This document shows, piece by piece, positions 1 to 64,000 of a stretch of DNA of 64,000 nucleotides. The stretch is from Solidesulfovibrio sp. GTDB taxonomy: Bacteria > Desulfobacterota > Desulfovibrionia > Desulfovibrionales > Desulfovibrionaceae. Where the stretch lies: positions 1-64,000 of the forward strand of contig NZ_JBCFBA010000024.1 in the NCBI RefSeq assembly GCF_038562415.1, given 5' to 3'. Below the pieces are notes generated by a model, which was given only the letters and a program-made list of their open reading frames with translations, did not search any database and was not told the DNA's origin. The translations under genes were made by a program, and so were the position numbers. Position 1 is the stretch's first letter; every line of letters begins with the position of its first letter.

Positions 1-21
1 GCGTGACGCCCCCCGGCGGGT

Positions 22-83
22 GCAGGGCAGCGCCCTGCCGGGGTCTGGGGCAGCGCCCCAGCGGGGTTCGGGGCAGCGCCCCG
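22..83. repeat. Triple GGGCAGCGCCC palindromes
   Basis: Three perfect palindromes with the shared core GGGCAGCGCCC lie at 22-38, 46-60 and 69-83, about 23-24 bases apart and joined by GGGGTCT / GCGGGGTTC linkers. They sit just past the stop of the minus-strand MFS gene, so they could act as a REP-like terminator or RNA-stabilising element. I believe such GC-rich intergenic palindromes are common in Desulfovibrio-type genomes; that is recall, not something shown here. Confidence 0.6.
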
Positions 84-118
84 ACCTTCCCCGTCTCCTT
101 CCCCGTCCGCGTCTCCCG

Positions 119-1324
119 CTACGACGCCGATGCCTTGGGTGCCGGCAGGCGGATGCACTGGGTGAAGGCCAGCGAAGCCACGCCCAGGCCCACGCCGATG
201 AAAAACGGGATCTTGTAGTCCACCATCCACAGCAGGCCCCCGACCACGGGCACGACGATGGCGGCGATGTGGTTGATGGTAAAGCCCATGGCCATGCCCG
301 AGGCCATGTCTTCCGGGGCGGCGATCTTCTGGTAGTAGGTGCGCACGCCCACGTTGAAGTTGAACAGCAGGTAGTCGAGGACGAACATGATGCCGGCCAC
401 GATGTGGGAGTCGGTGTAGGCGTAGGTCAGGAAGACGAGGATCATGCCGGCGTATTCGATGGACAGCAACTGGCGTTCGCCGAAGCGGTTGATGGCCCGG
501 CCGATCATGGGGTTGAGGAAGTAGTTGATGGCGTTGTTGATGACAAAAAGGATGGTGACGGACTGGATGGAGTAGTCGAACTTTTTGACCAGCAGGTAGA
601 CGGCGAAGACGATGAAGATCTGGCGGCGCGAGCCTTCCAGGAAGGTGAGCAGATAGTAGAGCCAGTAGCGCCGGCGCAGGTACATCTTCTTTTTCTGGGG
701 CGCCACCTCCGTCTCGCAGGGCTTCTTGAGCAGGCCCCAGACGCCGACCAGCCCGACCAGCGCCCCGACCAGGGCGAAGATGCCGGTGTAGCCCATGGCG
801 TCGGCCAGGAAATAGATGAGCACGCCCACGGCGATGTTGGCCAGGGCGGCCACGGCCCGGATGCGCGAGAGCACCACCGGGGCCTCGAAGGTGTTGAAGT
901 GCTGGAGGGTCAGCGACTGGTTGAGGGGCTCGTAGTAGTGGAAGCCCGTGGACATGATCAGCGTGGTGGCGGTCAGGCCCCAGAAGCTCGGGAAGTAGCC
1001 CGTGGCGCAAAGACCCAGCCCCAGGACCAGGATGGACAGGGAGGCGGCGCGCTGTTCGGTGAACACGAGCAGGACGTAGATGACGAGCATGGACAGAAAG
1101 CCCGGCACCTCGCGGATGGACTGGATGAAGCCGATGGCGTCGGCGCCGAGGTGGGCCGATTCCACGGCGAAGTTGTTGATGAGCGTCTGCCAGGCCTGGA
1201 TGCCGGCGTTGGAGGCGATGGTGGACACGAGCAGAAACAGCAGAATGTCGGCCCGGCCCGAGGCGCGAAGGGCGCACCGGGTGAGCCCGTATTCCGGCCG
1301 GGCCGGATCGAGGTGGGCTTTCAC
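119..1324 (-). CDS. MFS-type membrane transporter
   Basis: A 401-residue polytopic inner-membrane protein with roughly twelve hydrophobic segments and short charged loops, the usual size for a major facilitator superfamily member. A loop near the middle (GRAINRFGER) resembles the conserved MFS cytoplasmic loop. The GTG start at 1324 overlaps the TGA stop of the upstream asparagine-synthetase-like gene (GTGA), which argues for translational coupling and against the much longer open frame that continues upstream. It is the last gene of a glycosyltransferase - amidotransferase - transporter operon, so it may export or import a compound made by that operon. The substrate cannot be read from the sequence. 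Confidence 0.8.
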   Translation of the reverse strand: MKAHLDPARPEYGLTRCALRASGRADILLFLLVSTIASNAGIQAWQTLINNFAVESAHLGADAIGFIQSIREVPGFLSMLVIYVLLVFTEQRAASLSILVLGLGLCATGYFPSFWGLTATTLIMSTGFHYYEPLNQSLTLQHFNTFEAPVVLSRIRAVAALANIAVGVLIYFLADAMGYTGIFALVGALVGLVGVWGLLKKPCETEVAPQKKKMYLRRRYWLYYLLTFLEGSRRQIFIVFAVYLLVKKFDYSIQSVTILFVINNAINYFLNPMIGRAINRFGERQLLSIEYAGMILVFLTYAYTDSHIVAGIMFVLDYLLFNFNVGVRTYYQKIAAPEDMASGMAMGFTINHIAAIVVPVVGGLLWMVDYKIPFFIGVGLGVASLAFTQCIRLPAPKASAS

Positions 1325-3231
1325 GGAATGAGACTCGGTTTGTGGTGGGCAAGCCACAGTTGCAGGACGAGCAGCGTCCAGAGTTTCTTGCGGTGGTCGG
1401 CCGTGCCCGAGGCATGCTCGGCCACGAGCCGCCCGACTTCCTTGGGGTCGAAGACACCCTGCTCGCGCAGGTACTTTTCGCCGAGCAGCGCGTCCACCTG
1501 GGGCCGCAGCTGGCCGCGCAGCCACGAGGCCACGGGGATGAGGAAGCCGCGCTTGCCCCGGCCGAGGATTTCCTTGGGCAAGAGATCCGCCACGGCCTTC
1601 CTGAGCAGGTACTTGCGCCTGGCCCCGCGCAGCTTGTAGCGCGCGGGCAGCCGGCAGACGAACTCGGCCAGGTCCCGGTCGAGAAACGGCGCCCGGGCCT
1701 CCAGGGAATGCATCATGGAGCAGCGGTCGACCTTCACCAGGATGTAGTCGAGCATGTACTGCCGGGCGAAGACGTAGCCCACCCGGGCCAGGGGATCGCC
1801 GGCCGGGAAGCCTTCGAAGAGTTCCCGGGTGGGGGCGAACAGGCCCTGGGGCGAAAGGAGCTGCGGCACCGGCCGTTGCCAGAGGTTGGCCTGGGCCTCG
1901 GCCGTGAAGGCCGACAGCCAGGTCTGCACGCGCAGCCACTGCGGTGCCGTGGCCCCGGCCAGGAAGGTGTCGGCCACGAACCGGGGGTTCACGTAGCCGG
2001 CCGAGTGGGGCAGCAGCCGGGCCAGGGGCTCGATGACCCGGCGGCGGGCGAAGGCCGGCAGCTTGTCGTAGGCCGCGGCCAGGGTGAAGGCCGGGAAGTA
2101 TTCGTAACCGTAAAACAGTTCGTCCGGGCCGTCGCCGCCCAGGGCCACGGTGACGTTTTCGCGGGTCACCTGGGACAGCAGGTAGGTCGGCACGATGGAC
2201 GGATCGGCCATGGGCTCGTCGAAACGGGCGACGATTTCGGGCAAAAGCGCGCCGCAGGCGTCGGCCGAGAGGATGCGCTCGTGGTGGTCCGTGGCGAAAC
2301 GGCCGGCGACCAGGCGGGCGTAGCGCGACTCGTCGTAGGAGGCCTCGGAAAAGCCGATGCTGAAGGTTTTTATCCGGCTGACCATGCCGGCCGTGAGCGC
2401 CGCCACGGTGGAGGAGTCGATGCCGCCGGACAAAAACACCCCCAGCGGCACGTCGGCCATGAGCCGGCGCTTGACGGACTGGGCCAAAAGCAGGCGCAGC
2501 TCGGCGCACAGGTCCTCTTCCGAGGCCTTGGGCTCAGGTCCGGGCAGGGGCATGTCCCAGTAGGGGGCGGTCGTGAGCTGCCCGTCGCGCCACAGCAGGC
2601 TGTGGCCGGGGCGCAGCTTGAAGACGTCCTTGTAGATCGTCTCGGGCGTGGGCAGGTACTCGTAGGCGGCAAAGCGCATCAGCGCGGAAACCGGCGTCTC
2701 CAGGCGCAGAAACGGCAGCTTCTCGAAGGCCGTCAGTTCCGAGGCGAAGGCGAAGACGCCGTTTTGGACCGTGTAATAGAAGGGCTTTTTGCCGAAGCGG
2801 TCCCGGGCGGCGAACAGCGTCCGGCTGGCCTTGTCCCACAGGGCGAAGGCGAACATGCCTTCCAGGGCGTCGAGGCCGGCCGGGCCGTCGAGCAGCCAGG
2901 CGGCCAGGATGGCCTCGGTGTCGGAGTGGGTGCGGAACCTAAATCCCCGGGCGGCGTAGCGGGCCTTGAGCTCGCGGTAGTTGTAGATCTCGCCGTTAAA
3001 CGTGACCACGGCCCGGCCGTCCGCGTCCTCCATGGGCTGGGAGCCGGCGGCCAGGTCGATGATGGACAGGCGGCGGTGCCCCAGGGCGCAGGGGCCTTCG
3101 AGGAGACGCCCCTCGCCGTCCGGGCCACGGTGGCTGAGGGCGCCGGTGGCGGCACTGAGCCAGGCCAGGCGCTCGGCTTCGGGCGGGAGGGCGTCCCGGC
3201 CCGGCCAGACGAAACCGGCGATGCCGCACAT
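1321..3231 (-). CDS. asnB: Asparagine synthetase-like amidotransferase
   Basis: A 636-residue class II glutamine amidotransferase fused to an asparagine synthetase domain. The mature catalytic cysteine is Cys2 (MCGIAGF), followed by the glutaminase fold to about residue 200. The synthetase half has the pyrophosphate loop SGGIDSS in the segment LGVFLSGGIDSSTV. Canonical enzymes make asparagine from aspartate, glutamine and ATP. Here the gene sits between a GT4 glycosyltransferase (one base apart upstream) and a transporter (overlapping downstream), so it may instead amidate a sugar or glycan precursor, as AsnB-like proteins in polysaccharide clusters are proposed to do. Length is slightly above that of AsnB of E. 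coli (about 554) and matches the longer polysaccharide-associated group. Confidence 0.88.
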   Translation of the reverse strand: MCGIAGFVWPGRDALPPEAERLAWLSAATGALSHRGPDGEGRLLEGPCALGHRRLSIIDLAAGSQPMEDADGRAVVTFNGEIYNYRELKARYAARGFRFRTHSDTEAILAAWLLDGPAGLDALEGMFAFALWDKASRTLFAARDRFGKKPFYYTVQNGVFAFASELTAFEKLPFLRLETPVSALMRFAAYEYLPTPETIYKDVFKLRPGHSLLWRDGQLTTAPYWDMPLPGPEPKASEEDLCAELRLLLAQSVKRRLMADVPLGVFLSGGIDSSTVAALTAGMVSRIKTFSIGFSEASYDESRYARLVAGRFATDHHERILSADACGALLPEIVARFDEPMADPSIVPTYLLSQVTRENVTVALGGDGPDELFYGYEYFPAFTLAAAYDKLPAFARRRVIEPLARLLPHSAGYVNPRFVADTFLAGATAPQWLRVQTWLSAFTAEAQANLWQRPVPQLLSPQGLFAPTRELFEGFPAGDPLARVGYVFARQYMLDYILVKVDRCSMMHSLEARAPFLDRDLAEFVCRLPARYKLRGARRKYLLRKAVADLLPKEILGRGKRGFLIPVASWLRGQLRPQVDALLGEKYLREQGVFDPKEVGRLVAEHASGTADHRKKLWTLLVLQLWLAHHKPSLIP

Positions 3232-3232
3232 G

Positions 3233-4471
3233 TCAGCGCCCGCCCTTGGCCGTGGCGTCGGCGAAAAATTCGAGGATGGACCGGGTGTTGGCCTCGGGGT
3301 CGAACATGGCGGCCACGCGCGCCTTGCCGGCTTCGGCCATGGCCACGGCCCGGTCGCGGTCCCCGGCCAGGTCCATGATGGCGTCGGCCAGGGCCTCGGG
3401 GTCGCGCTGGCGCACGAGGCGCCCCGTCAGGCCGTCTTCCACCACTTCGGGAATGCCGCAGACGTCGGTTGCCACCACGGGGATGCCGTGGGCCAGGGCC
3501 TCCATGATGACGTTGGGAATGCCGTCGCGGTCGCCCGAGGGGTGGACCACGCTTGGCATGACGAAGATGTCGCTTGCGGCGTAAAGTTCGGCCATGCGGT
3601 CGTGGCTGACGAAGCCGGGCAGAAAGACCCGGGCCCGCAGGCCGTGGATGCGCACCCGGCGGCGGATGACGGCCGTGGGCCAGGGCAGGCCGGCGCCGAC
3701 CAGGGTGAGCTGGAAGGGAACGCCCCGCCGCGACAGGATGGCGCAGGCGTCGATGAGCACGTCGAAGCCCTTGGTGCGGCAAAAACGCCCCACGGCCAGG
3801 AGGCGATAGGGCGGCTCCATGTGGACCGGGGAGCGGCTTTTGCCGGAAAGCGTCAGGCTGTTGTAGATCTGGCGGATCTTGCCGGCATCGGCCGGGGAGA
3901 TGTCGCGCAGGTAGGCGATGTTGGCCTTGTTGTTGGTGTGGATGGCCACGGCCGCGCGCATCTTGTCGGGCAGCGCCCCGTCCTGGGGATAGATGTCGCC
4001 GGCCCGGGCGGAAAAGGAAAAGGGGATGCCGGACAGGCGCGAGGCCACCCAGGCGGCCGTGGCCGGGCCGTTGGCCCAGCCGGCGTGAATGTGGCGGATG
4101 CCGTCGTCCAGGAACCGGCGGGCCAGGCTGAAGCCGGCGCACATGGCCCAGACGTTCTCGCCGGCCACCTCCAGGCAGCTCCAGCGCCGCCAGGGAATGC
4201 CGGCCAGGATGCGGGCGGTCTCCACCGGACGGCGTATCGCCCACCAGGCCATGTCGGCCAGGATGCGCGGGACGGCGCCCAGGCCCAGGCGGGCCACGCC
4301 GGGTGAAACGCGGCGCATGGGCGGCGAAAGGTGCTTGGCCGCCTCGCCGTAGAGGGTGTGGACGGCCAGCGGCATGCCGGCGGCCTTGGCGTTTTCCACT
4401 TCCCGAAAGATGAACGTCTCCGAGGGCAGCGGATACCACAACAGGATGTAAGCGGTCTTGGGAAGGCTCAA
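3233..4471 (-). CDS. GT4 family glycosyltransferase
   Basis: A glycosyltransferase of the GT-B fold, family 4. The N-terminus reads KTAYILLWYPLPSETF, a common opening of exopolysaccharide GT4 enzymes, and the C-terminal half has the donor-binding EX7E region (GIPNVIMEALAHGIPVV, then EVVEDGLTG). It probably adds a nucleotide-sugar-derived residue to a lipid-linked or small-molecule acceptor at the inner face of the membrane. I chose the TTG at 4471, which has AGGCGAG eight bases upstream and puts the first beta-strand right after the start (412 residues). A TTG at 4573 would add 34 residues that do not look like the family. It is the first gene of the minus-strand operon with asnB and the transporter. 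Confidence 0.85.
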   Translation of the reverse strand: MSLPKTAYILLWYPLPSETFIFREVENAKAAGMPLAVHTLYGEAAKHLSPPMRRVSPGVARLGLGAVPRILADMAWWAIRRPVETARILAGIPWRRWSCLEVAGENVWAMCAGFSLARRFLDDGIRHIHAGWANGPATAAWVASRLSGIPFSFSARAGDIYPQDGALPDKMRAAVAIHTNNKANIAYLRDISPADAGKIRQIYNSLTLSGKSRSPVHMEPPYRLLAVGRFCRTKGFDVLIDACAILSRRGVPFQLTLVGAGLPWPTAVIRRRVRIHGLRARVFLPGFVSHDRMAELYAASDIFVMPSVVHPSGDRDGIPNVIMEALAHGIPVVATDVCGIPEVVEDGLTGRLVRQRDPEALADAIMDLAGDRDRAVAMAEAGKARVAAMFDPEANTRSILEFFADATAKGGR

Positions 4472-4701
4472 ATCGTTTGCTCGCCTGATGAGGGCTTGGC
4501 TAATGGGGGCACCGGCGGCTATGTAGTCCAGGGGACGGCGGGCTGTAAAGTCGGGAACGGACTTTCGGGGCAAACAGCTTGCGCCCCGGGCGCCTTGCGG
4601 CTAAGCATAGGGTTGGGAGATGCCGCGCGCGGCGGTCCCGAGCCGGCGACTGGGGCGGGGTGGATTTTCGGGATCAACGCAAGCGGTCATTCGAGGACGC
4701 C

Positions 4702-5664
4702 ATGGCGCAGACCAACATTCTCCTGGAGACAGGGACCAACGAGCTTGAGATCATCGAATTCTACATCGATGAGGCGACCGAACCGGGGGTCAAGCCGTAC
4801 CGGGCGCATTACGGCGTCAACGTGGCCAAGGTGCTGGAGATCATCCGCCTGCCCAAGGTGACGGGCATGCCGCAGACGCCGCACCCGTGCGTCATCGGCA
4901 CCTTCAACCTGCGCTCCCGGGTCATTCCGCTGATTGACCTCAGCCTGTGGCTGGGCAAGCCCATGGCCCGCGACGAGAACACCAAGGTCATCGTCTCGGA
5001 ATTCAACAAGGTCATCAACGCCTTCATGGTGTCGGGCGTCACGCGCATCCACCGCCTGAGTTGGGCCGAGGTCGAGCCGCCCTCGGGCTTCGTGGCCTCG
5101 TTCGCGGCCAACAATTTCACGGGCGTGGTGAAATTTTCCGACCGCATCGTGCTCCTGCTCGACATGGAGCAGATCATCTGGGACCTCAATCCCGCCCTGG
5201 CCATGAAGACCCAGCGGGAAGCGGCCGCGGCGGCCATCCCCGAGCCCGATCGCTCCGCCTACAAGACGCTCGTGGTCGACGACTCCAATTCCATCCGGCG
5301 GCTTATCGCCACGTACCTGGAAAAGGACGGCTTCGAGGTCATGCAGGACATCAACGGGCAAAACGCCTGGGAACGCCTGCTGGCCTGGAAGGAAGAGGCG
5401 GTCAAGGGCGGGCGGGCGCTGTCGGACAACGTGAATCTTGTCGTGACCGACATCGAAATGCCGTCCATGGACGGCCATACGCTGTGCAAGAACATCAAGG
5501 ACGACCCGGTGCTCAAAAGCCTGCCGGTGGTGCTTTTTTCGTCGCTTATCAACGAGCAGCTCTACCACAAGGGGCTTTCGGTGGGGGCCGACGACCAGGT
5601 CACCAAACCCGAGGTCGGCACCCTGGCCGAGCGGGCGCGCAAGCTTATCGAGGAGCGCCGGTAG
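4702..5664 (+). CDS. cheV: Chemotaxis protein CheV
   Basis: A 320-residue CheW-receiver fusion. Residues 1-160 form a CheW-like scaffold domain (RAHYGVNVAKVLEII near the start), which docks CheA and chemoreceptors. Residues 187-315 form a receiver domain with the acidic pair in VVDDSNS, the phospho-acceptor Asp250 in VVTDIEMP and the conserved Lys302 in VTKPE. CheV proteins couple receptors to CheA and adjust signalling through receiver phosphorylation. The ATG at 4702 follows a GAGGA ribosome-binding site. The longer frame from 4579 lacks family similarity. It is divergent from the GT4 operon and followed by a PilZ gene. No chemotaxis operon partner lies beside it, which is common for CheV. 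Confidence 0.93.
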   Translation: MAQTNILLETGTNELEIIEFYIDEATEPGVKPYRAHYGVNVAKVLEIIRLPKVTGMPQTPHPCVIGTFNLRSRVIPLIDLSLWLGKPMARDENTKVIVSEFNKVINAFMVSGVTRIHRLSWAEVEPPSGFVASFAANNFTGVVKFSDRIVLLLDMEQIIWDLNPALAMKTQREAAAAAIPEPDRSAYKTLVVDDSNSIRRLIATYLEKDGFEVMQDINGQNAWERLLAWKEEAVKGGRALSDNVNLVVTDIEMPSMDGHTLCKNIKDDPVLKSLPVVLFSSLINEQLYHKGLSVGADDQVTKPEVGTLAERARKLIEERR

Positions 5665-5784
5665 TCCGCGCGTCGCGGCGTTTGGGGCGTTCCCCGCGTC
5701 CCGACGCCTCGAGCGGAATGTGTTGTCCGGGCGGCATACGGGTCGTCAGTCCGCAAACCCAGGCGCGAAACGGGACGTTTTTTC

Positions 5785-6489
5785 ATGCGCATGCTGCTTG
5801 TGGTCCGCGACGGTCGGGCCAGGGACCGGTTCATCGAGGAATTGGCGGCGCTCGGGGCCGACTGCGACGTGGCCGGGACCTCGGAAGAGCTGCTGGCCGC
5901 CACCCGCCACGCCCGGTACAACGGCGTGCTTTTCGACGTGCCGACGCTTATCCGCACCAGGGAACTGGACCGGCGGCTGCTGCAATCGTTGGCGGAAATC
6001 TACCCTTCGGTGCGCCTGAAGCACGATCCGGCCACGGATGCCATCTACGCCCTGGGGACCGAGGCCGGGCCGGGCAGCCGCGACGGGTTGTCGGTGTTCG
6101 TGGCCGCCTGCCGCGATTTTCTGCCTCGGGGGCTGCGTCGCGGGGAGCGGGTGGACGCGCACCTGCCGGCGGTCTTGTGGCGCGCGCCGCCGGACGGCGG
6201 CGCGGGCGGCGAGAAAACCTGCACGCTGAATATTTCCTATCTGGGCTGCTTTGTGTTCACGGCGTCGTGCTGGAGCATGAGCGAACCGGCCTGGATCGTG
6301 TTTCCGGATGTGACGGCCGAGGCGGCACGGGTGCGGGTGGCCTGGTACGAGCCGTGGGGGGCGCGTCGGGCGGTGCCCGGGGTTGGCCTGGCCTTTCTGG
6401 ACATTCCGGAGGCATTGTACGGGGAACTCAAGCTCCTGGGCTGCGAGCCGGTGGATTTCGAGGTTGCCAGGTCGGCCAAAGGTCTTTAG
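5785..6489 (+). CDS. PilZ-domain protein
   Basis: A 234-residue cytoplasmic protein. The N-terminal 100 residues begin MRMLLVVRDGRAR and look like a degenerate receiver or nucleotide-binding fold without an obvious phospho-acceptor pattern. The C-terminal part has the features of a c-di-GMP-binding PilZ domain: an arginine cluster (LRRGERVDAHLP) followed by a beta-strand motif NISYLGCFV, which corresponds to the family's (D/N)xSxxG. PilZ proteins relay c-di-GMP levels to motility, secretion or polysaccharide synthesis, and this would suit the polysaccharide genes nearby. The gene stands alone between cheV and tRNA-Ser. The PilZ call rests on two short motifs. Confidence 0.7.
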   Translation: MRMLLVVRDGRARDRFIEELAALGADCDVAGTSEELLAATRHARYNGVLFDVPTLIRTRELDRRLLQSLAEIYPSVRLKHDPATDAIYALGTEAGPGSRDGLSVFVAACRDFLPRGLRRGERVDAHLPAVLWRAPPDGGAGGEKTCTLNISYLGCFVFTASCWSMSEPAWIVFPDVTAEAARVRVAWYEPWGARRAVPGVGLAFLDIPEALYGELKLLGCEPVDFEVARSAKGL

Positions 6490-6503
6490 GTAGCGCCTTG
6501 CGT

Positions 6504-6593
6504 GGAGGGATGGCCGAGCGGTTTAAGGCGGTGGTCTTGAAAACCATTGACGGGGCGACCCGTCCGGGGGTTCGAATCCCTCTCCCTCCGCCA
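6504..6593 (+). tRNA. tRNA-Ser (anticodon TGA)
   Basis: A 90-base tRNA with a seven-base acceptor stem (GGAGGGA at 6504-6510 with TCCCTCC at 6583-6589), an encoded CCA end (6591-6593), a TTCGAAT T-loop and a long class-II variable arm. The anticodon loop CTTGAAA gives anticodon TGA at 6538-6540, so it reads UCA-type serine codons. It is immediately followed by a P4-type integrase region and its 3' end appears to be the attachment site of the element. Confidence 0.96.
6579..6593 (+). other. Candidate attL core (tRNA 3' end)
   Basis: The last 15 bases of tRNA-Ser, CCTCTCCCTCCGCCA, recur with one base missing as CCTCTCCCCCGCCA at 17821-17834. With a few bases added upstream, 17 of 21 aligned positions match. 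This is the expected position of an att core for an integrase beside a tRNA. The imperfect match lowers confidence. Confidence 0.55.
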
Positions 6594-6695
6594 AATCTTA
6601 GTCCAACCAAGTCCGATTCAATCCAAAAAATCAAGAAAATCAGCACGAATCCGGCGAAACATGGTCCGGACTCGTCCACTTTGGTCCATTGACAT

Positions 6696-6790
6696 CCGGA
6701 CAACTCACCGGATAACAAACCGGACAGCAAATCGAGCGACCGGACAACAGCCGGGCCCGCTCCCTTGCTGGAACACGGGAGGTTATCCGG
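6696..6790. repeat. Left arm-type repeats CCGGAYAAC
   Basis: CCGGACAAC at 6696-6704, CCGGATAAC at 6708-6716, CCGGACAGC at 6720-6728 and CCGGACAAC at 6740-6748, plus an inverted GTTATCCGG at 6782-6790 just before the integrase start. The first three copies are spaced exactly 12 bases apart. The same motif, also with a 12-base period, recurs at 17739-17759 near the other end. This is the expected arrangement of integrase arm-binding sites just inside the att cores. Confidence 0.7.
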
Positions 6791-6791
6791 T

Positions 6792-8009
6792 ATGCCCCTT
6801 ACCGATGCTGCCGTAAGAAACGCCAAGGCCATGGACAAGACCTTGCGGCTCAAGGATGAGCGCGGCTTGTATTTGGAGGTAAGCCCCAAAGGCGGAAAAT
6901 GGTGGCGGCTGCGATACTGGCTTGCCAGCAAGGAAAACCGCCTCTCCCTTGGCGTCTATCCTGACGTGTCCCTCAAGGAGGCCAGGGAGCGCCGCGACGA
7001 AGCGCGAAAGCTCATCGCCAAGGGCATCGATCCGAGCGCGGCCAGGAAAGAAGAAAAAGCCGAAGCCGCCGCCGAGGCCCTTACATTCGAGCATGTGGCC
7101 CGGGAGTGGTACGAACGCTTTAAGCCCAAGTGGTCGCCCTCCCACTCCCTGGATGTGATCCAGCGGCTTGAAAAGAACGTCTTCCCTTCTCTTGGCCCCC
7201 TCTCCATCCGCGACATTACCGCCCCCGAACTGTTGACCGCCGTCCGGCTCATTGAAGGACGGGGCGCAGTCAAAAGCGCACGTCGCGTCTTGCAAATGTG
7301 CGGACAAGTCTTCCGCTATGCAGTCGCCACGGGACAGGCGGACCGGGACATTGCCGCCGACCTGCGGGGATCATTGCCGCCAGCTAGGGAGAAACACCAC
7401 GCCAGCATCACCGACCCCAAAGGGGTGGCACAACTGCTGCGCGCGATAGACGGCTATCAGGGCTCTTTTGTGGCACTGTGCGCGTTGCGGATCGCCCCGC
7501 TTGTCTTTGTCCGCCCTGGCGAACTGCGTCATGCCGAGTGGTCGGAAATCGACCTCGACAAGGCCGAATGGCGCATCCCTGCCGAGAAAATGAAAATGCG
7601 GGAGCAACACATCGTGCCCCTTTCCCGGCAAGCAGTCGCCATCCTGCGGGAACTGCATCCCCTGACCGGAGTCGGGCGCTACGTGTTCCCATCAATCCGG
7701 ACCTCGGCGCGCCCCATGTCCGAGAACACCGTTTTGGCCGCGCTGCGCCGCATGGGCTACACTAAAGACGAAATGACCGGTCATGGCTTCCGCTCTATGG
7801 CCTCTACCCTACTCAATGAGCAGGGGTGGAACCGGGATGCAATCGAGCGCCAGCTTGCCCATGGGGAGAGAAACGCAGTCCGTGCGGCCTATAATTTCGC
7901 TGAGCATCTTCCCGAGCGCCGCCGTATGATGCAGGCGTGGAGCGACTACTTGGACACGCTCAAGGCCGGGGCAAAGGTGACGCCGATCCATGCCACGGCA
8001 GGCGACTAG
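6792..8009 (+). CDS. int: P4-type tyrosine integrase
   Basis: A 405-residue tyrosine recombinase that would integrate and excise the element at tRNA-Ser. The N-terminus (PLTDAAVRNAK, then LYLEVSPKGGKWWRLRY) is the DUF4102 arm-binding domain of P4-like integrases. A SAM-like core-binding domain and a C-terminal catalytic domain follow. Catalytic residues visible are Arg246 (PGELRHAEW), His331 and Arg334 (HGFRSM), His357 (LAHGE) and the nucleophile Tyr367 (RAAYN). All are present, so it should be active. The ATG at 6792 has GGAGG upstream and overlaps the end of the inverted CCGGATAAC copy, which would allow the integrase to repress its own gene, as in P4. Confidence 0.95.
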   Translation: MPLTDAAVRNAKAMDKTLRLKDERGLYLEVSPKGGKWWRLRYWLASKENRLSLGVYPDVSLKEARERRDEARKLIAKGIDPSAARKEEKAEAAAEALTFEHVAREWYERFKPKWSPSHSLDVIQRLEKNVFPSLGPLSIRDITAPELLTAVRLIEGRGAVKSARRVLQMCGQVFRYAVATGQADRDIAADLRGSLPPAREKHHASITDPKGVAQLLRAIDGYQGSFVALCALRIAPLVFVRPGELRHAEWSEIDLDKAEWRIPAEKMKMREQHIVPLSRQAVAILRELHPLTGVGRYVFPSIRTSARPMSENTVLAALRRMGYTKDEMTGHGFRSMASTLLNEQGWNRDAIERQLAHGERNAVRAAYNFAEHLPERRRMMQAWSDYLDTLKAGAKVTPIHATAGD

Positions 8010-8019
8010 GGGAGATGCC

Positions 8020-8229
8020 ATGGCCTACACGGAATCCGACCATAAGCGGCAAGGGACGCGCCGGGCGCGCTGCGCCTCATGCAAATGGTGGTTCGCCAGC
8101 ACATGCCGCAAGCGCTCTCCGTGGATTGTTGCCGGGCAAGTAGCCGGCGGCCAGGGCTTCGACGGGATATGGCCCCATACCCCTTCCGATTCATGGTGCG
8201 GCGATTTTGCTTTCGGCCAGGAAACTTGA
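8020..8229 (+). CDS. Small cysteine-rich protein
   Basis: A 69-residue protein not recognised. It has a CxxC pair (CASCKWW), two further cysteines (TCRK and WCGDF) and several Trp and Arg residues, so it may fold round a zinc ion. The start ATG at 8020 has GGGGAGATGCC upstream and lies ten bases after the integrase stop, so the two genes are probably co-transcribed. Small zinc-ribbon proteins beside satellite integrases may be excision factors or DNA-binding accessory proteins, but nothing here shows that. Confidence 0.55.
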   Translation: MAYTESDHKRQGTRRARCASCKWWFASTCRKRSPWIVAGQVAGGQGFDGIWPHTPSDSWCGDFAFGQET

Positions 8230-8387
8230 TCCCTTGCCCTGGTGACAGGTGCAGAGCCAAACGAGCAATTGCGGGCGTAAACGATACTTCCAGGGCCTAG
8301 CCGGGGCCTCATGAACCCTGGCGAAAAGCCGCGTCCCTGGCGGCCGGCCCTGGTTTAATACAGGGAGGTAAGCCGAGGGGGCTTAGT

Positions 8388-9083
8388 ATGAAAAAAAGGA
8401 ACTTTCTGAGTTATGAAGACCTAGACCGATACTATCCGTTTATTGCTGCCATGGAAAAAAGTCTAGGGCTAAAAGACAATTTTCTTGTTGAGAATATCAG
8501 TAAAAAAAGGATTGAGGCGATTCACCCGGGTGGAGATACTGATTTTGATATAGGCTTATTCCTGAAAGTTTTGCGATTCAGAAGATCTTCTTTCGATGCA
8601 TTTTTTACAAAACTTTTCCAGACTTTAATCAATAAAATAACTGACAGACCAAAGATAGGGGGGATGTCTTTCGACGAAGAAAGAGAAGGTGATGATAATT
8701 CGAAAAAAGACAAATTAACATTCGAAGCGATGATAGAATGGCTTAAAATTGACGAAGAACCAAGCACAACAAATAGCATGGAAGAATGGCTTATTGATAA
8801 ATACACCAAGCCAATAACATATATATATCAAAGCGAACAACATAGAGGCCGCAAACAAAAGCTAAGTGACATGGAGTGCTTGAGGTTATACCGACTCCAC
8901 TACAGTGGTGACAGACCTTCAATTGCGAAAATTGCCAATGAATACAATTGGAAAGATTCACCCTATATGGACACGACGTCAGATAATACTAAACGAGACA
9001 GAATTAAGAAGGCCATCATTCGTGGCCGTGCACAGACCCCACCGAGAGACCGCCCATTGTCAGACAAGACGGGCCGGGACTGA
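8388..9083 (+). CDS. AT-rich cargo protein of unknown function
   Basis: A 231-residue protein not recognised. Its base composition is far more AT-rich than that of its neighbours (many AAA, ATA and AAT codons), a sign of recent transfer. The N-terminal two thirds are acidic and helical with an SYEDLDRYYPF opening. The C-terminal third (LSDMECLRLYRLHYSGDRPSIAKIANEYNW) looks like a helix-turn-helix followed by a basic segment RDRIKKAIIRGR. The ATG at 8388 follows GAGGGGG. It lies alone between the integrase block and the AlpA operon, the position where satellites often carry cargo or defence genes. No enzymatic motif is visible. Confidence 0.7.
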   Translation: MKKRNFLSYEDLDRYYPFIAAMEKSLGLKDNFLVENISKKRIEAIHPGGDTDFDIGLFLKVLRFRRSSFDAFFTKLFQTLINKITDRPKIGGMSFDEEREGDDNSKKDKLTFEAMIEWLKIDEEPSTTNSMEEWLIDKYTKPITYIYQSEQHRGRKQKLSDMECLRLYRLHYSGDRPSIAKIANEYNWKDSPYMDTTSDNTKRDRIKKAIIRGRAQTPPRDRPLSDKTGRD

Positions 9084-9087
9084 TCGC

Positions 9088-9214
9088 TTGGTGGGTAATC
9101 TAAAGCCGCCACAATTTCCCACCAGTATTTCCCACCAGCCACTTCATTGTAACTGCCTGAAGTAGCTTTTAATATTTCTTTTGCATTTGTAAAAAAGACT
9201 TTGATTCCCACCAG
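9088..9214. repeat. TTCCCACCAG iteron-like repeats
   Basis: TTCCCACCAG occurs at 9116-9125, 9129-9138 and 9205-9214, with an inverted near-copy TTGGTGGGTAA at 9088-9098. The first two are 13 bases apart. The cluster fills the 177-base gap upstream of alpA, so it may be an operator for that operon, or a recombination or replication site. Confidence 0.6.
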
Positions 9215-9260
9215 TTGGTGCGCGTCATCCTTGGACCAATCAAGACCAAGGAGGCCGCAA

Positions 9261-9482
9261 ATGCACGGCAACATCCCCTTTCCCACTTCAGGTTTCGTCC
9301 GGGTCAAGCAAATCATAGGCAACCGCAAGGCCGGTGAGGTCGGCCCCATCCCCATTTCCCGGTCGGCGTGGTGGGCAGGCGTCAAAGACGGCCGCTATCC
9401 CCAACCGGTGAAACTAGGACCCCGGACGACAGCATGGCGAGCCGAGGACATCAACGCCCTGATCGAAAGGTTGGGTGCGTAA
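9261..9482 (+). CDS. alpA: AlpA-family transcriptional regulator
   Basis: A 73-residue winged-helix protein of the AlpA / MerR-like excisionase group. The pattern SRSAWWAGVKDGRYPQPVKLG followed by TAWRAEDINALIERL is characteristic: a recognition helix, then a wing and a short C-terminal helix. In P4-like and PICI elements AlpA proteins activate the integrase or the replication operon. It is the first gene of a plus-strand operon leading into the replication protein, with a GGAGG ribosome-binding site ahead of ATG 9261. The repeat cluster TTCCCACCAG just upstream is a natural candidate for its binding sites. Confidence 0.88.
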   Translation: MHGNIPFPTSGFVRVKQIIGNRKAGEVGPIPISRSAWWAGVKDGRYPQPVKLGPRTTAWRAEDINALIERLGA

Positions 9483-9483
9483 C

Positions 9484-9717
9484 ATGGACGCTAAACGAAT
9501 GCGCCCCCCGGTTCTGGCAAACCGAAGGGGCGCGGAAATTGAGGCGGGTGACAACTCCTCATTGCCAGCCCTGGCCCCCACCGTCAACTTGGAATCCCCA
9601 CGCCTTTGGTCGGTCTTCCGGCGTTACGCCAGGAATCATCGGCGCATTGCCCGGCTTATTGCTGAAAACGAGGGGCTGCTTGAACGCCTGCGGCAAATCC
9701 AGGGGGTGACCTCATGA
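9484..9717 (+). CDS. Small hypothetical protein
   Basis: A 77-residue protein not recognised, basic and largely helical in its C-terminal half (LWSVFRRYARNHRRIARLIAENEGLLERL), which could be a short DNA-binding or coiled-coil helix. It starts one base after the alpA stop, and its own stop overlaps the next start (ATGA), so it is in the alpA-replication operon. The ATG at 9484 was preferred to a GTG nine bases earlier because it follows directly after alpA. Confidence 0.6.
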   Translation: MDAKRMRPPVLANRRGAEIEAGDNSSLPALAPTVNLESPRLWSVFRRYARNHRRIARLIAENEGLLERLRQIQGVTS

Positions 9718-9878
9718 CCGCCGTCAAGCTGGCCCTGGCTTTGTGGGCGCGTGATGGCATCATTTCCTTGGTCGTCCTGGCTGGCTGGCCCCGGTGGGCG
9801 TGGGCGCATCGGGCCGTGGATCGCTGCCAGGTCGCGGCCGAGGCCCTGCGGGAACGGCAGGAGGAGGTGAGCGGGTGA
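9714..9878 (+). CDS. Small membrane-segment protein
   Basis: A 54-residue protein with a hydrophobic stretch from residue 5 to about 30 (ALWARDGIISLVVLAGWPRW) and a polar helical tail. Its ATG at 9714 overlaps the previous stop (ATGA) and its TGA overlaps the GTG of the replication gene (GTGA), so it is locked into the operon by translational coupling on both sides. Such overlaps suggest a real gene despite the small size. Function unknown. Confidence 0.5.
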   Translation: MTAVKLALALWARDGIISLVVLAGWPRWAWAHRAVDRCQVAAEALRERQEEVSG

Positions 9879-12253
9879 TCGACTTCAAATCCATCAACGC
9901 CGCCGCCCTCCCACACCTGGGTGACCTCTTGCCCCGCTGGCTGCCCGGTGGGCACGCCGAAGCCGGGGAATACGTCTGCGCCTCTCTCGAAGGTGGCCAG
10001 GGCCGATCCTGCTCCGTGAACTTGGACACGGGGGCATGGGGCGATTTTTCCACCGATGCCAAGGGTGGCGACCCTATATCCCTGTGGGCTGCTATCCGGG
10101 GCATCAAGCAAGGCGAGGCCGCCCGCGAACTGGCCCGGGACCTCGGCCTTGAGGTGGATAGGCCGGCCAGGAACAACCGCCGCCGCGTTGTCGCCGCCTA
10201 TGACTACCTCGGCCCGGACGGTCAGATGGTCTTTCAGGTCACGCGGTGGGAGCCGAAGACCTTCACGCAACGCCGCCCGGACGGGAACGGCGGGTGGATT
10301 CCCAGCGTCAAGGGTATCGAGCTCGTGCCTTACCGCCTGCCGGAGATCATCCAGGCGAAGGCCGTCTTTATCGTCGAGGGCGAGAAGGACGCCGATGCCC
10401 TGGCCGCCCTTGGCCTGGCTGCGACCTGCAACGCCCAAGGCGCCGGCAAATGGCGGCCCGAGTATAACCGCCACTTTGCCGGCAAGCGCGTGTGCATCCT
10501 GCCCGACAACGACGACCCCGGACGAAAGCACGCCCGCGACGTGGCCCGACAACTTCACGGTCTGGCCGAGGTGGTCAAGGTCATTGAGTTGCCTGGCCTG
10601 CCGCCCAAGGGCGACGTGTCTGACTGGCTGGCCGCCGGCGGTACGCGGGAAAGCCTCGTGGAGAAGGTGAAGGCCGCGCCCGCATGGGAACCGTCCGCAG
10701 AGGCCCCCAGCGACCAGGAGACGGCCGGGGATGCTCTGGACAAGGGAAAGCCCATCCGCCTCATCAACGGGGCCATGAGCGAGGCTGTGGACGCCTGCGA
10801 AGCCATCCTTGCCCGGCCCGACCTCCCGACCGAATACCGGACCTTTCAGCGAGGCGGCCAGCTTGTGCGCGTGGCGACCCTGCCGGCATCCGCCATGGCT
10901 GACGGCGTTTCGCGCCCGGCCGGGGCCGTGGTCATCATGGAAGCGCAAAAGGCGTTCCTTATGGACGTTCTCGGCCGCTTCGCCAGCTTCGAGAAATTCA
11001 ACGTCAGGGACGATGCCTGGAAACCTGCGAACCCGCCCAAGGAGTTGGCCGAAACCATCCAAGCCCGTGCCGGCTTGTGGCCCGTGTCGGCGCTGCGGGG
11101 CGTTGTCGCCTGTCCGACCATGCGGGCCGATGGCTCGTTGCTCCTGGTGCCAGGCTATGACGCCGCCAGCGGCTATTTCATGGCCCATGGGCTGGCCGTC
11201 GAGGTCTTGGACACGCCCAGGGTGGCCGATGCCCGCGCCGCACTTGAGGCCCTGGCGGACTTGCTGGCCGGCTTCGCCTTCGTGGAACCGCTCGACTGTT
11301 CCGTGGCCCTGGCCTTGATCCTGACGGCGGTTGCCCGGCCGGCCTTGGCCTCCGTGCCCGTCTTCGCCATCACGGCCCCGGTGCGCGGATCGGGCAAGAG
11401 CACGCTACTCGACATCGCCGCAGTCATCGCCACGGGCCGGCGGTCGGCTGTCCTCTCGGCCACCTCCGACCACGCCGAGCTCGACAAGCGCCTTGTCGGC
11501 TGCCTGCTGTCCGGGGACGCAATCGTGAACCTGGACAACATCAACGGCAACCTGCGGTCGGACCTCCTGTGCCAGGCCACAACCTCCGAAGCCGTGAAGG
11601 TGCGCCCCTTGGGGGCCTCCTCCCAGGTGGAAATCCCCAACACGGCCCTTTGGAGCGCCAACGGCAACAACCTCGCCTTGTCGGGCGACCTTTCGCGCCG
11701 GGCGGTCCTGTGCCGCCTCGACCCAGGCATGGAGCGTCCCGAGGAACGGAGCTTTGCCTTCGACCCTGTGGCCAGGGCCATGGAGCGCCGTGCCGAGTAT
11801 GTGGCAGCCGCCCTGACCGTCATGCGGGCCTATGTCGCCGCCGGTCGGCCGGGCCTCGACCTCGCGCCGTTTGGGAGCTTTGAGCGGTGGTCGGCCATGG
11901 TCCGCGCCGCCATGGTTTGGGCCGGGGCTGCTGACCCCTGCGAGAGCCGCGCCGCCGTCATGGAAGATGACCCCGAGGCCGCCATGCTTCGCTCCCTGGT
12001 GACCGCCTGGTGGGACCGCTTTGGCCGAACCCCCAGAACGGTCAAGGAGATCGTCCGGGCCGGCGAGGAAGACGACAGCCCGCTTGCTGAGGTCCTGCAC
12101 GACATCGCCGGGGAAGGCCGAGCTATCAATACCCGTCGTCTGGGGTGGTGGCTGCGCCGGCAAGCTGGCCGCATCGTTAACGGCTTGAAGTTGGTTCAAT
12201 ACGGTTCTGTCTCCGGTGTGGCCCAATGGAAGATACTGCCCCGGGGTATGTAG
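9875..12253 (+). CDS. Primase-helicase replication protein
   Basis: A 792-residue replication protein. The N-terminal region resembles phage primase zinc-finger-like domains. It is followed by a TOPRIM domain with the catalytic Glu168 in FIVEGEKDAD and the acidic motif LPDNDDPG. The C-terminal half is a P-loop ATPase with Lys508 in VRGSGKST, a Walker B-like stretch (AIVNLDNING) and an arginine-bearing sensor region (GDLSRRAVLCRL). P4 alpha-like proteins of this type combine primase and helicase and replicate the element from its own origin. The start is GTG 9875 with GGAGGAGG upstream, overlapping the previous gene's stop. It is the largest gene of the element and shows no disruption. Confidence 0.88.
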   Translation: MIDFKSINAAALPHLGDLLPRWLPGGHAEAGEYVCASLEGGQGRSCSVNLDTGAWGDFSTDAKGGDPISLWAAIRGIKQGEAARELARDLGLEVDRPARNNRRRVVAAYDYLGPDGQMVFQVTRWEPKTFTQRRPDGNGGWIPSVKGIELVPYRLPEIIQAKAVFIVEGEKDADALAALGLAATCNAQGAGKWRPEYNRHFAGKRVCILPDNDDPGRKHARDVARQLHGLAEVVKVIELPGLPPKGDVSDWLAAGGTRESLVEKVKAAPAWEPSAEAPSDQETAGDALDKGKPIRLINGAMSEAVDACEAILARPDLPTEYRTFQRGGQLVRVATLPASAMADGVSRPAGAVVIMEAQKAFLMDVLGRFASFEKFNVRDDAWKPANPPKELAETIQARAGLWPVSALRGVVACPTMRADGSLLLVPGYDAASGYFMAHGLAVEVLDTPRVADARAALEALADLLAGFAFVEPLDCSVALALILTAVARPALASVPVFAITAPVRGSGKSTLLDIAAVIATGRRSAVLSATSDHAELDKRLVGCLLSGDAIVNLDNINGNLRSDLLCQATTSEAVKVRPLGASSQVEIPNTALWSANGNNLALSGDLSRRAVLCRLDPGMERPEERSFAFDPVARAMERRAEYVAAALTVMRAYVAAGRPGLDLAPFGSFERWSAMVRAAMVWAGAADPCESRAAVMEDDPEAAMLRSLVTAWWDRFGRTPRTVKEIVRAGEEDDSPLAEVLHDIAGEGRAINTRRLGWWLRRQAGRIVNGLKLVQYGSVSGVAQWKILPRGM

Positions 12254-12412
12254 TGGTTTTTATGGGTTTCATGGGTTCTCTATATCTAACGCGGGAAATT
12301 TCGCAGTGAGTGAACGTCTGCGAAAATACTATGAGTGGCTTAGCAAAACCCACGGAACCAACCAAAACCCACGACGCCGACAATCAGAGTTTTCTACCTG
12401 AGAGGAAATGTC

Positions 12413-12601
12413 ATGCCCAGGACTGAAATAAATGACGCTATGTCCCGCCCCGTCCACATGCCGTCCATGACCGAGGCCGAGCTTGAGGCCGAGCTTGAGG
12501 CCGAGGCCATCCGGGAACTTGAGCGCATAGAACGGGCACTCAATGCCAAGCGGTCGAACTACAGGCCCAAGCGCCGGGGACGGTATGAAAATCGTGGTTG
12601 A
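12413..12601 (+). CDS. Small Glu-rich helical protein
   Basis: A 62-residue protein not recognised. Its middle is a run of EAEL repeats encoded by a 12-base tandem unit (GAGGCCGAGCTT, just over two copies near 12475-12505), followed by a basic tail (NYRPKRRGRY). It should form a single charged helix, perhaps coiled-coil. The start ATG 12413 has GAGAGGAAATGTC upstream. It overlaps the ERCC4 nuclease gene by 17 bases, so the two are likely co-translated. Confidence 0.6.
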   Translation: MPRTEINDAMSRPVHMPSMTEAELEAELEAEAIRELERIERALNAKRSNYRPKRRGRYENRG

Positions 12602-13088
12602 TACCAGGGAGCAACGCCCGTTTCCCTTCGCCAAGTATGAGGCCGACGTGGAGCGCGCCGCCCTGCCGACTGCCGACTATTCCTTGCCGGGCTTCGAGGA
12701 TCGGGTGGGCATCGAGCGCAAGGAGCTTGGCGACCTTGTGGGCTGCCTCATGGGGGCCAATCGGGAACGCTTCGAAAAGGAGCTTCGCCGCCTGTCTGCC
12801 TATGACCTCAAGGCCGTGGTCATCGAAGCGTCCATGCGCGACGTGGCCGATGGGCTTTACCGTTCGGAGATGAAACCGCACGCCGTGCTTCAATCGGTCC
12901 TCGCCTTCCAGGTGCGCTACGCCGTTCCCTTCCTGTGGTGCGGCGACCGATCCGGCGCGGAGTACACGACCTTTTGGCTCTTGGCGAAGTACGCCCGCGA
13001 GATCGAGGAGCGCATGAAGGCCCTGACCAAAGCCCAGGCCAAGGCAAACGCCCCTCCCCCCTCCCGGGTGAGGTTGACGGCGGCGTGA
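12585..13088 (+). CDS. ERCC4-type nuclease
   Basis: A 167-residue stand-alone ERCC4/XPF-like nuclease. The catalytic pattern is clear: Asp6 and Glu9 in VVDTREQRPF, Asp31 in PTADYSL, then Glu44, Arg45, Lys46 and Asp50 in GIERKELGD, the family's ERKxxxD signature. Such enzymes cut branched or flapped DNA; in phages and plasmids they often act in recombination or replication. There is no attached helicase, which is usual for phage versions. It belongs to the alpA-primase operon. The start ATG 12585 lies inside the preceding gene. Confidence 0.9.
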   Translation: MKIVVDTREQRPFPFAKYEADVERAALPTADYSLPGFEDRVGIERKELGDLVGCLMGANRERFEKELRRLSAYDLKAVVIEASMRDVADGLYRSEMKPHAVLQSVLAFQVRYAVPFLWCGDRSGAEYTTFWLLAKYAREIEERMKALTKAQAKANAPPPSRVRLTAA

Positions 13089-13199
13089 CCCGAGCCGGCG
13101 ACCGGATGAGATCACGGGTCCTTCTGAGGGGTTTTCAAAGCGGATACACGGAGCCGCAACATTCCGCTAGGCACACAAATTTTAAAATAAGGAATAATC

Positions 13200-13715
13200 A
13201 TGACCACTTCCAACAAGCTCTTGACCCAAACCGCTTTCGCCAAGTCCGTTGGCGTCGGGCAGTCGTGGATTTCCAAGCTCGTGAAGGCCGGCAAACTGCC
13301 CACCATCGGGGGCATGATCGACCCGGCCAAGGCCGCCCCCATCATGGCGAAGCTCAAACGCCAGCCGTCGCCGCACAAGGAGGAACTGCGCTACCAGAAC
13401 GCCCGCCTTGCCCAGGCCCGCGCCGATGCCCAGGAGATCAAAAACAAGGTCACGCGGGGCGAACTGCTGGACGGGCGGGATGCTGCGGACGTGTTTGGCA
13501 ACCGGCTGGGGAACTTCCGTAATAAGCTCCTGTCCTTGCCCAACCGGGTGGCCCCGTTGCTGGCGGGCGTGAAGACCGCCGAGGAAGCCACGGCGATTAT
13601 CAATCAGGAAATGACTCATGCCCTGGAAGAACTCGGGACGCCTGACGGGGTGGTTACTGAGATCCTCGCCCGTAGTGCACAGGCCCGGCAGGAAAGGAGG
13701 GGGGCGAGGCAGTAG
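13200..13715 (+). CDS. Nu1-like terminase small subunit
   Basis: A 171-residue protein with an N-terminal winged helix-turn-helix (TQTAFAKSVGVGQSWISKLV, then GKLPTIGGMIDPAKA) and a helical C-terminal half rich in Glu, Arg and Ala. Size and order match lambda Nu1 / terminase small subunits, which recognise cos or pac sites for DNA packaging. In a satellite this protein would redirect a helper phage's packaging machinery to satellite DNA. The ATG at 13200 follows AAGGA. No large terminase subunit is present in the element. An alternative is a plain DNA-binding regulator, because the call rests on domain layout. Confidence 0.7.
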   Translation: MTTSNKLLTQTAFAKSVGVGQSWISKLVKAGKLPTIGGMIDPAKAAPIMAKLKRQPSPHKEELRYQNARLAQARADAQEIKNKVTRGELLDGRDAADVFGNRLGNFRNKLLSLPNRVAPLLAGVKTAEEATAIINQEMTHALEELGTPDGVVTEILARSAQARQERRGARQ

Positions 13716-13801
13716 TCCGTTCCCACCTGCGACACCCTGGTGGCCTGTTCCTCGCGGAGCGGGCCGCTTTTTGTTGCCGTAATGGTCGGCTGGACGCCGC
13801 C

Positions 13802-14164
13802 GTGGCTGTGACCTCGGCTGACCTCCCCCTTGGGGACCATCCCAGCCCGTGGCATCCTTCGACCATGCCGACCCCGTTTGACCCGCTGGCGTGGCTGGCC
13901 AGCAAGAGCACCGAGGCGTTCCTTGATCCTGCCGGGCAAGTGCGTCTCCGCTTCGGGCAATTTGTCCACAAGGAGGACCGGGCGCGCATCCGCCGCGTGA
14001 TCGAGCGTTGGTATCTGCCCGTGCTGCGGCTGCAACTGGACGTGGAACCCGGAACGCGGCCGAGGTCGGTCTACCAGCTGTTGGCGAGTGGGAAGCTCAA
14101 GATCGTGGAAGGGCGGTATCGGGAGGTGGAAAAGAAGGGATGGGGACAATTTTCGGATATATAA
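13802..14164 (+). CDS. Hypothetical protein downstream of terS-like gene
   Basis: A protein of about 120 residues not recognised. It contains a conserved-looking core (FDPLAWLASKSTEAFLDPAGQVRLRFG, read in pieces) and a short HTH-like end (SVYQLLASGKLKIVEGRYREVE). The start is uncertain: GTG 13802 gives 120 residues, ATG 13865 gives 99, and neither has a good ribosome-binding site. It is the last plus-strand gene of the replication/packaging run, facing the AT-rich cargo gene beyond. Confidence 0.5.
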   Translation: MAVTSADLPLGDHPSPWHPSTMPTPFDPLAWLASKSTEAFLDPAGQVRLRFGQFVHKEDRARIRRVIERWYLPVLRLQLDVEPGTRPRSVYQLLASGKLKIVEGRYREVEKKGWGQFSDI

Positions 14165-14179
14165 CGTATTGCGGATGAT

Positions 14180-14971
14180 TTAGTCTATTTTCCTGACGGG
14201 AAGTTTTTCTCTCTCCTCACAAAACTTTTCAAATATGCTCGCAATATCCTTTTCAAGGCCAAGATGAAATTTTTTTGCAATGCACTCAATAGCTACAATC
14301 ATTGGCTGAATAAGCAAAGCTAGCATCCAGTTTGCATTTTTTTGCTCAGGGCCAAGTCTTAATTCGGCAACATTTTCATCTTTATCAAGAGCAAGTCTTC
14401 CTCCAAGACTTCGAAGTGATGGATGGGTATTTATTGTACTCAAATGAGGATAGAGAAGGTCATACATATCCTGAAGGCTAGCCTTGGACGCTGCTTCGCA
14501 ATAATTTAATTTCGCCCGGTCTGCTTCTTTATATTTTTCGAGTTCCTGTTGGTACAAGCGCAAATACCTGTCTGCATTCGAGTCGTCCAACTCCCCATTT
14601 GCTTCAAGCCTCGTTGTGTATTGTAAATATCTTTTGTAAACATTTTCAACAGCGGTTGCGTCAGTACGTTTGTACGTTTCAAGGTATTTATTGTCGTCTA
14701 TGCAGGCTTTCAGTACAAATAAAGTCTCAAGCAAGCTTCTAATTATAGTGCCTGCGTCCTGGATATAGCCATTTGATATAAGTAGTTTGGCTGACGAAAA
14801 TGAATTAACTATTCTATAAAATAGTGCATAAAAGAGAAGGTGGTCTGTGTTTGTTTTGTCGATTTTTGCAAGCTCAGTAATTCGCGTAATAATCATCGAT
14901 ATAAGGCTGCATGTACTAAGCAACTCAGTATTATTATGCGCTATATTACGCATTACTTCTTTGTCGATCAT
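14180..14971 (-). CDS. DUF5677-like cargo protein
   Basis: A 263-residue, strongly AT-rich, mostly helical protein. The motifs FSSAKLLISNGYIQDAGTII and RSLLETLFVLKA, together with later YPHLSTINTHPS, resemble DUF5677 proteins, whose function is not established but which occur on mobile elements. Codon use differs sharply from the host and from the replication operon, so it is a later acquisition. It lies on the minus strand, convergent with the replication/packaging operon and next to the HTH switch. A defence role is possible by position only. Confidence 0.7.
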   Translation of the reverse strand: MIDKEVMRNIAHNNTELLSTCSLISMIITRITELAKIDKTNTDHLLFYALFYRIVNSFSSAKLLISNGYIQDAGTIIRSLLETLFVLKACIDDNKYLETYKRTDATAVENVYKRYLQYTTRLEANGELDDSNADRYLRLYQQELEKYKEADRAKLNYCEAASKASLQDMYDLLYPHLSTINTHPSLRSLGGRLALDKDENVAELRLGPEQKNANWMLALLIQPMIVAIECIAKKFHLGLEKDIASIFEKFCEEREKLPVRKID

Positions 14972-15076
14972 ATAGAGGTCTCCAAAGATTATTTCAAGGT
15001 ATTAGACAAGCCGTCCTATTCATGCAAGCAATCACTAAGAATGATATGAGAATACTACGTCTATAATCTCAGCCAC

Positions 15077-15289
15077 CTAGCCTTCCTCGTACAAGTCCTT
15101 CGTCTTGACCCCAAGTGCCCCGGCGATGGTGGCGAGAGTTCTAAGCGAACAGCTTTCAATCCGCTGGTCACGCGCCCGCATGACTGTTTCGTTCGAAAGC
15201 CCTGTCAGAGTCATCATGCCTGCGACAGTCACATTCTTTTCGGTCATTATTGGCTTGACCTTGCTAGTGATCGTTTGCTTTGAGCTCAT
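15077..15289 (-). CDS. Cro/CI-type HTH repressor
   Basis: A 70-residue XRE-family regulator made almost entirely of one helix-turn-helix domain (GMMTLTGLSNETVMRARDQ, then LRTLATIAGALGVKTKDLYE). It begins at ATG 15289; the longer frame upstream runs into the promoter region. It is transcribed away from a small-protein operon on the plus strand, with about 150 bases between them holding a promoter and two copies of TACCGAWATTTY. This is the classic layout of a phage or satellite master repressor. Confidence 0.85.
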   Translation of the reverse strand: MSSKQTITSKVKPIMTEKNVTVAGMMTLTGLSNETVMRARDQRIESCSLRTLATIAGALGVKTKDLYEEG

Positions 15290-15292
15290 ACG

Positions 15293-15340
15293 TACCGATA
15301 TTTCGAGATTTGCCTTGACCTGTCTATACCGAAATTTTAG
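15293..15340. promoter_or_regulatory. Candidate operators for the HTH repressor
   Basis: Two direct copies, TACCGATATTTCGAG at 15293-15307 and TACCGAAATTTTAG at 15327-15340, are spaced 34 bases apart (about three helical turns). One lies next to the repressor start, the other covers the spacer and -10 of the rightward promoter, so binding could repress both directions. Confidence 0.55.
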
Positions 15341-15343
15341 AGT
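15315..15343 (+). promoter_or_regulatory. Sigma70-like rightward promoter
   Basis: A -35 TTGACC at 15315-15320, a 17-base spacer and a -10 TAGAGT at 15338-15343. It points to the small-protein operon that begins at 15443. One candidate operator covers the spacer and the -10. Confidence 0.6.
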
Positions 15344-15442
15344 GTCGCCAACAAACGTTTTCCCAAAAAGGCAGCCCGGCAAGGAGTCGTCACCTCCCAG
15401 CCGGGCTTGACCAACCCGCAACCTTTCAAGGAGGTTTCGAGC

Positions 15443-15646
15443 ATGGCTGAGCATCCGCTTACCCTGTCCCACGTCCGCGTTCAATCCCAACCCCACGCCC
15501 TCGCCGCCGTCCGCGCCTGGGTGGCCCTAAAAGCCGCCTGTGGCCATTCCCGCCCGTTCTTCGGCCCCGGCCCGGCCTCGCTGCCCGTGGAGCCCTCCGC
15601 GCTGATTTGCCCGGTTCTTGTGGGCGAGGAGTTGCGCCATGGATAA
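15443..15646 (+). CDS. Small hypothetical protein, switch operon
   Basis: A 67-residue protein not recognised, with an N-terminal polar segment and a C-terminal Pro/Gly-rich segment (PFFGPGPASLPVEPSA). The start ATG 15443 has a near-perfect ribosome-binding site (AAGGAGG), the strongest in the element. It is the first gene after the repressed rightward promoter and overlaps the next gene by eight bases. By position it could be an early protein made when the repressor is lifted. Confidence 0.6.
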   Translation: MAEHPLTLSHVRVQSQPHALAAVRAWVALKAACGHSRPFFGPGPASLPVEPSALICPVLVGEELRHG

Positions 15647-15926
15647 TGCCATCGAGCACGCCACTCCCTACCAGGTTACGGCGGAAGAACTCGTGAAGGA
15701 CCTCGACACACTGTTGGAAACCGTCCGGGGCATCGCCTGCCGGCTCGAATTCATCGGGACCGGCTTGGCCCTGGACAATCCCAACATCAAGGGCGCGTCC
15801 CTTGCCCTGGTTGACACGGAAATGAAGGTCCTGGACCTTGTCGAGGATTTGGAGCGGATGGCCGCTAGCGCCAGCGAACTGGCCGGCGCCACGGCAGAGA
15901 CGGACGGTGGGGATGTGCGGTCATGA
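15639..15926 (+). CDS. Small helical protein, switch operon
   Basis: A 95-residue acidic, helical protein not recognised (EELVKDLDTLLETVRGI, later VDTEMKVLDLVEDLERM). It overlaps the preceding gene by eight bases and the following gene by four (ATGA), so translation is coupled through the operon. No membrane segment or metal-binding motif is visible. Its size and place among early satellite genes would suit a regulator or a phage-interference protein, but there is no direct evidence. Confidence 0.6.
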   Translation: MDNAIEHATPYQVTAEELVKDLDTLLETVRGIACRLEFIGTGLALDNPNIKGASLALVDTEMKVLDLVEDLERMAASASELAGATAETDGGDVRS

Positions 15927-16300
15927 GCGTCAAGACCCTGGTGCGCAAGGCGGCTTTCAAGGCCATGGGTTGCGTGGAAATCCCTTTTGGCGGCAAGGTG
16001 GGTCTGACTCCCGAGCAAGAGCGGGCTGCAGCCGTCCGGGTAGGGCTGCGGCCCTTGTGGCTCACCAACGATCCGCGCCACTCGCACCTTTACGTCATGC
16101 ACTTCAACGGCGACCGGGACGCCACTCCCGAGGAGGCGGCCGACTGGCTTCAAATTGACCTGGAACGCATGGAACGCGCCGGCCTGACCCTTGCCGAGCC
16201 GGGCGACCCTGACGGCTTCCTGGCGAAGTGGAAGGGACGGGCCAGGGAGCGGGAGCGCATCAAGAGTGAGAAGGAAGCGCGCGAGGTGGTGCAGGCGTAA
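15923..16300 (+). CDS. Hypothetical protein, last switch-operon gene
   Basis: A 125-residue protein not recognised. It begins MSVKTLVRKAAFKAMG and has a mixed alpha/beta core (LRPLWLTNDPRHSHLYVMHF) and a basic C-terminal helix (KWKGRARERERIKSEKE). Its ATG overlaps the previous stop. It closes the rightward operon before the AT-rich non-coding stretch. GC content is like the host's, so this operon and the cargo genes have different histories. Confidence 0.6.
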   Translation: MSVKTLVRKAAFKAMGCVEIPFGGKVGLTPEQERAAAVRVGLRPLWLTNDPRHSHLYVMHFNGDRDATPEEAADWLQIDLERMERAGLTLAEPGDPDGFLAKWKGRARERERIKSEKEAREVVQA

Positions 16301-16354
16301 GACCGACCTCGGCAACCTGATCATGGGCGGCCTGCTTCTTCGGAGGTGGGCCGC

Positions 16355-16590
16355 TTTTCCATTTTTTTCCACGGAATGTTCCGCGTTTTTCCGCCGCAAA
16401 CAATACCAGAAAATATACTACTATAAAAACAGCTTGTTACAAAATAGGGCGACGCCAATTCTTCCACGTGGAAACGGGAAAATAGCTAAAAATTATTTTA
16501 TATCAGTATGTTAGCAAATTTCCATTTTTCCACAAAAAAAGTGCTTTTAAAGCCCGCGAGGGGGCGGGAGACAGTTCTCCCGCAAGGTGA
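16355..16590. other. Candidate replication origin region
   Basis: The 306-base gap 16301-16606 is AT-rich. It holds TTTTTCCAC-type repeats (16364-16373 and 16525-16533), a perfect 12-base palindrome TTCCACGTGGAA (16462-16473) and a hairpin GCGGGAG-6-CTCCCGC (16564-16583). Repeated short motifs beside an AT-rich stretch, in an element with its own primase-helicase, suggest an origin. The hairpin could instead help terminate dinD transcription. Confidence 0.4.
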
Positions 16591-16606
16591 TGCCCCATTG
16601 TGAAGA

Positions 16607-17458
16607 TTATTCCTCTGAAGGAGGAAGCGCCTTTCTCCTCTCGGACTCCAACTTCTTAATGCTTTTTTCCGGTGTTGGAAGATTTTCAGGCATCGTTCCT
16701 CCTAGCTCTTTTATTGTCTGGCGCACTTTAGCTCCGACTTCGTAATGTGTAACATTTGCAGCCTGCTTTCCGCGAACATTTTCGCGGCGAAGCTTTTCTT
16801 CTGTTTGAGTGGCACGGAAAAGGTTTGCTGCTAATTCTGTGCTCCCCATGTGGTCAAGGATTTGGTTGCTCTTCTTTAAGCCCTTCTTTGCATGAATAGC
16901 TTTAGCCCCTAACCCTCCATATAGGCCTTTATATCCATGATCTTAGAATATTGCATAATCAAGACCTGTAAAAACGCCTGCATCTTTTGCAGCTGCGCAC
17001 AATCCTTTGTTATGCCGAGTCATTTCAGAGCGCAATGCTAGGCGACGCTCGTCTTCTGTTAGTTGTCTAAAGGACGACTCATCGCTTATTTCTTGACGCC
17101 GCGTCTGCAAAGCGAAGTATGATTGGCCAAGAGCAATAACTGGCTTCGAAGGATCGCCGTTTTGGACGATCAAGTAGCAAGCATACCTTGACAATTTAAA
17201 GTCTTGAACTTCCCGCTTAGCCCCCGAACCAAGCGCGACCATTTTGCTGACCTCAGCAAAATGGTTCTTTGTTTCCTGTCCGGAATTCTGGCAAGAAACT
17301 TTCGATTTTTCGATAACTTGAACGAAATTTCGCCATTGCTGATACTCAAGCAACGGGGCTAAATCTCTGGCAAACCAGAACTCGTTCCCGTCCTCGTCCT
17401 CGTTCCGAATTTCATCAAATGTCCGGTGGTGTTCATTCTCAATCTCGTCAGGGCTCAT
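16607..17458 (-). pseudogene. dinD: dinD broken by one in-frame stop
   Basis: A DinD (DNA-damage-inducible protein D) gene of 284 codons, close to the roughly 274 residues of the E. coli protein. The N-terminal part (ATG 17458 to 16946) has NEHHRTFDEI, LSRYACYLIVQNGDPSKPVI and QTRRQE. A TAA at 16943-16945 follows DYAIF. The same frame then continues with DHGYKGLYGGLG, HAKKGLKK, LDHMGSTELAANLFRATQTEEKL (read in pieces) and VRQTIKELGGTMPE to a stop at 16607. In the E. coli protein, as I recall it, the stop position is a glutamine, so a single CAA-to-TAA change explains the break. DinD acts on RecA filaments in the SOS response. The gene has a GGAGGAG site and is otherwise intact, so inactivation is recent or an error. 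Confidence 0.9.
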
Positions 17459-17738
17459 CTGCTCCTCCCGTTTTCACATGGCTTCGCAAGAGCTATTCGG
17501 TAGTCATATGCAATTATTGGGCAGCATGGCAACGGGCGCACCGACGCCCGTAACGCCCCGTTTCCGCGTCCTGGCGTCCAGGCCGGGTAAATGTCACGGG
17601 CCGGGTTGGGGACGATCCCCCGGGGGGAGGACATGGCGTATAGGCAGGGTACGGGTGATTTCATGTCGAGTGTGGGGCGCCGGCTGGACGGAGCTCTGGC
17701 CACGATGATAGTAAGCAGGGGTGCAGGGAGACAAGCAA
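17459..17738. other. Non-coding stretch before right arm sites
   Basis: GC-rich sequence upstream of dinD. It would hold the dinD promoter, but no clear -35/-10 pair or LexA-like site was seen. The open frames here lack ribosome-binding sites and their translations look random. Confidence 0.4.
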
Positions 17739-17759
17739 CCGGATAACTTTCCGGATAAC
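17739..17759 (+). repeat. Right arm-type repeats CCGGATAAC
   Basis: Two perfect CCGGATAAC copies at 17739-17747 and 17751-17759, spaced 12 bases apart like the left-end set at 6696-6728. They lie about 60-80 bases inside the candidate attR core, the usual place for integrase arm sites. Confidence 0.65.
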
Positions 17760-17820
17760 TGTAAAATTTCGAACGCATCTTAACGTTTGCAATCAGCATG
17801 TTCCGGCTTCAATGTGAAGT

Positions 17821-17834
17821 CCTCTCCCCCGCCA
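17821..17834 (+). other. Candidate attR core
   Basis: CCTCTCCCCCGCCA, one base short of the tRNA-Ser 3' end CCTCTCCCTCCGCCA. It is the best tRNA-end match seen on the right side and lies just outside the CCGGATAAC repeats. The mismatch means the true crossover could be elsewhere nearby. Confidence 0.45.
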
Positions 17835-18379
17835 GTTTGCGGGTCTTGACCCCTTTTCCCGAGAGCGCTTGCAGCCGCAGACATCCTCGCCTTCAGGCGG
17901 CAGGGGCAGACCCGCCCGCCTTCTCGCGTCACGGTCCCCTGCCCGGGACAACCTCCCCGCGCACGCACCCTCAAGTCCGCGCCCGATGACAGGGCCGGGG
18001 ACGTTCGTCGTCCCGTCCTCCCGGCGACGAGCCCAGGCTCTTCATGCATTCTGGTGGATGCAACCCTGCACAATGGGCTGTGTTCGATTCGAATGACACG
18101 GCATGGCACACCTCGACAGCCGGACAATGGAGATGGATGCGAACGTTGCCGCCACGATGCAGTCTCGGTGGTATGCATCTCCCCGTTTGAGACAGGGTGC
18201 TGGACAGCTTTTTCCGCAGCATTGGCCGTGATGGTTCACAGTGCCCGAGGAGCGTTTTCGCGCTGCCGATTTTCCGGACGACGGCGGCCGCGTGGTGAGG
18301 CATACTAGAACGGCGGCCGCGATATGCCAGACACCGGGACTTCTCTTGATCGGGCGGAAATGGTAGGCGGTCACGAGAA
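17835..18379. other. Non-coding stretch right of element
   Basis: About 545 bases with no convincing gene, RNA or repeat. Short frames on both strands lack ribosome-binding sites and recognisable products. It may be host intergenic DNA or decayed remnants of the element's right side. One further CCGGACAA motif lies near 18119. Confidence 0.4.
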
Positions 18380-18395
18380 ACCAAGACATCTTGGT
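18380..18395 (+). promoter_or_regulatory. Inverted repeat before ribosome-binding site
   Basis: ACCAAGACATCTTGGT, a seven-base inverted repeat with a two-base centre, ends two bases before the CGGAGG ribosome-binding site of the membrane glycosyltransferase gene. As DNA it could be an operator. As RNA, the two-base centre makes a hairpin less likely. Confidence 0.4.
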
Positions 18396-18409
18396 CCGGA
18401 GGATGTATT

Positions 18410-20284
18410 TTGCCGCAGTGCTTCCAACCGCCTGGCCCCTTGTCCCAGGCTTCCCCGGAGCATGGGAACCAGAGGCCTTTGGGCCGCGTAACGGTCGAAC
18501 TCCTTGTCGTCTCGCTGCTCTTCGTCGCCGTGTGCGGCTGCCTTCTTGCCGCCGGCTGGGGGAAATGGGGTGAATTTCTCATCGATTACGGCAGGGAGAT
18601 TTCCATTCCCTGGCGTATTGTCCGTGGCGAGATGCTCTACCGGGACATCTCCTTTGCCTACGGCCCCCTTTCGCCCTATACCCAGGCGCTGTTGTTCGCC
18701 CTCTTCGGTCCTTCGCTGACGGTGGTGCTGGTCGCCGATGCCGCCATATTGGGCCTGATCCTGCTTGCCGCCGCCTGGCTGGTCTTTCTGGTCACGGACG
18801 TCACCGTGGCCGTTTGCGCCGCCATGGTGCTCGTTGTGATTTCGGGCCTCAACCACATGATGGGGATCGCCATCTTCAACCTGCTCACGCCGTATTCGCA
18901 CGCCCTCACCTACGGGCTGGCCCTGTCCCTGGCCAGCCTCGTCGTGCTGACGGACCACGTCCGCCGGCCGACGTCCGGCAAGGCCTTGGGAATCGGCCTG
19001 TTGGCGGGACTGGTCCTTCTGACCAAACCCGAGGTGTGCGTCGGCCTGGCCGGGGCGCTCGCCGTGGGGGGCGTTCTCCTCTTTCGCGGTCCGGCATGTC
19101 CTGTTGCCCGTACCCTGCGTCATCTTGGCTTTTTTTCCCTCGGTCTCCTTGTTCCCTCCCTCGTGGCGTTTGGCGCCCTGGCCAGCGTCTCCTCGCCGGG
19201 GCAAGCCCTTCTGTTCATGACGCGGGCCTGGGGTCCCATTTTTGACGACCGCGTCACCAACCTCGCCTTCATCCAAAAATTCGTCTTCGGGACGCGGGAT
19301 CTTCACGACAATCTGTGGGCCCTTTGCCGCTCGTTGTCGGAAAACGCTCTCATCGCGGCCTACATTTTTTCCGTGGGCGTTCTCGCCAAGCCGTTCAAAC
19401 GGCGTCTTTCCGTCTTGGGGCCGATAACGGCCGTTGTCCTCACCTGGTTTCTCGCGACCTGCTTTTCCCGGGAAGACGCATATCGCCTGGTGGTGGATAT
19501 CCCGCGCGCCTGGCCCACGCTCATGGCCTTGGCGCTTGCCTGGCTCCTGTTTCGCCAGTGGCGGGCGCCCCGGGGCGGGCCCGTCGCGCCGGGCACGATG
19601 GCCCTGGCGACCTTGGCCGCGCTGGCGCTGGGCCTGTGCGCCAAGATTTTCATCAACGCCACGCTGTTGCACTATGGGGCGATGCTGTTGGGGCCGGCCG
19701 GGCTGGTCTGGAGCATGGGCCTGCTCTGGTTTGTCCCCGCAATGCACGGAAACGAAGCGAACGCGCGGAAGGCGTCCTTTGCCGGCGCGCTGACGCTTGT
19801 CGTATTGTTTCTCTGGCCCATCATCGCGCTGAGCCAGGAGTACTTCGCCTCGCGAACGGAACGCGTCTCCACGGCAAGGGGGACCCTTGTCCTGGACGGC
19901 CGTGGCCGCTTTGTCCGCGAGTTGCTCGCCTGGCTCGACCGCGAGGCCGCGCCGGGCGAGACCCTGGCCGTGCTCCCGGAAGGGGCGATGCTCAATTTCC
20001 TCAGCGGGCATCCCAATCCCACGGCCTATGACAATATCCTGCTCTGGGACTACCTCATCCACGGAGAAAAACGCATCGAGGAGGACTTCCAGGCGGCGCC
20101 TCCGGATTGGATCGCCCTGATCCACCGGCCAACCCCGGAATACGAAGTCGGTTTGTTCTGCCAAGGGTACGGGCGCGGGCTGTGCCAGTGGATCGCGGAC
20201 AATTACGACCAGGTCGCGCTGTGGGGGGCCGTTCCCAACAAGGACAATCGCTTCGGCCTCATGTTGTTGCGCCACAAGCGATGA
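18410..20284 (+). CDS. Polytopic membrane glycosyltransferase-like protein
   Basis: A 624-residue protein with about eleven hydrophobic segments between residues 27 and 480, then a soluble C-terminal domain (RGRFVRELLAWLDREAAPGE, YDNILLWDYL). The layout fits GT-C fold glycosyltransferases (GT39/PMT-like), which use polyprenyl-phosphate sugars at the outer membrane face; no definite catalytic DE motif was found. The TTG at 18410 has GGAGG eight bases upstream. A later start is possible because the first 25 residues (PQCFQPPGPLSQASPEHG) look disordered. It is followed by a GT2 gene and a radical SAM gene on the same strand with 25- and 2-base gaps, so the three probably form one operon. Confidence 0.75.
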   Translation: MPQCFQPPGPLSQASPEHGNQRPLGRVTVELLVVSLLFVAVCGCLLAAGWGKWGEFLIDYGREISIPWRIVRGEMLYRDISFAYGPLSPYTQALLFALFGPSLTVVLVADAAILGLILLAAAWLVFLVTDVTVAVCAAMVLVVISGLNHMMGIAIFNLLTPYSHALTYGLALSLASLVVLTDHVRRPTSGKALGIGLLAGLVLLTKPEVCVGLAGALAVGGVLLFRGPACPVARTLRHLGFFSLGLLVPSLVAFGALASVSSPGQALLFMTRAWGPIFDDRVTNLAFIQKFVFGTRDLHDNLWALCRSLSENALIAAYIFSVGVLAKPFKRRLSVLGPITAVVLTWFLATCFSREDAYRLVVDIPRAWPTLMALALAWLLFRQWRAPRGGPVAPGTMALATLAALALGLCAKIFINATLLHYGAMLLGPAGLVWSMGLLWFVPAMHGNEANARKASFAGALTLVVLFLWPIIALSQEYFASRTERVSTARGTLVLDGRGRFVRELLAWLDREAAPGETLAVLPEGAMLNFLSGHPNPTAYDNILLWDYLIHGEKRIEEDFQAAPPDWIALIHRPTPEYEVGLFCQGYGRGLCQWIADNYDQVALWGAVPNKDNRFGLMLLRHKR

Positions 20285-20309
20285 CCGCATCGGCCGACAA
20301 GGAAGGACC

Positions 20310-20991
20310 ATGAAAGTATCGGTGGTGATACCGACCAAGAACGAAGCGATGATGCTCGGCGAGATCATCGCGCGGTGCCGGCCCCATGCCGATGAATTGC
20401 TGGTGGTGGACGGCCATTCGACGGACCAGACCCGCGCCATCGCCGAAAGCCTGGGCGTCCCTGTCATCCTCGACCACGGCAAGGGCAAGGGGGATGCCTT
20501 GCGCGAAGCCATCAAGCATGTCACCGGGGACATCATCGTTTTCATCGATGCCGACGGTTCCCATGACCCGTCCGATATCCCCACGCTCCTGCGGCCGATC
20601 CTCGACGGCCAGGCCGACCACGTCACCGGTTCCCGTCCCCGGGGGGGGCAGCGACGAGCTCCACGGGGATCTCGAGAAATTTTGCCGGATGGTCGGCAGC
20701 GACATCATCACCCTGGGGATCAATTACCGGTTCGACGTGCGCCTGACCGATTCCCAAAACGGCTTCCGGGCCATCCGGACGGATGTGGCCCGGCGGCTCG
20801 GCCTCAGGGAGGACATCACCTCCATCGAGCAGGAGATGATCATCAAGACCCTGCGCCGGGGCTACCGCATGGCCGAAGTCCCGGCCCACGAGTATGCCCG
20901 CCGCCACGGCACCTCGAACATCAAACTCTCCCGGGTCTGGTTCCGGTACGTCTACTCCTGGCTGAAATACCTTTTCCTTCCCTGGACCTAG
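20310..20991 (+). pseudogene. GT2 glycosyltransferase, frameshifted at G8 tract
   Basis: A family 2 glycosyltransferase of the dolichyl-phosphate-mannose-synthase-like group, about 227 residues if whole. It starts MKVSVVIPTKNEA and has VVDGHSTDQT and the metal-binding region FIDADGSHDPSD. At 20641-20648 a run of eight G shifts the frame. With seven G the protein reads GSRPRGGSDELHGDLEKF and continues through DVRLTDSQNGFRAIRTD to the TAG at 20989-20991. Both halves match the family and the rest is intact, so the gene is either switched off by slippage, decayed, or shows an assembly error. It would make a polyprenyl-linked sugar, a likely donor for the upstream GT-C enzyme. Confidence 0.85.
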
Positions 20992-20993
20992 CC

Positions 20994-22448
20994 ATGCGCA
21001 TGCGAATCGCCCTGCTCAACCCGCCGACCCCGGCCTCGGAGACCTGGGTCCGCGAGGGAAGGTGCCAGCAACTCGATATCTGGGGCGCGCCGTACCCGCC
21101 GTTGACCCTGGCCTCCATCGCCGGGCAGCTCGCGCCGGACGGCGATTGCCTGATCGTGGACAGCGGCCCCGCCGGGCTTGACCTCGAGGCCACCCTGGGG
21201 CGCGTCGCGGCCTTTGGCCCGAACCTGGCCATCGTGGCCACGGCCACGCCGACCATTGCCACGGATCTGTCCTGGTTCGCCGACGCGCTGAAACAACGTC
21301 TGCCGGACAGCCGGATCGCGGCCATCGGCATCCACGTCTCCTGCCTGCCGGCGGAGACCCTGCGGGACTTTCCCGCGGTGGATTACATCCTGCGCGGCGA
21401 AGTCGAGCTGACGTGCCGGGAACTGGTCCGGGCCTTGGCCGACGGCGCCCGGGACTTGCGGCACATCACCGGCCTGGCCTTTCGCGACGCGGACACGATC
21501 GTCCTCAACGCGCCCCGGGCATTCCTCGAAGACCTCGACGCCCTGGCCCTGCCCGCCTGGCCGGGCGTCGACTTCGGCCAGTACCGTTTGCCCATCCTGG
21601 ATGTTCCCTTCAACCTGTTGGCCTTTGCCCGGGGCTGCCCGTTCCATTGCGCGTTTTGCAACGCGGGCGTGTATTACGGCAAAAAGCTCAGGCGGCGCAG
21701 CCCCGAGAGCCTCATCCGGGAAATCAGGCAGAACATCCGCGAACTGGGCGTCCGGGATTTCCTGTTCCTGACGGAATCCTCGACCCTGGACCCGGCCTCC
21801 CTCCGGCGGTTTCTGGCGCTGTTGCGCAAGGAGGGCTTGCACCGGCAAATCCGCTGGGTGAGCAACAGCCGGGTGGATGTGGCCGATACCGGGCTTTTCC
21901 GGGAGATGCGGGAGGCCGGTTGCTGGCAGGTGGCCTTCGGGCTGGAATTCGGCACGGACAGGATGCTGCGGCTGGCCCGGAAGGGCGGCAAGGCGACCTT
22001 GGCCACGGCCAGGGAAACCGTCAGGGCGGCCGTCGCGGCGGGGATCATCGCCGACGGCCATTTCATCATGGGCTACCCCGGGGAAACGGCGGACGACCTG
22101 CGGCAGACCATCGCCTTCGCCCGAAGCCTCCCCCTGACCTTTGCCCACTTCTACGCCGCCGCGCCCTTTCCGGGCTCGCGGCTCTACGAGGAGGCCGTCG
22201 CCAGCGGCGCTCTGGCCGGCCAAAACTGGCGAAGCATCAATCAGCACCGATCCTCGCTGGGGACCGGGCATCTCGACCCGGAGACGGTCGACCGCTTCAT
22301 CGCCCTGGCCTACCGGCGCTTCTACTTCCGTCCCCGCACCGTGTTGCGCATGCTGCGCATTCCGCGACGGCCCGTCGAGTACGCGACCCTGTTCGTCAAA
22401 GGGATTCGGTTCGCCTGGGACGTCCTGGTCAAGACATTGCGGCATTAG
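20994..22448 (+). CDS. B12-binding radical SAM protein
   Basis: A 484-residue enzyme. The N-terminal 150 residues form a cobalamin-binding-like domain (ALLNPPTP, WGAPYPPLTLASIAG). The central radical SAM domain has the cluster-binding cysteines Cys215, Cys219 and Cys222 in RGCPFHCAFC, then a TIM-barrel-like series (FGLEFGTDRMLRLARKGG, HFIMGYPGE). Such enzymes often carry out methylation or rearrangement on lipids, hopanoids or natural products. The ATG at 20994 lies two bases after the GT2 stop, so they are co-translated. With the glycosyltransferases upstream, it probably modifies a glycan or lipid carrier. The exact substrate cannot be predicted. Confidence 0.88.
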   Translation: MRMRIALLNPPTPASETWVREGRCQQLDIWGAPYPPLTLASIAGQLAPDGDCLIVDSGPAGLDLEATLGRVAAFGPNLAIVATATPTIATDLSWFADALKQRLPDSRIAAIGIHVSCLPAETLRDFPAVDYILRGEVELTCRELVRALADGARDLRHITGLAFRDADTIVLNAPRAFLEDLDALALPAWPGVDFGQYRLPILDVPFNLLAFARGCPFHCAFCNAGVYYGKKLRRRSPESLIREIRQNIRELGVRDFLFLTESSTLDPASLRRFLALLRKEGLHRQIRWVSNSRVDVADTGLFREMREAGCWQVAFGLEFGTDRMLRLARKGGKATLATARETVRAAVAAGIIADGHFIMGYPGETADDLRQTIAFARSLPLTFAHFYAAAPFPGSRLYEEAVASGALAGQNWRSINQHRSSLGTGHLDPETVDRFIALAYRRFYFRPRTVLRMLRIPRRPVEYATLFVKGIRFAWDVLVKTLRH

Positions 22449-22511
22449 GCAGGGCGGGCCTCGCGGCGGCTTGTCCCGGTGGCCCCGCGAACCCGGCCTG
22501 GCCGCCCCCGG

Positions 22512-24389
22512 TTACCGGGCCAGGCTTTTCCTGCCGGCCGACCGTCCCTCGGCCTGGAGTTCCCGGGTCAGGTCGGCCAGGTCCTGGGCCTGGCGGGCCA
22601 GGTCGTCCACGGCCAGGGACGCCTCGCCCATGGCTCGGGCCGTGGTGGCGGCCGTGGCGTTGACGTCCTCGATGGAGCGGTTGATCTCCTCGCTTGTGGC
22701 CGACTGCTGCTGGGCGGCCGAGGCGATGGAGCGGACCTGGTCCGAGGCGCTGTCCACCAGCCCCACGATTTCCGAAAGCGCCTGTCCGGCCTCGCCGGCC
22801 AGGCCGCTGGCCTCCTCCACGGCCCCGGCCGCCTGGTCGACACCGGTCACGTTGCGCTTGGTGCCCTGCTGGATGCCGGTGATGGCCTCGCCCACTTCCT
22901 TGGTCGCGGTCATGGTCTTTTCCGCCAGCTTGCGCACCTCGTCGGCCACGACGGCGAAGCCGCGCCCGGCCTCGCCGGCCCGGGCCGCCTCAATGGCCGC
23001 GTTTAAGGCCAGCAGGTTGGTCTGGTCGGCGATGTCCGAGATGACGTTCATGATGCGGCCGATGTCCTGGGCCTGGGCGCCGAGCCGCCCCATGTCGTCC
23101 TTGAGCGTTTGCGCCTGGCCGCGAATCCGGCCGATGCTCTCCACCAGCCGGCCGACCACGCCGGCGCCGGCGTTGGCCTTGTCCCGGGCGGCTTCGGTGG
23201 TCGTCGCGGCGTTGGTGGCGTTTCTGGCCACTTCCAGCACCGTGGCGTTCATCTCCTCCATGGCCGTGGCCGTCTCGGCCATGCGCCCGGACTGGTGTTC
23301 CGAGCCCCGGCTCGATTCCCCGATCTGGGCGGACAGGCGCGACGAGGCGTCCGAGAGGGCGTGGACCACGTCGCCGAGCCGCTCGGCCGCCTGGAGTAGG
23401 CCGGCGGCCGTGGCCGCCTCGGCCTTGGCCGTGGCCGTTTCGGCCTGGCAGCGCGAGGCCTCGGCCGCCCGGGCTTTTTCCTCGCTTTCCCGGGTCTTGG
23501 CTTCGATGGCCGCCATGTTGGCCCGCAACGTCACCACCATGGTGTTGAGCGCCCCCTGCATGCGGGCGGCCTCGTCCTTGCCCGCGGCGTCCAGGCGCAC
23601 GTCCAGGTCGCCGGCGGCGCAACGCGTCGCCGCCTCGGTGGCCTGGCGGATGGGCCGGGTGATGGTGGCGATGATGCACAGGCAGGCGCCGATGAGCACC
23701 ACCAGGCCGGCGCCGATGCCGGTGAGGCCGGCCGTGAGCAGGCTGCGGACGCGCGCTAGGCCTCCGGCGCGGATGGCGGCCTTTTCGCGTTCGATGTTGT
23801 CGATGTAGACCCCCGTGCCGAGCCACATGCTGGTGCCCGGGATCATGGCGGCGTAGGCGAGTTTGGGCTGGTCGCCCTGGCCGGGCTTGGGGAAGACGTA
23901 TTCCACGAACCCGCCGCCGGCTTGCGCCTTTCGCAGCAGCTCGCGCACGTAAGGGACCCCGTTTTTGTCCGTTACCCCGTGGAGGTCTTTGCCTTGCCGC
24001 TCCTTGGCGATGGGCAGGGCGACGTTGACCGTGTTCTCGTAGACGAAATAGTAACCGGACTGGTCGTCCTCGAAACGGAAGGTGTCGACCATTTTGCGGA
24101 TAAGGGCGAGGCGCGCCGACTGGTCGGGAATGTCCTTGATCGCTTCGCCGATGGCGCTGGCCAGGGCGTTGGAGGCCACGGCCAGCTTGTCCTTCTGGTC
24201 CCGCAGGAGGATGTCCTGGGCGGCCTGGGTGTTATAGTCCAACACCTTGGCCAGACCGAAGGAGAACGTGATCACGACGCCGGCGATGAACACGGTGAAC
24301 AACGCGAGCAGCAACACGAAACGCCAGGCGATGGAAATTTGCCGGAGCCAGGGGGCTACTCCGCCGGAATACGCACTTCGGTCAGGCAT
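22512..24389 (-). CDS. Methyl-accepting chemotaxis protein (sCache)
   Basis: A 625-residue transmembrane chemoreceptor. TM1 is near residues 20-42. A periplasmic single Cache domain follows ([55 protein letters not shown], each read separately). TM2 is near 200-225, then HAMP ([11 protein letters not shown]) and a coiled-coil signalling domain whose tip reads [19 protein letters not shown]. sCache domains of this type often bind small organic acids. There is no C-terminal NWETF-like tether for CheR/CheB. The ATG at 24389 with GGAGG five bases ahead was chosen over a start 13 codons earlier. It is transcribed alone. Confidence 0.94.
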
Positions 24390-24583
24390 AAAGCCTCCTG
24401 GATCGGGGTACGGTTCCAGTGACGTCAAGCGGAATGTGTTTTACTGAAAACGTTACGCGTTCGCGTAGGAGAATGCAATGGGCGGTGCGCCGTCAGGACG
24501 GAGGTTTTTTCCTGACCGATGGTTTCGCGTCCCGTGGGGTTGCAGTGACCCGCATCCGCCGGCCGGGCGATCCGGCGGCCGGC

Positions 24584-25426
24584 TTACGTCTCGCCCCAGG
24601 CCTTGCGGCTGCGGGCGATCTTCTGGCGCACCTGCCCCCAGGTCCCGGCGGTCAGGAACGAGTCGCGCCATTTTTCCAGGAAAAGGTCGTACAGGGCGCG
24701 CGGCACGGTGAACGTCATTTCGTCGGGCCGCATCCACTTGCGGGCCGAGGGGTCGCCGCAGCCGAGCACCGCCCGCAACCGGCCCGTGGCCAGGTAGTAC
24801 AGCGGCCAGCTCACCAGGAAGCCGCACCCGGCGCCGAACGGCGCGGCCACCGCCTCCAGGTCGTCCGTGACGAAGGCGGCCAGGTTGGCCAGGCCGGTGA
24901 GCACCTCGCCCCGGGCGAAAAAGGTGACGAGTTCCGGCGGGGCGTCGGCCGGGCATCGCGACAGGGGCTCCATGACGCAGTACCGGGCCGGGGCCGGCCG
25001 GGGCGGGATGTCGGTGAAAAAGCGCCTGGCCGCCGCCGGCGAGGGCAGGTAGCGCTCGCCGGCCACGGGCGTGCCCGGGATGCCCGTGGACACGTAGCAG
25101 GTGATGAAATCGAGCTGGGGCGCGTGAAAACCCAGGTAGAACGAGCCGCCGGGGCAGCCGTAGCGGGCGGCCTCGAAGACGGCGGCCGTGTTTTTCTTGC
25201 GGGCCAGCCACAGCTTGCCCATGACGCAGGAAAATTTTTCCCAGACCTCGGTCCAGGGGATCGTTCCGGCCCGCTCTCCCTCGATGGACAGGGCCGGGCC
25301 GGGTTCGGGGGCGAGCCCCCCGGCCGGGGCCTGGTCGGCGTAGCGGATGCCGTAGGGCTCCTCGGACAGGCCCAGGGCTTCGTGCAAAGCCCGGGCTTCA
25401 GCGGTCGCAATCGACGATGCGGACAT
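24584..25426 (-). CDS. DUF169 family protein
   Basis: A 280-residue cytoplasmic protein matching the DUF169 family. Recognisable pieces are EEPYGIRYADQ near the start, RYGCPGGSFYLGF, a mid-region of small-residue loops (VTFFARGEVLTGLANLA) and GCGFLVSWPLYYLATGR near the end. The role of the family is not firmly established; members are common in anaerobes, and the Cys- and Gly-rich loop could bind a cofactor. The ATG at 25426 follows GGAGGAG. It overlaps the upstream membrane-protein gene by 29 bases. A hairpin (GTCAGGA with TCCTGAC, 24492-24516) lies past its stop and may help end transcription. Confidence 0.8.
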   Translation of the reverse strand: MSASSIATAEARALHEALGLSEEPYGIRYADQAPAGGLAPEPGPALSIEGERAGTIPWTEVWEKFSCVMGKLWLARKKNTAAVFEAARYGCPGGSFYLGFHAPQLDFITCYVSTGIPGTPVAGERYLPSPAAARRFFTDIPPRPAPARYCVMEPLSRCPADAPPELVTFFARGEVLTGLANLAAFVTDDLEAVAAPFGAGCGFLVSWPLYYLATGRLRAVLGCGDPSARKWMRPDEMTFTVPRALYDLFLEKWRDSFLTAGTWGQVRQKIARSRKAWGET

Positions 25427-25931
25427 TGCGGATCTCCTCCCGGCCGGGCCGGGCGCGCGGGGAGCGCGCGGTGCAGGTGCGGCGGAAAGCCAAAAAGCTT
25501 TTTTTGAGGAATTTCGGTGTGAACAGATGCCGCGGCGCGGTCTGCCAGCCGTCGGGCAGCAGGTGGTGCCAGCGGTAGCCCAGGGCGTGGTAATGCGCGT
25601 CGGCCTCGCGGCGAAGCCCCGCGTCTCCGGCGGCGCACATGGCCGCGTCGCGCTGGCAGCGCGAGGCGGCCATGGCGTCGAAGATCCGCCGGTCGAAGCC
25701 GCGCCGGGCAAGCAACCGCCGCACGCGCCGGTACTCGGCCTGACGCGACAGGGCGTCGGCAAAGGCCAGAATCGCGCCCCCCAGGGACCCGGCGGCCAGC
25801 AGATACACGGCCAGACGGGGCAGGACATGGGCCTTGACGAGGAAAAACAGGGCCGCCACGCACAACACGGCGGTCACGAGCAACGGCAGGGGAGCCGCGG
25901 AAAAAAGACGGACGGCGGGAAGCGGCGCCAT
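25398..25931 (-). CDS. Small membrane protein with basic tail
   Basis: A 177-residue protein not recognised. Two hydrophobic segments lie at about residues 12-32 and 38-58 (LLVTAVLCVAALFFLV, LAVYLLAAGSLGGAIL). A cytoplasmic Arg- and Ala-rich domain follows (RRVRRLLARRGFDRRIFDAM) with a WHHLLPDGW motif. The ATG at 25931 was preferred to a TTG three codons earlier. Its end overlaps the DUF169 gene by 29 bases, so the two are probably co-transcribed and may act together at the membrane. Confidence 0.65.
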   Translation of the reverse strand: MAPLPAVRLFSAAPLPLLVTAVLCVAALFFLVKAHVLPRLAVYLLAAGSLGGAILAFADALSRQAEYRRVRRLLARRGFDRRIFDAMAASRCQRDAAMCAAGDAGLRREADAHYHALGYRWHHLLPDGWQTAPRHLFTPKFLKKSFLAFRRTCTARSPRARPGREEIRNVRIVDCDR

Positions 25932-26050
25932 GGCGGTCAAGGGTTGCCCGGGCGGCGGCCCCTTGTCAATGCGGTGCCGGGCGGACGGTTTCCGGGCTTG
26001 ACAGAAGCCGTTTTTCGGACAGGATACGCCACGACCCAGGGAGGTGGGCC

Positions 26051-26515
26051 ATGAACCGATGGGGCATGGGCACGATGCTGTATCGCGGGACGATCCTCTA
26101 TGCCCTGTTGGCGATGTTTTACGACACGATCCTCATCGCCCATTTCTGCGACAGGCTCGTGCCCGAGCGGCTGGCCCTGGCCGTGGGCGGGACGCTCGTC
26201 CTGCTGGGCCTGGTCGTCTACGCCCTGGGGGTGTTCGCGGTCTACGAGGCCGTGGACGCCAGACAGTTGGCCACGCGCGGCATTTACGCCGTGCTGCGCC
26301 ACCCGCTCTACGCCGCCTGGGTCTGGTGCATCGTGCCGGGGCTGGCCCTGCTCCAGGGCACGCTTTTAACCCTGGGCGCGCCGGTGGTGGCCGCGATCTT
26401 CTACCGGCTGTGCATCCCCCACGAGGAGGCCCATCTGCGCCGGACCTTCGGCGAGGCCTACGACCGCTACCGGGACCGCGTGGGCGGCATCGTGCCGCGT
26501 TTCGGCCGGACATGA
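26051..26515 (+). CDS. Isoprenylcysteine methyltransferase-like protein
   Basis: A 154-residue integral membrane protein of the ICMT/PEMT methyltransferase superfamily. Three to four hydrophobic segments are followed by the hallmark pattern TRGIYAVLRHPLYAA and a C-terminal EEAHLRRTFGEAYDRY with RVGGIVPRF. In bacteria such proteins methylate lipids or other small membrane substrates using S-adenosylmethionine; true isoprenylcysteine substrates are unlikely. The start ATG 26051 has GGGAGG upstream. It is followed after 52 bases by a CgeB-like glycosyltransferase on the same strand. Confidence 0.85.
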   Translation: MNRWGMGTMLYRGTILYALLAMFYDTILIAHFCDRLVPERLALAVGGTLVLLGLVVYALGVFAVYEAVDARQLATRGIYAVLRHPLYAAWVWCIVPGLALLQGTLLTLGAPVVAAIFYRLCIPHEEAHLRRTFGEAYDRYRDRVGGIVPRFGRT

Positions 26516-26567
26516 GGCGGCGTCGGTCCACGAATCGTGGAGCAATTCCGGGAAAGAGGCCCCTTGC

Positions 26568-28037
26568 ATGGAACAGCGCCGCGTCCGGCCGCGCCTGACC
26601 GATTCCCTGGGCTTTGAGCGGACCCTGGCCGACGGCCACGAGGCGGTTGCCCTGCCCGGCGGCCGGGACTGGCTGCTGCTGGGCCTCGGCCCGGACCCCC
26701 GGGGGCTGGCGGCGCGCCTGCCGGCCGAGGCGGCCGTTCGTTTCGTGGAGAGCCCGGATTTTTTCGACCGCGCCGGCCCGGACTGGCGGGCGGCCATTCC
26801 GTCCGCCTGGCGGCGGGTGACGGCCTTCGATCCCCTGGCCCCGGTCAACATCCTGGCCTATCGCCAGGCCCTGGAGCTTTTTCCGGACTTCTGGGCGCCG
26901 GTGCGGGCCGGCCTGCTGCTGCCGCGCCCGGCCGGGGCGCCCGCCGCCACGGTCCTTGTGCCCGACATCCCGGGCAGCCTGCTCTATCCGGCCCTGGCCC
27001 GGGCCTTCGCCCTGGAGGGGCTGGCCGTGCGGGCCGTCACCCGGGAGGGCTTGCTGGCCTGCCTGGAAACCGAGCGGCCCCGGCTCTTTTTTTCCGTCAA
27101 TTTCCAGGGCCTCGACCGCTTCGGCGAGGTCCAGGCCGTGCTGGCCCGGGCCGGGGTGCCCGTGGCCGTGTGGTGCGTGGACAATCCCTTCCACGTGCTT
27201 TCGGGAGTGCGCACGCCGGCCTGGCGCGACCTTCGCCTGTTCGTGACCGACGACTGGTTCGTGGCGCCGCTGCGTGACCACGGGGCCAGGTGCGTGGCCC
27301 ATCTGCCCCTGGCCGCGGACTGGGCCTTTTTCGAGGCCGTCCCGGACCGGCCCGAACTGGCCGAAAGCCTGCTGTTCGTCGGCCACAGCGCCTTTCCGGA
27401 CAAGGGCCGGTTTTTCGCCGGCCTGCGCCCGGACCCCGCCTTGTGGGCCGAGGCCCTGGCCATGCTCGAAGGCGGGCAGCGCCCCGATTACGGCTGGTGG
27501 GCGCACCGGTTGGGTGTCGCGGCGTTGTGGCCGGGCAAGGCGGCCCGGCGGGTGGGCATCGGGGCCGAGGAGGCGGGGCTTTTCTGGCGGCGGCTGGTCA
27601 TCGCCGAGGCGGCCCGCTTCGGCCGGCTGGCCGTGTGCGGCGACGCGGCCTGGCCGGGCCTGGTGGACGCGCCCTTTGCCGCGCTGGCCCCGGTGCCCTA
27701 CGGCGCGCCCCTGGCCGGCCTGTATGCCTCGGCCCGGGCCGTGGTCGGGGCGGTCAGCCCGCTTTTGCCCCACGGGCTCAGCCAGCGCCATTTCGACGTC
27801 TGGGCCGCCGGCGGCTGCCTGCTCACCGACGCCACGCCGGGGCTGGCGCTGTTTCCCGAGGAACTGACGCGCCCGGTCACCTACGCCCGGGCCAGCGACA
27901 TCGCCGGCCTGGCCCGGGAGGTGGAACGGGGCCGCGACGGCCTGGTCGCCGCCTGGCGGGAACTGATCGCCGCCCGGCACACCTACCGCCACCGGGTCCG
28001 GTCCGTCCTGGAGTCGCTGGACGGGAACGCGGCCTGA
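26568..28037 (+). CDS. CgeB-like glycosyltransferase
   Basis: A 489-residue cytoplasmic protein resembling CgeB / DUF3880-type glycosyltransferases. The N-terminal half has ILAYRQALELFPDFWAPV and a Rossmann-like strand (LFFSVNFQGLDRFGEV). The middle has VAVWCVDNPFHVLSGV and LLFVGHSAFPDKGRFF. The C-terminal GT-B donor domain carries YASARAVVGAVSPLLPHG and SQRHFDVWAAGGCLLTDA, where the glycine-rich turn replaces the usual EX7E site. Such proteins often glycosylate spore coats, flagellins or polysaccharides. It converges on the HDOD gene with a one-base gap over the palindrome GCCTGAATCAGGC, which may end transcription in both directions. Confidence 0.82.
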   Translation: MEQRRVRPRLTDSLGFERTLADGHEAVALPGGRDWLLLGLGPDPRGLAARLPAEAAVRFVESPDFFDRAGPDWRAAIPSAWRRVTAFDPLAPVNILAYRQALELFPDFWAPVRAGLLLPRPAGAPAATVLVPDIPGSLLYPALARAFALEGLAVRAVTREGLLACLETERPRLFFSVNFQGLDRFGEVQAVLARAGVPVAVWCVDNPFHVLSGVRTPAWRDLRLFVTDDWFVAPLRDHGARCVAHLPLAADWAFFEAVPDRPELAESLLFVGHSAFPDKGRFFAGLRPDPALWAEALAMLEGGQRPDYGWWAHRLGVAALWPGKAARRVGIGAEEAGLFWRRLVIAEAARFGRLAVCGDAAWPGLVDAPFAALAPVPYGAPLAGLYASARAVVGAVSPLLPHGLSQRHFDVWAAGGCLLTDATPGLALFPEELTRPVTYARASDIAGLAREVERGRDGLVAAWRELIAARHTYRHRVRSVLESLDGNAA

Positions 28038-28038
28038 A

Positions 28039-29307
28039 TCAGGCTTCGTCGGGCAGAAACGACCTGGTGATGTCCTCGATGTGGACCATGGAGGCGGCCG
28101 TCACGTCGGGCAGCCGGTCCTGGGCCAGGCCCACGGCGCCCCAGGCGGCCGGGGACAGGGGCGGGGCGAAGATTTCGCCGCTGCTGCCCAGGCCCAGCGC
28201 CCCGGCGATGGCGTCGGCCACGTGCACCGTGGCCGGCAGGGGCATGGACAGGTGGGCCAGGCCGCCGTGGTGGTGGCGCACGGCCTTTTCCAGACTTTCG
28301 GGGAAGCGCCACTTGCGCAGGAGCATGCCGGCCAGGGTGGCGTGGTCGAAGCCGAGCAGCCGGCGCTCGGCCTCGCGCAACAGGATGCGTTCCAGGCGGG
28401 CGGTGGCCAGGACATGGGCGGCGTGGCGCGGCAGGTTGCGGTAGAGCACCAGCCGGCCCACGTCGTGCAGCAGCCCGGCCACGAACAGCCGCTCCACCTC
28501 GCCCCCGGCCTGGGGATCGGCCAGGGTCGAGGCGAACACGCCGCAGGCGATGCTGTGCTTCCAAAACGAACGCATGTCCACCAGGCCCCCGGGCAGGTCC
28601 TTGAACAGCGCGATGACGGAAATGCCCAGGGCCAGGGTGGTGAGCTGGCGGCTGCCCACGATGGTCACGGCCCGCGACAGGGTGTCGACCTTGACCGGAA
28701 AGCCGTAGAAGGCGCTGTTGACCAGCTTCAAGAGCTTGGTGGACAGGCTCGTGTCCTTGCCGATGGCCTCGGCGGCCTCCTTGGCCGTGCTGTGGGCGTC
28801 GTTTAGGACCTCGTTGATGCGCACGAACACGTCCGGCAGGGAGGTGAGCTTGGGATCGGACTCGATGAGCGCCATGGGGCCGGGCGGCGGCGTGTCCGGC
28901 ACGGGCGGCAGGGCCGGCTCGGGAATGGGCCCGGGCAGGGCCAGGGCGGCCGGCCCCCGGCGCGTCAGCAGCGGCACGGCCCGGCCCACGGCCAGGTCGA
29001 TCAGGGTGGCCATGGGCGGGAAGGTCGGATCGACATGGGCGAAGCGGGGCCGCAAGGCTTCGCGCGCGGCGTCGATGTCCGCGGCGGCGAAGGCCGTTTC
29101 GGGCGTCGATGCTTCGGGGGCGTTTTCCTCGGCCGGCGATTCCTCGTGGACCACGGCCGCCTCGACGTTCCAGACCGGAAAAAGCTGCAGGTGCCGCTGC
29201 GTCAAAACAATGTCCTGGGGCAGGAGCAACGCCCCGTCGCGGCGGCACAGGGGCTCGGCCAGCCGCATGCCGGCGGTAAGTTGCGAGAATGGCAGACGTC
29301 TTTTCAT
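28039..29307 (-). CDS. HDOD domain signalling protein
   Basis: A 422-residue cytoplasmic protein. Residues 1-60 open with MKRRLPFSQLTAGMRLAEPL, a segment often seen before HD-GYP-type domains. A Pro- and Ala-rich linker follows. Residues about 145-345 form an HDOD domain: LPDVFVRINEVLNDAHST, GKDTSLSTKLLKLVNSAFYG, AVTIVGSRQLTTLALG, FWKHSIACG and FVAGLLHDVGRLVLYR. The HD-like pair is present (LLHDVG), but the full HD-GYP signature is not, so c-di-GMP hydrolysis is not expected. HDOD proteins act as regulatory scaffolds in motility and chemosensory pathways. The ATG at 29307 was chosen over an earlier start that lacks family similarity. Confidence 0.88.
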   Translation of the reverse strand: MKRRLPFSQLTAGMRLAEPLCRRDGALLLPQDIVLTQRHLQLFPVWNVEAAVVHEESPAEENAPEASTPETAFAAADIDAAREALRPRFAHVDPTFPPMATLIDLAVGRAVPLLTRRGPAALALPGPIPEPALPPVPDTPPPGPMALIESDPKLTSLPDVFVRINEVLNDAHSTAKEAAEAIGKDTSLSTKLLKLVNSAFYGFPVKVDTLSRAVTIVGSRQLTTLALGISVIALFKDLPGGLVDMRSFWKHSIACGVFASTLADPQAGGEVERLFVAGLLHDVGRLVLYRNLPRHAAHVLATARLERILLREAERRLLGFDHATLAGMLLRKWRFPESLEKAVRHHHGGLAHLSMPLPATVHVADAIAGALGLGSSGEIFAPPLSPAAWGAVGLAQDRLPDVTAASMVHIEDITRSFLPDEA

Positions 29308-29514
29308 GCTTCGATCCCGGGAACGCACGGGTGGCCGATGGTGTCTTTAGCTTGGGTAGTACACGGAACAGTCGGGGAAATCGAGGAAAATCACTCGGCC
29401 AGGACCTTCCGTGACAGGGTTTTGCCCATTTTTTATGCAATGTCCGTGCCTTGCGTGCGCGGTACTGTACTTTTCCGGCGCCGCGGCTAGGATGCCGCCG
29501 GGAGCACGTCCATC

Positions 29515-30522
29515 ATGCCGCAACGCACACTCGCCGTGGTCGTCAGTCTCGACGTGGAGGAGGAAGGGCTTTTTTCCGGAGCCTACCCCCGAAGCGGCGC
29601 GGGCCTGACCAACATCCCGCTCTTGCGCCGCCTGGAGTTCCTTCCCCGGGAGCTCGGGCTGCCGCTGACCTGCCTGTGCGACTACCCGGTGCTGACCCAT
29701 GCCCCGAGCCTGGGGGTGCTGGAAGGCCTGCTGGGGCGATGCGGCGGCGAGCTCGGCGCCCATCTGCACCCCTGGAACACCCCGCCCTTTCCGGACATGC
29801 CCTGGCCCGAGCCCGTGTCCACGGCCGTGCTGCCCCTCGAGGCCTTCCGGGCCAAGCTGGAGACGCTCCAGGAGGCGGTCAGGGCCTTTTCGGGCCGGCG
29901 GGCCGTGTCCTTTCGCATGGGCCGGTGGAATCTCTTCAGGCGGGCCATGGCCGTGCTGCCCGAGGCGGGTTTCGTCGTCGATTCGAGCGTCGCCCCGCTG
30001 CGCCACGTGCCCGGCGGGCCGGATCACTTCCTGGCCCCGGCCGACCCCTACTGGCTGCGCCCGGCCGGGCCGCGAGGCGCCCGGCTCCTCGAAGCCCCGA
30101 CCACCCAGGTGCCGCTCGTGCCCGGCAGCGCCCCGGCCGTGGCCGCCCTGGCCGGGAGGCTGCCGGAAAAGGCCCGCGACGCGGTGCTCGCGGCCTTCAT
30201 GCGGACCATGGTCCTGGGGGTCAACCCGGTGTGGATGCCCGAGGCCACCATGCGCCTGGCCGTGCGGACCCATGTCCGCCGGGGCGGGCGGGCCGTGACG
30301 CTTTTCTGGCATTCCTCGGAACTGTTGCCCGGGGCCAGCCCGCATTTTCCGGACCAGGCCGCGGTGGACGCGTTCCTGAAAAAGGTCCGCCGCTTTGCCG
30401 ACTGGCTGCGGCGGACCTATGACGTGGCGGGGGTGACCCTGGGAGACCTGGCCGGACCGGCGTTCAATTGGCCGGATCGCAGCCCGGGGTCTCGTCGGCG
30501 TAGTACTCGGGATTGGGGCTAG
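29515..30522 (+). CDS. Polysaccharide deacetylase-like protein
   Basis: A 335-residue protein of the NodB/polysaccharide deacetylase superfamily. It starts [11 protein letters not shown], giving the first acidic metal ligand. The second motif region reads [14 protein letters not shown], with two histidines spaced as in the HxxxH motif, and the [15 protein letters not shown] segment matches the third motif region. It probably removes N-acetyl groups from a cell-surface sugar. It has no signal peptide, so the step would be cytoplasmic or the substrate lipid-linked. Its last 59 bases overlap the convergent GT2 gene. Confidence 0.78.
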
Positions 30523-31276
30523 ACAGGCCGCGACCCTTCCCGTCGAAGATGGCGTACTGCTTGCGGCCCCACTTCTGCAGGCGGAACTGGAGCGACGTCT
30601 GCAACACCCCGAGGCCGTAGGTGCAGCTGCGCCGGAAGTTGATGGACGAGGCCTCCTCGAAGTACTTCGTCGGGCAGGAGACCTCGCCGATGCGGTAGCC
30701 GAAATAGATGGTCTGGGCCAGCATCTGGTTGTCGAAGACGAAGTCGTCGGAATTTTCCCAAAGCGGCAGGGCTTCGAGCACCTCGCGGGAAAAGGCCCGG
30801 TAGCCGGTATGGTATTCCGACAGCTTGGCGCCGAGCAGCAGGTTCTGCGAGGCGGTCAGGAAGCGGTTGGACACGTACTTGTACAGCGGCATGCCGCCGC
30901 GCAGCGCCGTGCCGCCGAGGATGCGCGAGGCGATCACCGCGTCGTACTCGCCGCAGGTCACCAGGTTGGCCATGGCCGGGATGATCTTCGGCGTGTACTG
31001 GTAGTCGGGGTGGACCATGATGACCACGTCGGCGCCGGTTTTGAGGGCCTCGGCGTAACAGGTCTTCTGGTTGCGGCCGTAGCCCCAGTTGCGGTGGTGG
31101 CGAAAGCAGCGCAGGCCGAGTTTCTGCGCCTGTTCGATGGTGTTGTCCCGGCTGCAGTCGTCGACGAGGATGACCTCGTCCACGATGTCCTTGGGCACTT
31201 CGGCGTACGTCCGTTCGAGGGTGGAGGCCGCGTTGTAGGCGGGCATGACCACCACCACTTTTTTTCCGTGCATCAT
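30464..31276 (-). CDS. GT2 family glycosyltransferase
   Basis: A 270-residue family 2 enzyme of the polyprenyl-phosphate-sugar synthase type. Motifs in order are [41 protein letters not shown], the metal-binding region [11 protein letters not shown], then [14 protein letters not shown] and [13 protein letters not shown]. No transmembrane domain follows, so it works as a soluble or peripheral enzyme and probably makes a lipid-linked sugar for the GT39-like enzyme encoded just upstream in the same direction (157-base gap). The start is ATG 31276; a second ATG one codon later is equally possible. Confidence 0.88.
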
Positions 31277-31433
31277 GGGCGTGTTGCTCCAGGGGGGTCG
31301 CCGGATCGCGCGCGATCCGGCGGAGTGCGCCGCGCGGTGCGGGATGCGCGGCCAAACGTCGCACTAATCCCGAAATCGGGGTGTCTGTCAACCGTTGCCT
31401 GCCGCCTGCCGCGCCGGCGGCCGTCCCCGGCGG

Positions 31434-34409
31434 TCAGCGGCGTTCCCGCAGGCCGTCTCCGAGGGGCGGCGGCGCCAGGGTCGGCAACAGCCTGGCCGGC
31501 CCGTCGGGGCTGTCCGCCGTGAACGCCCCGGACGGCAGGGGCAGGCCGGCGAAGCCCGTGCCGGCCAGGCGCACGTCCAGGGTCATCGGGGTTCGCGGCG
31601 CGCTCCACAGCTGGGCTCCGCCGCCGGACAGGGCGAAGCGCAGATAGAGCCTGTCCGCCGGCCGGGGCAGGCGCACGTCGCGCACCATGCGCATGGCCCC
31701 GCCGTACCAGAAGAAATCGCCGACGCTACGCAGTTCCCCCAGGGGCAGGTAGGTCGCGCCGTCCGTGGAATAGGCGGCCGTGACGCGGTTGTGGCCGGTG
31801 TTGTCGGTGAGCACCCGGGGGTACCAGGCCAGGCGGAAGCCGGTGATGGGCGCGGCCTCCGGGCGGTCCGGCGAGGCGGCCACGGCGTAGGCGAGAAAGC
31901 AGGGCGCGTCCCCGGCGCAGGTGACGGCCGGCTCCCCGGGCACGGCGGCCAGGGCGTCGCCCAGGAACATCCCCTCGGCCAGTTCGGCCAGGGGGCGGTC
32001 GAAGGCCGGGGAAAAATGGAGCAGGCCCGTGCCGTCGTCGCGCAGCAGCAGCCGCGCGCCGTCCGGGCCGGATACCGGGAGCCGCAACGTGGACGGGCCG
32101 ATGCGTGCCGATTGGCCGGCCACGGGGCTCTCGGCCACCAGGCCCCGGGCCGTGACCGGACCGTCGAAACCGGGCAGGACCGTGCCCGCAACGGCGTTTA
32201 GGCCCGCGAAGGGGTGGCGCAGGTCCGGGTCGAAATAGCGCGCCCGGACGGCCCCGGTTTCGTCGGCCAGCGCGGCCACGGGGGCGTCGTCGGGGTAGGC
32301 CGCCACGTAAGCGTCCAGGTCCTCCCGGCCGCCCAGGCCGAGGTCGGGTTCGGGCCGGTCGGCGAAGCCGAACAGCGCCGCGCCGCCCAGGGCCTGCCCG
32401 GCCCGGCCCAGGCCCGGCAGGACGTGGGTGTTGGCGGCAATGGCCGCCGCCCGGCGCCGCCACAAGGGCGCGGCGTCCTCGGGCAGGCGCAGGTCCGCCG
32501 GCGGATCGAGGCGCAGGCCGGCGATTTCCAAAAAGCCGTCCACCCGGCCGGCCACGAGTTCCACGGCCAGGAAAACCAGCCCCGATGCCGGGTCCGGGGC
32601 CGGCAGGACGACCTCGCGGTCCAGCCGGGACTGGCCCGGGGGAAAATCCCGGGCCGTGGCCGTGGCCACGGGGGAAAGGGCGTCCACCGACGTCCCGGCC
32701 AGGATGGTGGCCCGGGATTCGGGCAATCCGGCCTTGCCCGGCCGCAGATCCAGGGTCACGGTCGCCCGGGCCTGGCCGGCCCGCGTGCCCGGCGGCACGG
32801 CGAAGGCGAAGACCGCCCGGCCGGGCCGCCGGCAATCGTAGAGGCCGAGGGTGGCGTAGCTCTGGTCCGGGGCCATGTTGTCGGCTCGGTACACGTCGGC
32901 GTAGAAACCCAGGCCGGTGAAATCCGCGGCGAAGGGCGCATCCAGGGGCAGGGGGGCGCGGTTGACCAGGCCGCCCTTGTCGATGTCGGCCCAGAAGGTT
33001 CGGCGCACCGGGACAAGCCCGGGCAGGGCGGGCTTGCCGGGCAGGTCGCCGGGGGAAAGGAAGAAGAAGCGGCGGTAGGCCCGGTCCGGAAGGCGCGCCG
33101 CCGTTTGAAAAACGCCGGGCAGGTACCAGTCGGCCACGATCTTGAGGTGCCGGTTTCGGTAATACAAAAGCCAGTCCACATTGTCGCGCGAAAGGGCCAG
33201 GTCGGCCAGCACGCTTTTGATGCTCGGGCTGTCGCGCTTGACGTAATACGGCAAGGCCTGGGCCATGGGCCAGCCGCAGGCCAGGCCACCAAGCACGGCC
33301 AGGACCGCCGGCGCGGCCCGGGGCAACCGCCGGGGCACCAGGGCCGTCAGGGCCTCGACGCCGCCGGCGGCCAGGTAGGCATAGAAAAAGAACAGGTTGA
33401 CCAGGTAGCGGATGGAGACGTGGATCTGCGTGGGCAGCGCGGCGGCCATGGCCAGGGCGCTGCCCGACCAGACGGCCAGGGCGGCCACGGCCCGCCACCG
33501 GCCCTGACGGAGATGGCGCAGGAGCCCGAGCAGGGCCAGCCCGCCGAGGATGGCCGGCCAGGGCTGGCCGGACTGGTCGTGCATGGCGGTGAAGGCCTTG
33601 AGCACGGCGAAAAAGCCGGCCGAGTCGAAGCGGTCGCCCGTGGGGCCGTCGGCCTGGATGGTGCGCACCTGGAAGAGGTGGCCGGGCAGCCAGGGGAGGT
33701 AGGCGAGAAGCACCAGGGCGGCGGCCAGGGCGGCCCGGCCGAGCAGGCGTCGGGCTCCGGCCCGGTCGTGGCGCCAGGTCAGGGCCGCCCGGCCGCAGAC
33801 GAGGCAGCCCTCGGCGAAAAACGTGGCCGAGGCCAGGTAGGAGGCATAGAACATGGCGGCATTGGCCAGGACGAAGCCGAGCCAGTCGCGGCGCCGGCCC
33901 GAGTCCATGGCCCGCAGCAGGAAAAAAAGCCCCAGCAGGGCGCACAGCAGGTACAGGGCGTAGGGCCTGGCCTCGCGGGAATAGTGGATGTGAAACAGCG
34001 CCACGGCGGTGATGGCCGCCCCGGCCAGGCCGGTTGTCCGGGAAAAAAGCCGCCGGCCGAGCAGCCAGACGGCCGGGATGGTCAGCGTGCCGGCGACGAG
34101 GCTCGGCAGCTTGACCGCCACGTCGTTGTGGCCGAAAAGCGCCAGGCTCGCGTGGACGAGCAAATGGAAAAGCGGCGGCGAGGAGTCGAGGCTCACGTCG
34201 CTTGGCCCCTGGAAGGCCAGCGACGGCAGCAAGTCGGCAAGGGGCCAGGCCGCCCGGCCAAGTGTCACGAATTCGTCCCACCACAGGCCCGTCACGTCCA
34301 CGGCGAAAAGGCGCAGGCCAAGGCCGAGGAGCGTGACGGCGCCGACCAGAAGCCCTTCCAGCCGGTCCGGCCGGCCCGGTCCGGGGACGGGGCGGGGAAA
34401 GCGGATCAT
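31434..34409 (-). CDS. Giant GT39-like glycosyltransferase
   Basis: A 991-residue protein. Residues 1-480 form a GT-C membrane module with about eleven hydrophobic segments and the acidic first-loop motif LWWDEFVTLGRAA, followed by HIHYSREARPYALY as in GT39/PMT enzymes. Residues about 480-991 form a large outer-face part with SYATLGLYDCRRPGRAVF and beta-rich stretches up to RLYLRFALSGGG, which look like carbohydrate-binding or F5/8-like modules. It would transfer a sugar from polyprenyl phosphate on the periplasmic side. The ATG at 34409 overlaps the Sel1-like gene's stop (ATGA). The length is about twice that of typical GT39 enzymes. Confidence 0.82.
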   Translation of the reverse strand: MIRFPRPVPGPGRPDRLEGLLVGAVTLLGLGLRLFAVDVTGLWWDEFVTLGRAAWPLADLLPSLAFQGPSDVSLDSSPPLFHLLVHASLALFGHNDVAVKLPSLVAGTLTIPAVWLLGRRLFSRTTGLAGAAITAVALFHIHYSREARPYALYLLCALLGLFFLLRAMDSGRRRDWLGFVLANAAMFYASYLASATFFAEGCLVCGRAALTWRHDRAGARRLLGRAALAAALVLLAYLPWLPGHLFQVRTIQADGPTGDRFDSAGFFAVLKAFTAMHDQSGQPWPAILGGLALLGLLRHLRQGRWRAVAALAVWSGSALAMAAALPTQIHVSIRYLVNLFFFYAYLAAGGVEALTALVPRRLPRAAPAVLAVLGGLACGWPMAQALPYYVKRDSPSIKSVLADLALSRDNVDWLLYYRNRHLKIVADWYLPGVFQTAARLPDRAYRRFFFLSPGDLPGKPALPGLVPVRRTFWADIDKGGLVNRAPLPLDAPFAADFTGLGFYADVYRADNMAPDQSYATLGLYDCRRPGRAVFAFAVPPGTRAGQARATVTLDLRPGKAGLPESRATILAGTSVDALSPVATATARDFPPGQSRLDREVVLPAPDPASGLVFLAVELVAGRVDGFLEIAGLRLDPPADLRLPEDAAPLWRRRAAAIAANTHVLPGLGRAGQALGGAALFGFADRPEPDLGLGGREDLDAYVAAYPDDAPVAALADETGAVRARYFDPDLRHPFAGLNAVAGTVLPGFDGPVTARGLVAESPVAGQSARIGPSTLRLPVSGPDGARLLLRDDGTGLLHFSPAFDRPLAELAEGMFLGDALAAVPGEPAVTCAGDAPCFLAYAVAASPDRPEAAPITGFRLAWYPRVLTDNTGHNRVTAAYSTDGATYLPLGELRSVGDFFWYGGAMRMVRDVRLPRPADRLYLRFALSGGGAQLWSAPRTPMTLDVRLAGTGFAGLPLPSGAFTADSPDGPARLLPTLAPPPLGDGLRERR

Positions 34410-34969
34410 GGGGCGGTGGTTCCGGCCAGGTTGGCCTCGATGGCGGCGCGCTGGGCCGGGTCGAGCTGTTCGGCCACGGCCGAGGCGGCGCGGCCGGCTA
34501 ACTCCCGTTCCTCGGGGGTCAGGCCCGGCAGGGCCATGGCCCTGCCCAGGCGCCAGTAGGCCCAGTAGGGGTCCTGGGGCAGGCCGTCGCCCTTGGCCAG
34601 AGCCAGGCCCAGAGCGAGGTGCCCCTGGGGCGAGCCGGCCTCGGCGGCCCGGAGGTACCAGTGGGCGGCCAGGGTCGGGTCGGGGCGGCCGGCCAGGCCC
34701 GCGGCGGCCAGTCGGCCGCGCGCCGCGGCCGCGCCCGGGTCGCCGGCGGCAAAGGCCGCCTCCAGGCACAGTGCCGCCTCACGGGCCGCCTGCGGGGCCA
34801 CGGGCGGCGTTTCCAGCCGGGTAAGGGCCGCCCGGGCCAGGTCCTTGGCCGTGGCCTCGGCGGGCAGGCCCGGACAGCCGGCGGCCAGGGCGAGCCCCGC
34901 CCCAAGCGCGGCCAGCGCCGCCGACAGGCCGAGCAGGCCGGCCCGAAGGCGGGAAACGCGGCCGGCCAT
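34406..34969 (-). CDS. Sel1-repeat lipoprotein
   Basis: A 187-residue protein with an N-terminal signal peptide ending in a lipobox (LALAAGC), so it should be an exported lipoprotein. The body has two or three Sel1-like repeats (AAHWYLRAAEAGSPQGHLALG, then DPYWAYWRLGRAMA), which fold as alpha-solenoids and bind other proteins. The ATG at 34969, just after the cheD stop, was preferred to one at 34996 inside cheD. It lies between cheD and the giant glycosyltransferase and overlaps the latter by four bases. It may hold an envelope complex that links signalling to glycan transfer. Confidence 0.72.
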   Translation of the reverse strand: MAGRVSRLRAGLLGLSAALAALGAGLALAAGCPGLPAEATAKDLARAALTRLETPPVAPQAAREAALCLEAAFAAGDPGAAAARGRLAAAGLAGRPDPTLAAHWYLRAAEAGSPQGHLALGLALAKGDGLPQDPYWAYWRLGRAMALPGLTPEERELAGRAASAVAEQLDPAQRAAIEANLAGTTAP

Positions 34970-34974
34970 GCCGG

Positions 34975-35499
34975 CTAACGCGTGGCGTCGCCGCATTTGT
35001 TGGCGACGTTGTTGTTGAGCAGCCGCACGAAGATCTCGCCCGAGCTCGAGGCGAAGACGATCTTGCGGCCGCGTTCGCCGCCCACGTTGGAGGCGGCCAC
35101 GCGAAGGCCCAGCGCGGCCAGGCTGGCGAAGGCCACCTCGACGTTGCGCCGGCCCACGGACATGTCCTCGGCGAACAGGGCGCTGGCCCCGCCGAAGACC
35201 TTGCACTCGATCTCGCCGAGGGCCACGCCCCGGCGTTGCATGCGCTGGACCACGGTGGCGATGGCCGTGTCCACGAACTTGTAGGGGGTCTGGTCCGGGC
35301 TGTGGAGGCGGTATTCCGAGGCCTTGGGCAACAGGGCGTGGAAGATGCCGGCCAGGCCGCGGCGCGGCGCGAAAAAGGTGACGGCCACGCAGGAGCCGAG
35401 CACGGTGTGGGCCATGGTCGGCCGTTCGTAGAGCCCGCCCTGGGCCACGTTGAGGAAGGCCAGGGCATGGCCGGGAAAGCGTTCTAAAAGGCCTTGCAT
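34975..35499 (-). CDS. cheD: Chemoreceptor glutamine deamidase CheD
   Basis: A 174-residue CheD protein. The catalytic cysteine is Cys37 in VLGSCVAV and the histidine is His54 in AGIFHALLP; the nearby TFFAPRRG fits the fold. The region CKVFGGASALF is the usual substrate- and CheC-facing surface. CheD deamidates chemoreceptor glutamines and can be held by CheC, but no cheC gene is present here. It overlaps the receiver gene by 16 bases and is followed six bases later by a Sel1 lipoprotein, so it is encoded within the chemosensory part of a polysaccharide operon. Its partners may be the two chemoreceptors in this window. Confidence 0.9.
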   Translation of the reverse strand: MQGLLERFPGHALAFLNVAQGGLYERPTMAHTVLGSCVAVTFFAPRRGLAGIFHALLPKASEYRLHSPDQTPYKFVDTAIATVVQRMQRRGVALGEIECKVFGGASALFAEDMSVGRRNVEVAFASLAALGLRVAASNVGGERGRKIVFASSSGEIFVRLLNNNVANKCGDATR

Positions 35500-35936
35500 G
35501 GGAACTCTTCGTCGGCGGGATCGTCGCTTAAGGGATTGTCGGCCAGGCCCAGGCTGGCCAGCGCTTCCCGGAGGGTTTGGGGTGAAAAGGGCTTGGTGAC
35601 GTAGGCCTGGGCGCCGGATTCGAACTGGGCCCGCAGCATGTTGTCCGGGTCGTCGAGGCTGGAGAGCATGACGGCCGGGGTGCGGCGGTGTTCGGGGACG
35701 CCCTTGGCGGCCTCGACGCGGCGGATGCCGGCCAGGGCGTCGTGGCCGGAGAGCACGGGCATGAGGATGTCCATGATGACGAGGTCGAAGGGTTGGCCTT
35801 GCTCGATGGCCTGGATGAACAGGGTGATGGCCTCGCGGCCGTTGGCGGCCTCGGCCGTGGTGAAAAGGCCCTCCAGGGCCTGGACGATGAGGTAGCGCTG
35901 GTACCGGCTGTCGTCGACGATGAGCACGCGCGGCAT
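35484..35936 (-). CDS. Single-domain response regulator
   Basis: A 150-residue stand-alone receiver. Conserved residues are Asp8 and Asp9 in IVDDSRYQ, the phospho-acceptor Asp56 in VIMDILMP, the switch region VMLSSLDD, and Lys115 in YVTKPFSP. It has no output domain, like CheY, and should be phosphorylated by the CheA encoded just upstream (28-base gap). A short acidic tail (SDDPADEEF) follows the last helix. It overlaps the cheD gene by 16 bases. It could either bind the flagellar motor or control polysaccharide output, and its location favours the second. Confidence 0.9.
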   Translation of the reverse strand: MPRVLIVDDSRYQRYLIVQALEGLFTTAEAANGREAITLFIQAIEQGQPFDLVIMDILMPVLSGHDALAGIRRVEAAKGVPEHRRTPAVMLSSLDDPDNMLRAQFESGAQAYVTKPFSPQTLREALASLGLADNPLSDDPADEEFPCKAF

Positions 35937-35964
35937 GGTCGGCCCTCCGTATCCCTTGAAAGTC

Positions 35965-37581
35965 TCAGGCGCCGCCGTCCGTGGCCTTGGCGGCGCGCAG
36001 CAATTCCGGAACATCCACCACCAGGGCCATGTCGCCGGCTTCGGTGACCGTGCCGCCGAGCACGCCCGGCACCTTGCCCAGGGCCCGGCCCAGGTGCTTG
36101 AGCACGGCCTGGCGCCGCCCGACCACGCCGTCCACGACCAGCCCGGCCCGGCCTTCCTCCCGACGCACGGTCACCACATGGGAGCAGGCGGGCGCGTCGC
36201 CGTCAAGCCCGAAGAAATGGCGCAGGCACACCAGCGGCGTGGCCACGCCGCGCAGGTCCATGACCCCGCGCCCCTGGCGCAACGCCAGGCCCGGCGGCAA
36301 CTCCAGGCATTCCTCCACGTAGTCGAGGTGCAGGAAGTAGGTCTCCTCGCCCAGGCGCACTTCCAGGCAGTCGATGATGGCCAGGGAGACGGGCAGGCGC
36401 AGGGTGAAGACCGTGCCTTCGCCGACGGTCGAGGCCACGTCGACGCGGCCGCGCAGGGCGGCGATGCCCTCGCGCACGGCGTCCATGCCCACGCCCCGGC
36501 CCGAAACCGCCCCCACGACCTCGGCCGTGGACAGGCCCGGCAGGAAAATGAGCTCCAGGGCGGCGGCGGGGTCGTAGGCCCGCCCCGGGTCGAGGCGCCC
36601 GGCGGCCACGGCCTTTTGCCACAGCTTGCGGCCGTCGATGCCGCCGCCGTCGTCGCGGATGGCGATGACCACGTCGTTGCCTTCCTGGCGGGCGGACAGG
36701 GCGATGGTGCCCCGGCGGGCCTTGCCCAGGGCCTGGCGCACGTCGGGGGCCTCGATGCCGTGGTCCACGGCGTTTCGCAGCAGGTGGATGCAGGGGGTGT
36801 TGAGCTGCTCGATGACGGCCTTGTCGAGTTCGGTGTTCTCGCCGTCCATGACCAGCTCCACGTCCTTGCCCAGGGCGGCGCTGGCGTCGCGCACCAGCCG
36901 GCGGTACTTGGGAAAGCTCACCTTGATGGGCAGCAGGCGCAGCCCCAGGACCTGGTCGCGCAAAAGCGCCGCCAGGCGTTCGACCTCCTCGGCCACGTCG
37001 CGCAGCTCGACGTCGGCCCGGCGCAGGGACAGGGAGGCCAGCCTGGCCTGGGCGATGCCCAGTTCGCCCACGCGGTCCACCAGGATGTCCAGTTCGCGAG
37101 CCGGGATGGAGAGTTTCTTGATGCGTTCGTCGGGGCTGGCCTCGGCCAGGGGGGGCTCGTCGGCGGGGAGGGCGGCGGCAGCGGCGGCGCCGGGTTCCGG
37201 TCGCGCGAGCAGGGCGGCCAGGCGGGCCATTTCCGGGGCCACGTCGCGGTTTCGAGCGGCCTTGGGGTTTTCGGCCATGGAGCGGATGACGTCGAAGACG
37301 GCCAGCAATTCGCCGATGAGCCCCGGCTCCACGGGCCGGCCACCCTGGCGCACGGTGTCGAGGACGGACTCCACGGCATGGCACAGGTCGGCCAGGGGGA
37401 CGGCGCCCACGGCGCCGGCGTCGCCCTTGATGGTGTGGGCGGCCCGGAACACGGCGGCCACCTTGGCGCCGAGCACGCCCGGGCCGGCGGTTTCCAGGTC
37501 GAGGATGGCCGCTTCGATGCCGCGCAGCTGCTCCAGGCAGCTCTCGGCGAACAGTTCGAAAATTCTGTCTTCTTCGGCCAT
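35965..37581 (-). CDS. cheA: Chemotaxis-type histidine kinase CheA
   Basis: A 538-residue CheA. Residues 1-105 form the Hpt domain with phosphorylated His49 in RAAHTIKGDAG. An Ala-rich linker follows without a clear P2 domain. Then come the dimerisation helices (IPARELDILVDRVGELGI), the HATPase domain with N-box NAVDHGIEAP, DDGGGIDG and GRGVGMDAV, and a C-terminal CheW-like regulatory domain. At 538 residues it is shorter than E. coli CheA (654) because P2 is lacking. The ATG at 37581 fits the start of Hpt. It lies in a minus-strand run with flippase and AlkP-superfamily genes upstream and a receiver and cheD downstream. Confidence 0.93.
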   Translation of the reverse strand: MAEEDRIFELFAESCLEQLRGIEAAILDLETAGPGVLGAKVAAVFRAAHTIKGDAGAVGAVPLADLCHAVESVLDTVRQGGRPVEPGLIGELLAVFDVIRSMAENPKAARNRDVAPEMARLAALLARPEPGAAAAAALPADEPPLAEASPDERIKKLSIPARELDILVDRVGELGIAQARLASLSLRRADVELRDVAEEVERLAALLRDQVLGLRLLPIKVSFPKYRRLVRDASAALGKDVELVMDGENTELDKAVIEQLNTPCIHLLRNAVDHGIEAPDVRQALGKARRGTIALSARQEGNDVVIAIRDDGGGIDGRKLWQKAVAAGRLDPGRAYDPAAALELIFLPGLSTAEVVGAVSGRGVGMDAVREGIAALRGRVDVASTVGEGTVFTLRLPVSLAIIDCLEVRLGEETYFLHLDYVEECLELPPGLALRQGRGVMDLRGVATPLVCLRHFFGLDGDAPACSHVVTVRREEGRAGLVVDGVVGRRQAVLKHLGRALGKVPGVLGGTVTEAGDMALVVDVPELLRAAKATDGGA

Positions 37582-37653
37582 GTGGTGGCGCGGTGCGACG
37601 CGCCAGACCAGCTTACGGCCCAACCGTCCCGGAGGCAAGGGGCCGTGGCCCGC

Positions 37654-39276
37654 CTACATGTAGCCCAGGTCCGACAGTTCGTCGGCGATGCGGGCGGCGG
37701 CCTCGCCGTCGGTGCCCGGGGCGGCGGCCCCGGCGGCCGGGCCGGCCGTGACGGCCGGGGGCCGGGCGGCCAGGGTTTCGGGGGTGAAGGCGGCGGCCAG
37801 CACCCGGCCGTCCATGGTGTCGGGCACGGCCTCGCCCAGGGCGTAGAGCAGCGTCGGCGTCACGTCGGGCATGGCCGCGTCGGCCAGGGTCACGCCGGCG
37901 GCCACGCCCGGGCCGCGCAGGGCGAAGACGCCGTGCTGTTCGTGGCGGCCGCTCCATTTGTGGGGCGCGAAAAGCCCGGCCGGCGCGCCCTGGCCGTAGA
38001 GCGCGATCTCGTGGGGCACGAGCACCTGGTAGCCCGGGCCGCACAGCGTCACCACGTCCGGGGCGTCGGCCACGGCCTGCCCGGCGTAGAGCTCCTCCCG
38101 GGCGTGGACGGCGGCGAAGGGATGCCGGCCGGTTTCGGGGTCGACGATGGCCAGCAAGCCAGCCTTGAGCCGGGCGGTCAGGGCCGGCCGGTCGGCCTCG
38201 GCCACCACGGCGGGATTGAAGAAGATGCCGCCGGCGATGCCCTCGGAGACGCAGGCCGTGCGCTCCCAGTCCACGATGGCCGAAAAGAGGTTGTTGATGC
38301 GGGCGTGGGCCCTGGATTTGGCCCGCCGCCGGGCGGTCAGGACGGATTCGGGCAGGATCGCCCTGGCCAGGGCGGCCAGGGCCCGGCGCGGGGCCGAGGG
38401 CTTGCGCCCGGCCAGGGCGGTCAGCTCGCCCGAAAGCACGAGCAAGCCCTGGTCCAGGAGCCAGCGGTTGAGGAAAATGGCCCGGCGCAGGGGGCCGGCC
38501 CCGTGGTCGGACACCAGCGCCACGGCCGTGTCCGGCGGGCAGGCGGCGAGAATGCGGCCCAGGGCCGCGTCGAGGCGTTCGTAGACGGCCTCGATGGCCC
38601 CCCCGAGCTTGCCGTGGAGCGGATGGGCCGGGTCGCGGTAGGCCCAGAAGAAATGCTGCACCCGGTCGGATTCCATGAATACCGAGCAGAAGTAATCGAG
38701 GGGCCGGCGGGCCATGAGCCACAGGGTCAGCTCGCAGCGCGCGTCCACGCCGGCAAGCAGGTTTCGCAGGTAGCGGCCGGGGTCGGGGTCGAGCTTGGGC
38801 GAGTCGCGGCACACGCCGAAGCGGGCCTCGATTTCGGCCTGCAGTTCGGGCGGGTGGACGAAGGTCGCGGCATCGGAGGGCGTGAACATGCCCGGGATGA
38901 CGAAACCGCCGTGGCCCAGGGCGTCCGGCGGCCAGGTCACGGGCACGTTGACCGCGCCGGCCGCCCGGCCCCGGGCGTCCAGGACGGACCAGACCGGCGC
39001 GGCCCGGCGCATGGCCGCCGAGACGAAGCGCACCTCGTGGGTTGCCGGGTCCAGGGTCAGGGCGTCGAAGATGCCGTGGCGGCCGGGCGAGGCGCCGGTG
39101 GCGAAACTCGTCCAGGCAACCGGCGTCACGGGCGGCACGGTGGAGCACAGCGGCCCGTGGGCGCCGTCCTCGAGGAATCTGGCCAGAACGGGCAGGCGCC
39201 CGGCGGCGATGAGCGGTTTGATGACGTCGAAGGTGGCCCCGTCCCAGCCGACGACCACCAGGCGTTGTGCCTTCAT
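37654..39276 (-). CDS. AlkP-superfamily phosphodiesterase
   Basis: A 540-residue protein of the alkaline phosphatase superfamily, nucleotide pyrophosphatase/phosphodiesterase branch. The N-terminus VVVGWDGATFDVI carries the first metal-binding aspartate. PPVTPVAWTSFATG contains the likely nucleophile threonine, and ALVSDHGAGP supplies the Asp-His metal ligands. The C-terminus ends RIADELSDLGYM, common to a group in polysaccharide clusters. Such proteins may add or remove phosphoglycerol or other phosphate groups on glycans. There is no signal peptide. Its ATG overlaps the flippase stop (ATGA), so it is part of the same operon. Confidence 0.88.
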   Translation of the reverse strand: MKAQRLVVVGWDGATFDVIKPLIAAGRLPVLARFLEDGAHGPLCSTVPPVTPVAWTSFATGASPGRHGIFDALTLDPATHEVRFVSAAMRRAAPVWSVLDARGRAAGAVNVPVTWPPDALGHGGFVIPGMFTPSDAATFVHPPELQAEIEARFGVCRDSPKLDPDPGRYLRNLLAGVDARCELTLWLMARRPLDYFCSVFMESDRVQHFFWAYRDPAHPLHGKLGGAIEAVYERLDAALGRILAACPPDTAVALVSDHGAGPLRRAIFLNRWLLDQGLLVLSGELTALAGRKPSAPRRALAALARAILPESVLTARRRAKSRAHARINNLFSAIVDWERTACVSEGIAGGIFFNPAVVAEADRPALTARLKAGLLAIVDPETGRHPFAAVHAREELYAGQAVADAPDVVTLCGPGYQVLVPHEIALYGQGAPAGLFAPHKWSGRHEQHGVFALRGPGVAAGVTLADAAMPDVTPTLLYALGEAVPDTMDGRVLAAAFTPETLAARPPAVTAGPAAGAAAPGTDGEAAARIADELSDLGYM

Positions 39277-40733
39277 GGGTTTTCTCCGGGCCGGCCCGCC
39301 GGAGCGGGGCCGGGTTGCATGACGGAGCGCAGTTCCGCCAGGTCGTGGGGGCCGAAGGCCTTGAGGCCCACCAGGACGCCGCAGTAGACCACGGTCCCGG
39401 CGGCCAGGCCGGCCAGCGGCAGGTGGCGCAGCGGGAAGCAGGCCCCCAGGCAGGCCCCGCCGGCGCACAGCACCCGCACGAGCGCCCCCAGGCCGTGGGC
39501 GCGAAAGCCGTGTCGGGCGGCGAAACGGGTGGAGAAGACCAGCAGCCACAGGTAGGAGCAAAGCGCCACCACGGCCGAGCCCACGGCGCCGTACCGCGGC
39601 ACGGCGTACCAGTTGCCGGCGGCGTTGAGGGCCAGGGCGGCCGCCGCGTAGTAGAGGGCGTAGCGCTGCCGGCCGATGGCCACCAGGACGTTGTTGACGA
39701 GCATGTCCAGGGCCAGGGGGGCCAGGGCCAGGGAAAGCAGGCGCAGGACCATGGCCGAGCCCTCGAATTTCTGGCCGAACAGCAGCACGCAGGCCGGCTC
39801 GGCGAAAAAGGCCAGCAGGATGGAGGGCAGGGCCATGACGTGCAGGGTGTGGCGGAACAGCAGGCGGAAAAGCCGCCGCGCCCCCAGGGGATCGACGGGC
39901 GCCAGCCGGGACAGGGCCGGAAAGGCGGCCAGCATCAGCGCCTGGGGCAGGATTTCCAGCTTGAGGATGAATTCGTGGGGGGCCTGGAAGTCGGCCACGG
40001 CGGCCAGGTCGGCCCAGAAGGACAGGGCCAGGGTGTTGGCCCGAAACAGGTTCTGGTGGAAGAAGATGCCCAGTCCCACCACGGCCGATTCGGCGCACAT
40101 GCGCCAAAGCGCCGCCGTCCCGAAGCGAAACGTCGGCCGCACCAGCCGGCCGGCGGCCACGCGCCAGACAAGCGCCATGTGCAGCCCGGCGGCCAGGGCC
40201 AGGCCGGCCAGGACGCCGGTGTAGCCGAGGTCCAGCCACAGTGCCGCGCCGACAAAGGCCATGGAGGCCAGGCCCGAAACGATGGACAGGGGCGGTTCGT
40301 AGCCCATGCGCTCCCTGGCCTGGAACACGGCGCAGCCGAGCATGGCCAGGGAGCGCATGGCCTCGACGCCAAAGGCCAGGCCCAGGCCCAGGACGGCCTG
40401 GCGGCCGTAGCCGCCGAAAACGGGCACGGCGGCAAGCCCCAGCCCGGCCAGGGCGATCATGGCCAGGCGCAGCACCAGGGCCTGGCCGACGAGGGCCGGG
40501 GCGGCGGCCGGGGCGGCGGCCATCTCGCGGATCATGATCTGCTGGATGCCGAAATAGGTCAGGGCGGCCACGGCCCCGGCCAGGGCGGTCAGCGAGGCGT
40601 ATTCGCCGTAGGCGTCAAGGGGCAGGCCCCGGGCCACGGCCAGGAGCACGAAAAAACCGCTGGCGATCTGGATGAGGCGCGAGACGGCCAGGGCCAGGAA
40701 GTTGCGGGCCAGGGAACGGGGCGGCGGCGTCAC
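39273..40733 (-). CDS. Wzx-type polysaccharide flippase
   Basis: A 486-residue membrane protein with about twelve to fourteen hydrophobic segments. The opening LARNFLALAVSRLIQIASGFF and the pair AYGEYASLTALAG are typical of RfbX/Wzx flippases of the MATE-like MOP superfamily, which flip lipid-linked sugar repeat units to the periplasm. The GTG at 40733 was chosen; a TTG at 40823 would add a Pro/Arg-rich 30-residue leader that does not look like this family. It lies 118 bases downstream of the HlyD-like gene, and its stop overlaps the AlkP-family start. With Wza, Wzc and Wzy nearby it completes a Wzx/Wzy-type pathway. Confidence 0.88.
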   Translation of the reverse strand: MTPPPRSLARNFLALAVSRLIQIASGFFVLLAVARGLPLDAYGEYASLTALAGAVAALTYFGIQQIMIREMAAAPAAAPALVGQALVLRLAMIALAGLGLAAVPVFGGYGRQAVLGLGLAFGVEAMRSLAMLGCAVFQARERMGYEPPLSIVSGLASMAFVGAALWLDLGYTGVLAGLALAAGLHMALVWRVAAGRLVRPTFRFGTAALWRMCAESAVVGLGIFFHQNLFRANTLALSFWADLAAVADFQAPHEFILKLEILPQALMLAAFPALSRLAPVDPLGARRLFRLLFRHTLHVMALPSILLAFFAEPACVLLFGQKFEGSAMVLRLLSLALAPLALDMLVNNVLVAIGRQRYALYYAAAALALNAAGNWYAVPRYGAVGSAVVALCSYLWLLVFSTRFAARHGFRAHGLGALVRVLCAGGACLGACFPLRHLPLAGLAAGTVVYCGVLVGLKAFGPHDLAELRSVMQPGPAPAGRPGENP

Positions 40734-40851
40734 GCGTCGGGCCTGTCCCGGGTATGGCGTGGGGCGGGAAACACGTTTTTCTTCTAGCACGGGACCGGGG
40801 ACCCGTAAACCGCGCTCCGGCAAACGCCGGGGTCGCCAGGCCCCCGGGGAT

Positions 40852-41862
40852 TCAGTTCACGTCCACGGACACGTCGCAGCGCATGCCTTCCTTGATGCGC
40901 ATGTCGGGGTTTTGCAGAGTCATTTCGATCTCGTAAAAGGACGGCTGCTGGAGCATGGCCGGCTGGGCCACGAAGTCGACCTGGCTGATGGTGGTGCGGT
41001 AGGTCTTGTCGGGCATGGCGTGGAAGGTGATGCTCACCTGGTCGCCGACCTTGATCTTCTGGGCGGCGATTTCGTGGACCGAGGCCCGCACGAGCATGGG
41101 GTCCATGCGGCCGATGGACAGAAGCGACGCCTGCTTGGTGAAGGCCATGCCCGGCACCAGGCTGGAGTTGGTCCACAGGACGTAGCCGGACGACGGGGCG
41201 CGGATGTAGCCCACGCGCGGCAGCTTGTGGATGTCCTGGTCCTTGCCGTACTTGGATTTGGCGATGATCACGGCGTTGTCGTAGCGCTGCCTGGCCAGTT
41301 CGCGCTCCTCGATGAGGTAGTCGCGCTGCAGCAGGAGGGTTTCGATTTCCTGGGCGTTGAAGCGCACGTCGTTGGGGGCCACGGCCTTGTCCGCGGCCAG
41401 GTTTTCCAGGTCGGCCTGGTGCTGGCGCATCTGGGCGATCTGGTTCTCCACGATGGACAGGCCGTGTTCGAGGCTGTTGAGCTCGGAGCGCGACAGGGCC
41501 TGCTTTTCGGCCATGAGGTTTTCCAGGGGCAGTTCGTAGGTGATCAGTATCTGGTCCTCGGAGACCGGATCGCCGACCCGAAGCGGCGCCGACAGGATCA
41601 GCAGCCGGCGCATGTCCGAGCCGAGCTCGGTGGCGGATTTCTGTTCGGCGGCCTGTTCCTTGGGCAGCTCGTAGACGTTGGCGGTGACGCCGCTGCCCTG
41701 GGTCTTGCCCTTGTCGGCCTTGGTGACGAAGGGCCAGGTGATTTCGTATTTGATGGGGCAGTAGCTTTTGCCGAGAAAGGTGATGGTCTCGGCCCGGGCC
41801 GTGGCGGCGAGGCTCAGGGCCAGGACGGCCAGGAGGCCGGAAAGGGATTTCATGCGTGTCAT
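40852..41862 (-). CDS. HlyD-like periplasmic adaptor
   Basis: A 336-residue exported protein. A signal peptide (LLAVLALSLAATARA) is followed by a first lipoyl/beta-barrel half (LSAPLRVGDPVSEDQILITYE), a coiled-coil hairpin (residues about 115-205, rich in Glu, Leu and Gln), and the second half with IRAPSSGYVLWTNSSLVPGM and a barrel (KIKVGDQVSITFHAMPDK). This is the fold of membrane-fusion/adaptor proteins. There is no transmembrane anchor besides the signal peptide, and no ABC, RND or MFS pump is adjacent. It is divergent from the wza-like gene with 167 bases between them, so it may take part in polysaccharide export. Confidence 0.82.
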   Translation of the reverse strand: MTRMKSLSGLLAVLALSLAATARAETITFLGKSYCPIKYEITWPFVTKADKGKTQGSGVTANVYELPKEQAAEQKSATELGSDMRRLLILSAPLRVGDPVSEDQILITYELPLENLMAEKQALSRSELNSLEHGLSIVENQIAQMRQHQADLENLAADKAVAPNDVRFNAQEIETLLLQRDYLIEERELARQRYDNAVIIAKSKYGKDQDIHKLPRVGYIRAPSSGYVLWTNSSLVPGMAFTKQASLLSIGRMDPMLVRASVHEIAAQKIKVGDQVSITFHAMPDKTYRTTISQVDFVAQPAMLQQPSFYEIEMTLQNPDMRIKEGMRCDVSVDVN

Positions 41863-42029
41863 ACAGTGCCTGGAGGGCCATTGGGGTTGACGGCGGCAGT
41901 CCGCCCAAAAAGGCGGCCTGGCCGCTTCTACACCATGTCGGTGCGGACCACAACGCGGCCGGGCCCGCCTTGCGTCCGCGCCCGAAATCCCTTACCACAA
42001 GGCATTTCCGAAGCCTCGCAAGGAACCCC

Positions 42030-42905
42030 ATGCCGGCATTTTCCGTCTTTGGCGCCTCGCGCGCCCTCGGTCGCCGCACGCTGCTGGCGGCCCTCGTCGC
42101 CGCCTTGCTGGCGGCGGCCGCCTGCGCCAAGCCGTCGCCGCCGCCGGCGGCGGCCACGTCCCGGACCGCCGCCGGGGCCATGGCGGCGCGCCGGGCCACG
42201 CTGGGCTACGGTGACGAGGTCACCGTGTCCGTGTGGCGCAACGACGACCTCAAGACCACGGCCCGGGTGGACGAGGCCGGCAACATCCACCTGCCCCTGG
42301 CCGGCGAAGTCCGGGCCGGCGGGCGCACCGTGTCGGAGCTGCGCGCCGACGTGGCCGGGGCCTACGCCAGGTATGTCGTCGAGCCGCAGGTGACGGTGAC
42401 GGTGGCCACGCTGCGCAGCCAGACCGCCATCGTGCTCGGCGAGGTCAAGGCCCAGGGCGTGGTGGCCGTGGACCACGACATGAACCTGTTCGAGGCCATC
42501 GCCCGCTCGGGCGGCTTTACGGACAACGCCGGCCGGTCCACGGTGGTGCTGCTGCGCCCCGAGGGCGACACGCCCCGTGCCTACATCCTGGACATGCGCC
42601 TGGGCACGTCCGTGGGCCAGGGCGTGGTCGGGTTCAACCGCTACCTCGAAGGCGGCGACATCCTCTACGTGCCCAAGAGCACCTGGGCCACGGTGGAGGA
42701 GTTCATGGGGCACATGACCTCGGCTTTAAACGCCGTCATCAACGCCGAGCGCTTCGTCATCTTCCTGCCCCAGTTGCGCGACGCGGTGAACAACCTCTTC
42801 CAGGGGCCGACCACCACCACGACGACCATCATCAACCAGCAGTCCCAGCCCGTGGCCGGCGAAGTCTTGAGCAACAGCCAGGGCGGCGTCTTCACGGTGC
42901 AATAG
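42030..42905 (+). CDS. Wza-like polysaccharide export lipoprotein
   Basis: A 291-residue outer-membrane polysaccharide export protein. A lipoprotein signal peptide ends at Cys32 (LAAAACAKP). The poly-export domain follows (LGYGDEVTVSVWRNDDL, VDEAGNIHLPLAGEVRAGG), then SLBB-like repeats (LGEVKAQGVVAVDHDMNLFEAI, ILYVPKSTWATVEEF). The C-terminal part is Thr/Asn/Gln-rich (PTTTTTTIINQQSQ) and may be a flexible end. Wza-type proteins form an octameric channel fed by Wzc. The start ATG 42030 has AAGGA upstream. Its TAG stop overlaps the GTG of the Wzc-like gene by one base. Confidence 0.9.
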   Translation: MPAFSVFGASRALGRRTLLAALVAALLAAAACAKPSPPPAAATSRTAAGAMAARRATLGYGDEVTVSVWRNDDLKTTARVDEAGNIHLPLAGEVRAGGRTVSELRADVAGAYARYVVEPQVTVTVATLRSQTAIVLGEVKAQGVVAVDHDMNLFEAIARSGGFTDNAGRSTVVLLRPEGDTPRAYILDMRLGTSVGQGVVGFNRYLEGGDILYVPKSTWATVEEFMGHMTSALNAVINAERFVIFLPQLRDAVNNLFQGPTTTTTTIINQQSQPVAGEVLSNSQGGVFTVQ

Positions 42906-45109
42906 TGGAACTTCGCCAGCTTCTCGCCATCCTGTGGCGTCGCCGGGCGCTTGCGGCCTGGACCTTCGCCTGCGTGTTCGGCGCCCTGCTCGTGCTGACC
43001 CTGCTGTGCGAGACCCAGTACGTGGCCTCGGCCAAGGTCTACCTGTACCATTCCTCCACCAAGGCCACGCTGCTCGGCCGGGTGTCCCTGGACTCGGCCA
43101 TGGTCAGCACGGCCTCGCTGACCGACACCGAGCGGGCCACCTACGAGGATCTGGCCGTCACGGTGCCGGTGGTGCGGCCGGTGATCGAGCAGCTCGACTT
43201 GCAGCGCAAGCGCAAGTCGCTGCAGGTGGTGGAGTTCATCCCCTTCGTGCGCCTGCTGGCGGACCGCTTCCTGCCGCGTTTCGGCCTGCGCCCCATGACC
43301 TACGAGGAACTGACCAACAAGTCCCTGGTCCACATGCTTTTTCCCCGGCCGTACCTCAAGGCGGCCATGATGGAGGATTCCGACATCCTGGAATTCTCCT
43401 CCTCGGCTGCGTCCATGCGGCTGGCCCTGGACCTGGCCAACGCCGCGGCCAGGTCCTTCGTGGCCAGGGAGACGGCCATGCGCCAGGACGAGTGCAAGGC
43501 CCTGGCCGAGGCCGCGGCCCGGGAGCTGCCCAAGGCCCGGGCCACCTACGAACAGGCCCTGGCCGACCAGCGCGAGGTGCGCCGCACCGAAAAGATCGTG
43601 GACCTCACCTCCGAGGGGCAGCAGTTGGTCTCGCGCTACTTCACCCTGTCGGCGGACCGCGACTCCAACCGCCTGAGCCTCATCCGGGCCCAGGGCATGC
43701 TGCAAAACGTCAAGGCCCAGCTGGCCAAGCGGCCGGAATTCCGCAAGACGTCCGAGTCCATCCAGCGCTCGACGCTGATCGATTCCGTCAAGCTCACCCT
43801 GCGCGACCTGTACATGGACCTGGCCGCGGCCAAGTCGCGGCTCACGCCCGAGCATCCCCAGGTCAAGGAAATCGAGAACAAGATCGAGGAAGCCAAGCGC
43901 ATCATCAAGGGCGAATCCCAGAAGATCTTCGGCTCGGAGACCGTGTCCACGGACCCGACCTACAGCTACCTGAGCGAACGGACCGCCGACTACACGGCGC
44001 AGGTGGCCGGCTACGAGAGCCAGGACGCGGCCTTCGGGACGCTGCTGGCCGACGTGGAGAAGCAAGCCGACGGCTTCCCCGGCCGGGCCGCCGCCTCGGC
44101 CCTGGTCTCGGCCCGGGTGGACGCCAACCAGAGCTTCCTGGCCAGCCTCAACCAGATGGAATCCATGGCCCGGGCCGGCGAGGGCCTGGACCTGTCCATC
44201 GCCCATGTGGTGGAGCCGGCCGAATGGCCGGGCAAGATCGACGACTTCATGCGGCCCAAACTGTCGCTGATGCTGGCGGCGGGTTTGGCGGCCGGTCTTT
44301 TCCTGGGCCTGATCGCGGCCCTGCTGGCCGCCTGGACCGACGACACGGTCGGTTCGCGGGAGGGTCTGGAGGCGGCCGGGGCGACGGTGCTGGCGGCCGT
44401 GCCGGCCCGGCCCGGCCCGGCCCGGTCCCAGTCCCTGCGGCGGCTTCGCGAGATGCTGTTCCCGGCCGGGGCCGCCCCCTCCGGCGAAGACGCCGGGACG
44501 GCCGTGGTCCTGGCCGGGATCGAGGCGGCGGGGGACGAAACGCCGGGCCTGGCCTGGGAACTGGCCCAGGCCGTGGCCCGCACCGGCGAGCCGACGCTCG
44601 TGGTGGACGCGGATCTGTGTGCCCCGGCCCTTTGCGCCCTGGCCGGGCTGCCGGCCGGGCCGGGGCTGGCCGAGGTCCTGGCCGGGGACGTGTCCCTGGA
44701 GGCGGTCCTGGTTCCCGGGCCGCAGCCGGGGCTGACCGTGCTGCCGGCCGGGCGAGGGGTGTCGGCGGCGGCGGCGGACCGGCTCCTGGACGGCCCGGAG
44801 GCGGGCAACGTCCTGGCGGCGCTTGCCGGGCGCTTTTCGCGGGTGCTGCTCGTGGCCGCGCCGCTTGGCCGCCGCGACGACGCCCTGACCCTGGCCCGGG
44901 CGGCCGGCGGGCCGGTGCTCGTGGCCGGGCTGCACCGGGCGGGCGCGGCCGCCGTGGCCGAGGCGGCCCGGGCCTGCCGGGCGATCCTCGGCCGGGCGCC
45001 CCTGGCCGTGCTCGCGGGCGTGCCCGCCGACGACCTCACCCCCCGGGAGCAGTGGCGGAACATCGTGTCCCGGCTGCGCCGGGGCCGGGCCAAAAAGGCG
45101 GCCGCCTAG
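42905..45109 (+). CDS. Wzc-like chain-length protein, degenerate kinase
   Basis: A 734-residue polysaccharide co-polymerase. An N-terminal Wzz domain has TM1 near residues 15-37. A long periplasmic coiled coil (about 130-430) includes LTPEHPQVKEIENKIEEAKR. TM2 lies near 455-480. The C-terminal domain has the fold of a CpsD/BY-kinase ATPase with the Walker A' strand PTLVVDADLCAPAL, but the P-loop place reads AGIEAAGDETPGLAWELAQ, with no GKS/T and no lysine. The tail (RRGRAKKAAA) has no tyrosine cluster. It should control chain length but is unlikely to be an active tyrosine kinase. The start is GTG 42905. Confidence 0.88.
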   Translation: MELRQLLAILWRRRALAAWTFACVFGALLVLTLLCETQYVASAKVYLYHSSTKATLLGRVSLDSAMVSTASLTDTERATYEDLAVTVPVVRPVIEQLDLQRKRKSLQVVEFIPFVRLLADRFLPRFGLRPMTYEELTNKSLVHMLFPRPYLKAAMMEDSDILEFSSSAASMRLALDLANAAARSFVARETAMRQDECKALAEAAARELPKARATYEQALADQREVRRTEKIVDLTSEGQQLVSRYFTLSADRDSNRLSLIRAQGMLQNVKAQLAKRPEFRKTSESIQRSTLIDSVKLTLRDLYMDLAAAKSRLTPEHPQVKEIENKIEEAKRIIKGESQKIFGSETVSTDPTYSYLSERTADYTAQVAGYESQDAAFGTLLADVEKQADGFPGRAAASALVSARVDANQSFLASLNQMESMARAGEGLDLSIAHVVEPAEWPGKIDDFMRPKLSLMLAAGLAAGLFLGLIAALLAAWTDDTVGSREGLEAAGATVLAAVPARPGPARSQSLRRLREMLFPAGAAPSGEDAGTAVVLAGIEAAGDETPGLAWELAQAVARTGEPTLVVDADLCAPALCALAGLPAGPGLAEVLAGDVSLEAVLVPGPQPGLTVLPAGRGVSAAAADRLLDGPEAGNVLAALAGRFSRVLLVAAPLGRRDDALTLARAAGGPVLVAGLHRAGAAAVAEAARACRAILGRAPLAVLAGVPADDLTPREQWRNIVSRLRRGRAKKAAA

Positions 45110-45135
45110 GCCGTTTCCCGCCTCGTGTCGCGTCC

Positions 45136-45423
45136 CTAGAGGCCGCTCACATCCAGGCCGCGCTCGGCGGCGATGCGCGCCCGCAGGCGTTCGAGCCTGG
45201 CCGTCAGGTAGGCCAGCTCGTAGGTCTCGGGCAGTTCGTGGAAATCGGCCATATCCGGATCGAAGGCGTCGAGGTCGATGACCACGCGTTCGGCCACCAA
45301 TCGCACATAGTCGGAATAGCTCGGGAATTCGAGCGGTTTGCCCGGGTCGCGCAGGCTTCGGGCAAAGGACAGGGCTTCGGCGTAGGCGGCGGTGTCGAAC
45401 ATGCCGGGGTCTGACTGGTTCAT
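45136..45423 (-). CDS. Conserved-looking small hypothetical protein
   Basis: A 95-residue acidic cytoplasmic protein not recognised. It is helical with a tyrosine-containing core (FPSYSDYVRLVAERVVIDLDAF, later PETYELAYLTARLERLRARI). The ATG at 45423 is followed by MNQSDPGMFDTAAYAE. It lies 26 bases from the convergent Wzc-like stop and 19 bases after the glycoside-hydrolase-like stop upstream, so it may be the last gene of that minus-strand run. No metal-binding or catalytic motif is visible. Confidence 0.55.
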   Translation of the reverse strand: MNQSDPGMFDTAAYAEALSFARSLRDPGKPLEFPSYSDYVRLVAERVVIDLDAFDPDMADFHELPETYELAYLTARLERLRARIAAERGLDVSGL

Positions 45424-45442
45424 GCGGGGCTCCTTTGGGGCG

Positions 45443-47248
45443 TCACGGGGTCGCGGTGGGCCGCGCCTCGGGATCGGCCCAGGCGACGAGGACCGTCCGG
45501 CCCCCGGGTGCGCGGAAGCGGTAGGCCTGGACGTCCGGCCCCAGGGCCAGGCGCTCGGGCCGGACGTCGCATCCGGCCAGTTTGGCGCAAAGCCGGCGAT
45601 AGGTAAAGAAGGCCAGCTTGGGCGAGCCGTCCGGCCGGCCGGGGCTGACCCGGGCGTCGGTGGTCAGGCCCACGTGGTCGAAAATGCCGTTTCGGAAATG
45701 GAAGCCCTCGCGCACCATGGCCCAGAAGACCTTTTGCACGCCAAGCGACAGGGCGTAAACGCCCCGCCGGACGAGTTCCGCCGCCTGGTCGGCCTCGGTT
45801 TGCGGCGGCAGGCCCGGCGGGGCGGTGGGCGCGCCGCTGTAGGTGGCGGTTTCGGTCAGCCACAGCGGCACCCGGGAAAAGCCGGCCGCGTCCAGGGCCC
45901 GCCTGGCCGCGCCCGTCATGGCCGCCAGTTCCTTGTAGTCCCCGGCCCGGCCGAAGCTGTGCAGGTCGAAGACGTCGAACCCCCGCCCCTTGAGCGCCCG
46001 CAGCATGGGCACGTAATACGCCTGGAAATTGCGCTCGAAATCCTCGCCCGAGACCCCGGCCGCCAGCACCGTGGCCTTGGGGTCCACGGACTTGATCAGC
46101 CGGGAGGTGCGCGACAGCAGGGCGGCGTAGCCGGCCGCGTCGTTTCGCGCCCGGGACAGGTCCAGCTCGTTTTCGAACTGCCAGGAAGACACGCGCGGCA
46201 CCCCGGCCGGCGGGCGCAGGCCGTAGCGCGCGACCAGGGCCTTGACAAAGGCGTCGTAGGCGGTAAGCGGCGGCCCGAGCTCCCACGAGCCGTCGGCCTT
46301 GACCGCCGGCGGGCCGCCCGCCCCGGCCGGGCCGCGACCGGCGTCCTGGCGCAGCCGGGCCGGCAGCATGATGGTCAATACGGCCCGCATGTCCGGCCCC
46401 ATGGCCGCGAGCTCGGCGTCCAGGCGGGAGAAGTCGAACCGGCCGGCGGGCAAGTCCGCGTCGGACTGGATGTCCACCCACCAGGCCACGCCCCGGTGCC
46501 AGCCCAGGCCCAGGTCGCGGGCCAGGGCGAAGGGCGGGTTCTCGCCCCGGAAGGTGGCCGGATGGGCGCCGAAGGGCGATCGCAGCCGTTCGGCCGGGCT
46601 TGGCGGCGCTTCGCGGGGCGTTTCCTCGATATAGGCCGGCGTGTCGGTCAGGGTCAGGCGCGCCCGGCCGGCCCGGGGGGTGACGACGGTTGCCGGAAAA
46701 TCGGGCGCCGCGCCGGCGGTGCCGATCGAAACGGCCGGCACGGCCGGGGACACGGTCAGTTGCCGGGCCGTGGTCGGCAGCTCCACGGTGACGGCGATCG
46801 GCGGGCGCGGCGCCACGGCGGCCGTGGCCGGCGCCGGGCCGGGCGCGCCGGCCCGGGGGCCGGTCTGCGGCTGGCCGGGCGTCGCGTCCAGGCGGCCCAT
46901 GGTCCCCATGGCCAGCAGGCAGGGCGACAGCAGCGGCGCCACGGCTTCCGGCCGGCCGGCGGCCTGCTCGCGCATCATGGCCGCCAGCGCGGCCTGCGGG
47001 CAGACCTGTTCCAGGCCGGTGAAGGCCCCGGAAAAGCGCATGGCCCCGAGCAGGTCCTGGAGTTCGCGCAGGCGGGCGGCGGCGCTTACGGCCGTGGTCG
47101 GCTCGGCCCGCTCACGGGCGGCCAGCTGCCGGGCCTGGGCCACCAGCCGTTCCGGGTCCGGCTGGGCCGGGCAGGGGGACGGCGACAAGACGGCCAGGGC
47201 CGCCAGCGGGCAAAGGACGGCCAGCATCAGGCGTCGCAGGCGTTTCAT
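45443..47248 (-). CDS. Exported glycoside hydrolase-like protein
   Basis: A 601-residue protein with a signal peptide (MLAVLCPLAALAVLSPSPC) and a Pro/Ala-rich linker to about residue 200. A TIM-barrel glycosidase domain follows, in the style of clan GH-A (GH39/GH5-like): a substrate-facing WHRGVAWWVDIQSDADLP, the acid/base Glu in SSWQFENELD, and the probable nucleophile Glu in PLWLTETATYSG. Such enzymes in polysaccharide clusters trim or release the polymer. The ATG at 47248 lies inside the end of the Wzy-like gene, with 137 bases overlapping, and the two are on the same strand. The exact GH family is not certain. Confidence 0.75.
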   Translation of the reverse strand: MKRLRRLMLAVLCPLAALAVLSPSPCPAQPDPERLVAQARQLAARERAEPTTAVSAAARLRELQDLLGAMRFSGAFTGLEQVCPQAALAAMMREQAAGRPEAVAPLLSPCLLAMGTMGRLDATPGQPQTGPRAGAPGPAPATAAVAPRPPIAVTVELPTTARQLTVSPAVPAVSIGTAGAAPDFPATVVTPRAGRARLTLTDTPAYIEETPREAPPSPAERLRSPFGAHPATFRGENPPFALARDLGLGWHRGVAWWVDIQSDADLPAGRFDFSRLDAELAAMGPDMRAVLTIMLPARLRQDAGRGPAGAGGPPAVKADGSWELGPPLTAYDAFVKALVARYGLRPPAGVPRVSSWQFENELDLSRARNDAAGYAALLSRTSRLIKSVDPKATVLAAGVSGEDFERNFQAYYVPMLRALKGRGFDVFDLHSFGRAGDYKELAAMTGAARRALDAAGFSRVPLWLTETATYSGAPTAPPGLPPQTEADQAAELVRRGVYALSLGVQKVFWAMVREGFHFRNGIFDHVGLTTDARVSPGRPDGSPKLAFFTYRRLCAKLAGCDVRPERLALGPDVQAYRFRAPGGRTVLVAWADPEARPTATP

Positions 47249-48722
47249 GGGCGTTTTCTCCAAGGGGGCGCGCCGCGTTTTCGGGCGCGTTGCGCACGAC
47301 GCGCAGGCCGGCGGCCAGCACGGCCACATACAGCCAGGCGAAACGCGACACGGGCGAGGTCAGGTCGTGGTCGATGAGGCTGTGCAGGCCGATTTCGGCC
47401 AGGGAGGCCACGGCCACGGCAATGAAAAGCGTCCGGGCCGGCCCGGGCGGCGCCCGGCGCAGGGCCGAAACCACCGAGGCGGCCAAAACGGCCAGCCCCA
47501 GGAGGCCGGCCAGTCCCCCGACGATGCCCAGGTCGAAGAAAAAGGCCAGCCACAGGCTGTGCACCTCGGGCTCGCGGGTGTGCCAGATGAATCCTCCGGG
47601 GCCAAGGCCGAGCACCAGCAGTTCGGGCCGGTCGGCCATGACCGAAAGCGCCTGCTTCCACATGCGAAACCGTGCCCCGGAGCCGCTGACGTTGGAGGAG
47701 GATTCGGTCTTTTTCTTTTCGGAGAAAAGCAGCGGCCCGGAATAGCCGAAGCCGACCAGCATGCGGTCGATAAACGACGGCTTGCCGGCCAGGATGGCCA
47801 GCCCCAGGGCCAGGGCCAGCAGGCTGGAACGGCTGAGGAGCCGGCGCCGCGAGGGTTCGTGGAACACCAGGAACGCCCCGGCCGCGCCGCAAAAGGCGAG
47901 GATGGCCCCGCGCGAACCCGAGACCACCACGAAGGTGAGGAAGACCAGGGCGAGCAGCCACAGCAGGACGCGGGCGAGCCGGCGATACAGCCCGGCCAGC
48001 CCCAGGGTGACGAAGGCCGCGAAGACCAGGAAGCCGCCGGACTGGTTGGCCGAGCACAACCCGCCGATGCGCCCCCAGCGGGCTTCGGAGAAAAGTTCGA
48101 AATTGAGGGCGATCCCCGTGGCCAGATGCCGGGTGCCGGCCCAGTCGTAAAGCGCGCCGCAGACCATGGTGGCGCACACGAGCACGGCCGAAACCACCAC
48201 GGCGAAACACAGCGCCCGCAGCCGCCGGGCGTCGGACACGGCGGCCACGAGCATCCAGAAAAAAACCGCGTCGAAGCAGACCGTGGCCACTTGCCCCAGG
48301 GCGAAGTTCGCGTGGGGCGCCCAGGCCAGGCCGCACAGGTGCAGGCTCACCACGGCCAGGACAAAGGGCGCAAGCGGCGTCAGGTGCTCCCGGCGCATGG
48401 GCGCGGGCCGCGGCCCGTCCCTGGCGGCGGCGGCCAGAAAGCCCAGCAGCAGCGGCGGCACAAGGAGCATGGCCGGGAAGAACTGGGTGACCACGCCCGG
48501 GGCGTGGCTGATTTTGAGCGACGGGGTGCCGACGAAGAGCAGTGCCACCGTGCACAGCAGGCCGGCGAAGGGGAAGCGGACCAGGGCGGCGCCCACGGCC
48601 AGGGCCGAGGCCCCGGCGACCATCCGCCAGTCCTGGAAAAGCACCGCGCCGGCGCCAGCCAGCCCGGCCAGGGCCAGGGCCGCCGGCCAGGGGCGGGGCG
48701 GGGCGAGGGCGTGGGCCGTCAT
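47112..48722 (-). CDS. O-antigen polymerase/ligase (Wzy/WaaL-like)
   Basis: A 536-residue membrane protein with about eleven hydrophobic segments. The Wzy_C-type region is present: VVVSGSRGAILAFCG, then a large periplasmic loop (FSEKKKTESSSNVSG), GLGPGGFIWHTREPEVHSLWL and FFFDLGIVGGLAG. Such proteins polymerise or ligate lipid-linked repeat units in the periplasm. Its last 45 or so residues (PLPAGGPGRLVAVPLPGPAGPG and so on) lie within the glycoside-hydrolase-like gene's signal peptide in another frame and look low-complexity, so the real end of the protein may be an accident of a distant stop. It is probably co-transcribed with the hydrolase. Confidence 0.85.
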   Translation of the reverse strand: MTAHALAPPRPWPAALALAGLAGAGAVLFQDWRMVAGASALAVGAALVRFPFAGLLCTVALLFVGTPSLKISHAPGVVTQFFPAMLLVPPLLLGFLAAAARDGPRPAPMRREHLTPLAPFVLAVVSLHLCGLAWAPHANFALGQVATVCFDAVFFWMLVAAVSDARRLRALCFAVVVSAVLVCATMVCGALYDWAGTRHLATGIALNFELFSEARWGRIGGLCSANQSGGFLVFAAFVTLGLAGLYRRLARVLLWLLALVFLTFVVVSGSRGAILAFCGAAGAFLVFHEPSRRRLLSRSSLLALALGLAILAGKPSFIDRMLVGFGYSGPLLFSEKKKTESSSNVSGSGARFRMWKQALSVMADRPELLVLGLGPGGFIWHTREPEVHSLWLAFFFDLGIVGGLAGLLGLAVLAASVVSALRRAPPGPARTLFIAVAVASLAEIGLHSLIDHDLTSPVSRFAWLYVAVLAAGLRVVRNAPENAARPLGENAHETPATPDAGRPLPAGGPGRLVAVPLPGPAGPGTAGGPGPAAGRP

Positions 48723-48743
48723 GGCTGGCCGCCGGACAAGCGC

Positions 48744-49208
48744 CTAATAGCCCGGCCAGCCCGGATAGCCGGGGCCGTAATAGGGATTGCCCGGGACGGC
48801 GGGCGCTTGCGGCCGGGGCGCGGACTTGTCCGACTTGCCGTTGCCGGCCGGTTTGGCCGGGGGCGCCTTGGCCGCGGCCAGGGCCTCGACCTTGGCGGCC
48901 AGGTTCTTGACCTCGCCGGCCAGGCGGTCCAGGGCCTTGGCGTCGTCTTTTTGCGGGCGCGGGCTGTCCGTCTTGGCGGCCAGCCCGGTGACGGCCTGGC
49001 GCAGGGCGGCGATTTCGGACTCCAGGGCCTCGGTGTCGCCGCAGGGCGCGGTCGGGGGGATGGCCCGCACGTCCCGGTCCAGGGCGGCCAGTTCGGTGCG
49101 CAGCCGTTCCTGGGTCAGGTTCAGCCAGACGACGCCGGCCAGGTTGAGCAACAAGACCGTGATGCCGGCGGCGGCCAGGCGTCCCCAGGGGAAATCCCGT
49201 TTTTCCAT
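48744..49208 (-). CDS. Membrane-anchored coiled-coil protein
   Basis: A 154-residue protein not recognised. One transmembrane segment lies at residues 10-30 (LAAAGITVLLLNLAGVVWL). A coiled-coil from about 30 to 115 follows (ERLRTELAALDRDVRAI, later DDAKALDRLAGEVKNLAAKVEALAAAK, read in pieces), then a basic Pro-rich part and a Tyr/Pro/Gly tail (NPYYGPGYPGWPGY). The C-terminus should be periplasmic and might contact polysaccharide or peptidoglycan. It is next to the Wzy-like gene (21-base gap) and after the epimerase gene in the same direction. The role is unknown. Confidence 0.65.
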   Translation of the reverse strand: MEKRDFPWGRLAAAGITVLLLNLAGVVWLNLTQERLRTELAALDRDVRAIPPTAPCGDTEALESEIAALRQAVTGLAAKTDSPRPQKDDAKALDRLAGEVKNLAAKVEALAAAKAPPAKPAGNGKSDKSAPRPQAPAVPGNPYYGPGYPGWPGY

Positions 49209-49265
49209 GGCGGCGGTCCTTCCGCCGCGCCCGGGCCGAAACCGTCGGCCCGGGCGCGGGCGGGC

Positions 49266-50207
49266 CTACAACCGGGGCAGGGTTTTCATGGTGCGGATGT
49301 TGTACCAGCGGTCCTCGTCGCAAAGCGCGCCCGAGGCAAAGGCCTCGGCCACGTCGCGGATGCCGTCGGCCACGCCGTATTTGGGCGTAAACCCCGTGGC
49401 CAGGAGCTTGTCGGAATTCTGGCGGTAGGAGCGGGGGTCGTTGGACGGCTTGATCTCGATTTCCGCCGGGGCCACGTCCACGATCATCCGGGCCAGGTCG
49501 AGGATGGAGATGTTTTCGAAGCCGGCGTTGAAGATGCCGGTGTATTTGCCGCCCGTTTCCAGGAAGTGCAGGAAGACCCGCACGATGTCCTTCATGTGGA
49601 TGTTGGGCCGGGTCTGGTCGCCGCCAAGGACGGTGATGTGCTTCTTGGCCAGGGCCTGCATGGTCAAAAGGTTCACGGCCACGTCCAGGCGCATGCGCGG
49701 GGAATAGCCGCACACCGTGGCCGGCCGGATGATCTGCAGGGCGAACTTGTCGGCGTAGCTCAACAGCACGCGCTCGCTGACCATCTTGGTCTTGTTGTAG
49801 TCCGAGATGGGCACGCAGGGCAGGTCCTCGGTCACCTGCGGCTCGTCCTTCACCCCGTAGACCGAGCCCGAGGAGGCGTGCAGGAACTGCTTCACCCCGC
49901 AGGCGGCGGCTTTCTCGGCCAGCTTCATGATGGCCAGGGTGTTGACCTCCCAGGTCAGCTTGGCGTCGAGGTCGCCGCAGGGGTCGTTGGCCACGTTGGC
50001 CAGGCTGACGATGGCGTCCATGCCGGCCACGGGCACGGCATCGATGTCCCGGGTGTCGCCGACGACGGCCGTGAGTTTGGGATGATCGGGGAGGTGGCGG
50101 CCGAACCAGCCGATGTCGAAGGCCGTGACCTCGTGCCCCAGGGCCAGCAGTTCGGGCACGAGCACGCTGCCGATATAACCGAAGCCGCCGGTGACGAGAA
50201 TGCGCAT
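49266..50207 (-). CDS. NAD-dependent sugar epimerase/dehydratase
   Basis: A 313-residue short-chain (extended SDR) sugar-nucleotide enzyme. The N-terminal Rossmann motif is VTGGFGYIGS. The catalytic Tyr and Lys are in the YNKTK segment of PISDYNKTKMV, with SSGSVYGV giving the Ser/Thr. The NAD-binding acidic residue follows at TAFDIGW. Substrate-binding parts include RPATVCGYSPRMRLD. It probably interconverts a nucleotide sugar for the exopolysaccharide made by the neighbours. The ATG at 50207 starts exactly at MRILVTGG; the longer frame adds an unrelated leader. It diverges from the acyltransferase gene with 114 bases between. Confidence 0.88.
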   Translation of the reverse strand: MRILVTGGFGYIGSVLVPELLALGHEVTAFDIGWFGRHLPDHPKLTAVVGDTRDIDAVPVAGMDAIVSLANVANDPCGDLDAKLTWEVNTLAIMKLAEKAAACGVKQFLHASSGSVYGVKDEPQVTEDLPCVPISDYNKTKMVSERVLLSYADKFALQIIRPATVCGYSPRMRLDVAVNLLTMQALAKKHITVLGGDQTRPNIHMKDIVRVFLHFLETGGKYTGIFNAGFENISILDLARMIVDVAPAEIEIKPSNDPRSYRQNSDKLLATGFTPKYGVADGIRDVAEAFASGALCDEDRWYNIRTMKTLPRL

Positions 50208-50321
50208 GCGTTTGTCCTTGTGTATGGAGTGGTGGCGACAGGGTCGCGTGGTTCGGGCCATACACCATTTGCCCGACACCCGCCAGCCGTGCTACCGCCC
50301 GGGTTTAGGCGAGGTTTTTTC

Positions 50322-51269
50322 ATGCGAATGCTGCGCGACGCGCTGGTCTGGGGATACTGGCATCCGTTTAAGCATCTTGTCTGGGCGCTGCCGGGCGGGG
50401 CGGCCCATGGCCTGGCCCGGGCGCTGGGCCGGGCGCTGGGCCGGGTGCCCAACGCCAGGCTGGCCGGCATGGCCGAGGCGGCGCGCCTGGTGCCGGGCGT
50501 GCCGGACGATCCGGCGGTCCGGCTGGCCCTGGCCCGCAAGGCCCTGGTGGAATTTTGCCAGACCGACCTGGAGGTGCTGCTTTTTCCGCGCCTGACACCG
50601 GCCCGCACGGCCGCCCTGGTGACCATCGAAGGCCGGGAACGCCTGGACGCCGCCCTGGGGGCCGGGCGCGGCGCCATGCTGGCCTTTGGCCACTACGGGG
50701 CCAACCAGATGGTCATGGCGGCCATCGGCCACGCCGGCTACCGGATGTGGCAGCTTTCGGCCCCGGCCACGGCGCTCAACGAAAAACTGCCCGAGGCCCG
50801 GGGACGGCTGGTGCGGCGCACGCGCGAACTGCGCTGGGCCCACGAGCAGACCCTGCCCGTCAGCCACGTCAACATCTTCGGCGGCCTCAAGGAGGCCTTC
50901 GCCTGCCTGCGCGGCGGCCATGTCCTGGGCGTGGCCGTGGACGGCGGCGGCGGCGAGCGCCGGGCGGCGGTGCCTTTTTTGGGGCGTCGGGCCTTCTTTC
51001 CGCTTGGCCCCATGCTCCTGGCCGGCAAGACCGGTTGCGCGGTGCTGCCGTGCTTCATGGAGCGGGCGGCCGACGGCCGGCTGAGGCTTCGCATCGAGGA
51101 GCCGCTGCCGCCGGTCGCCCCGGATAGCGACGGGGCGACCGAGGCCACGGCGCTCGTGGCCGAGCGGCTTTCCCGGGCCGTTGTGGCCAACCCCAGCCAT
51201 TACCTCTATTTCCTGGCCTTTCGGCAGCTGATGGCCCGGGGTGGCCACGAGGCCTTTTTCGCGGATTAG
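50322..51269 (+). CDS. LpxL-type lysophospholipid acyltransferase
   Basis: A 315-residue member of the LpxL/HtrB acyltransferase family, which adds acyl chains to lipid A or related lipids at the inner membrane. The start [21 protein letters not shown], the active-site region [21 protein letters not shown] (read in pieces) and the later [20 protein letters not shown] all fit. In the usual HX4(D/E) motif the sixth residue is acidic; here it is Gln (HYGANQ), which may reduce activity or mark a subgroup. The ATG at 50322 was chosen just after a weak site in TTTAGGCGAGG. It converges with the second chemoreceptor gene with four bases overlapping. Confidence 0.82.
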
Positions 51270-53074
51270 GGCGCCACGGGCTCCATCGCCGCCAGGTCCG
51301 GCAAGGCCTGGCCGCCCTGGCGGCGCATGGCCTCGATGAGGCCCGAAAGCACCTCGGACTGGCCGCGCAGGCGTTCCAGGGCGGTCACGGACGCGGCCAT
51401 GGCCTGCGCCGTGTCCGAGGAGATGCGGTTGATGCCGTCGATGGCCCGGTTGATCTCCTCGCCGGCGGCGGACTGCTCCTCCGAGGCGGCGGCGATGGAC
51501 TGGACCTGGCCGGCCACGGCGTCGACCAGGGAGACGATCTCGCCCAGGGCGGCGCCGGAACGGCGGGCCGTGGCCGTGGTCTGGGCGATGCCGGAAACGG
51601 CCCGGTCCACGCTGTCCACGGTCTTGTGCGTTTCTTCCTGGATGCCGGTGACGGCCTGGCCGACCTCGCGGGTGGCGGTCATGGTCTTTTCGGCCAGCTT
51701 TCGCACCTCGTCGGCCACCACGGCGAAGCCGCGCCCGGCGTCGCCGGCCCGGGCGGCCTCGATGGCGGCGTTTAGGGCCAGCAGGTTCGTCTGGTCGGCG
51801 ATGTCGGTAATGACGCCGATGATGCGGCCGATGCCGTCGGCGCGCCGGCCCAGGTGGCCCATGTCCTCCTTGAGGGAGTCGGCCAGGGTGGACACGGCGT
51901 CGATGCCGCGCACCACCTCGGCCACGGCTCCCGCCCCCGTGACGGCCTTGTCCCTGGCCCGGGCGGCGGCCAGGGAGGCGTCGCCGGCGTTCTTGGCCAC
52001 TTCCAGGACCGTGCCCGCCATCTGGTCCATGGCCGTGGCCGTCTCCTCCAGTTGATGCGACTGGGCCCGGGCGCCGTCGTTGGAGGCGTCCACCTGGTGG
52101 GCGATGGCCTCCATGGCCTGTTCCAGGGCCTCGGCCACGGCCACGAGGCTGTCGGCGGTGGCGAGCAGGCTTTCTTGGCGTTTTTGCATGTCGTCCTTGG
52201 CGCATTCGGCCTCGAGCTTGCATTGGTGGGCGTTGGCGGCCTCGTGGCGGGCCCTTTCGCCGGTGGCGCGGCTCTCCTCGACCAGGCGGGCCAGGTTGTG
52301 CACCATGGCGCTGACGTGCCTGGCCAGGATGCCGATTTCGTCGCGCTGCTCGATGGCCGGCGCTTCCTCGAAATTCCCCTCGCTGGTGCGCTTGGAATAC
52401 TCCAGCAGCCTGCGCATGGGCCGGGTGATCTGGCGGGACACGAACAGGGCGAAGGCGATGGCCCCGGCGAACACGGCCAGGGAGAACAGGCCAAGGCCGA
52501 CGAGCGTGGCGCGGATCCGGTCCCGCGCGCCGGTTTCGATGGCCGTCACTTCCTCGCCGGCCACCTTGGCCAGGTTTTCGATGACCGCGCGGTGGGCCAG
52601 GTAAAGCGGGCGCAGCGTGCCGAAAAAGACGTCCCGGGCCGTGTCCTGGTCGCCGGCGGCCACGGCCGGCAGGAAGCTGCCGAAGGCGGCGTCGTAGAAA
52701 CGCGTGGCCGGATCGGCGGACGCCGCGGTGAGCAGGGACTGCGCCCGGGGGCTGATGGGGCTTTGCCGCCAGAAGGCCTGGCGGTCCTGGTATTCCTGGC
52801 GCAGCCCCTGGAGTTTTTCGGTCAGGGCGGCGATCGCGGCCCGGTCGCGGCTTTCCAGGATATCCATGGCCGTGGCGTAGCTTTCGATGATGAAGGCGGG
52901 CGGCGGCAGGATGTCGGCGATCAGGTCCTTGTTGCGGGTGATGGCTTCGTAGACCTCGCCGTCGACCACGATGCCGTGCAGGCTTTGGTAGCAAAACCCT
53001 CCCAGTACGACAAAAGCCACGGCGAACATGCCGATGATGGAAAAAAGCTTGGTCGTGATGCTGCGATGTTTCAT
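51266..53074 (-). CDS. Methyl-accepting chemotaxis protein (4HB-like)
   Basis: A 602-residue chemoreceptor. TM1 is near residues 8-30 ([18 protein letters not shown]). The periplasmic part, about 31-185, is helical, probably a four-helix-bundle sensor. TM2 is near 190-212, followed by HAMP ([20 protein letters not shown]) and the signalling domain with tip [22 protein letters not shown]-terminal CheR-tether pentapeptide is missing. The ATG at 53074 has AGGACAGGCAAGACC upstream, a weak site. It ends within the acyltransferase stop on the other strand. Its upstream gap contains a Fur-box-like site 300 bases away, nearer the GGDEF gene. Confidence 0.92.
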
Positions 53075-53376
53075 GGTCTTGCCTGTCCTTGTTGTGAGTC
53101 GCGACGAAACCCGTCGCCGGGGACGTCACCTGGCCGAGGGCGAGCCGCTCGCCTTCGTGCCCGGGGTGGCCACCCATGACTGAAACCTCCATGATGCCGC
53201 TGGGATGCCGGTGCTTTTTGCTTAATATGATTTATTCGATCGAGTTAATTATAAATTAAATGGATTTTGTTGCCCCTGTAAAGGGAAAAGATCCGTTCCC
53301 GAGGTGCAGCGGTGCCGATATACGGCGCTTTGATGACAGGGAAGGGACGGGTGGCTGAAAATTGATCGCCAACAAT
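53075..53376. other. Non-coding region upstream of chemoreceptor
   Basis: About 300 bases with no convincing gene. It includes an AT-rich patch (53218-53270, TTAATATGATTTATTCGATC and beyond), the likely promoter area for the minus-strand chemoreceptor. No single -35/-10 pair stands out. The remaining gap to 53732 holds the Fur-box-like site and then GC-rich DNA whose open frames lack start signals. Confidence 0.5.
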
Positions 53377-53395
53377 GATAATGATAATCGTTATC
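53377..53395. promoter_or_regulatory. Fur-box-like operator
   Basis: GATAATGATAATCGTTATC differs from the consensus Fur box GATAATGATAATCATTATC at one of 19 positions. It lies in the 658-base gap between the minus-strand chemoreceptor (300 bases away) and the plus-strand diguanylate cyclase (340 bases away). It is strong as a motif; the controlled gene is not clear. Confidence 0.75.
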
Positions 53396-53732
53396 GAATA
53401 CGTGGCCCGTTGGCAAGCCCTTTTCCCGTGTTGCCAGAAAGGCCGGTCGTCCGGCCTGGACTCCAAGGGAAAATACGGCCGGCCTCTTGAAATCCCCGCC
53501 GGTTTTGCGTATTGGGCAATCGCTTCTCCCATACAATCGTTTTTCCGCTCCGGTATGGGGCTGTTTCCGGCAAAAAACCGTCAGGAACGGTGTTCGTGTG
53601 CCCGAGGCCTTGGGTGTGGCGGGATTGCATATCCGGGTCCTGGTCTTTGTGGCGGCCCCGGGGCCGGCAAGACGGTCGGTACCACGGCACGGCGTAAGCC
53701 CGTGCCGCATCGAGAAGGAAATAGTTTCTTTG

Positions 53733-55442
53733 ATGAAGCGCATCCCTTTTTCCCGCCGCATCGGAACCAAGATCATCGGCCTGTATCTGCTGGCCTTGTT
53801 GCCCCTTGTCACGGTGATCGCCGCCCTTAACGTGCATCTCCGCCAGGATGCGCTGGATCGCGGCCGCAGTCAGCTGTTGCGCCTTGCCTATGAAGCGGCC
53901 GGCGCCCAGGAGACCATGGTCCATGACCTCACGCGCCTGTTGCGCAATTTCGTGGCCCTGCCCGAGGTCCAGGACATGGACCTCCCGGCCCTGGACGCGA
54001 TCTTGCGGCGGCGGATCGAAACGCGGCCCGCCGTCAGCAACATGTTCGTCTGCGACCCCCGGGGCGAGGTGGTCGCCTCGGCCCGCAAGCCCTTTGCCGG
54101 CCTCAACAGCGCCCATCGCCGCTATTTCCGGGAGGCCGTCGCGGCAACGGGCCTGGTGGCCGGCGAATATCTGATCGGCCGGGTGACGGGCAATCCCGTG
54201 CTGCATTTTTCCCTGGCCATCCCGGGGCCGGGCGGCGCCGTGCGCGGGGTGGCCGTGGTCTCGCTCGATCTGCGGGCCCTGTCGGACGCGTTTGCCCGCA
54301 TCGGCCTGCCCGGCGGCGTCCGGGCCGCCACCCTCGACGTCAGGGGCAACGTCCTGGCCCGGTATCCCGACAGCGGGGCGTTGCTGCCCGAGGACTGGCG
54401 CCGGGAGTTCGTCCGGGAAGCCCTGGCCGGCGAGCAGGCCAGCGGCACCGTGCTGGCCAGGCGGGAGGACGGGGTGGAGATGATCCGGGCCTACAAGGCG
54501 TTGCGCCTGGACGGGGAAACGGCCGGCCCCTACGGCCTGGTCCTGGTCGGCATGCCGGTTTCCTCGGCCCTGGGCCAGGCTCGGGACATGCTGCTCGTTT
54601 CGGCCGGTGTTTCCGTGGGCTCCCTGTGCCTGGCCGTCGGCCTGGTGGTGGTGCTGGGCCGGGGGCGCATCGGCCGGCGGCTCGAGGTCCTGGCCGGATT
54701 CGCCGCCTCCCTGACCGAGGACAGGGTCTGCCGGCTGCCGCCGCGCTTCGGCCACGACGAGATCGGGTTGCTGGGCGAGCGGCTGGTGGAGATGTCGTGC
54801 ACGCTGCACGAGAAAAACGAACGCCTGGCCGAGGCCATGGCCAGCCTCGGGCGCGAGCGCGACCAGCTTTCCACGGTGGTCGGGCAGCTTCGCGAGGCCC
54901 ATGACGCCCTGGAGCGCCTGGCCAGCCAGGACTGCCTGACCGGACTGCGCAACCGCCGCTGCTTCAACGAGAAGATGCTGGTCGAGCTGGACCGGTTCGT
55001 GCGCTATGGCACGCCGTTTTCCCTGGTGCTGTTCGATATCGACGACTTCAAGCGGATAAACGATACCTACGGCCATCCGTTCGGCGATGAGGTCCTGCGC
55101 CGGCTCGGGTATCTGACACTCGGGATGGTGCGTTCCGTGGACGAGGCCTACCGCATCGGCGGGGAGGAATTCGCCCTGATCCTGCCGGAAACCGAGGGGG
55201 AAAACGCCAGGGTGCTGGCCGAACGGCTGCGCGAGCGGGTGGCGGCCCAGTCCGTGGCGGCGGACCCGGAGACGGCCGTCCGCTTCACCGTGAGCCTGGG
55301 CGTGGCCCAGGCCCATACCGGCGTCGCCGAGGCCAAGGATCTGTTCGCCGTGGCCGATAACGCCCTGTACAAGGCCAAGCGCACGGGAAAAAACCGCAGC
55401 GTGCTTGTGGCGGACAGCAGCGCTGTTGTCATGGCGTCCTGA
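53733..55442 (+). CDS. Cache-GGDEF diguanylate cyclase
   Basis: A 569-residue membrane diguanylate cyclase. TM1 is near residues 14-34 (LYLLALLPLVTVIAAL). A periplasmic double-Cache-like domain (about 40-285) has MFVCDPRGEVVASARKPFAG and GVAVVSLDLRALSDAFARI. TM2 lies near 290-312 and is followed by HAMP-like and coiled-coil segments. The GGDEF domain has the active motif GGEEF at residues 476-480 and the inhibitory RxxD site five residues before it (RSVD), so it should be active and product-inhibited. It makes c-di-GMP, which would act on PilZ-type receptors. The ATG at 53733 follows AAGGAA; a longer frame begins upstream without a family match. Confidence 0.92.
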   Translation: MKRIPFSRRIGTKIIGLYLLALLPLVTVIAALNVHLRQDALDRGRSQLLRLAYEAAGAQETMVHDLTRLLRNFVALPEVQDMDLPALDAILRRRIETRPAVSNMFVCDPRGEVVASARKPFAGLNSAHRRYFREAVAATGLVAGEYLIGRVTGNPVLHFSLAIPGPGGAVRGVAVVSLDLRALSDAFARIGLPGGVRAATLDVRGNVLARYPDSGALLPEDWRREFVREALAGEQASGTVLARREDGVEMIRAYKALRLDGETAGPYGLVLVGMPVSSALGQARDMLLVSAGVSVGSLCLAVGLVVVLGRGRIGRRLEVLAGFAASLTEDRVCRLPPRFGHDEIGLLGERLVEMSCTLHEKNERLAEAMASLGRERDQLSTVVGQLREAHDALERLASQDCLTGLRNRRCFNEKMLVELDRFVRYGTPFSLVLFDIDDFKRINDTYGHPFGDEVLRRLGYLTLGMVRSVDEAYRIGGEEFALILPETEGENARVLAERLRERVAAQSVAADPETAVRFTVSLGVAQAHTGVAEAKDLFAVADNALYKAKRTGKNRSVLVADSSAVVMAS

Positions 55443-55460
55443 GGCGCGTGGCGGCCATCC

Positions 55461-57635
55461 TTATTTGGAGGTGCCGGTAAAATTCTGGAAGACGAAGAAC
55501 TTGTCGGCACGACTGCCGCCGACGCCGTAAAAGCTGATATAGTACCAGTGTTTTGTTCCGGGAGGATAGATGTTCGCCGTGAAGGTTTGGACATACTTGT
55601 TTCCGATGCAGGCGATGAGGTGATAATTGATTGCATCGGTCGACTCATAGACTTCGAAGCCGAGAACGTCTTTCAGTTGTTCCTCGCTTAAATTCCAGTT
55701 CGCCGTGATGGAATAGTCGCTGTAGCCATACTGCCATCCGTAGACATGTAGGCCTGAAGAGGTGATCAAGGAACGTGTAATGTGAATATGGGCGTTTCGC
55801 TTGAAGGTCTTTTGGGCGATTTTGAATGAAAACGCCTTGTCGACGAGGCCGATGCCAAACTGTTGCGGCGAGACGGTCACATTGACGGCGACGGAGGAAT
55901 GAGGATCAATGGTACCTTTGGCCGGGGAAGCTCCTATCACGCCGGGAATTCCGGAAAAAGACCAGTTGACGACGGAGTCGTCGTCGTTTTTGAGCAAGAA
56001 TTGCTGGGTATACGTTCGCGAAGAGCCGAAGGTGTGGGTGAGGTAAAGGTTGTCACCGTCTACGTCAAGCTTGTCCTCGTTGGCGCAGTCGCTGTTCATG
56101 CTCCATTGCTTGACGGTCCTGGAGTAGTTGCCGATCGTAAACGTTGCTTTTTGCTGGAGTTCGTCCAGATCCAGGAACTTTCCGATGGTGGTGTCGCCCG
56201 AGAAATCCCAGGAAAAAGTGCCGCCGATGCCGACGTCCGCCTTGACGGCAAACCCCTCGCAGGCGCTGATAAGACCGTAATCACCTTTCAATTCAAAAAA
56301 CGGCGAAATGTCGAAGGACGGACCGGTGGCGCTCATGAACTTGAGTTTGGGCGAGACGCTGAGGGCGGCCTTCGCTTTGCCGGTGGCAAGGCTGAATTGG
56401 GGCTGGTCGAATTGATGGGACACCGTGGCCGTGTTGACGATGTCCCAGGCCGGGGAACGGTCCGCGTCATAGGTGAGGCCGGCTGAGGTCAGCGTGTTCA
56501 TGCTTCCCGAGAAGGAGATGGCGGAGCTGAGGGAGCCTTCGAGCTCCAAGGCGAAGGCGATGGAACAATCGGTCCAGACTGGACCAGAGAAGATTTTGGC
56601 GAAAACCAGTTCGGCGAGTTGTCTCTTGTTGGAAAACTGCAAATAGGAGCCTGTCACCTTAATGGTCAGCCGCTCCGTGCTCTTGACTTCCGGGACGAAG
56701 GTGAATTGTTTGAGTTGGAAATATTCGTAATTCTGTGAGGTGACGAGATTGAGCTCCACATCGATTTCGCCGCACAGCTTCGCGGTCACACCCCCGGCGT
56801 TGTTTAATTCCAGGCAGCCTTCCGCAAGCCCGCCGTCGTCGCTGCTTTGGGCGGGGTCGCCGAACTGGATGGTGAAAACGGTGCTGTCCGGCGCGGCCGG
56901 CTTCAGGCGCATGCCCTCTCCCGCCGTCACGAGGGACGCCGTGCCGGCCGCCAGGTCGGCATGGGTCATTTTTTTGCTGATATAAATCGTCCCGGAGGCG
57001 ATGATGTCCTCCAGGGTGCAGCTTTCGGTCTCGATCCGCGCGATGCCGGAACCGAGGGGGGTCACGGAGACGACGCGCCGGAAAAAGCTCGGTTCGCCCT
57101 TGTTCACGACATAGTCCCCGGCGCCGAGGCCCTGGATTTTTTGGGCCAGCGCGGTGTCGCTCACCCTGGCCGTCAGGGTGTAGGCCGTTCCGTAGGCGAC
57201 CACGGTCGCCCCGGTGACGTCCACGACCGTGACGTCCTTGTAGGTGATGGACGGGGTGGCGAAGTGTAGGAAGACGTTGCGATCCTGGGACAGGGGAACC
57301 GTGCAGTGCATGTTGTCGTCGGAAACGGACTGGCAACCTTCCCAGGTAGCCACGGCCGCGCCGGCTTTCGGGATGGCGGTCAGGGTGATCAGGCTCGTGT
57401 TGTTTTGCACGAACATTTTGGAGGTCGTGCCCTGTCCCGTGTCGTAATTGTAGGATAGACTGTTGTCTGAGGAGAAAAACGACCCAGGTCCCGTGGAAAA
57501 GACATTGATGCGACTCTTTGTTTGGTCAACGCCCACCAGAATGCTCGGCAAAAAATCAAGAATGTCGGCGGCGACGACGGTGGTCGGTAGTATGCAGAGA
57601 AGCGTTGCGAGTACAAGACAGCGTATGGGAAACAT
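55461..57635 (-). CDS. Secreted protein of unknown function
   Basis: A 724-residue exported protein not recognised. The signal peptide is MFPIRCLVLATLLCILPTT followed by VVAAD. The mature protein is beta-rich: repeated short strands of Thr, Ser and Val, many aromatic residues, and few cysteines, some in pairs (EGCLELN with AKLCGEI). Segments such as SVAVNVTVSPQQFGIGLVD resemble Ig-like repeats, and WNLSEEQLKDVLGFEVYEST at the end resembles a fibronectin-type fold. It may be an adhesin or extracellular structural protein. Codon use is more AT-rich than that of its neighbours. The ATG at 57635 has AAGGAA upstream. No conserved enzyme motif is seen. Confidence 0.75.
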   Translation of the reverse strand: MFPIRCLVLATLLCILPTTVVAADILDFLPSILVGVDQTKSRINVFSTGPGSFFSSDNSLSYNYDTGQGTTSKMFVQNNTSLITLTAIPKAGAAVATWEGCQSVSDDNMHCTVPLSQDRNVFLHFATPSITYKDVTVVDVTGATVVAYGTAYTLTARVSDTALAQKIQGLGAGDYVVNKGEPSFFRRVVSVTPLGSGIARIETESCTLEDIIASGTIYISKKMTHADLAAGTASLVTAGEGMRLKPAAPDSTVFTIQFGDPAQSSDDGGLAEGCLELNNAGGVTAKLCGEIDVELNLVTSQNYEYFQLKQFTFVPEVKSTERLTIKVTGSYLQFSNKRQLAELVFAKIFSGPVWTDCSIAFALELEGSLSSAISFSGSMNTLTSAGLTYDADRSPAWDIVNTATVSHQFDQPQFSLATGKAKAALSVSPKLKFMSATGPSFDISPFFELKGDYGLISACEGFAVKADVGIGGTFSWDFSGDTTIGKFLDLDELQQKATFTIGNYSRTVKQWSMNSDCANEDKLDVDGDNLYLTHTFGSSRTYTQQFLLKNDDDSVVNWSFSGIPGVIGASPAKGTIDPHSSVAVNVTVSPQQFGIGLVDKAFSFKIAQKTFKRNAHIHITRSLITSSGLHVYGWQYGYSDYSITANWNLSEEQLKDVLGFEVYESTDAINYHLIACIGNKYVQTFTANIYPPGTKHWYYISFYGVGGSRADKFFVFQNFTGTSK

Positions 57636-58001
57636 TGTCGATTCCTTGTAAAAAGTGTAATGAGGTATGGAAAAAATTCCCCCATAGCACACCAAATACG
57701 AATCAGTCACAAGGTCGAAACGGCAAAAATTAACCTTGCGTAACCCTGAAAACGAAAGTTTTTCATCTGAAAAATCGCCGTATTGCCGAACTTCCATCTG
57801 CGGGCTAGTTTATTTCTTTGCTGTCTGCTGTATGGACTATATTATAACTGCCGTTTTGTGTCAATCATGGCATGATGCTTGTTGGCATGGGGCGCGGCAC
57901 GGACGACCATGGCTTGCCGCGCTGAGGGCAAGCTTGCGGCTTGAGTTCCGGCAGCGTTCATAGTAAGCGCCCAAGCGCCGGTGTCTGCCGGCGGAAATTG
58001 C
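57636..58001. other. Divergent AT-rich promoter region
   Basis: A 366-base divergent gap between the secreted protein and the GT39 gene. It is AT-rich, with runs like AACGAAAGTTTTTCATC and TATATTATAACTG. It holds a 13-base palindrome ATCATGGCATGAT at 57864-57876, which could be an operator. No single promoter was picked with confidence. Confidence 0.45.
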
Positions 58002-59663
58002 ATGCATCACGCCACTTCCCCGACGACCGCCGGCCCCGTTCCGGCCGCGCCGCCCGGTCGACCGGGCCTTTTCGCCCGCCCGGACTGGGCGCTCGTCGCC
58101 ATCCTGTGTGTCGCCGCCTGGCTGTTGTTCTACAACCTCGGCCAGCGCCCCTTCTGGCAGGACGAGGCCGAGACCGCCTGCCTGGCCAAAAACGTCCTCA
58201 AATCCGGGCTTCCCTACGCCTTCGACGGGGTCAACGTCGTCTCCCAGGAAGAGGAGCGCGAATTCGACAAGACCGGCGGCTACCTCTGGCGCTGGTCGCC
58301 CTGGATTCAAATTTATATGCAGGCCGGCGGCTTCGCCCTCGGCGGACTCGATACCGCGGCCGGGCGTTTTCCCTTCGCCCTGGCCGCCCTGGTGGCCATC
58401 TTCTGGACCTACCGGCTCGTGCGCCGCCACTTCGGCGACCGGTCCTGGGCGCTTTTGGCCGCCACCCTGCTCACGCTGTGCGTGCCCTACCTGCTCATCG
58501 GCCGCCAGGCCCGCTACTACGCCCCGGGCACGCTGTTCGTCCTGTGGACGCTCGACGCCTTTTTTTCCGACTGGCAGCGTCGGTGGGCGCCCTGGTGGGC
58601 GATGTTTCTCGGCATGGTGCTGCTTTTCCATGCCAACTACCTGCTCTTTTTGAGCTTCGCCCCGACGGCCCTGGTTGCGGCCGCGTTGGTTTTCCCCGAG
58701 CGCATGCAGGTGAGGCGCCTGGCCCTGCTGGCCGGGGCCACCACGCTCGTGGCCGTCATCCCGGGCATCCTCCTCTACCGCATCGGCCGGCAAAGCGGCA
58801 TGTTCGACATCCTGCTCGTGCCGGAAAACCTGATGCTCTATTTCGCCGACCTGTGCATGTTCTGCATCCCCTTGCCGGTGTCCGTGGCCCTGGTGTGGCG
58901 CTGGCGGGGTTTTTTCACCCGGTTGCGCCGGCCGGCCGACGACGGCGAGCGGTTCGTCCTTTTTTCCGCCGTGCTCATCATCCTGAGCCTGGCCTTCCTC
59001 GGCCTCGTGCCCCAGCGTTTTTTCCGCTACATCGCCCATCTGCTGCCGCTATGCGCCATCCTGCTCGCCTGGTGCGTGCGCCGGCTGTGGGGCTTTTCCC
59101 GGCCCGCTTCGGTCATGCTTTTTTTCCTGCTGGCCGCGACCAACTGGCTGGCCGTCTATCCCATGGAGCGGCTGAAAATCGTCAACCGGCCGTGGCAGAA
59201 CGATTTCCGCATGCTCACCTCGCTTAATTTCCCGATAAAGCTCTTCGTCACCGAGCTTGTCTGCGGCTATCCCGACGTCAACACGGCCATCGTGGGATTT
59301 TTCAAGACCCACGCCAAACCGGGGCAGACGGTGCTGGCCGAATACGGCGATTTGCCGCTGGCGTTTTACGTCGACGGCCTGCGCGTCCTTGGCGGCCTGC
59401 AGGGGCCGGTGCCCGAGGGCGCCCGGCCGGACTGGGTGCTGCGGCGCCGGGTGGTGCGGGTCAACCGCGACCGGTTCCTGTTCGATGCCCGGGAGTTCAC
59501 CGACGCCCTGGATTTCGAGCGCGACTACGAGCGCGTGCCTCTGGCCTTTCCGGACGAGACCTTCGGCAACCGCACCGACGACCCCAACCACCACTACTTC
59601 GTGCCCGTGGAGGCGCCCCAAAAGGAGCTGGAGGTCTGGCGGCGCAAGGAGGCGACCCCGTGA
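58002..59663 (+). CDS. GT39/PMT-family membrane glycosyltransferase
   Basis: A 553-residue GT-C enzyme with about eleven hydrophobic segments. The first periplasmic loop has the acidic motif PFWQDEAETACLA. The following loops have RWSPWIQIYMQAGG and IGRQARYYAPGTLF, both typical of ArnT/PMT-like enzymes. The last 150 residues form a soluble domain (YGDLPLAFYVDGLRVLGGLQ). It transfers a sugar from polyprenyl phosphate on the outer membrane face. A GTG at 57981 is possible; ATG 58002 with GGCGGAAA upstream was chosen. It overlaps the next small gene by four bases (GTGA) and is the first of three coupled genes. Confidence 0.87.
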   Translation: MHHATSPTTAGPVPAAPPGRPGLFARPDWALVAILCVAAWLLFYNLGQRPFWQDEAETACLAKNVLKSGLPYAFDGVNVVSQEEEREFDKTGGYLWRWSPWIQIYMQAGGFALGGLDTAAGRFPFALAALVAIFWTYRLVRRHFGDRSWALLAATLLTLCVPYLLIGRQARYYAPGTLFVLWTLDAFFSDWQRRWAPWWAMFLGMVLLFHANYLLFLSFAPTALVAAALVFPERMQVRRLALLAGATTLVAVIPGILLYRIGRQSGMFDILLVPENLMLYFADLCMFCIPLPVSVALVWRWRGFFTRLRRPADDGERFVLFSAVLIILSLAFLGLVPQRFFRYIAHLLPLCAILLAWCVRRLWGFSRPASVMLFFLLAATNWLAVYPMERLKIVNRPWQNDFRMLTSLNFPIKLFVTELVCGYPDVNTAIVGFFKTHAKPGQTVLAEYGDLPLAFYVDGLRVLGGLQGPVPEGARPDWVLRRRVVRVNRDRFLFDAREFTDALDFERDYERVPLAFPDETFGNRTDDPNHHYFVPVEAPQKELEVWRRKEATP

Positions 59664-60094
59664 AGCGCCTGGCCACCCGCGACAACGTCGTGCGCCTGCT
59701 GCTGCTCGTGGCCCTGGGCGTCACCCTCTACAAGGGCTTCCTCAAAACCCCCGAGGGCGCCGCTTGGCTCAAGCCCGCCGGCTTTTTCGAGGGCCTGGTC
59801 AACGACGGCGAGAACACCGCCATCATGAAGGAGCGCCACCGCGACGTGCTGGAGGCCACGGACAAGGCCGTGCGCGTGCGCCTGGACGAGCTGCGCGCCG
59901 GGGTCTACAGGCCGGCCCCGGGCTCGATCGTCAGCGAGGAATCCCTTGTCCGGGCCATCCGCAAGGACCAGGCCACGCGCGAGCGGGCCGCAGACGACGA
60001 GGTGCGGGCCTTCGAAAAGCTGGAGCGGGCCAAGGGCCTGGAGGCGGCCGGCTGGCGCATGGGCCTTGGCTGCGCGGCGGAGGGCAGGCCGTGA
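59660..60094 (+). CDS. Small membrane-anchored helical protein
   Basis: A 144-residue protein not recognised. One hydrophobic segment lies at residues 10-26 (VVRLLLLVALGVTLYKG) and a long helical, Arg- and Glu-rich part follows (IMKERHRDVLEATDKAVRV, then AIRKDQATRERAADDEVRAF). It starts GTG 59660 with AAGGAGG upstream and overlaps the GT39 stop (GTGA), then overlaps the following gene by four bases. It should be an accessory subunit of the membrane glycosyltransferase, judged by coupling only. Confidence 0.62.
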   Translation: MKRLATRDNVVRLLLLVALGVTLYKGFLKTPEGAAWLKPAGFFEGLVNDGENTAIMKERHRDVLEATDKAVRVRLDELRAGVYRPAPGSIVSEESLVRAIRKDQATRERAADDEVRAFEKLERAKGLEAAGWRMGLGCAAEGRP

Positions 60095-60618
60095 GCCGGG
60101 CGGGCAAGGCCGTGCGTGTGTCCCTGTGGGGCGGCCTGGGACTGCTGGTCCTGGCCGTGGCCGCGCTCCTCTGGTTCGGGGTCTGGCACTATCCGGCCCT
60201 GGGCCTGGCCGGCATCCCGAAAGACGACCCCGGCCGGGCCATGGACCTGGCCGTGCGGGGCATGACCGCCGCCGACGGGCTGGCCTTCGAGGACTGGGAC
60301 TTCCGGAAGTTCCGCGCCGTGGCCCGCGGCGGCGAGGCCTACGCCTGGGGTGCGGCCCGCTGCCGGGCGGCCGACGGGTCCACGGCCTTTTACTGGGTCT
60401 ATCTCGAATGGAGCAAGAAGCGCGGCCAGTGGCTGCGCAACTACAGCCTGGAGCTGGCCGCGCCCGACGACGAAATCTACTTCACCCGGACCTTCCCCGG
60501 CCAGTTCGGCCGGGCCGGGCTGGCCCTGGGCAAGCTCCTCGGCCAACTGGCCTCCCACGTCCGGGAGGCCCGGGCCTGGGCCCGAAATCCCCAAGGCTTG
60601 CAAACGCCGGGCCTTTGA
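60091..60618 (+). CDS. Small membrane protein of coupled set
   Basis: A 175-residue protein not recognised. A hydrophobic segment lies near residues 13-32 (WGGLGLLVLAVAALLWFG). A soluble outer part follows with WDFRKFRAVARGGEAYAWGA and a Trp/Tyr-rich mid-region (FYWVYLEWSKKRGQWLRNYSL), which might bind sugar or lipid. It starts GTG 60091 over the previous stop and ends 127 bases before the alpha-oxoamine synthase. It is the third gene of the coupled glycosyltransferase set. Confidence 0.6.
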   Translation: MSRAGKAVRVSLWGGLGLLVLAVAALLWFGVWHYPALGLAGIPKDDPGRAMDLAVRGMTAADGLAFEDWDFRKFRAVARGGEAYAWGAARCRAADGSTAFYWVYLEWSKKRGQWLRNYSLELAAPDDEIYFTRTFPGQFGRAGLALGKLLGQLASHVREARAWARNPQGLQTPGL

Positions 60619-60745
60619 CGTATTGGCGATTCTTCCGGCCATGAGCCGGAGACCGGCCTGGCCTGACCGCCGCCGGCGCGGCGCATCGCCGAACCCCGTC
60701 CGCGCCGCCGCCGCCCCCAAACCACGCGAGGAAACGACGAACGCC

Positions 60746-62029
60746 ATGAGACTTCGCCAACGCTGCGAGCACTTCAATAGCCTGCATTCGAGCATCTCGG
60801 CCCTGGGCATCAATCCCTACTTCCGCCCCATCGCCAAGACCTGGGGCACCGAGGTCGAGGTCGAAGGCCGCCGTCTGGTCATGATCGGCTCCAACGACTA
60901 CCTGGGCCTGTCCCACGATCCCCGGGTCATGGACGCCTCGGCCCGGGCCGTCTACGACTGGGGCACCGGCCCCGGCGGCTCGCGCTTTTTAAGCGGCAAC
61001 ATGGTGCTGCACCATCGCCTGGAGGAACGCCTGGCCGCCTTTGTCGGCAAGAAGCAGGCCGTGGTCCACGTCACCGGTTTCAGCACCAACATGGGCGCGC
61101 TCGGCGTGCTGGTCACCCCGGCCGACACCGTCATCTGCGACCGGGAAAACCACGCCAGCATCTTCGAGGGCGTCAAAAACACCAAGGCCCGGCAGATCAC
61201 CTTCGCCCACAACGACGCCGCCCAGGCCCTCAAGCGGGTGGAGGACGCCAAGGCGTCGCGCCCCGACGGCGACGTCTTCCTCGTCACCGAGGGCGTGTTC
61301 AGCATGTCCGGCGAACTGGCCGTCCTGGACGAGCTGGCCGCCGTGAAGGACACCCATCCCGACGTGATCTTCTACCTCGACGACGCCCACGGCCTGGGCG
61401 TGTTCGGCCGGGGCGGCCGCGGCGCGGCCGACCATTTCCGCGTCACGGACAAGGTCGACTTCATCATGGGCACCTTCAGCAAGTCCCTGGCCTCCATCGG
61501 CGGCTTCATCGCCTCCGACGACGAGGACATGCTGCGCTACCTGCGCTACCAGTCGCGCACCCAGATCTTCTCGGCCGCCCTGCCGGCCGCCAACACCGTG
61601 GCCGTGCTCACCTGCCTGGACATCCTCGAGCGCGAGCCCGAGCGCGTGGACCGGCTCCACGAGGTCACGGTGCGCATGCGCCAGGCCTACAAGGACATCG
61701 GGCTGCGCATCGGCGGCTCGGCCTCGCCGATCATCCCCATCATCATCGGCTCGGACGAGAAGGCCTTCCAGTTCTCGCGGGCGCTGTTCGAGGCCGGCGT
61801 CTTCGCCCTGCCGGCGGTTTATCCCGCCGTGCCGCGCGGCCAGGCGCTGATTCGCACGGCCTACATGAGCACCCACCAGGACCGGCAACTCGATTTCGTC
61901 CTGTCGGTGCTGGACCGGCTGGCCAAGGAGTTCCGCGTGCGCGAGTGCGACCTGCCCGAGGAGTTGGGCGAGGTCCCGGCCGACGAGGACGCCGAGGCCG
62001 CGGGCCGCTCCAGGCTGTCGTACTTGTAA
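60746..62029 (+). CDS. Serine palmitoyltransferase-like alpha-oxoamine synthase
   Basis: A 427-residue PLP enzyme of the alpha-oxoamine synthase family (8-amino-7-oxononanoate synthase, Gly acetyltransferase, serine palmitoyltransferase). The PLP-binding lysine is Lys246 in MGTFSKSLASIGGF. Also present are the stacking His136 (ENHASI), Asp212/Asp213 and His215 in YLDDAHGLG, and the start SNDYLGLSHDP. The TFSKSLASIGGF form is closest, in my memory, to serine palmitoyltransferases, so it may begin a sphingolipid-like or other amino-ketone lipid pathway. A C-terminal acidic tail (EVPADEDAEAAG) follows. The ATG at 60746 has GAGGAAACGACGAACGCC upstream. No biotin genes are nearby. Confidence 0.85.
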   Translation: MRLRQRCEHFNSLHSSISALGINPYFRPIAKTWGTEVEVEGRRLVMIGSNDYLGLSHDPRVMDASARAVYDWGTGPGGSRFLSGNMVLHHRLEERLAAFVGKKQAVVHVTGFSTNMGALGVLVTPADTVICDRENHASIFEGVKNTKARQITFAHNDAAQALKRVEDAKASRPDGDVFLVTEGVFSMSGELAVLDELAAVKDTHPDVIFYLDDAHGLGVFGRGGRGAADHFRVTDKVDFIMGTFSKSLASIGGFIASDDEDMLRYLRYQSRTQIFSAALPAANTVAVLTCLDILEREPERVDRLHEVTVRMRQAYKDIGLRIGGSASPIIPIIIGSDEKAFQFSRALFEAGVFALPAVYPAVPRGQALIRTAYMSTHQDRQLDFVLSVLDRLAKEFRVRECDLPEELGEVPADEDAEAAGRSRLSYL

Positions 62030-62090
62030 AGCGCCCACGCCTCCGGTATAGGCGCGGGAGCGTCCTGGCGACGCCCCCCGGTATCTTCGT

Positions 62091-63344
62091 ATGGCCATAG
62101 GAAAACGGAAAAAAATCACTGTCGCCGAGCTCGACCGCATCCGCCGTCGCGGCTCCGGCCCCATGCGCTACTTCGACCTCGTGCGCGTCAGCGTGCGCGA
62201 GGTCGTGCGCAAACGCCGTCGCTACATCGGCGTGCTCGCGTCCATCGCCCTGGGCATGGCGGGTTTCATCGTCATCATCACCATGGGCAACGACCTCAAA
62301 AAGAACTTCAACAACGATCTCGACCTGCTCGGCGGGGCCACGATCATGAACGTCATGTTCGAGCAGCTGCCGCTGGAGCGCCAGGAGTGGTTCCGCGAAC
62401 GCACCCTGGAAGCCCTGGGGCGCCTGCCGGGCGTGACCGACATCACCAAGGTGGCCCTCAAGACCAGCGCGCTCACCACCTGGCAGGACCGGCTTTTCGG
62501 GTTCAACCTGGTGGGCTGCGAGGCCAACTACTGGCGGGTGTTCTCGTTTAACGCCGCCGCCGGGCGGCTTTTCGACGAGCGCGACGTGGAGGAGGGGGCG
62601 CGCGTGTGCGTGGTCGGCGCGGACTTGGCCCGGCAGATGTTCGGCGACGACAAGAACGCCCTGGGCAAGATCCTGTCCATCGACGACAACCTCTACACCG
62701 TGGTCGGCGTCCTGGGCGGCGTGCGCGCCGGCGACCGCAGCCAGTTCGTGTTCCTGCCCATCACCACCGCCCGGGCGCGCGTGGTGGGCATTTCCATGCC
62801 GTACAGCGCCTACGTGCGCTGCGCCACCTGGGACGACGTCGCCCCGGTGGCCAAGGCCGTGCCCGGCGTGGTCAAGGCCAACCAGCCCGACCGGGGGCTG
62901 CGGGTCAACGTGGCCTGGGAGCCGCTTAAGCAGGTGCAGCGCATCTTCTGGTGGGTGGAGCTTTTCATCTACAGTTCCATCGTGGCCACCATGATCCTCG
63001 GCGGTTTCGGCATCTGGAACATCATGATGGCCACGGTGACCAGCCGGACCCGGGAAATCGGCCTCAAAAAGGCCATGGGCGCGCTGGATACCGACATCCT
63101 GTACCAGTTCCTGTTCGAGGCCCTGTGCGTGACCCTGTCCTCCTCGGTCCTGGGCGTGATCCTCGGCCGGGTGGGCATCGCCTACATGAGCCGCATGCTC
63201 GGTTCGAGCCCGCCCGAGGGCCTGTTTGTCTTCTGCCTGTTCCTGGGCCTGATTTTCGCGGCGGTGCTCGGCATCGGCGCCGGACTGTATCCCTCCATCC
63301 GGGCCAGCCGGATGCAGGTCGTGGATGCCATGCGCTATGAGTAA
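62091..63344 (+). CDS. MacB/FtsX-type ABC transporter permease
   Basis: A 417-residue ABC permease. A basic cytoplasmic start (MAIGKRKKITVAEL) leads to TM1 near residues 45-65. A large periplasmic MacB_PCD-like domain (about 70-275) includes GATIMNVMFEQLP and VFSFNAAAGRLFDERDVEEG. Three TMs at the C-terminus belong to the FtsX domain (TSRTREIGLKKAMGA in the coupling helix, then YPSIRASRMQVVDAMR at the end). Such transporters drive mechanical extrusion of lipids, peptides or other substrates rather than passing them through the membrane. Its last eight bases overlap the ATPase gene. With the upstream alpha-oxoamine synthase it may move a lipid product. Confidence 0.88.
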   Translation: MAIGKRKKITVAELDRIRRRGSGPMRYFDLVRVSVREVVRKRRRYIGVLASIALGMAGFIVIITMGNDLKKNFNNDLDLLGGATIMNVMFEQLPLERQEWFRERTLEALGRLPGVTDITKVALKTSALTTWQDRLFGFNLVGCEANYWRVFSFNAAAGRLFDERDVEEGARVCVVGADLARQMFGDDKNALGKILSIDDNLYTVVGVLGGVRAGDRSQFVFLPITTARARVVGISMPYSAYVRCATWDDVAPVAKAVPGVVKANQPDRGLRVNVAWEPLKQVQRIFWWVELFIYSSIVATMILGGFGIWNIMMATVTSRTREIGLKKAMGALDTDILYQFLFEALCVTLSSSVLGVILGRVGIAYMSRMLGSSPPEGLFVFCLFLGLIFAAVLGIGAGLYPSIRASRMQVVDAMRYE

Positions 63345-64000
63345 CCAGGCCGCCGCTTTCGACGACAACGAGCTTGTCATCGACATCAACAAGCTGACCA
63401 AGACCTATAATAGCGGGCTGGATCCGATCAAGGTGCTCAAGGACGTCAACCTGCACGTGCGCCGGGGCGAGATGGTGGCGGTCATGGGGCCTTCGGGGTC
63501 GGGCAAGTCCACGCTTCTTTTCATCCTGGGGCTGTTCCAGCCGCCGTCCACCGGGGGCTACAAGGTGGCCGGGGTGGACGTGCTGTCGCTGTCGCGCGAC
63601 CAGCAGGCGATCTTTCGCCGGGAGATGCTCGGTTTCGTGTTCCAGACATGCGATTTGCTGGAAAATTCCACGGTGTACGAGAACCTGGAACTGCCGCTGA
63701 TCTACGCTGGCGTACGCCGCCGGGATCGGCCGGACCGCATCCGCGAGGCCCTGCGCATGGTCAATCTGGAGCACCGGGTGCACCAGCCGTCCAACCGCCT
63801 CTCGGGCGGCGAGCGCCAGCGCGTGTCCATTGCCCGGGCCCTGGTCAACGAACCGGAGTTTATTTTGGCGGACGAGCCCACCGGGCAGCTTGACCGGGAA
63901 AACAGCCTGCGTGTATTGGAGTATTTCACGAAGATCACGGAAGAAGCCCGCACGGCCATGGTCGTGGTCACCCACGACGCGATGACGGCCGAGCATTGCA
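63337..64000 (+). CDS. ABC transporter ATP-binding protein (partial)
   Basis: The start of a MacB/LolD-type ATPase, cut by the window end after 221 codons. It has Walker A (GPSGSGKST), Q-loop (FVFQTCDLLENS), signature (RLSGGERQRVSIARAL), Walker B (FILADEPTGQLD) and H-loop (VVVTHDAMT), all intact. Its ATG at 63337 lies within the permease stop (ATGAGTAA), so the two are translated together and form one transporter. Only the extreme C-terminus is missing. Confidence 0.93.
   Translation, partial: MSNQAAAFDDNELVIDINKLTKTYNSGLDPIKVLKDVNLHVRRGEMVAVMGPSGSGKSTLLFILGLFQPPSTGGYKVAGVDVLSLSRDQQAIFRREMLGFVFQTCDLLENSTVYENLELPLIYAGVRRRDRPDRIREALRMVNLEHRVHQPSNRLSGGERQRVSIARALVNEPEFILADEPTGQLDRENSLRVLEYFTKITEEARTAMVVVTHDAMTAEHC

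Follow-up and report, generated by a model that had tools for sequence, protein, structure and literature searches.

A probable PICI-type phage satellite of a modular Desulfovibrionaceae family at a tRNA-Ser gene of Solidesulfovibrio

The window, a 64,000-nucleotide stretch of a Solidesulfovibrio sp. contig, contains at positions 6579-17834 an integrated element of 11.2 kb at the 3' end of a tRNA-Ser(tga) gene (Table 1). The GC content of the element was 57.6% vs 68.8% for the remaining window. Both ends had been proposed in a first-pass annotation and proved exact to the base when compared with the att cores of elements that occupy this tRNA in the sister genomes G297 and G125. Within the window, attR matches attL at 14/15 nt with a 1-nt gap; an exact search for a repeat of the tRNA end of at least 14 nt gave none, and with up to 3 mismatches allowed in the 23-nt tRNA end, copies were found only at three other tRNA-end-like sites. 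The attR was recognised because the sister elements carry the same core: in the G297 element the 15-nt attL and attR match exactly, and the G125 attR equals the 14 nt of the window. The 137 bp surrounding attR are also 75% identical to the right end of the G297 element. A right end before dinD, which lies near the tRNA in two sister genomes, was considered and ruled out given that the G297 and G125 attR sites lie beyond dinD.

Table 1. Features of the integrated element and its target gene (window coordinates).
Feature	Position	Strand	Evidence
tRNA-Ser(tga), integration target	6504-6593	+	ARAGORN; Rfam tRNA
attL core CCTCTCCCTCCGCCA	6579-6593	+	15-nt core, same as attL and attR of G297 element
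Tyrosine integrase, P4 type	6792-8009	+	Pfam Arm-DNA-bind_3, Phage_int_M, Phage_integrase
69-aa conserved protein	8020-8229	+	Integrase-adjacent copies: L103 53.6%, L324 55.1%, L005 79.4%
int-alpA RNA (RF02996)	8290-8365	+	Rfam covariance model, 43.9 bits (gathering 35.8)
231-aa AT-rich protein	8388-9083	+	ORF
AlpA-like regulator/excisionase	9261-9482	+	PF05930 4.5e-6; copy in G095 element 79% identical
80-aa protein	9475-9717	+	Copy 88% identical 3' of alpA in G095 element
54-aa ORF	9714-9878	+	ORF and start codons; 4-nt overlap with each neighbour
Replicase, TOPRIM primase and P-loop helicase	9875-12253	+	phrog_29234 3.5e-125, phrog_239 4.9e-31; longest ORF from 9794
Replication origin	12254-12370	+	Three 9-bp iterons (12254-12278), 67-bp core, three inverted iterons (12346-12370)
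62-aa protein	12413-12601	+	C14 72%, G095 60% identity
ERCC4-family nuclease	12585-13088	+	PF02732 2.3e-11; phrog_3490 9.6e-24
Terminase small subunit (TerS)	13200-13715	+	phrog_57 9.9e-31, residues 1-166
Small protein common to host's prophage	13865-14164	+	36%, 1.8e-9 to C1:243236-243580; G297 87-89%
DUF5677 protein, AT-rich	14180-14971	-	PF18928 1.5e-19
Cro/C1-type HTH repressor	15077-15289	-	PF13443 5.3e-8; copies 52-60% identical in other elements
67-aa protein, divergent operon gene 1	15443-15646	+	C14 73%, G297 68-74%
Small switch-operon protein	15639-15926	+	34%, 6e-9 to G297 satellite
Small switch-operon protein	15923-16300	+	G125 40%, G095 51%
Conserved hairpin, 14-pair stem, TTCG loop	16307-16359	+	18 places including the window, in 10/14 genomes
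dinD, two broken frames (16607-16849, 16943-17458)	16607-17458	-	NF008573; phrog_8036
attR core CCTCTCCCCCGCCA	17821-17834	+	14 nt identical in G125 attR; flank kept with G297 attR

The principal genes named in the first-pass annotation were all recovered by family searches. The integrase has arm, core and catalytic domains (E 8e-23 to 8e-35) and is 88% and 85% identical to the G297 and G125 integrases at the same tRNA, AlpA scored above the Pfam cut-off, the replicase belongs to primase/helicase families of PHROGs, the ERCC4 nuclease was found in both collections, and the divergent switch is formed by the HTH gene opposite a rightward operon. Three features, the int-alpA RNA, the origin and the break in dinD, had been missed, and the 69-aa gene had been overlooked as well. 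The int-alpA RNA was also found above the gathering threshold in L103 (two copies), L110, L324 and a sibling element on contig C14 of the same genome (L044), and none was present in L045 or L050; Rfam matches to FinP and a plastid 3'UTR were below gathering and were rejected. Neither Pfam nor PHROGs gave a match for the 69-aa, 54-aa and 67-aa proteins, and the 231-aa protein had no match in Pfam, PHROGs, PADLOC or NCBIfam. Given its overlaps on both sides, the 54-aa ORF is presumably coupled to its neighbours.

The hairpin that follows the switch operon is likely its terminator, judging from its structure and position; it lies within 40 nt of a gene stop in 8/18 places, and the terminator scan found 5 such sites vs 4.4 expected from shuffles. 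An alternative reading of the hairpin, a cos site in common with helper phages, was rejected: it is a TTCG hairpin that follows gene stops in 8/18 places, and the prophage-side match (C1 268.3 kb) lies outside the prophage.

The replicase was detected in Pfam as Toprim_2 and DUF5906, both below cut-off, and a copy with 91% identity is present elsewhere in the same genome. PADLOC gave a match of its TOPRIM part to the primase-like protein of a reverse-transcriptase system (3.9e-11), the other PADLOC matches being weak or dinD-type. PICI origins have, in their detailed layout, iterons adjoining the replication gene. The origin in the window scored 36/42, compared with a shuffle maximum of 29, and the facing 3+3 iteron layout was found at 11/11 loci tested (the window and 10 relatives) with scores of 35-42 of 42 and shuffle maxima of 29-30. 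Across these loci the iterons covary between both arms.

The small terminase had been described from the sequence as Nu1-like, and its homologues turned out to be phage small terminases and not unrelated regulators. One could argue that the protein is a mere Cox/MerR-type regulator and that the element does not redirect packaging, given that its top Pfam match is Phage_Cox (2e-5, below cut-off), that Pfam Nu1 is weak by itself (0.013), that NCBIfam gave only a weak antitoxin match and that phmmer against solved structures returned nothing significant. We regard this as improbable since the phrog_57 alignment covers residues 1-166 and since relatives of the protein precede TerL and portal genes or a gpA-type TerL directly, or a lambda-like TerL by two genes. 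In two cases the homologue is directly before TerL and in a third two genes before it (L062, with TerL GpA_ATPase 8.5e-86, Roseobacter phage CRP-811 and phage WO). Small terminases have a helical C-terminal part, and the single-sequence model of the protein (mean pLDDT 72, pTM 0.36) has a winged-helix-like fold at the N-terminus followed by helices, the C-terminal two thirds being helical, which also speaks against a mere regulator. Such a TerS is rarely encountered across the order, with matches at E 1e-5 in 2/297 genomes, one being the genome studied here, and a viral-contig scan with it gave one partial match.

When the 20 ORFs of the element were scanned with Pfam and PHROGs, TerS was the one packaging family to match; capsid, portal, tail, TerL and lysis families gave no match, in line with the original note of no capsid, tail, portal or lysis gene. 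Nor were structural or lysis genes seen beyond the right end, where the flank reads as glycosyltransferase, radical-SAM and chemotaxis-type genes (by eye); ORFs of at least 80 aa outside the element were judged by eye to be host-like. Between terS and the switch lies the small protein that also occurs in the prophage of the host; the phage collection gave no match for it. The DUF5677 gene and dinD are probably cargo, dinD being decayed: its N-terminal piece alone was over the NF008573 cut-off, and phrog_8036 matched both pieces.

The tRNA-Ser site was examined in 13 sister genomes, a small sample in which 11 sites were readable, and 6 of these were without a recognisable element, 2 held other satellites and 3 held remnants; no prophage was seen at any of the 11. 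Prophages are not known to occupy the unique att site of Gram-negative PICIs. The expectation that empty sites exist in relatives agrees with these 6 sites, but a search for an exact empty site flanked on the right as in the window gave none. In relatives, the gene to the right of attR does not lie next to the tRNA. The nearest genome with an empty site has right-flank genes that do not occur on the window's contig. Given the 1-nt gap in attR, the broken dinD and the missing exact empty site, the insertion may be old.

Based on these results, the element is probably an integrated phage satellite of the PICI type that belongs to a modular family in the Desulfovibrionaceae (genus Solidesulfovibrio). 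The satellite reading put forward in the first-pass annotation is supported by the att sites, the module families, the origin and the TerS homologues before TerL, by the sibling on C14 (91% replicase identity, 50-bp att repeat) and the G297 satellite at the same site, and by the lack of a structural family detected inside or seen beside the element together with the gene in common with the host prophage; the tRNA-Ser sites without a recognisable element in relatives agree with it. The Desulfovibrio-type host proposed in that annotation was also right. The likeness to PICIs is one of families and gene order, and the PICI-type order of integrase, replication module and master regulator is present. 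As far as Gram-negative PICIs are described in the part of PMC6092414 consulted, they share with the element the integrase, AlpA, a replication module of primase type with the origin next to it, TerS, a tRNA att site, cargo near an end and the lack of detected structural and lytic genes, and an own TerS is optional among them. Compared with that same part of the description, the element differs in its phrog_29234-type replicase, ERCC4 nuclease, int-alpA RNA and distal Cro/C1 switch (PMC6092414), and its 11.2 kb is slightly below the approximately 12-15 kb of Gram-negative PICIs. P4-like satellites, in the portion of PMC8628076 consulted, have in common with it a P4-type integrase at a tRNA, alpA, a primase-helicase and variable cargo near one end, whereas the element has its own TerS. 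Pfam and PHROGs searches of the 20 ORFs gave no match to the psu, sid, delta and epsilon families, although very diverged copies could escape such searches; with psu, sid and delta undetected, the element is, on its gene content, not P4.

A prophage that has lost its late genes and retained integrase, replication genes and terS would look similar, and the broken dinD and the occurrence of the replicase family in contigs that look like complete phages are compatible with such decay. We consider this unlikely, however, given the open frames of replicase, ERCC4, TerS and the switch genes and the preservation of the origin and of att sites at both ends. In addition, the same tRNA holds satellites and not prophages in two sister genomes, and replicase elements without visible capsid, portal or terminase have been found repeatedly, including one in this genome that has a perfect 50-bp att repeat. 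An integrative island with other mobility or none, in which terS is a chance passenger, is very improbable. Some related integrase-replicase elements (by eye) do carry restriction-modification genes or are located beside CRISPR-like arrays and show no packaging gene, but the second element at the same site has a different TerS family and the siblings on C14 and in Fundidesulfovibrio have virion-type genes, so that phage-morphogenesis genes recur at this position.

The satellite reading is extended by these siblings. The C14 sibling (41918-60272, 18.3 kb) is bounded by its att repeat at tRNA-Phe, has the same origin type and carries three ejection-type genes (341, 669 and 671 aa) and no terS. 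The Fundidesulfovibrio agrisoli element has the window's replicase and origin type with ejection-type genes of 592 and 760 aa, and no capsid, portal or terminase was seen in either. Ejection-type genes in place of terS set these siblings apart from Gram-negative PICIs as characterised in the consulted part of PMC6092414. At the tRNA-Ser site itself, the G297 satellite has an unrelated Sf6-type TerS (PF20901 1.2e-39), and the G125 satellite shares integrase, AlpA and switch genes with the window but not the replicase and encodes a 2183-aa transglycosylase/LPD3 protein, in which a 131-aa segment has 65% identity to a prophage's giant virion-type protein. The family is modular: siblings that have this replicase and origin type in common differ from the window element 3' of ERCC4, where they carry other genes of packaging-related or virion type, and related elements of the Desulfovibrionaceae appear to exchange parts with it. 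It is conceivable, at slightly less than an even chance, that the window element represents the TerS branch of this Desulfovibrionaceae satellite family and that a DNA-ejection apparatus of their own is supplied by the other branches.

A podovirus-like temperate phage is a likely type of helper, for example the prophage at contig C1 ~206-265 kb ('podovirus-like' being our reading), which carries the one GpA-type TerL of this genome. It has one small gene in common with the window element, and a 131-aa segment in common with a sibling satellite. Another prophage that reads as podovirus-like (G184 C1, locus L319) has relatives of 2/3 of the C14 ejection-type proteins. Each of these two prophages encodes TerL, a portal and a major head protein, whereas none was detected in the window element. 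The G157-type (partner-type) TerL had no match in this genome and distant matches in 4/14 genus genomes (24-29% identity). No packaging site common to element and prophage was found, the best DNA match in C1 206-270 kb being 27 bp (E 0.014). In the proposed cycle, a helper phage, incoming or induced, would relieve the HTH repressor, AlpA and integrase would excise the element, and the replicase would bind the facing 9-bp iterons, melt the core and amplify the circle. The satellite TerS would then join the lambda gpA-type large terminase of the helper and bring satellite DNA into helper heads, and entry to the next host would occur via the helper's tail. The small switch-operon proteins may, as proposed in the first-pass annotation, act as phage-interference factors; phage-dependent induction, interference and packaging into infectious particles are traits of Gram-negative PICIs.

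Phage satellites replicate themselves but depend on the particles of another virus to spread. The ones studied in depth represent a small number of bacterial groups, and the present probable one is a boundary-mapped example in a sulfate reducer, with a recognisable origin. Among the titles and abstracts listed in the literature searches, which covered few subscription journals, none dealt with satellites of Desulfovibrio relatives or with satellites carrying ejection genes, and the searches gave no re-equipping of virions at injection as a mode of hijacking. Should the ejection-type proteins be incorporated into helper particles, injection would be the step at which these satellites re-equip the virions they borrow. 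With terS in one sibling and ejection-type genes in others after ERCC4, control of DNA recognition vs delivery becomes testable, and the replicase, origin and integrase are markers for such elements in environmental genomes.

The candidate phage satellite at the tRNA-Ser(tga) gene has a GC content of 57.6%, compared with 68.8% for the remaining window, and when 20 element ORFs were searched against Pfam and PHROGs no virion or packaging family was found except the small terminase subunit (TerS). The dinD gene is also split in a related element of genome G124 (L053, 8965-9815), as in the window, whereas G089 and G296 have it as an open frame (283 and 310 aa).

Layout of the candidate satellite, from left to right
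Feature	Position	Orientation	Placement or remark
attL core	starts at 6579		left element boundary
Integrase			first gene from the left
69-aa conserved protein			after the integrase
int-alpA RNA			after the 69-aa protein gene
231-aa protein, no assigned family			between int-alpA RNA and AlpA
AlpA, 80-aa ORF, 54-aa ORF, replicase		rightward	compact row, overlaps of 4 to 8 nt
Origin			right of the replicase
62-aa protein, then ERCC4 nuclease			right of the origin
TerS			right of the ERCC4 nuclease
99-aa protein	ATG at 13865		counterpart in a prophage
DUF5677		leftward	right of the 99-aa protein gene
Divergent HTH switch and three small genes		three small genes rightward	right of DUF5677
Terminator-like hairpin	16307-16359		beyond the switch operon
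dinD, broken	16607-17458	leftward	last gene before attR
attR core	ends at 17834		right element boundary

An exact search gave no second copy of the window tRNA end, which counts against a fresh insertion, and the right end was placed by comparison with elements in the sister genomes. A 13.5-kb element occupies the same tRNA in G297 with attL and attR exact over 15 nt, the attR of the G125 element is identical to that of the window over 14 nt, and the 137 bp surrounding the window attR are 75% identical to the right end of the G297 element. The sequence past the window attR resembles, by eye, the hairpin located immediately 3' of the tRNA at two other loci (L108 and L104). The left flank was matched in 14/14 genomes of the genus (partially in G298), and the downstream side of the tRNA was readable in 11 of the 13 sister genomes, leaving out G104, where the contig ends in the tRNA, and G298. 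Among these 11, the sites of G297 and G125 hold other satellites, those of G089 and G296 carry dinD and attR-like stretches, that of G078 carries an attR-like stretch, and no recognisable element was found in the 9 kb examined downstream of the tRNA in G299, G116, G095, G173, G102 and G183. For the G297 element, G299 supplies the matching empty site: the same radical-SAM gene lies 3' of the tRNA in G299 and 3' of attR in G297. The window's own insertion yielded no comparable empty/occupied pair; its right-flank gene is elsewhere or absent in relatives, and the right-flank genes of G299 were not found on the window's contig.

Residues 1-166 of TerS match phrog_57 (9.9e-31); Pfam by itself would not have settled the identification. 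The phage collection gave 17 matching records: ten from Wolbachia, one from an Exiguobacterium phage and six from Roseobacter phages, the last all annotated as terminase small subunit. In phage CRP-811 the genes after the homologue encode the large subunit (TerL) and portal, in phage WO an ankyrin gene separates the homologue from a lambda-like TerL, and in a prophage of G157 the next gene is TerL (GpA_ATPase 8.5e-86; GpA_nuclease 2.8e-95). A single-sequence model gave a fairly confident N-terminal DNA-binding-like fold (84-87 pLDDT in ten-residue blocks, 11-50) followed by helices, with modest overall confidence (mean 72, pTM 0.36). The same-site satellite of G297 (L103) encodes an Sf6-type small terminase of another family (6811-7278, minus strand) and two int-alpA RNAs.

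The replicase matches phage primase/helicase profiles. Its stop codon is immediately followed by three 9-bp iterons in direct orientation, then a core and a further three iterons in inverted orientation. This arrangement scored 35-42 of 42 in 11/11 loci (the window and 10 relatives from nine genomes, with the own genome and G078 represented twice), and shuffled sequences (25 per locus) never exceeded 30. The iteron words vary by lineage (TGGGTTT, GGGGTTT, AGGTTTT, AGGACTT and others). Within an element the two arms carry largely the same word, with a looser match in G184, G005 and G084, a pattern that would follow if every replicase lineage recognised the iterons of its own elements. In a second set of 20 further loci (six shuffles each, shuffle maximum 31), 11 scored 34-42; three of these duplicate loci from the first count, and L147 and L153 differ in core length. 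Among the remaining nine, L149, L225 and L229 scored 1-2 points above the shuffles of the same locus, and six did not score above theirs. Two of the high scorers (L221 and L223) were judged by eye to be phages, which indicates that the replicase-origin module is common to phages and satellites.

A second satellite in the same genome (contig C14, 41918-60272) is inserted at tRNA-Phe with a perfect 50-bp att repeat. Its replicase is 91% identical to that of the window, with which it shares 2.7 kb of DNA at 89% identity, origin included. This sibling is without terS and has a DUF5681 protein and three genes (341, 669 and 671 aa) predicted to be of virion ejection type. A virion-type transglycosylase domain is present in the 669-aa protein; the 341- and 671-aa proteins have relatives in a G184 prophage, the products of 362- and 709-aa genes located 3' of its TerL, portal and major head genes. 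Comparison of the 669-aa protein with an 833-aa protein gave no match. No capsid, portal or terminase family was found in the scanned ORFs of the sibling, save a weak phrog_57 match (3e-4) at the DNA-binding N terminus of an excisionase-like protein of 69 aa; for the integrase and a few small ORFs the assessment was by eye or BLAST only. The 671-aa protein occurs in 5/288 family genomes: the own genome, G297 (95% identity, on a 7.7-kb contig), and G184, G109 and G155, where the copies are distant and the surroundings read as prophage-like.

An element of Fundidesulfovibrio agrisoli has the same plan as the sibling, with a replicase at 63% identity and genes of 592 and 760 aa; no att repeat was found for it, and among the three proteins scanned against Pfam and PHROGs the 760-aa protein had no family match. 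The G125 satellite at the same tRNA-Ser (L110, contig C9, 940-18885) carries replication genes of a different type from the window's and a 2183-aa transglycosylase/LPD3 protein, 131 residues of which are 65% identical to a 2948-aa protein of an own-genome prophage; a second integrase-like stretch lies in tandem past its attR. A G095 element whose replication genes look, by eye, unlike the window's carries counterparts of the window AlpA and the adjoining protein at 79-88% identity. Modules are thus exchanged between elements.

An apparent island remnant at the tmRNA gene of the own genome (C1, 18.1-19.6 kb) has an integrase and a 69-aa protein 73% and 79% identical to those of the window. The window hairpin is one instance of a motif of about 50 bp with a TTCG loop that occurs in 10/14 genus genomes, at 17 places besides this one (79-100% identity across the matched part), often directly past a small mobile-element gene and ahead of variable cargo (by eye SIR2-like, Panacea-like and dinD). 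Long repeat arrays resembling CRISPR arrays by eye were noted in or adjacent to the own prophage (C1, 244-249 kb) and adjoining a related integrase-replicase element (L054, 4.4-10.5 kb).

A candidate for the helper type is the own-genome prophage at about 206-265 kb of C1, with TerL (phrog_675, 2e-80), a portal/adaptor (phrog_332, 3.5e-53) and, in an 83-aa piece, a major head match (phrog_267, 7e-8). One small gene is common to this prophage and the element, and no packaging site common to the two was found. The sequence itself shows the insertion, the gene content, the origin and what TerS is; by analogy with PICI biology, as outlined in excerpts of PMC6092414, a helper phage would induce the element, a hybrid terminase would form and transfer would follow. 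The element falls outside the P4 definition since psu, sid, delta and epsilon were not detected, and it shows most of the PICI features that can be tested by sequence. Its 11.2 kb lies slightly below the PICI size of around 12-15 kb, and as to whether the att site is reserved for satellites, no prophage was seen in the small sample of 11 readable sister sites. On gene families and their order, it is classed as a member of a new family of PICI-like satellites.
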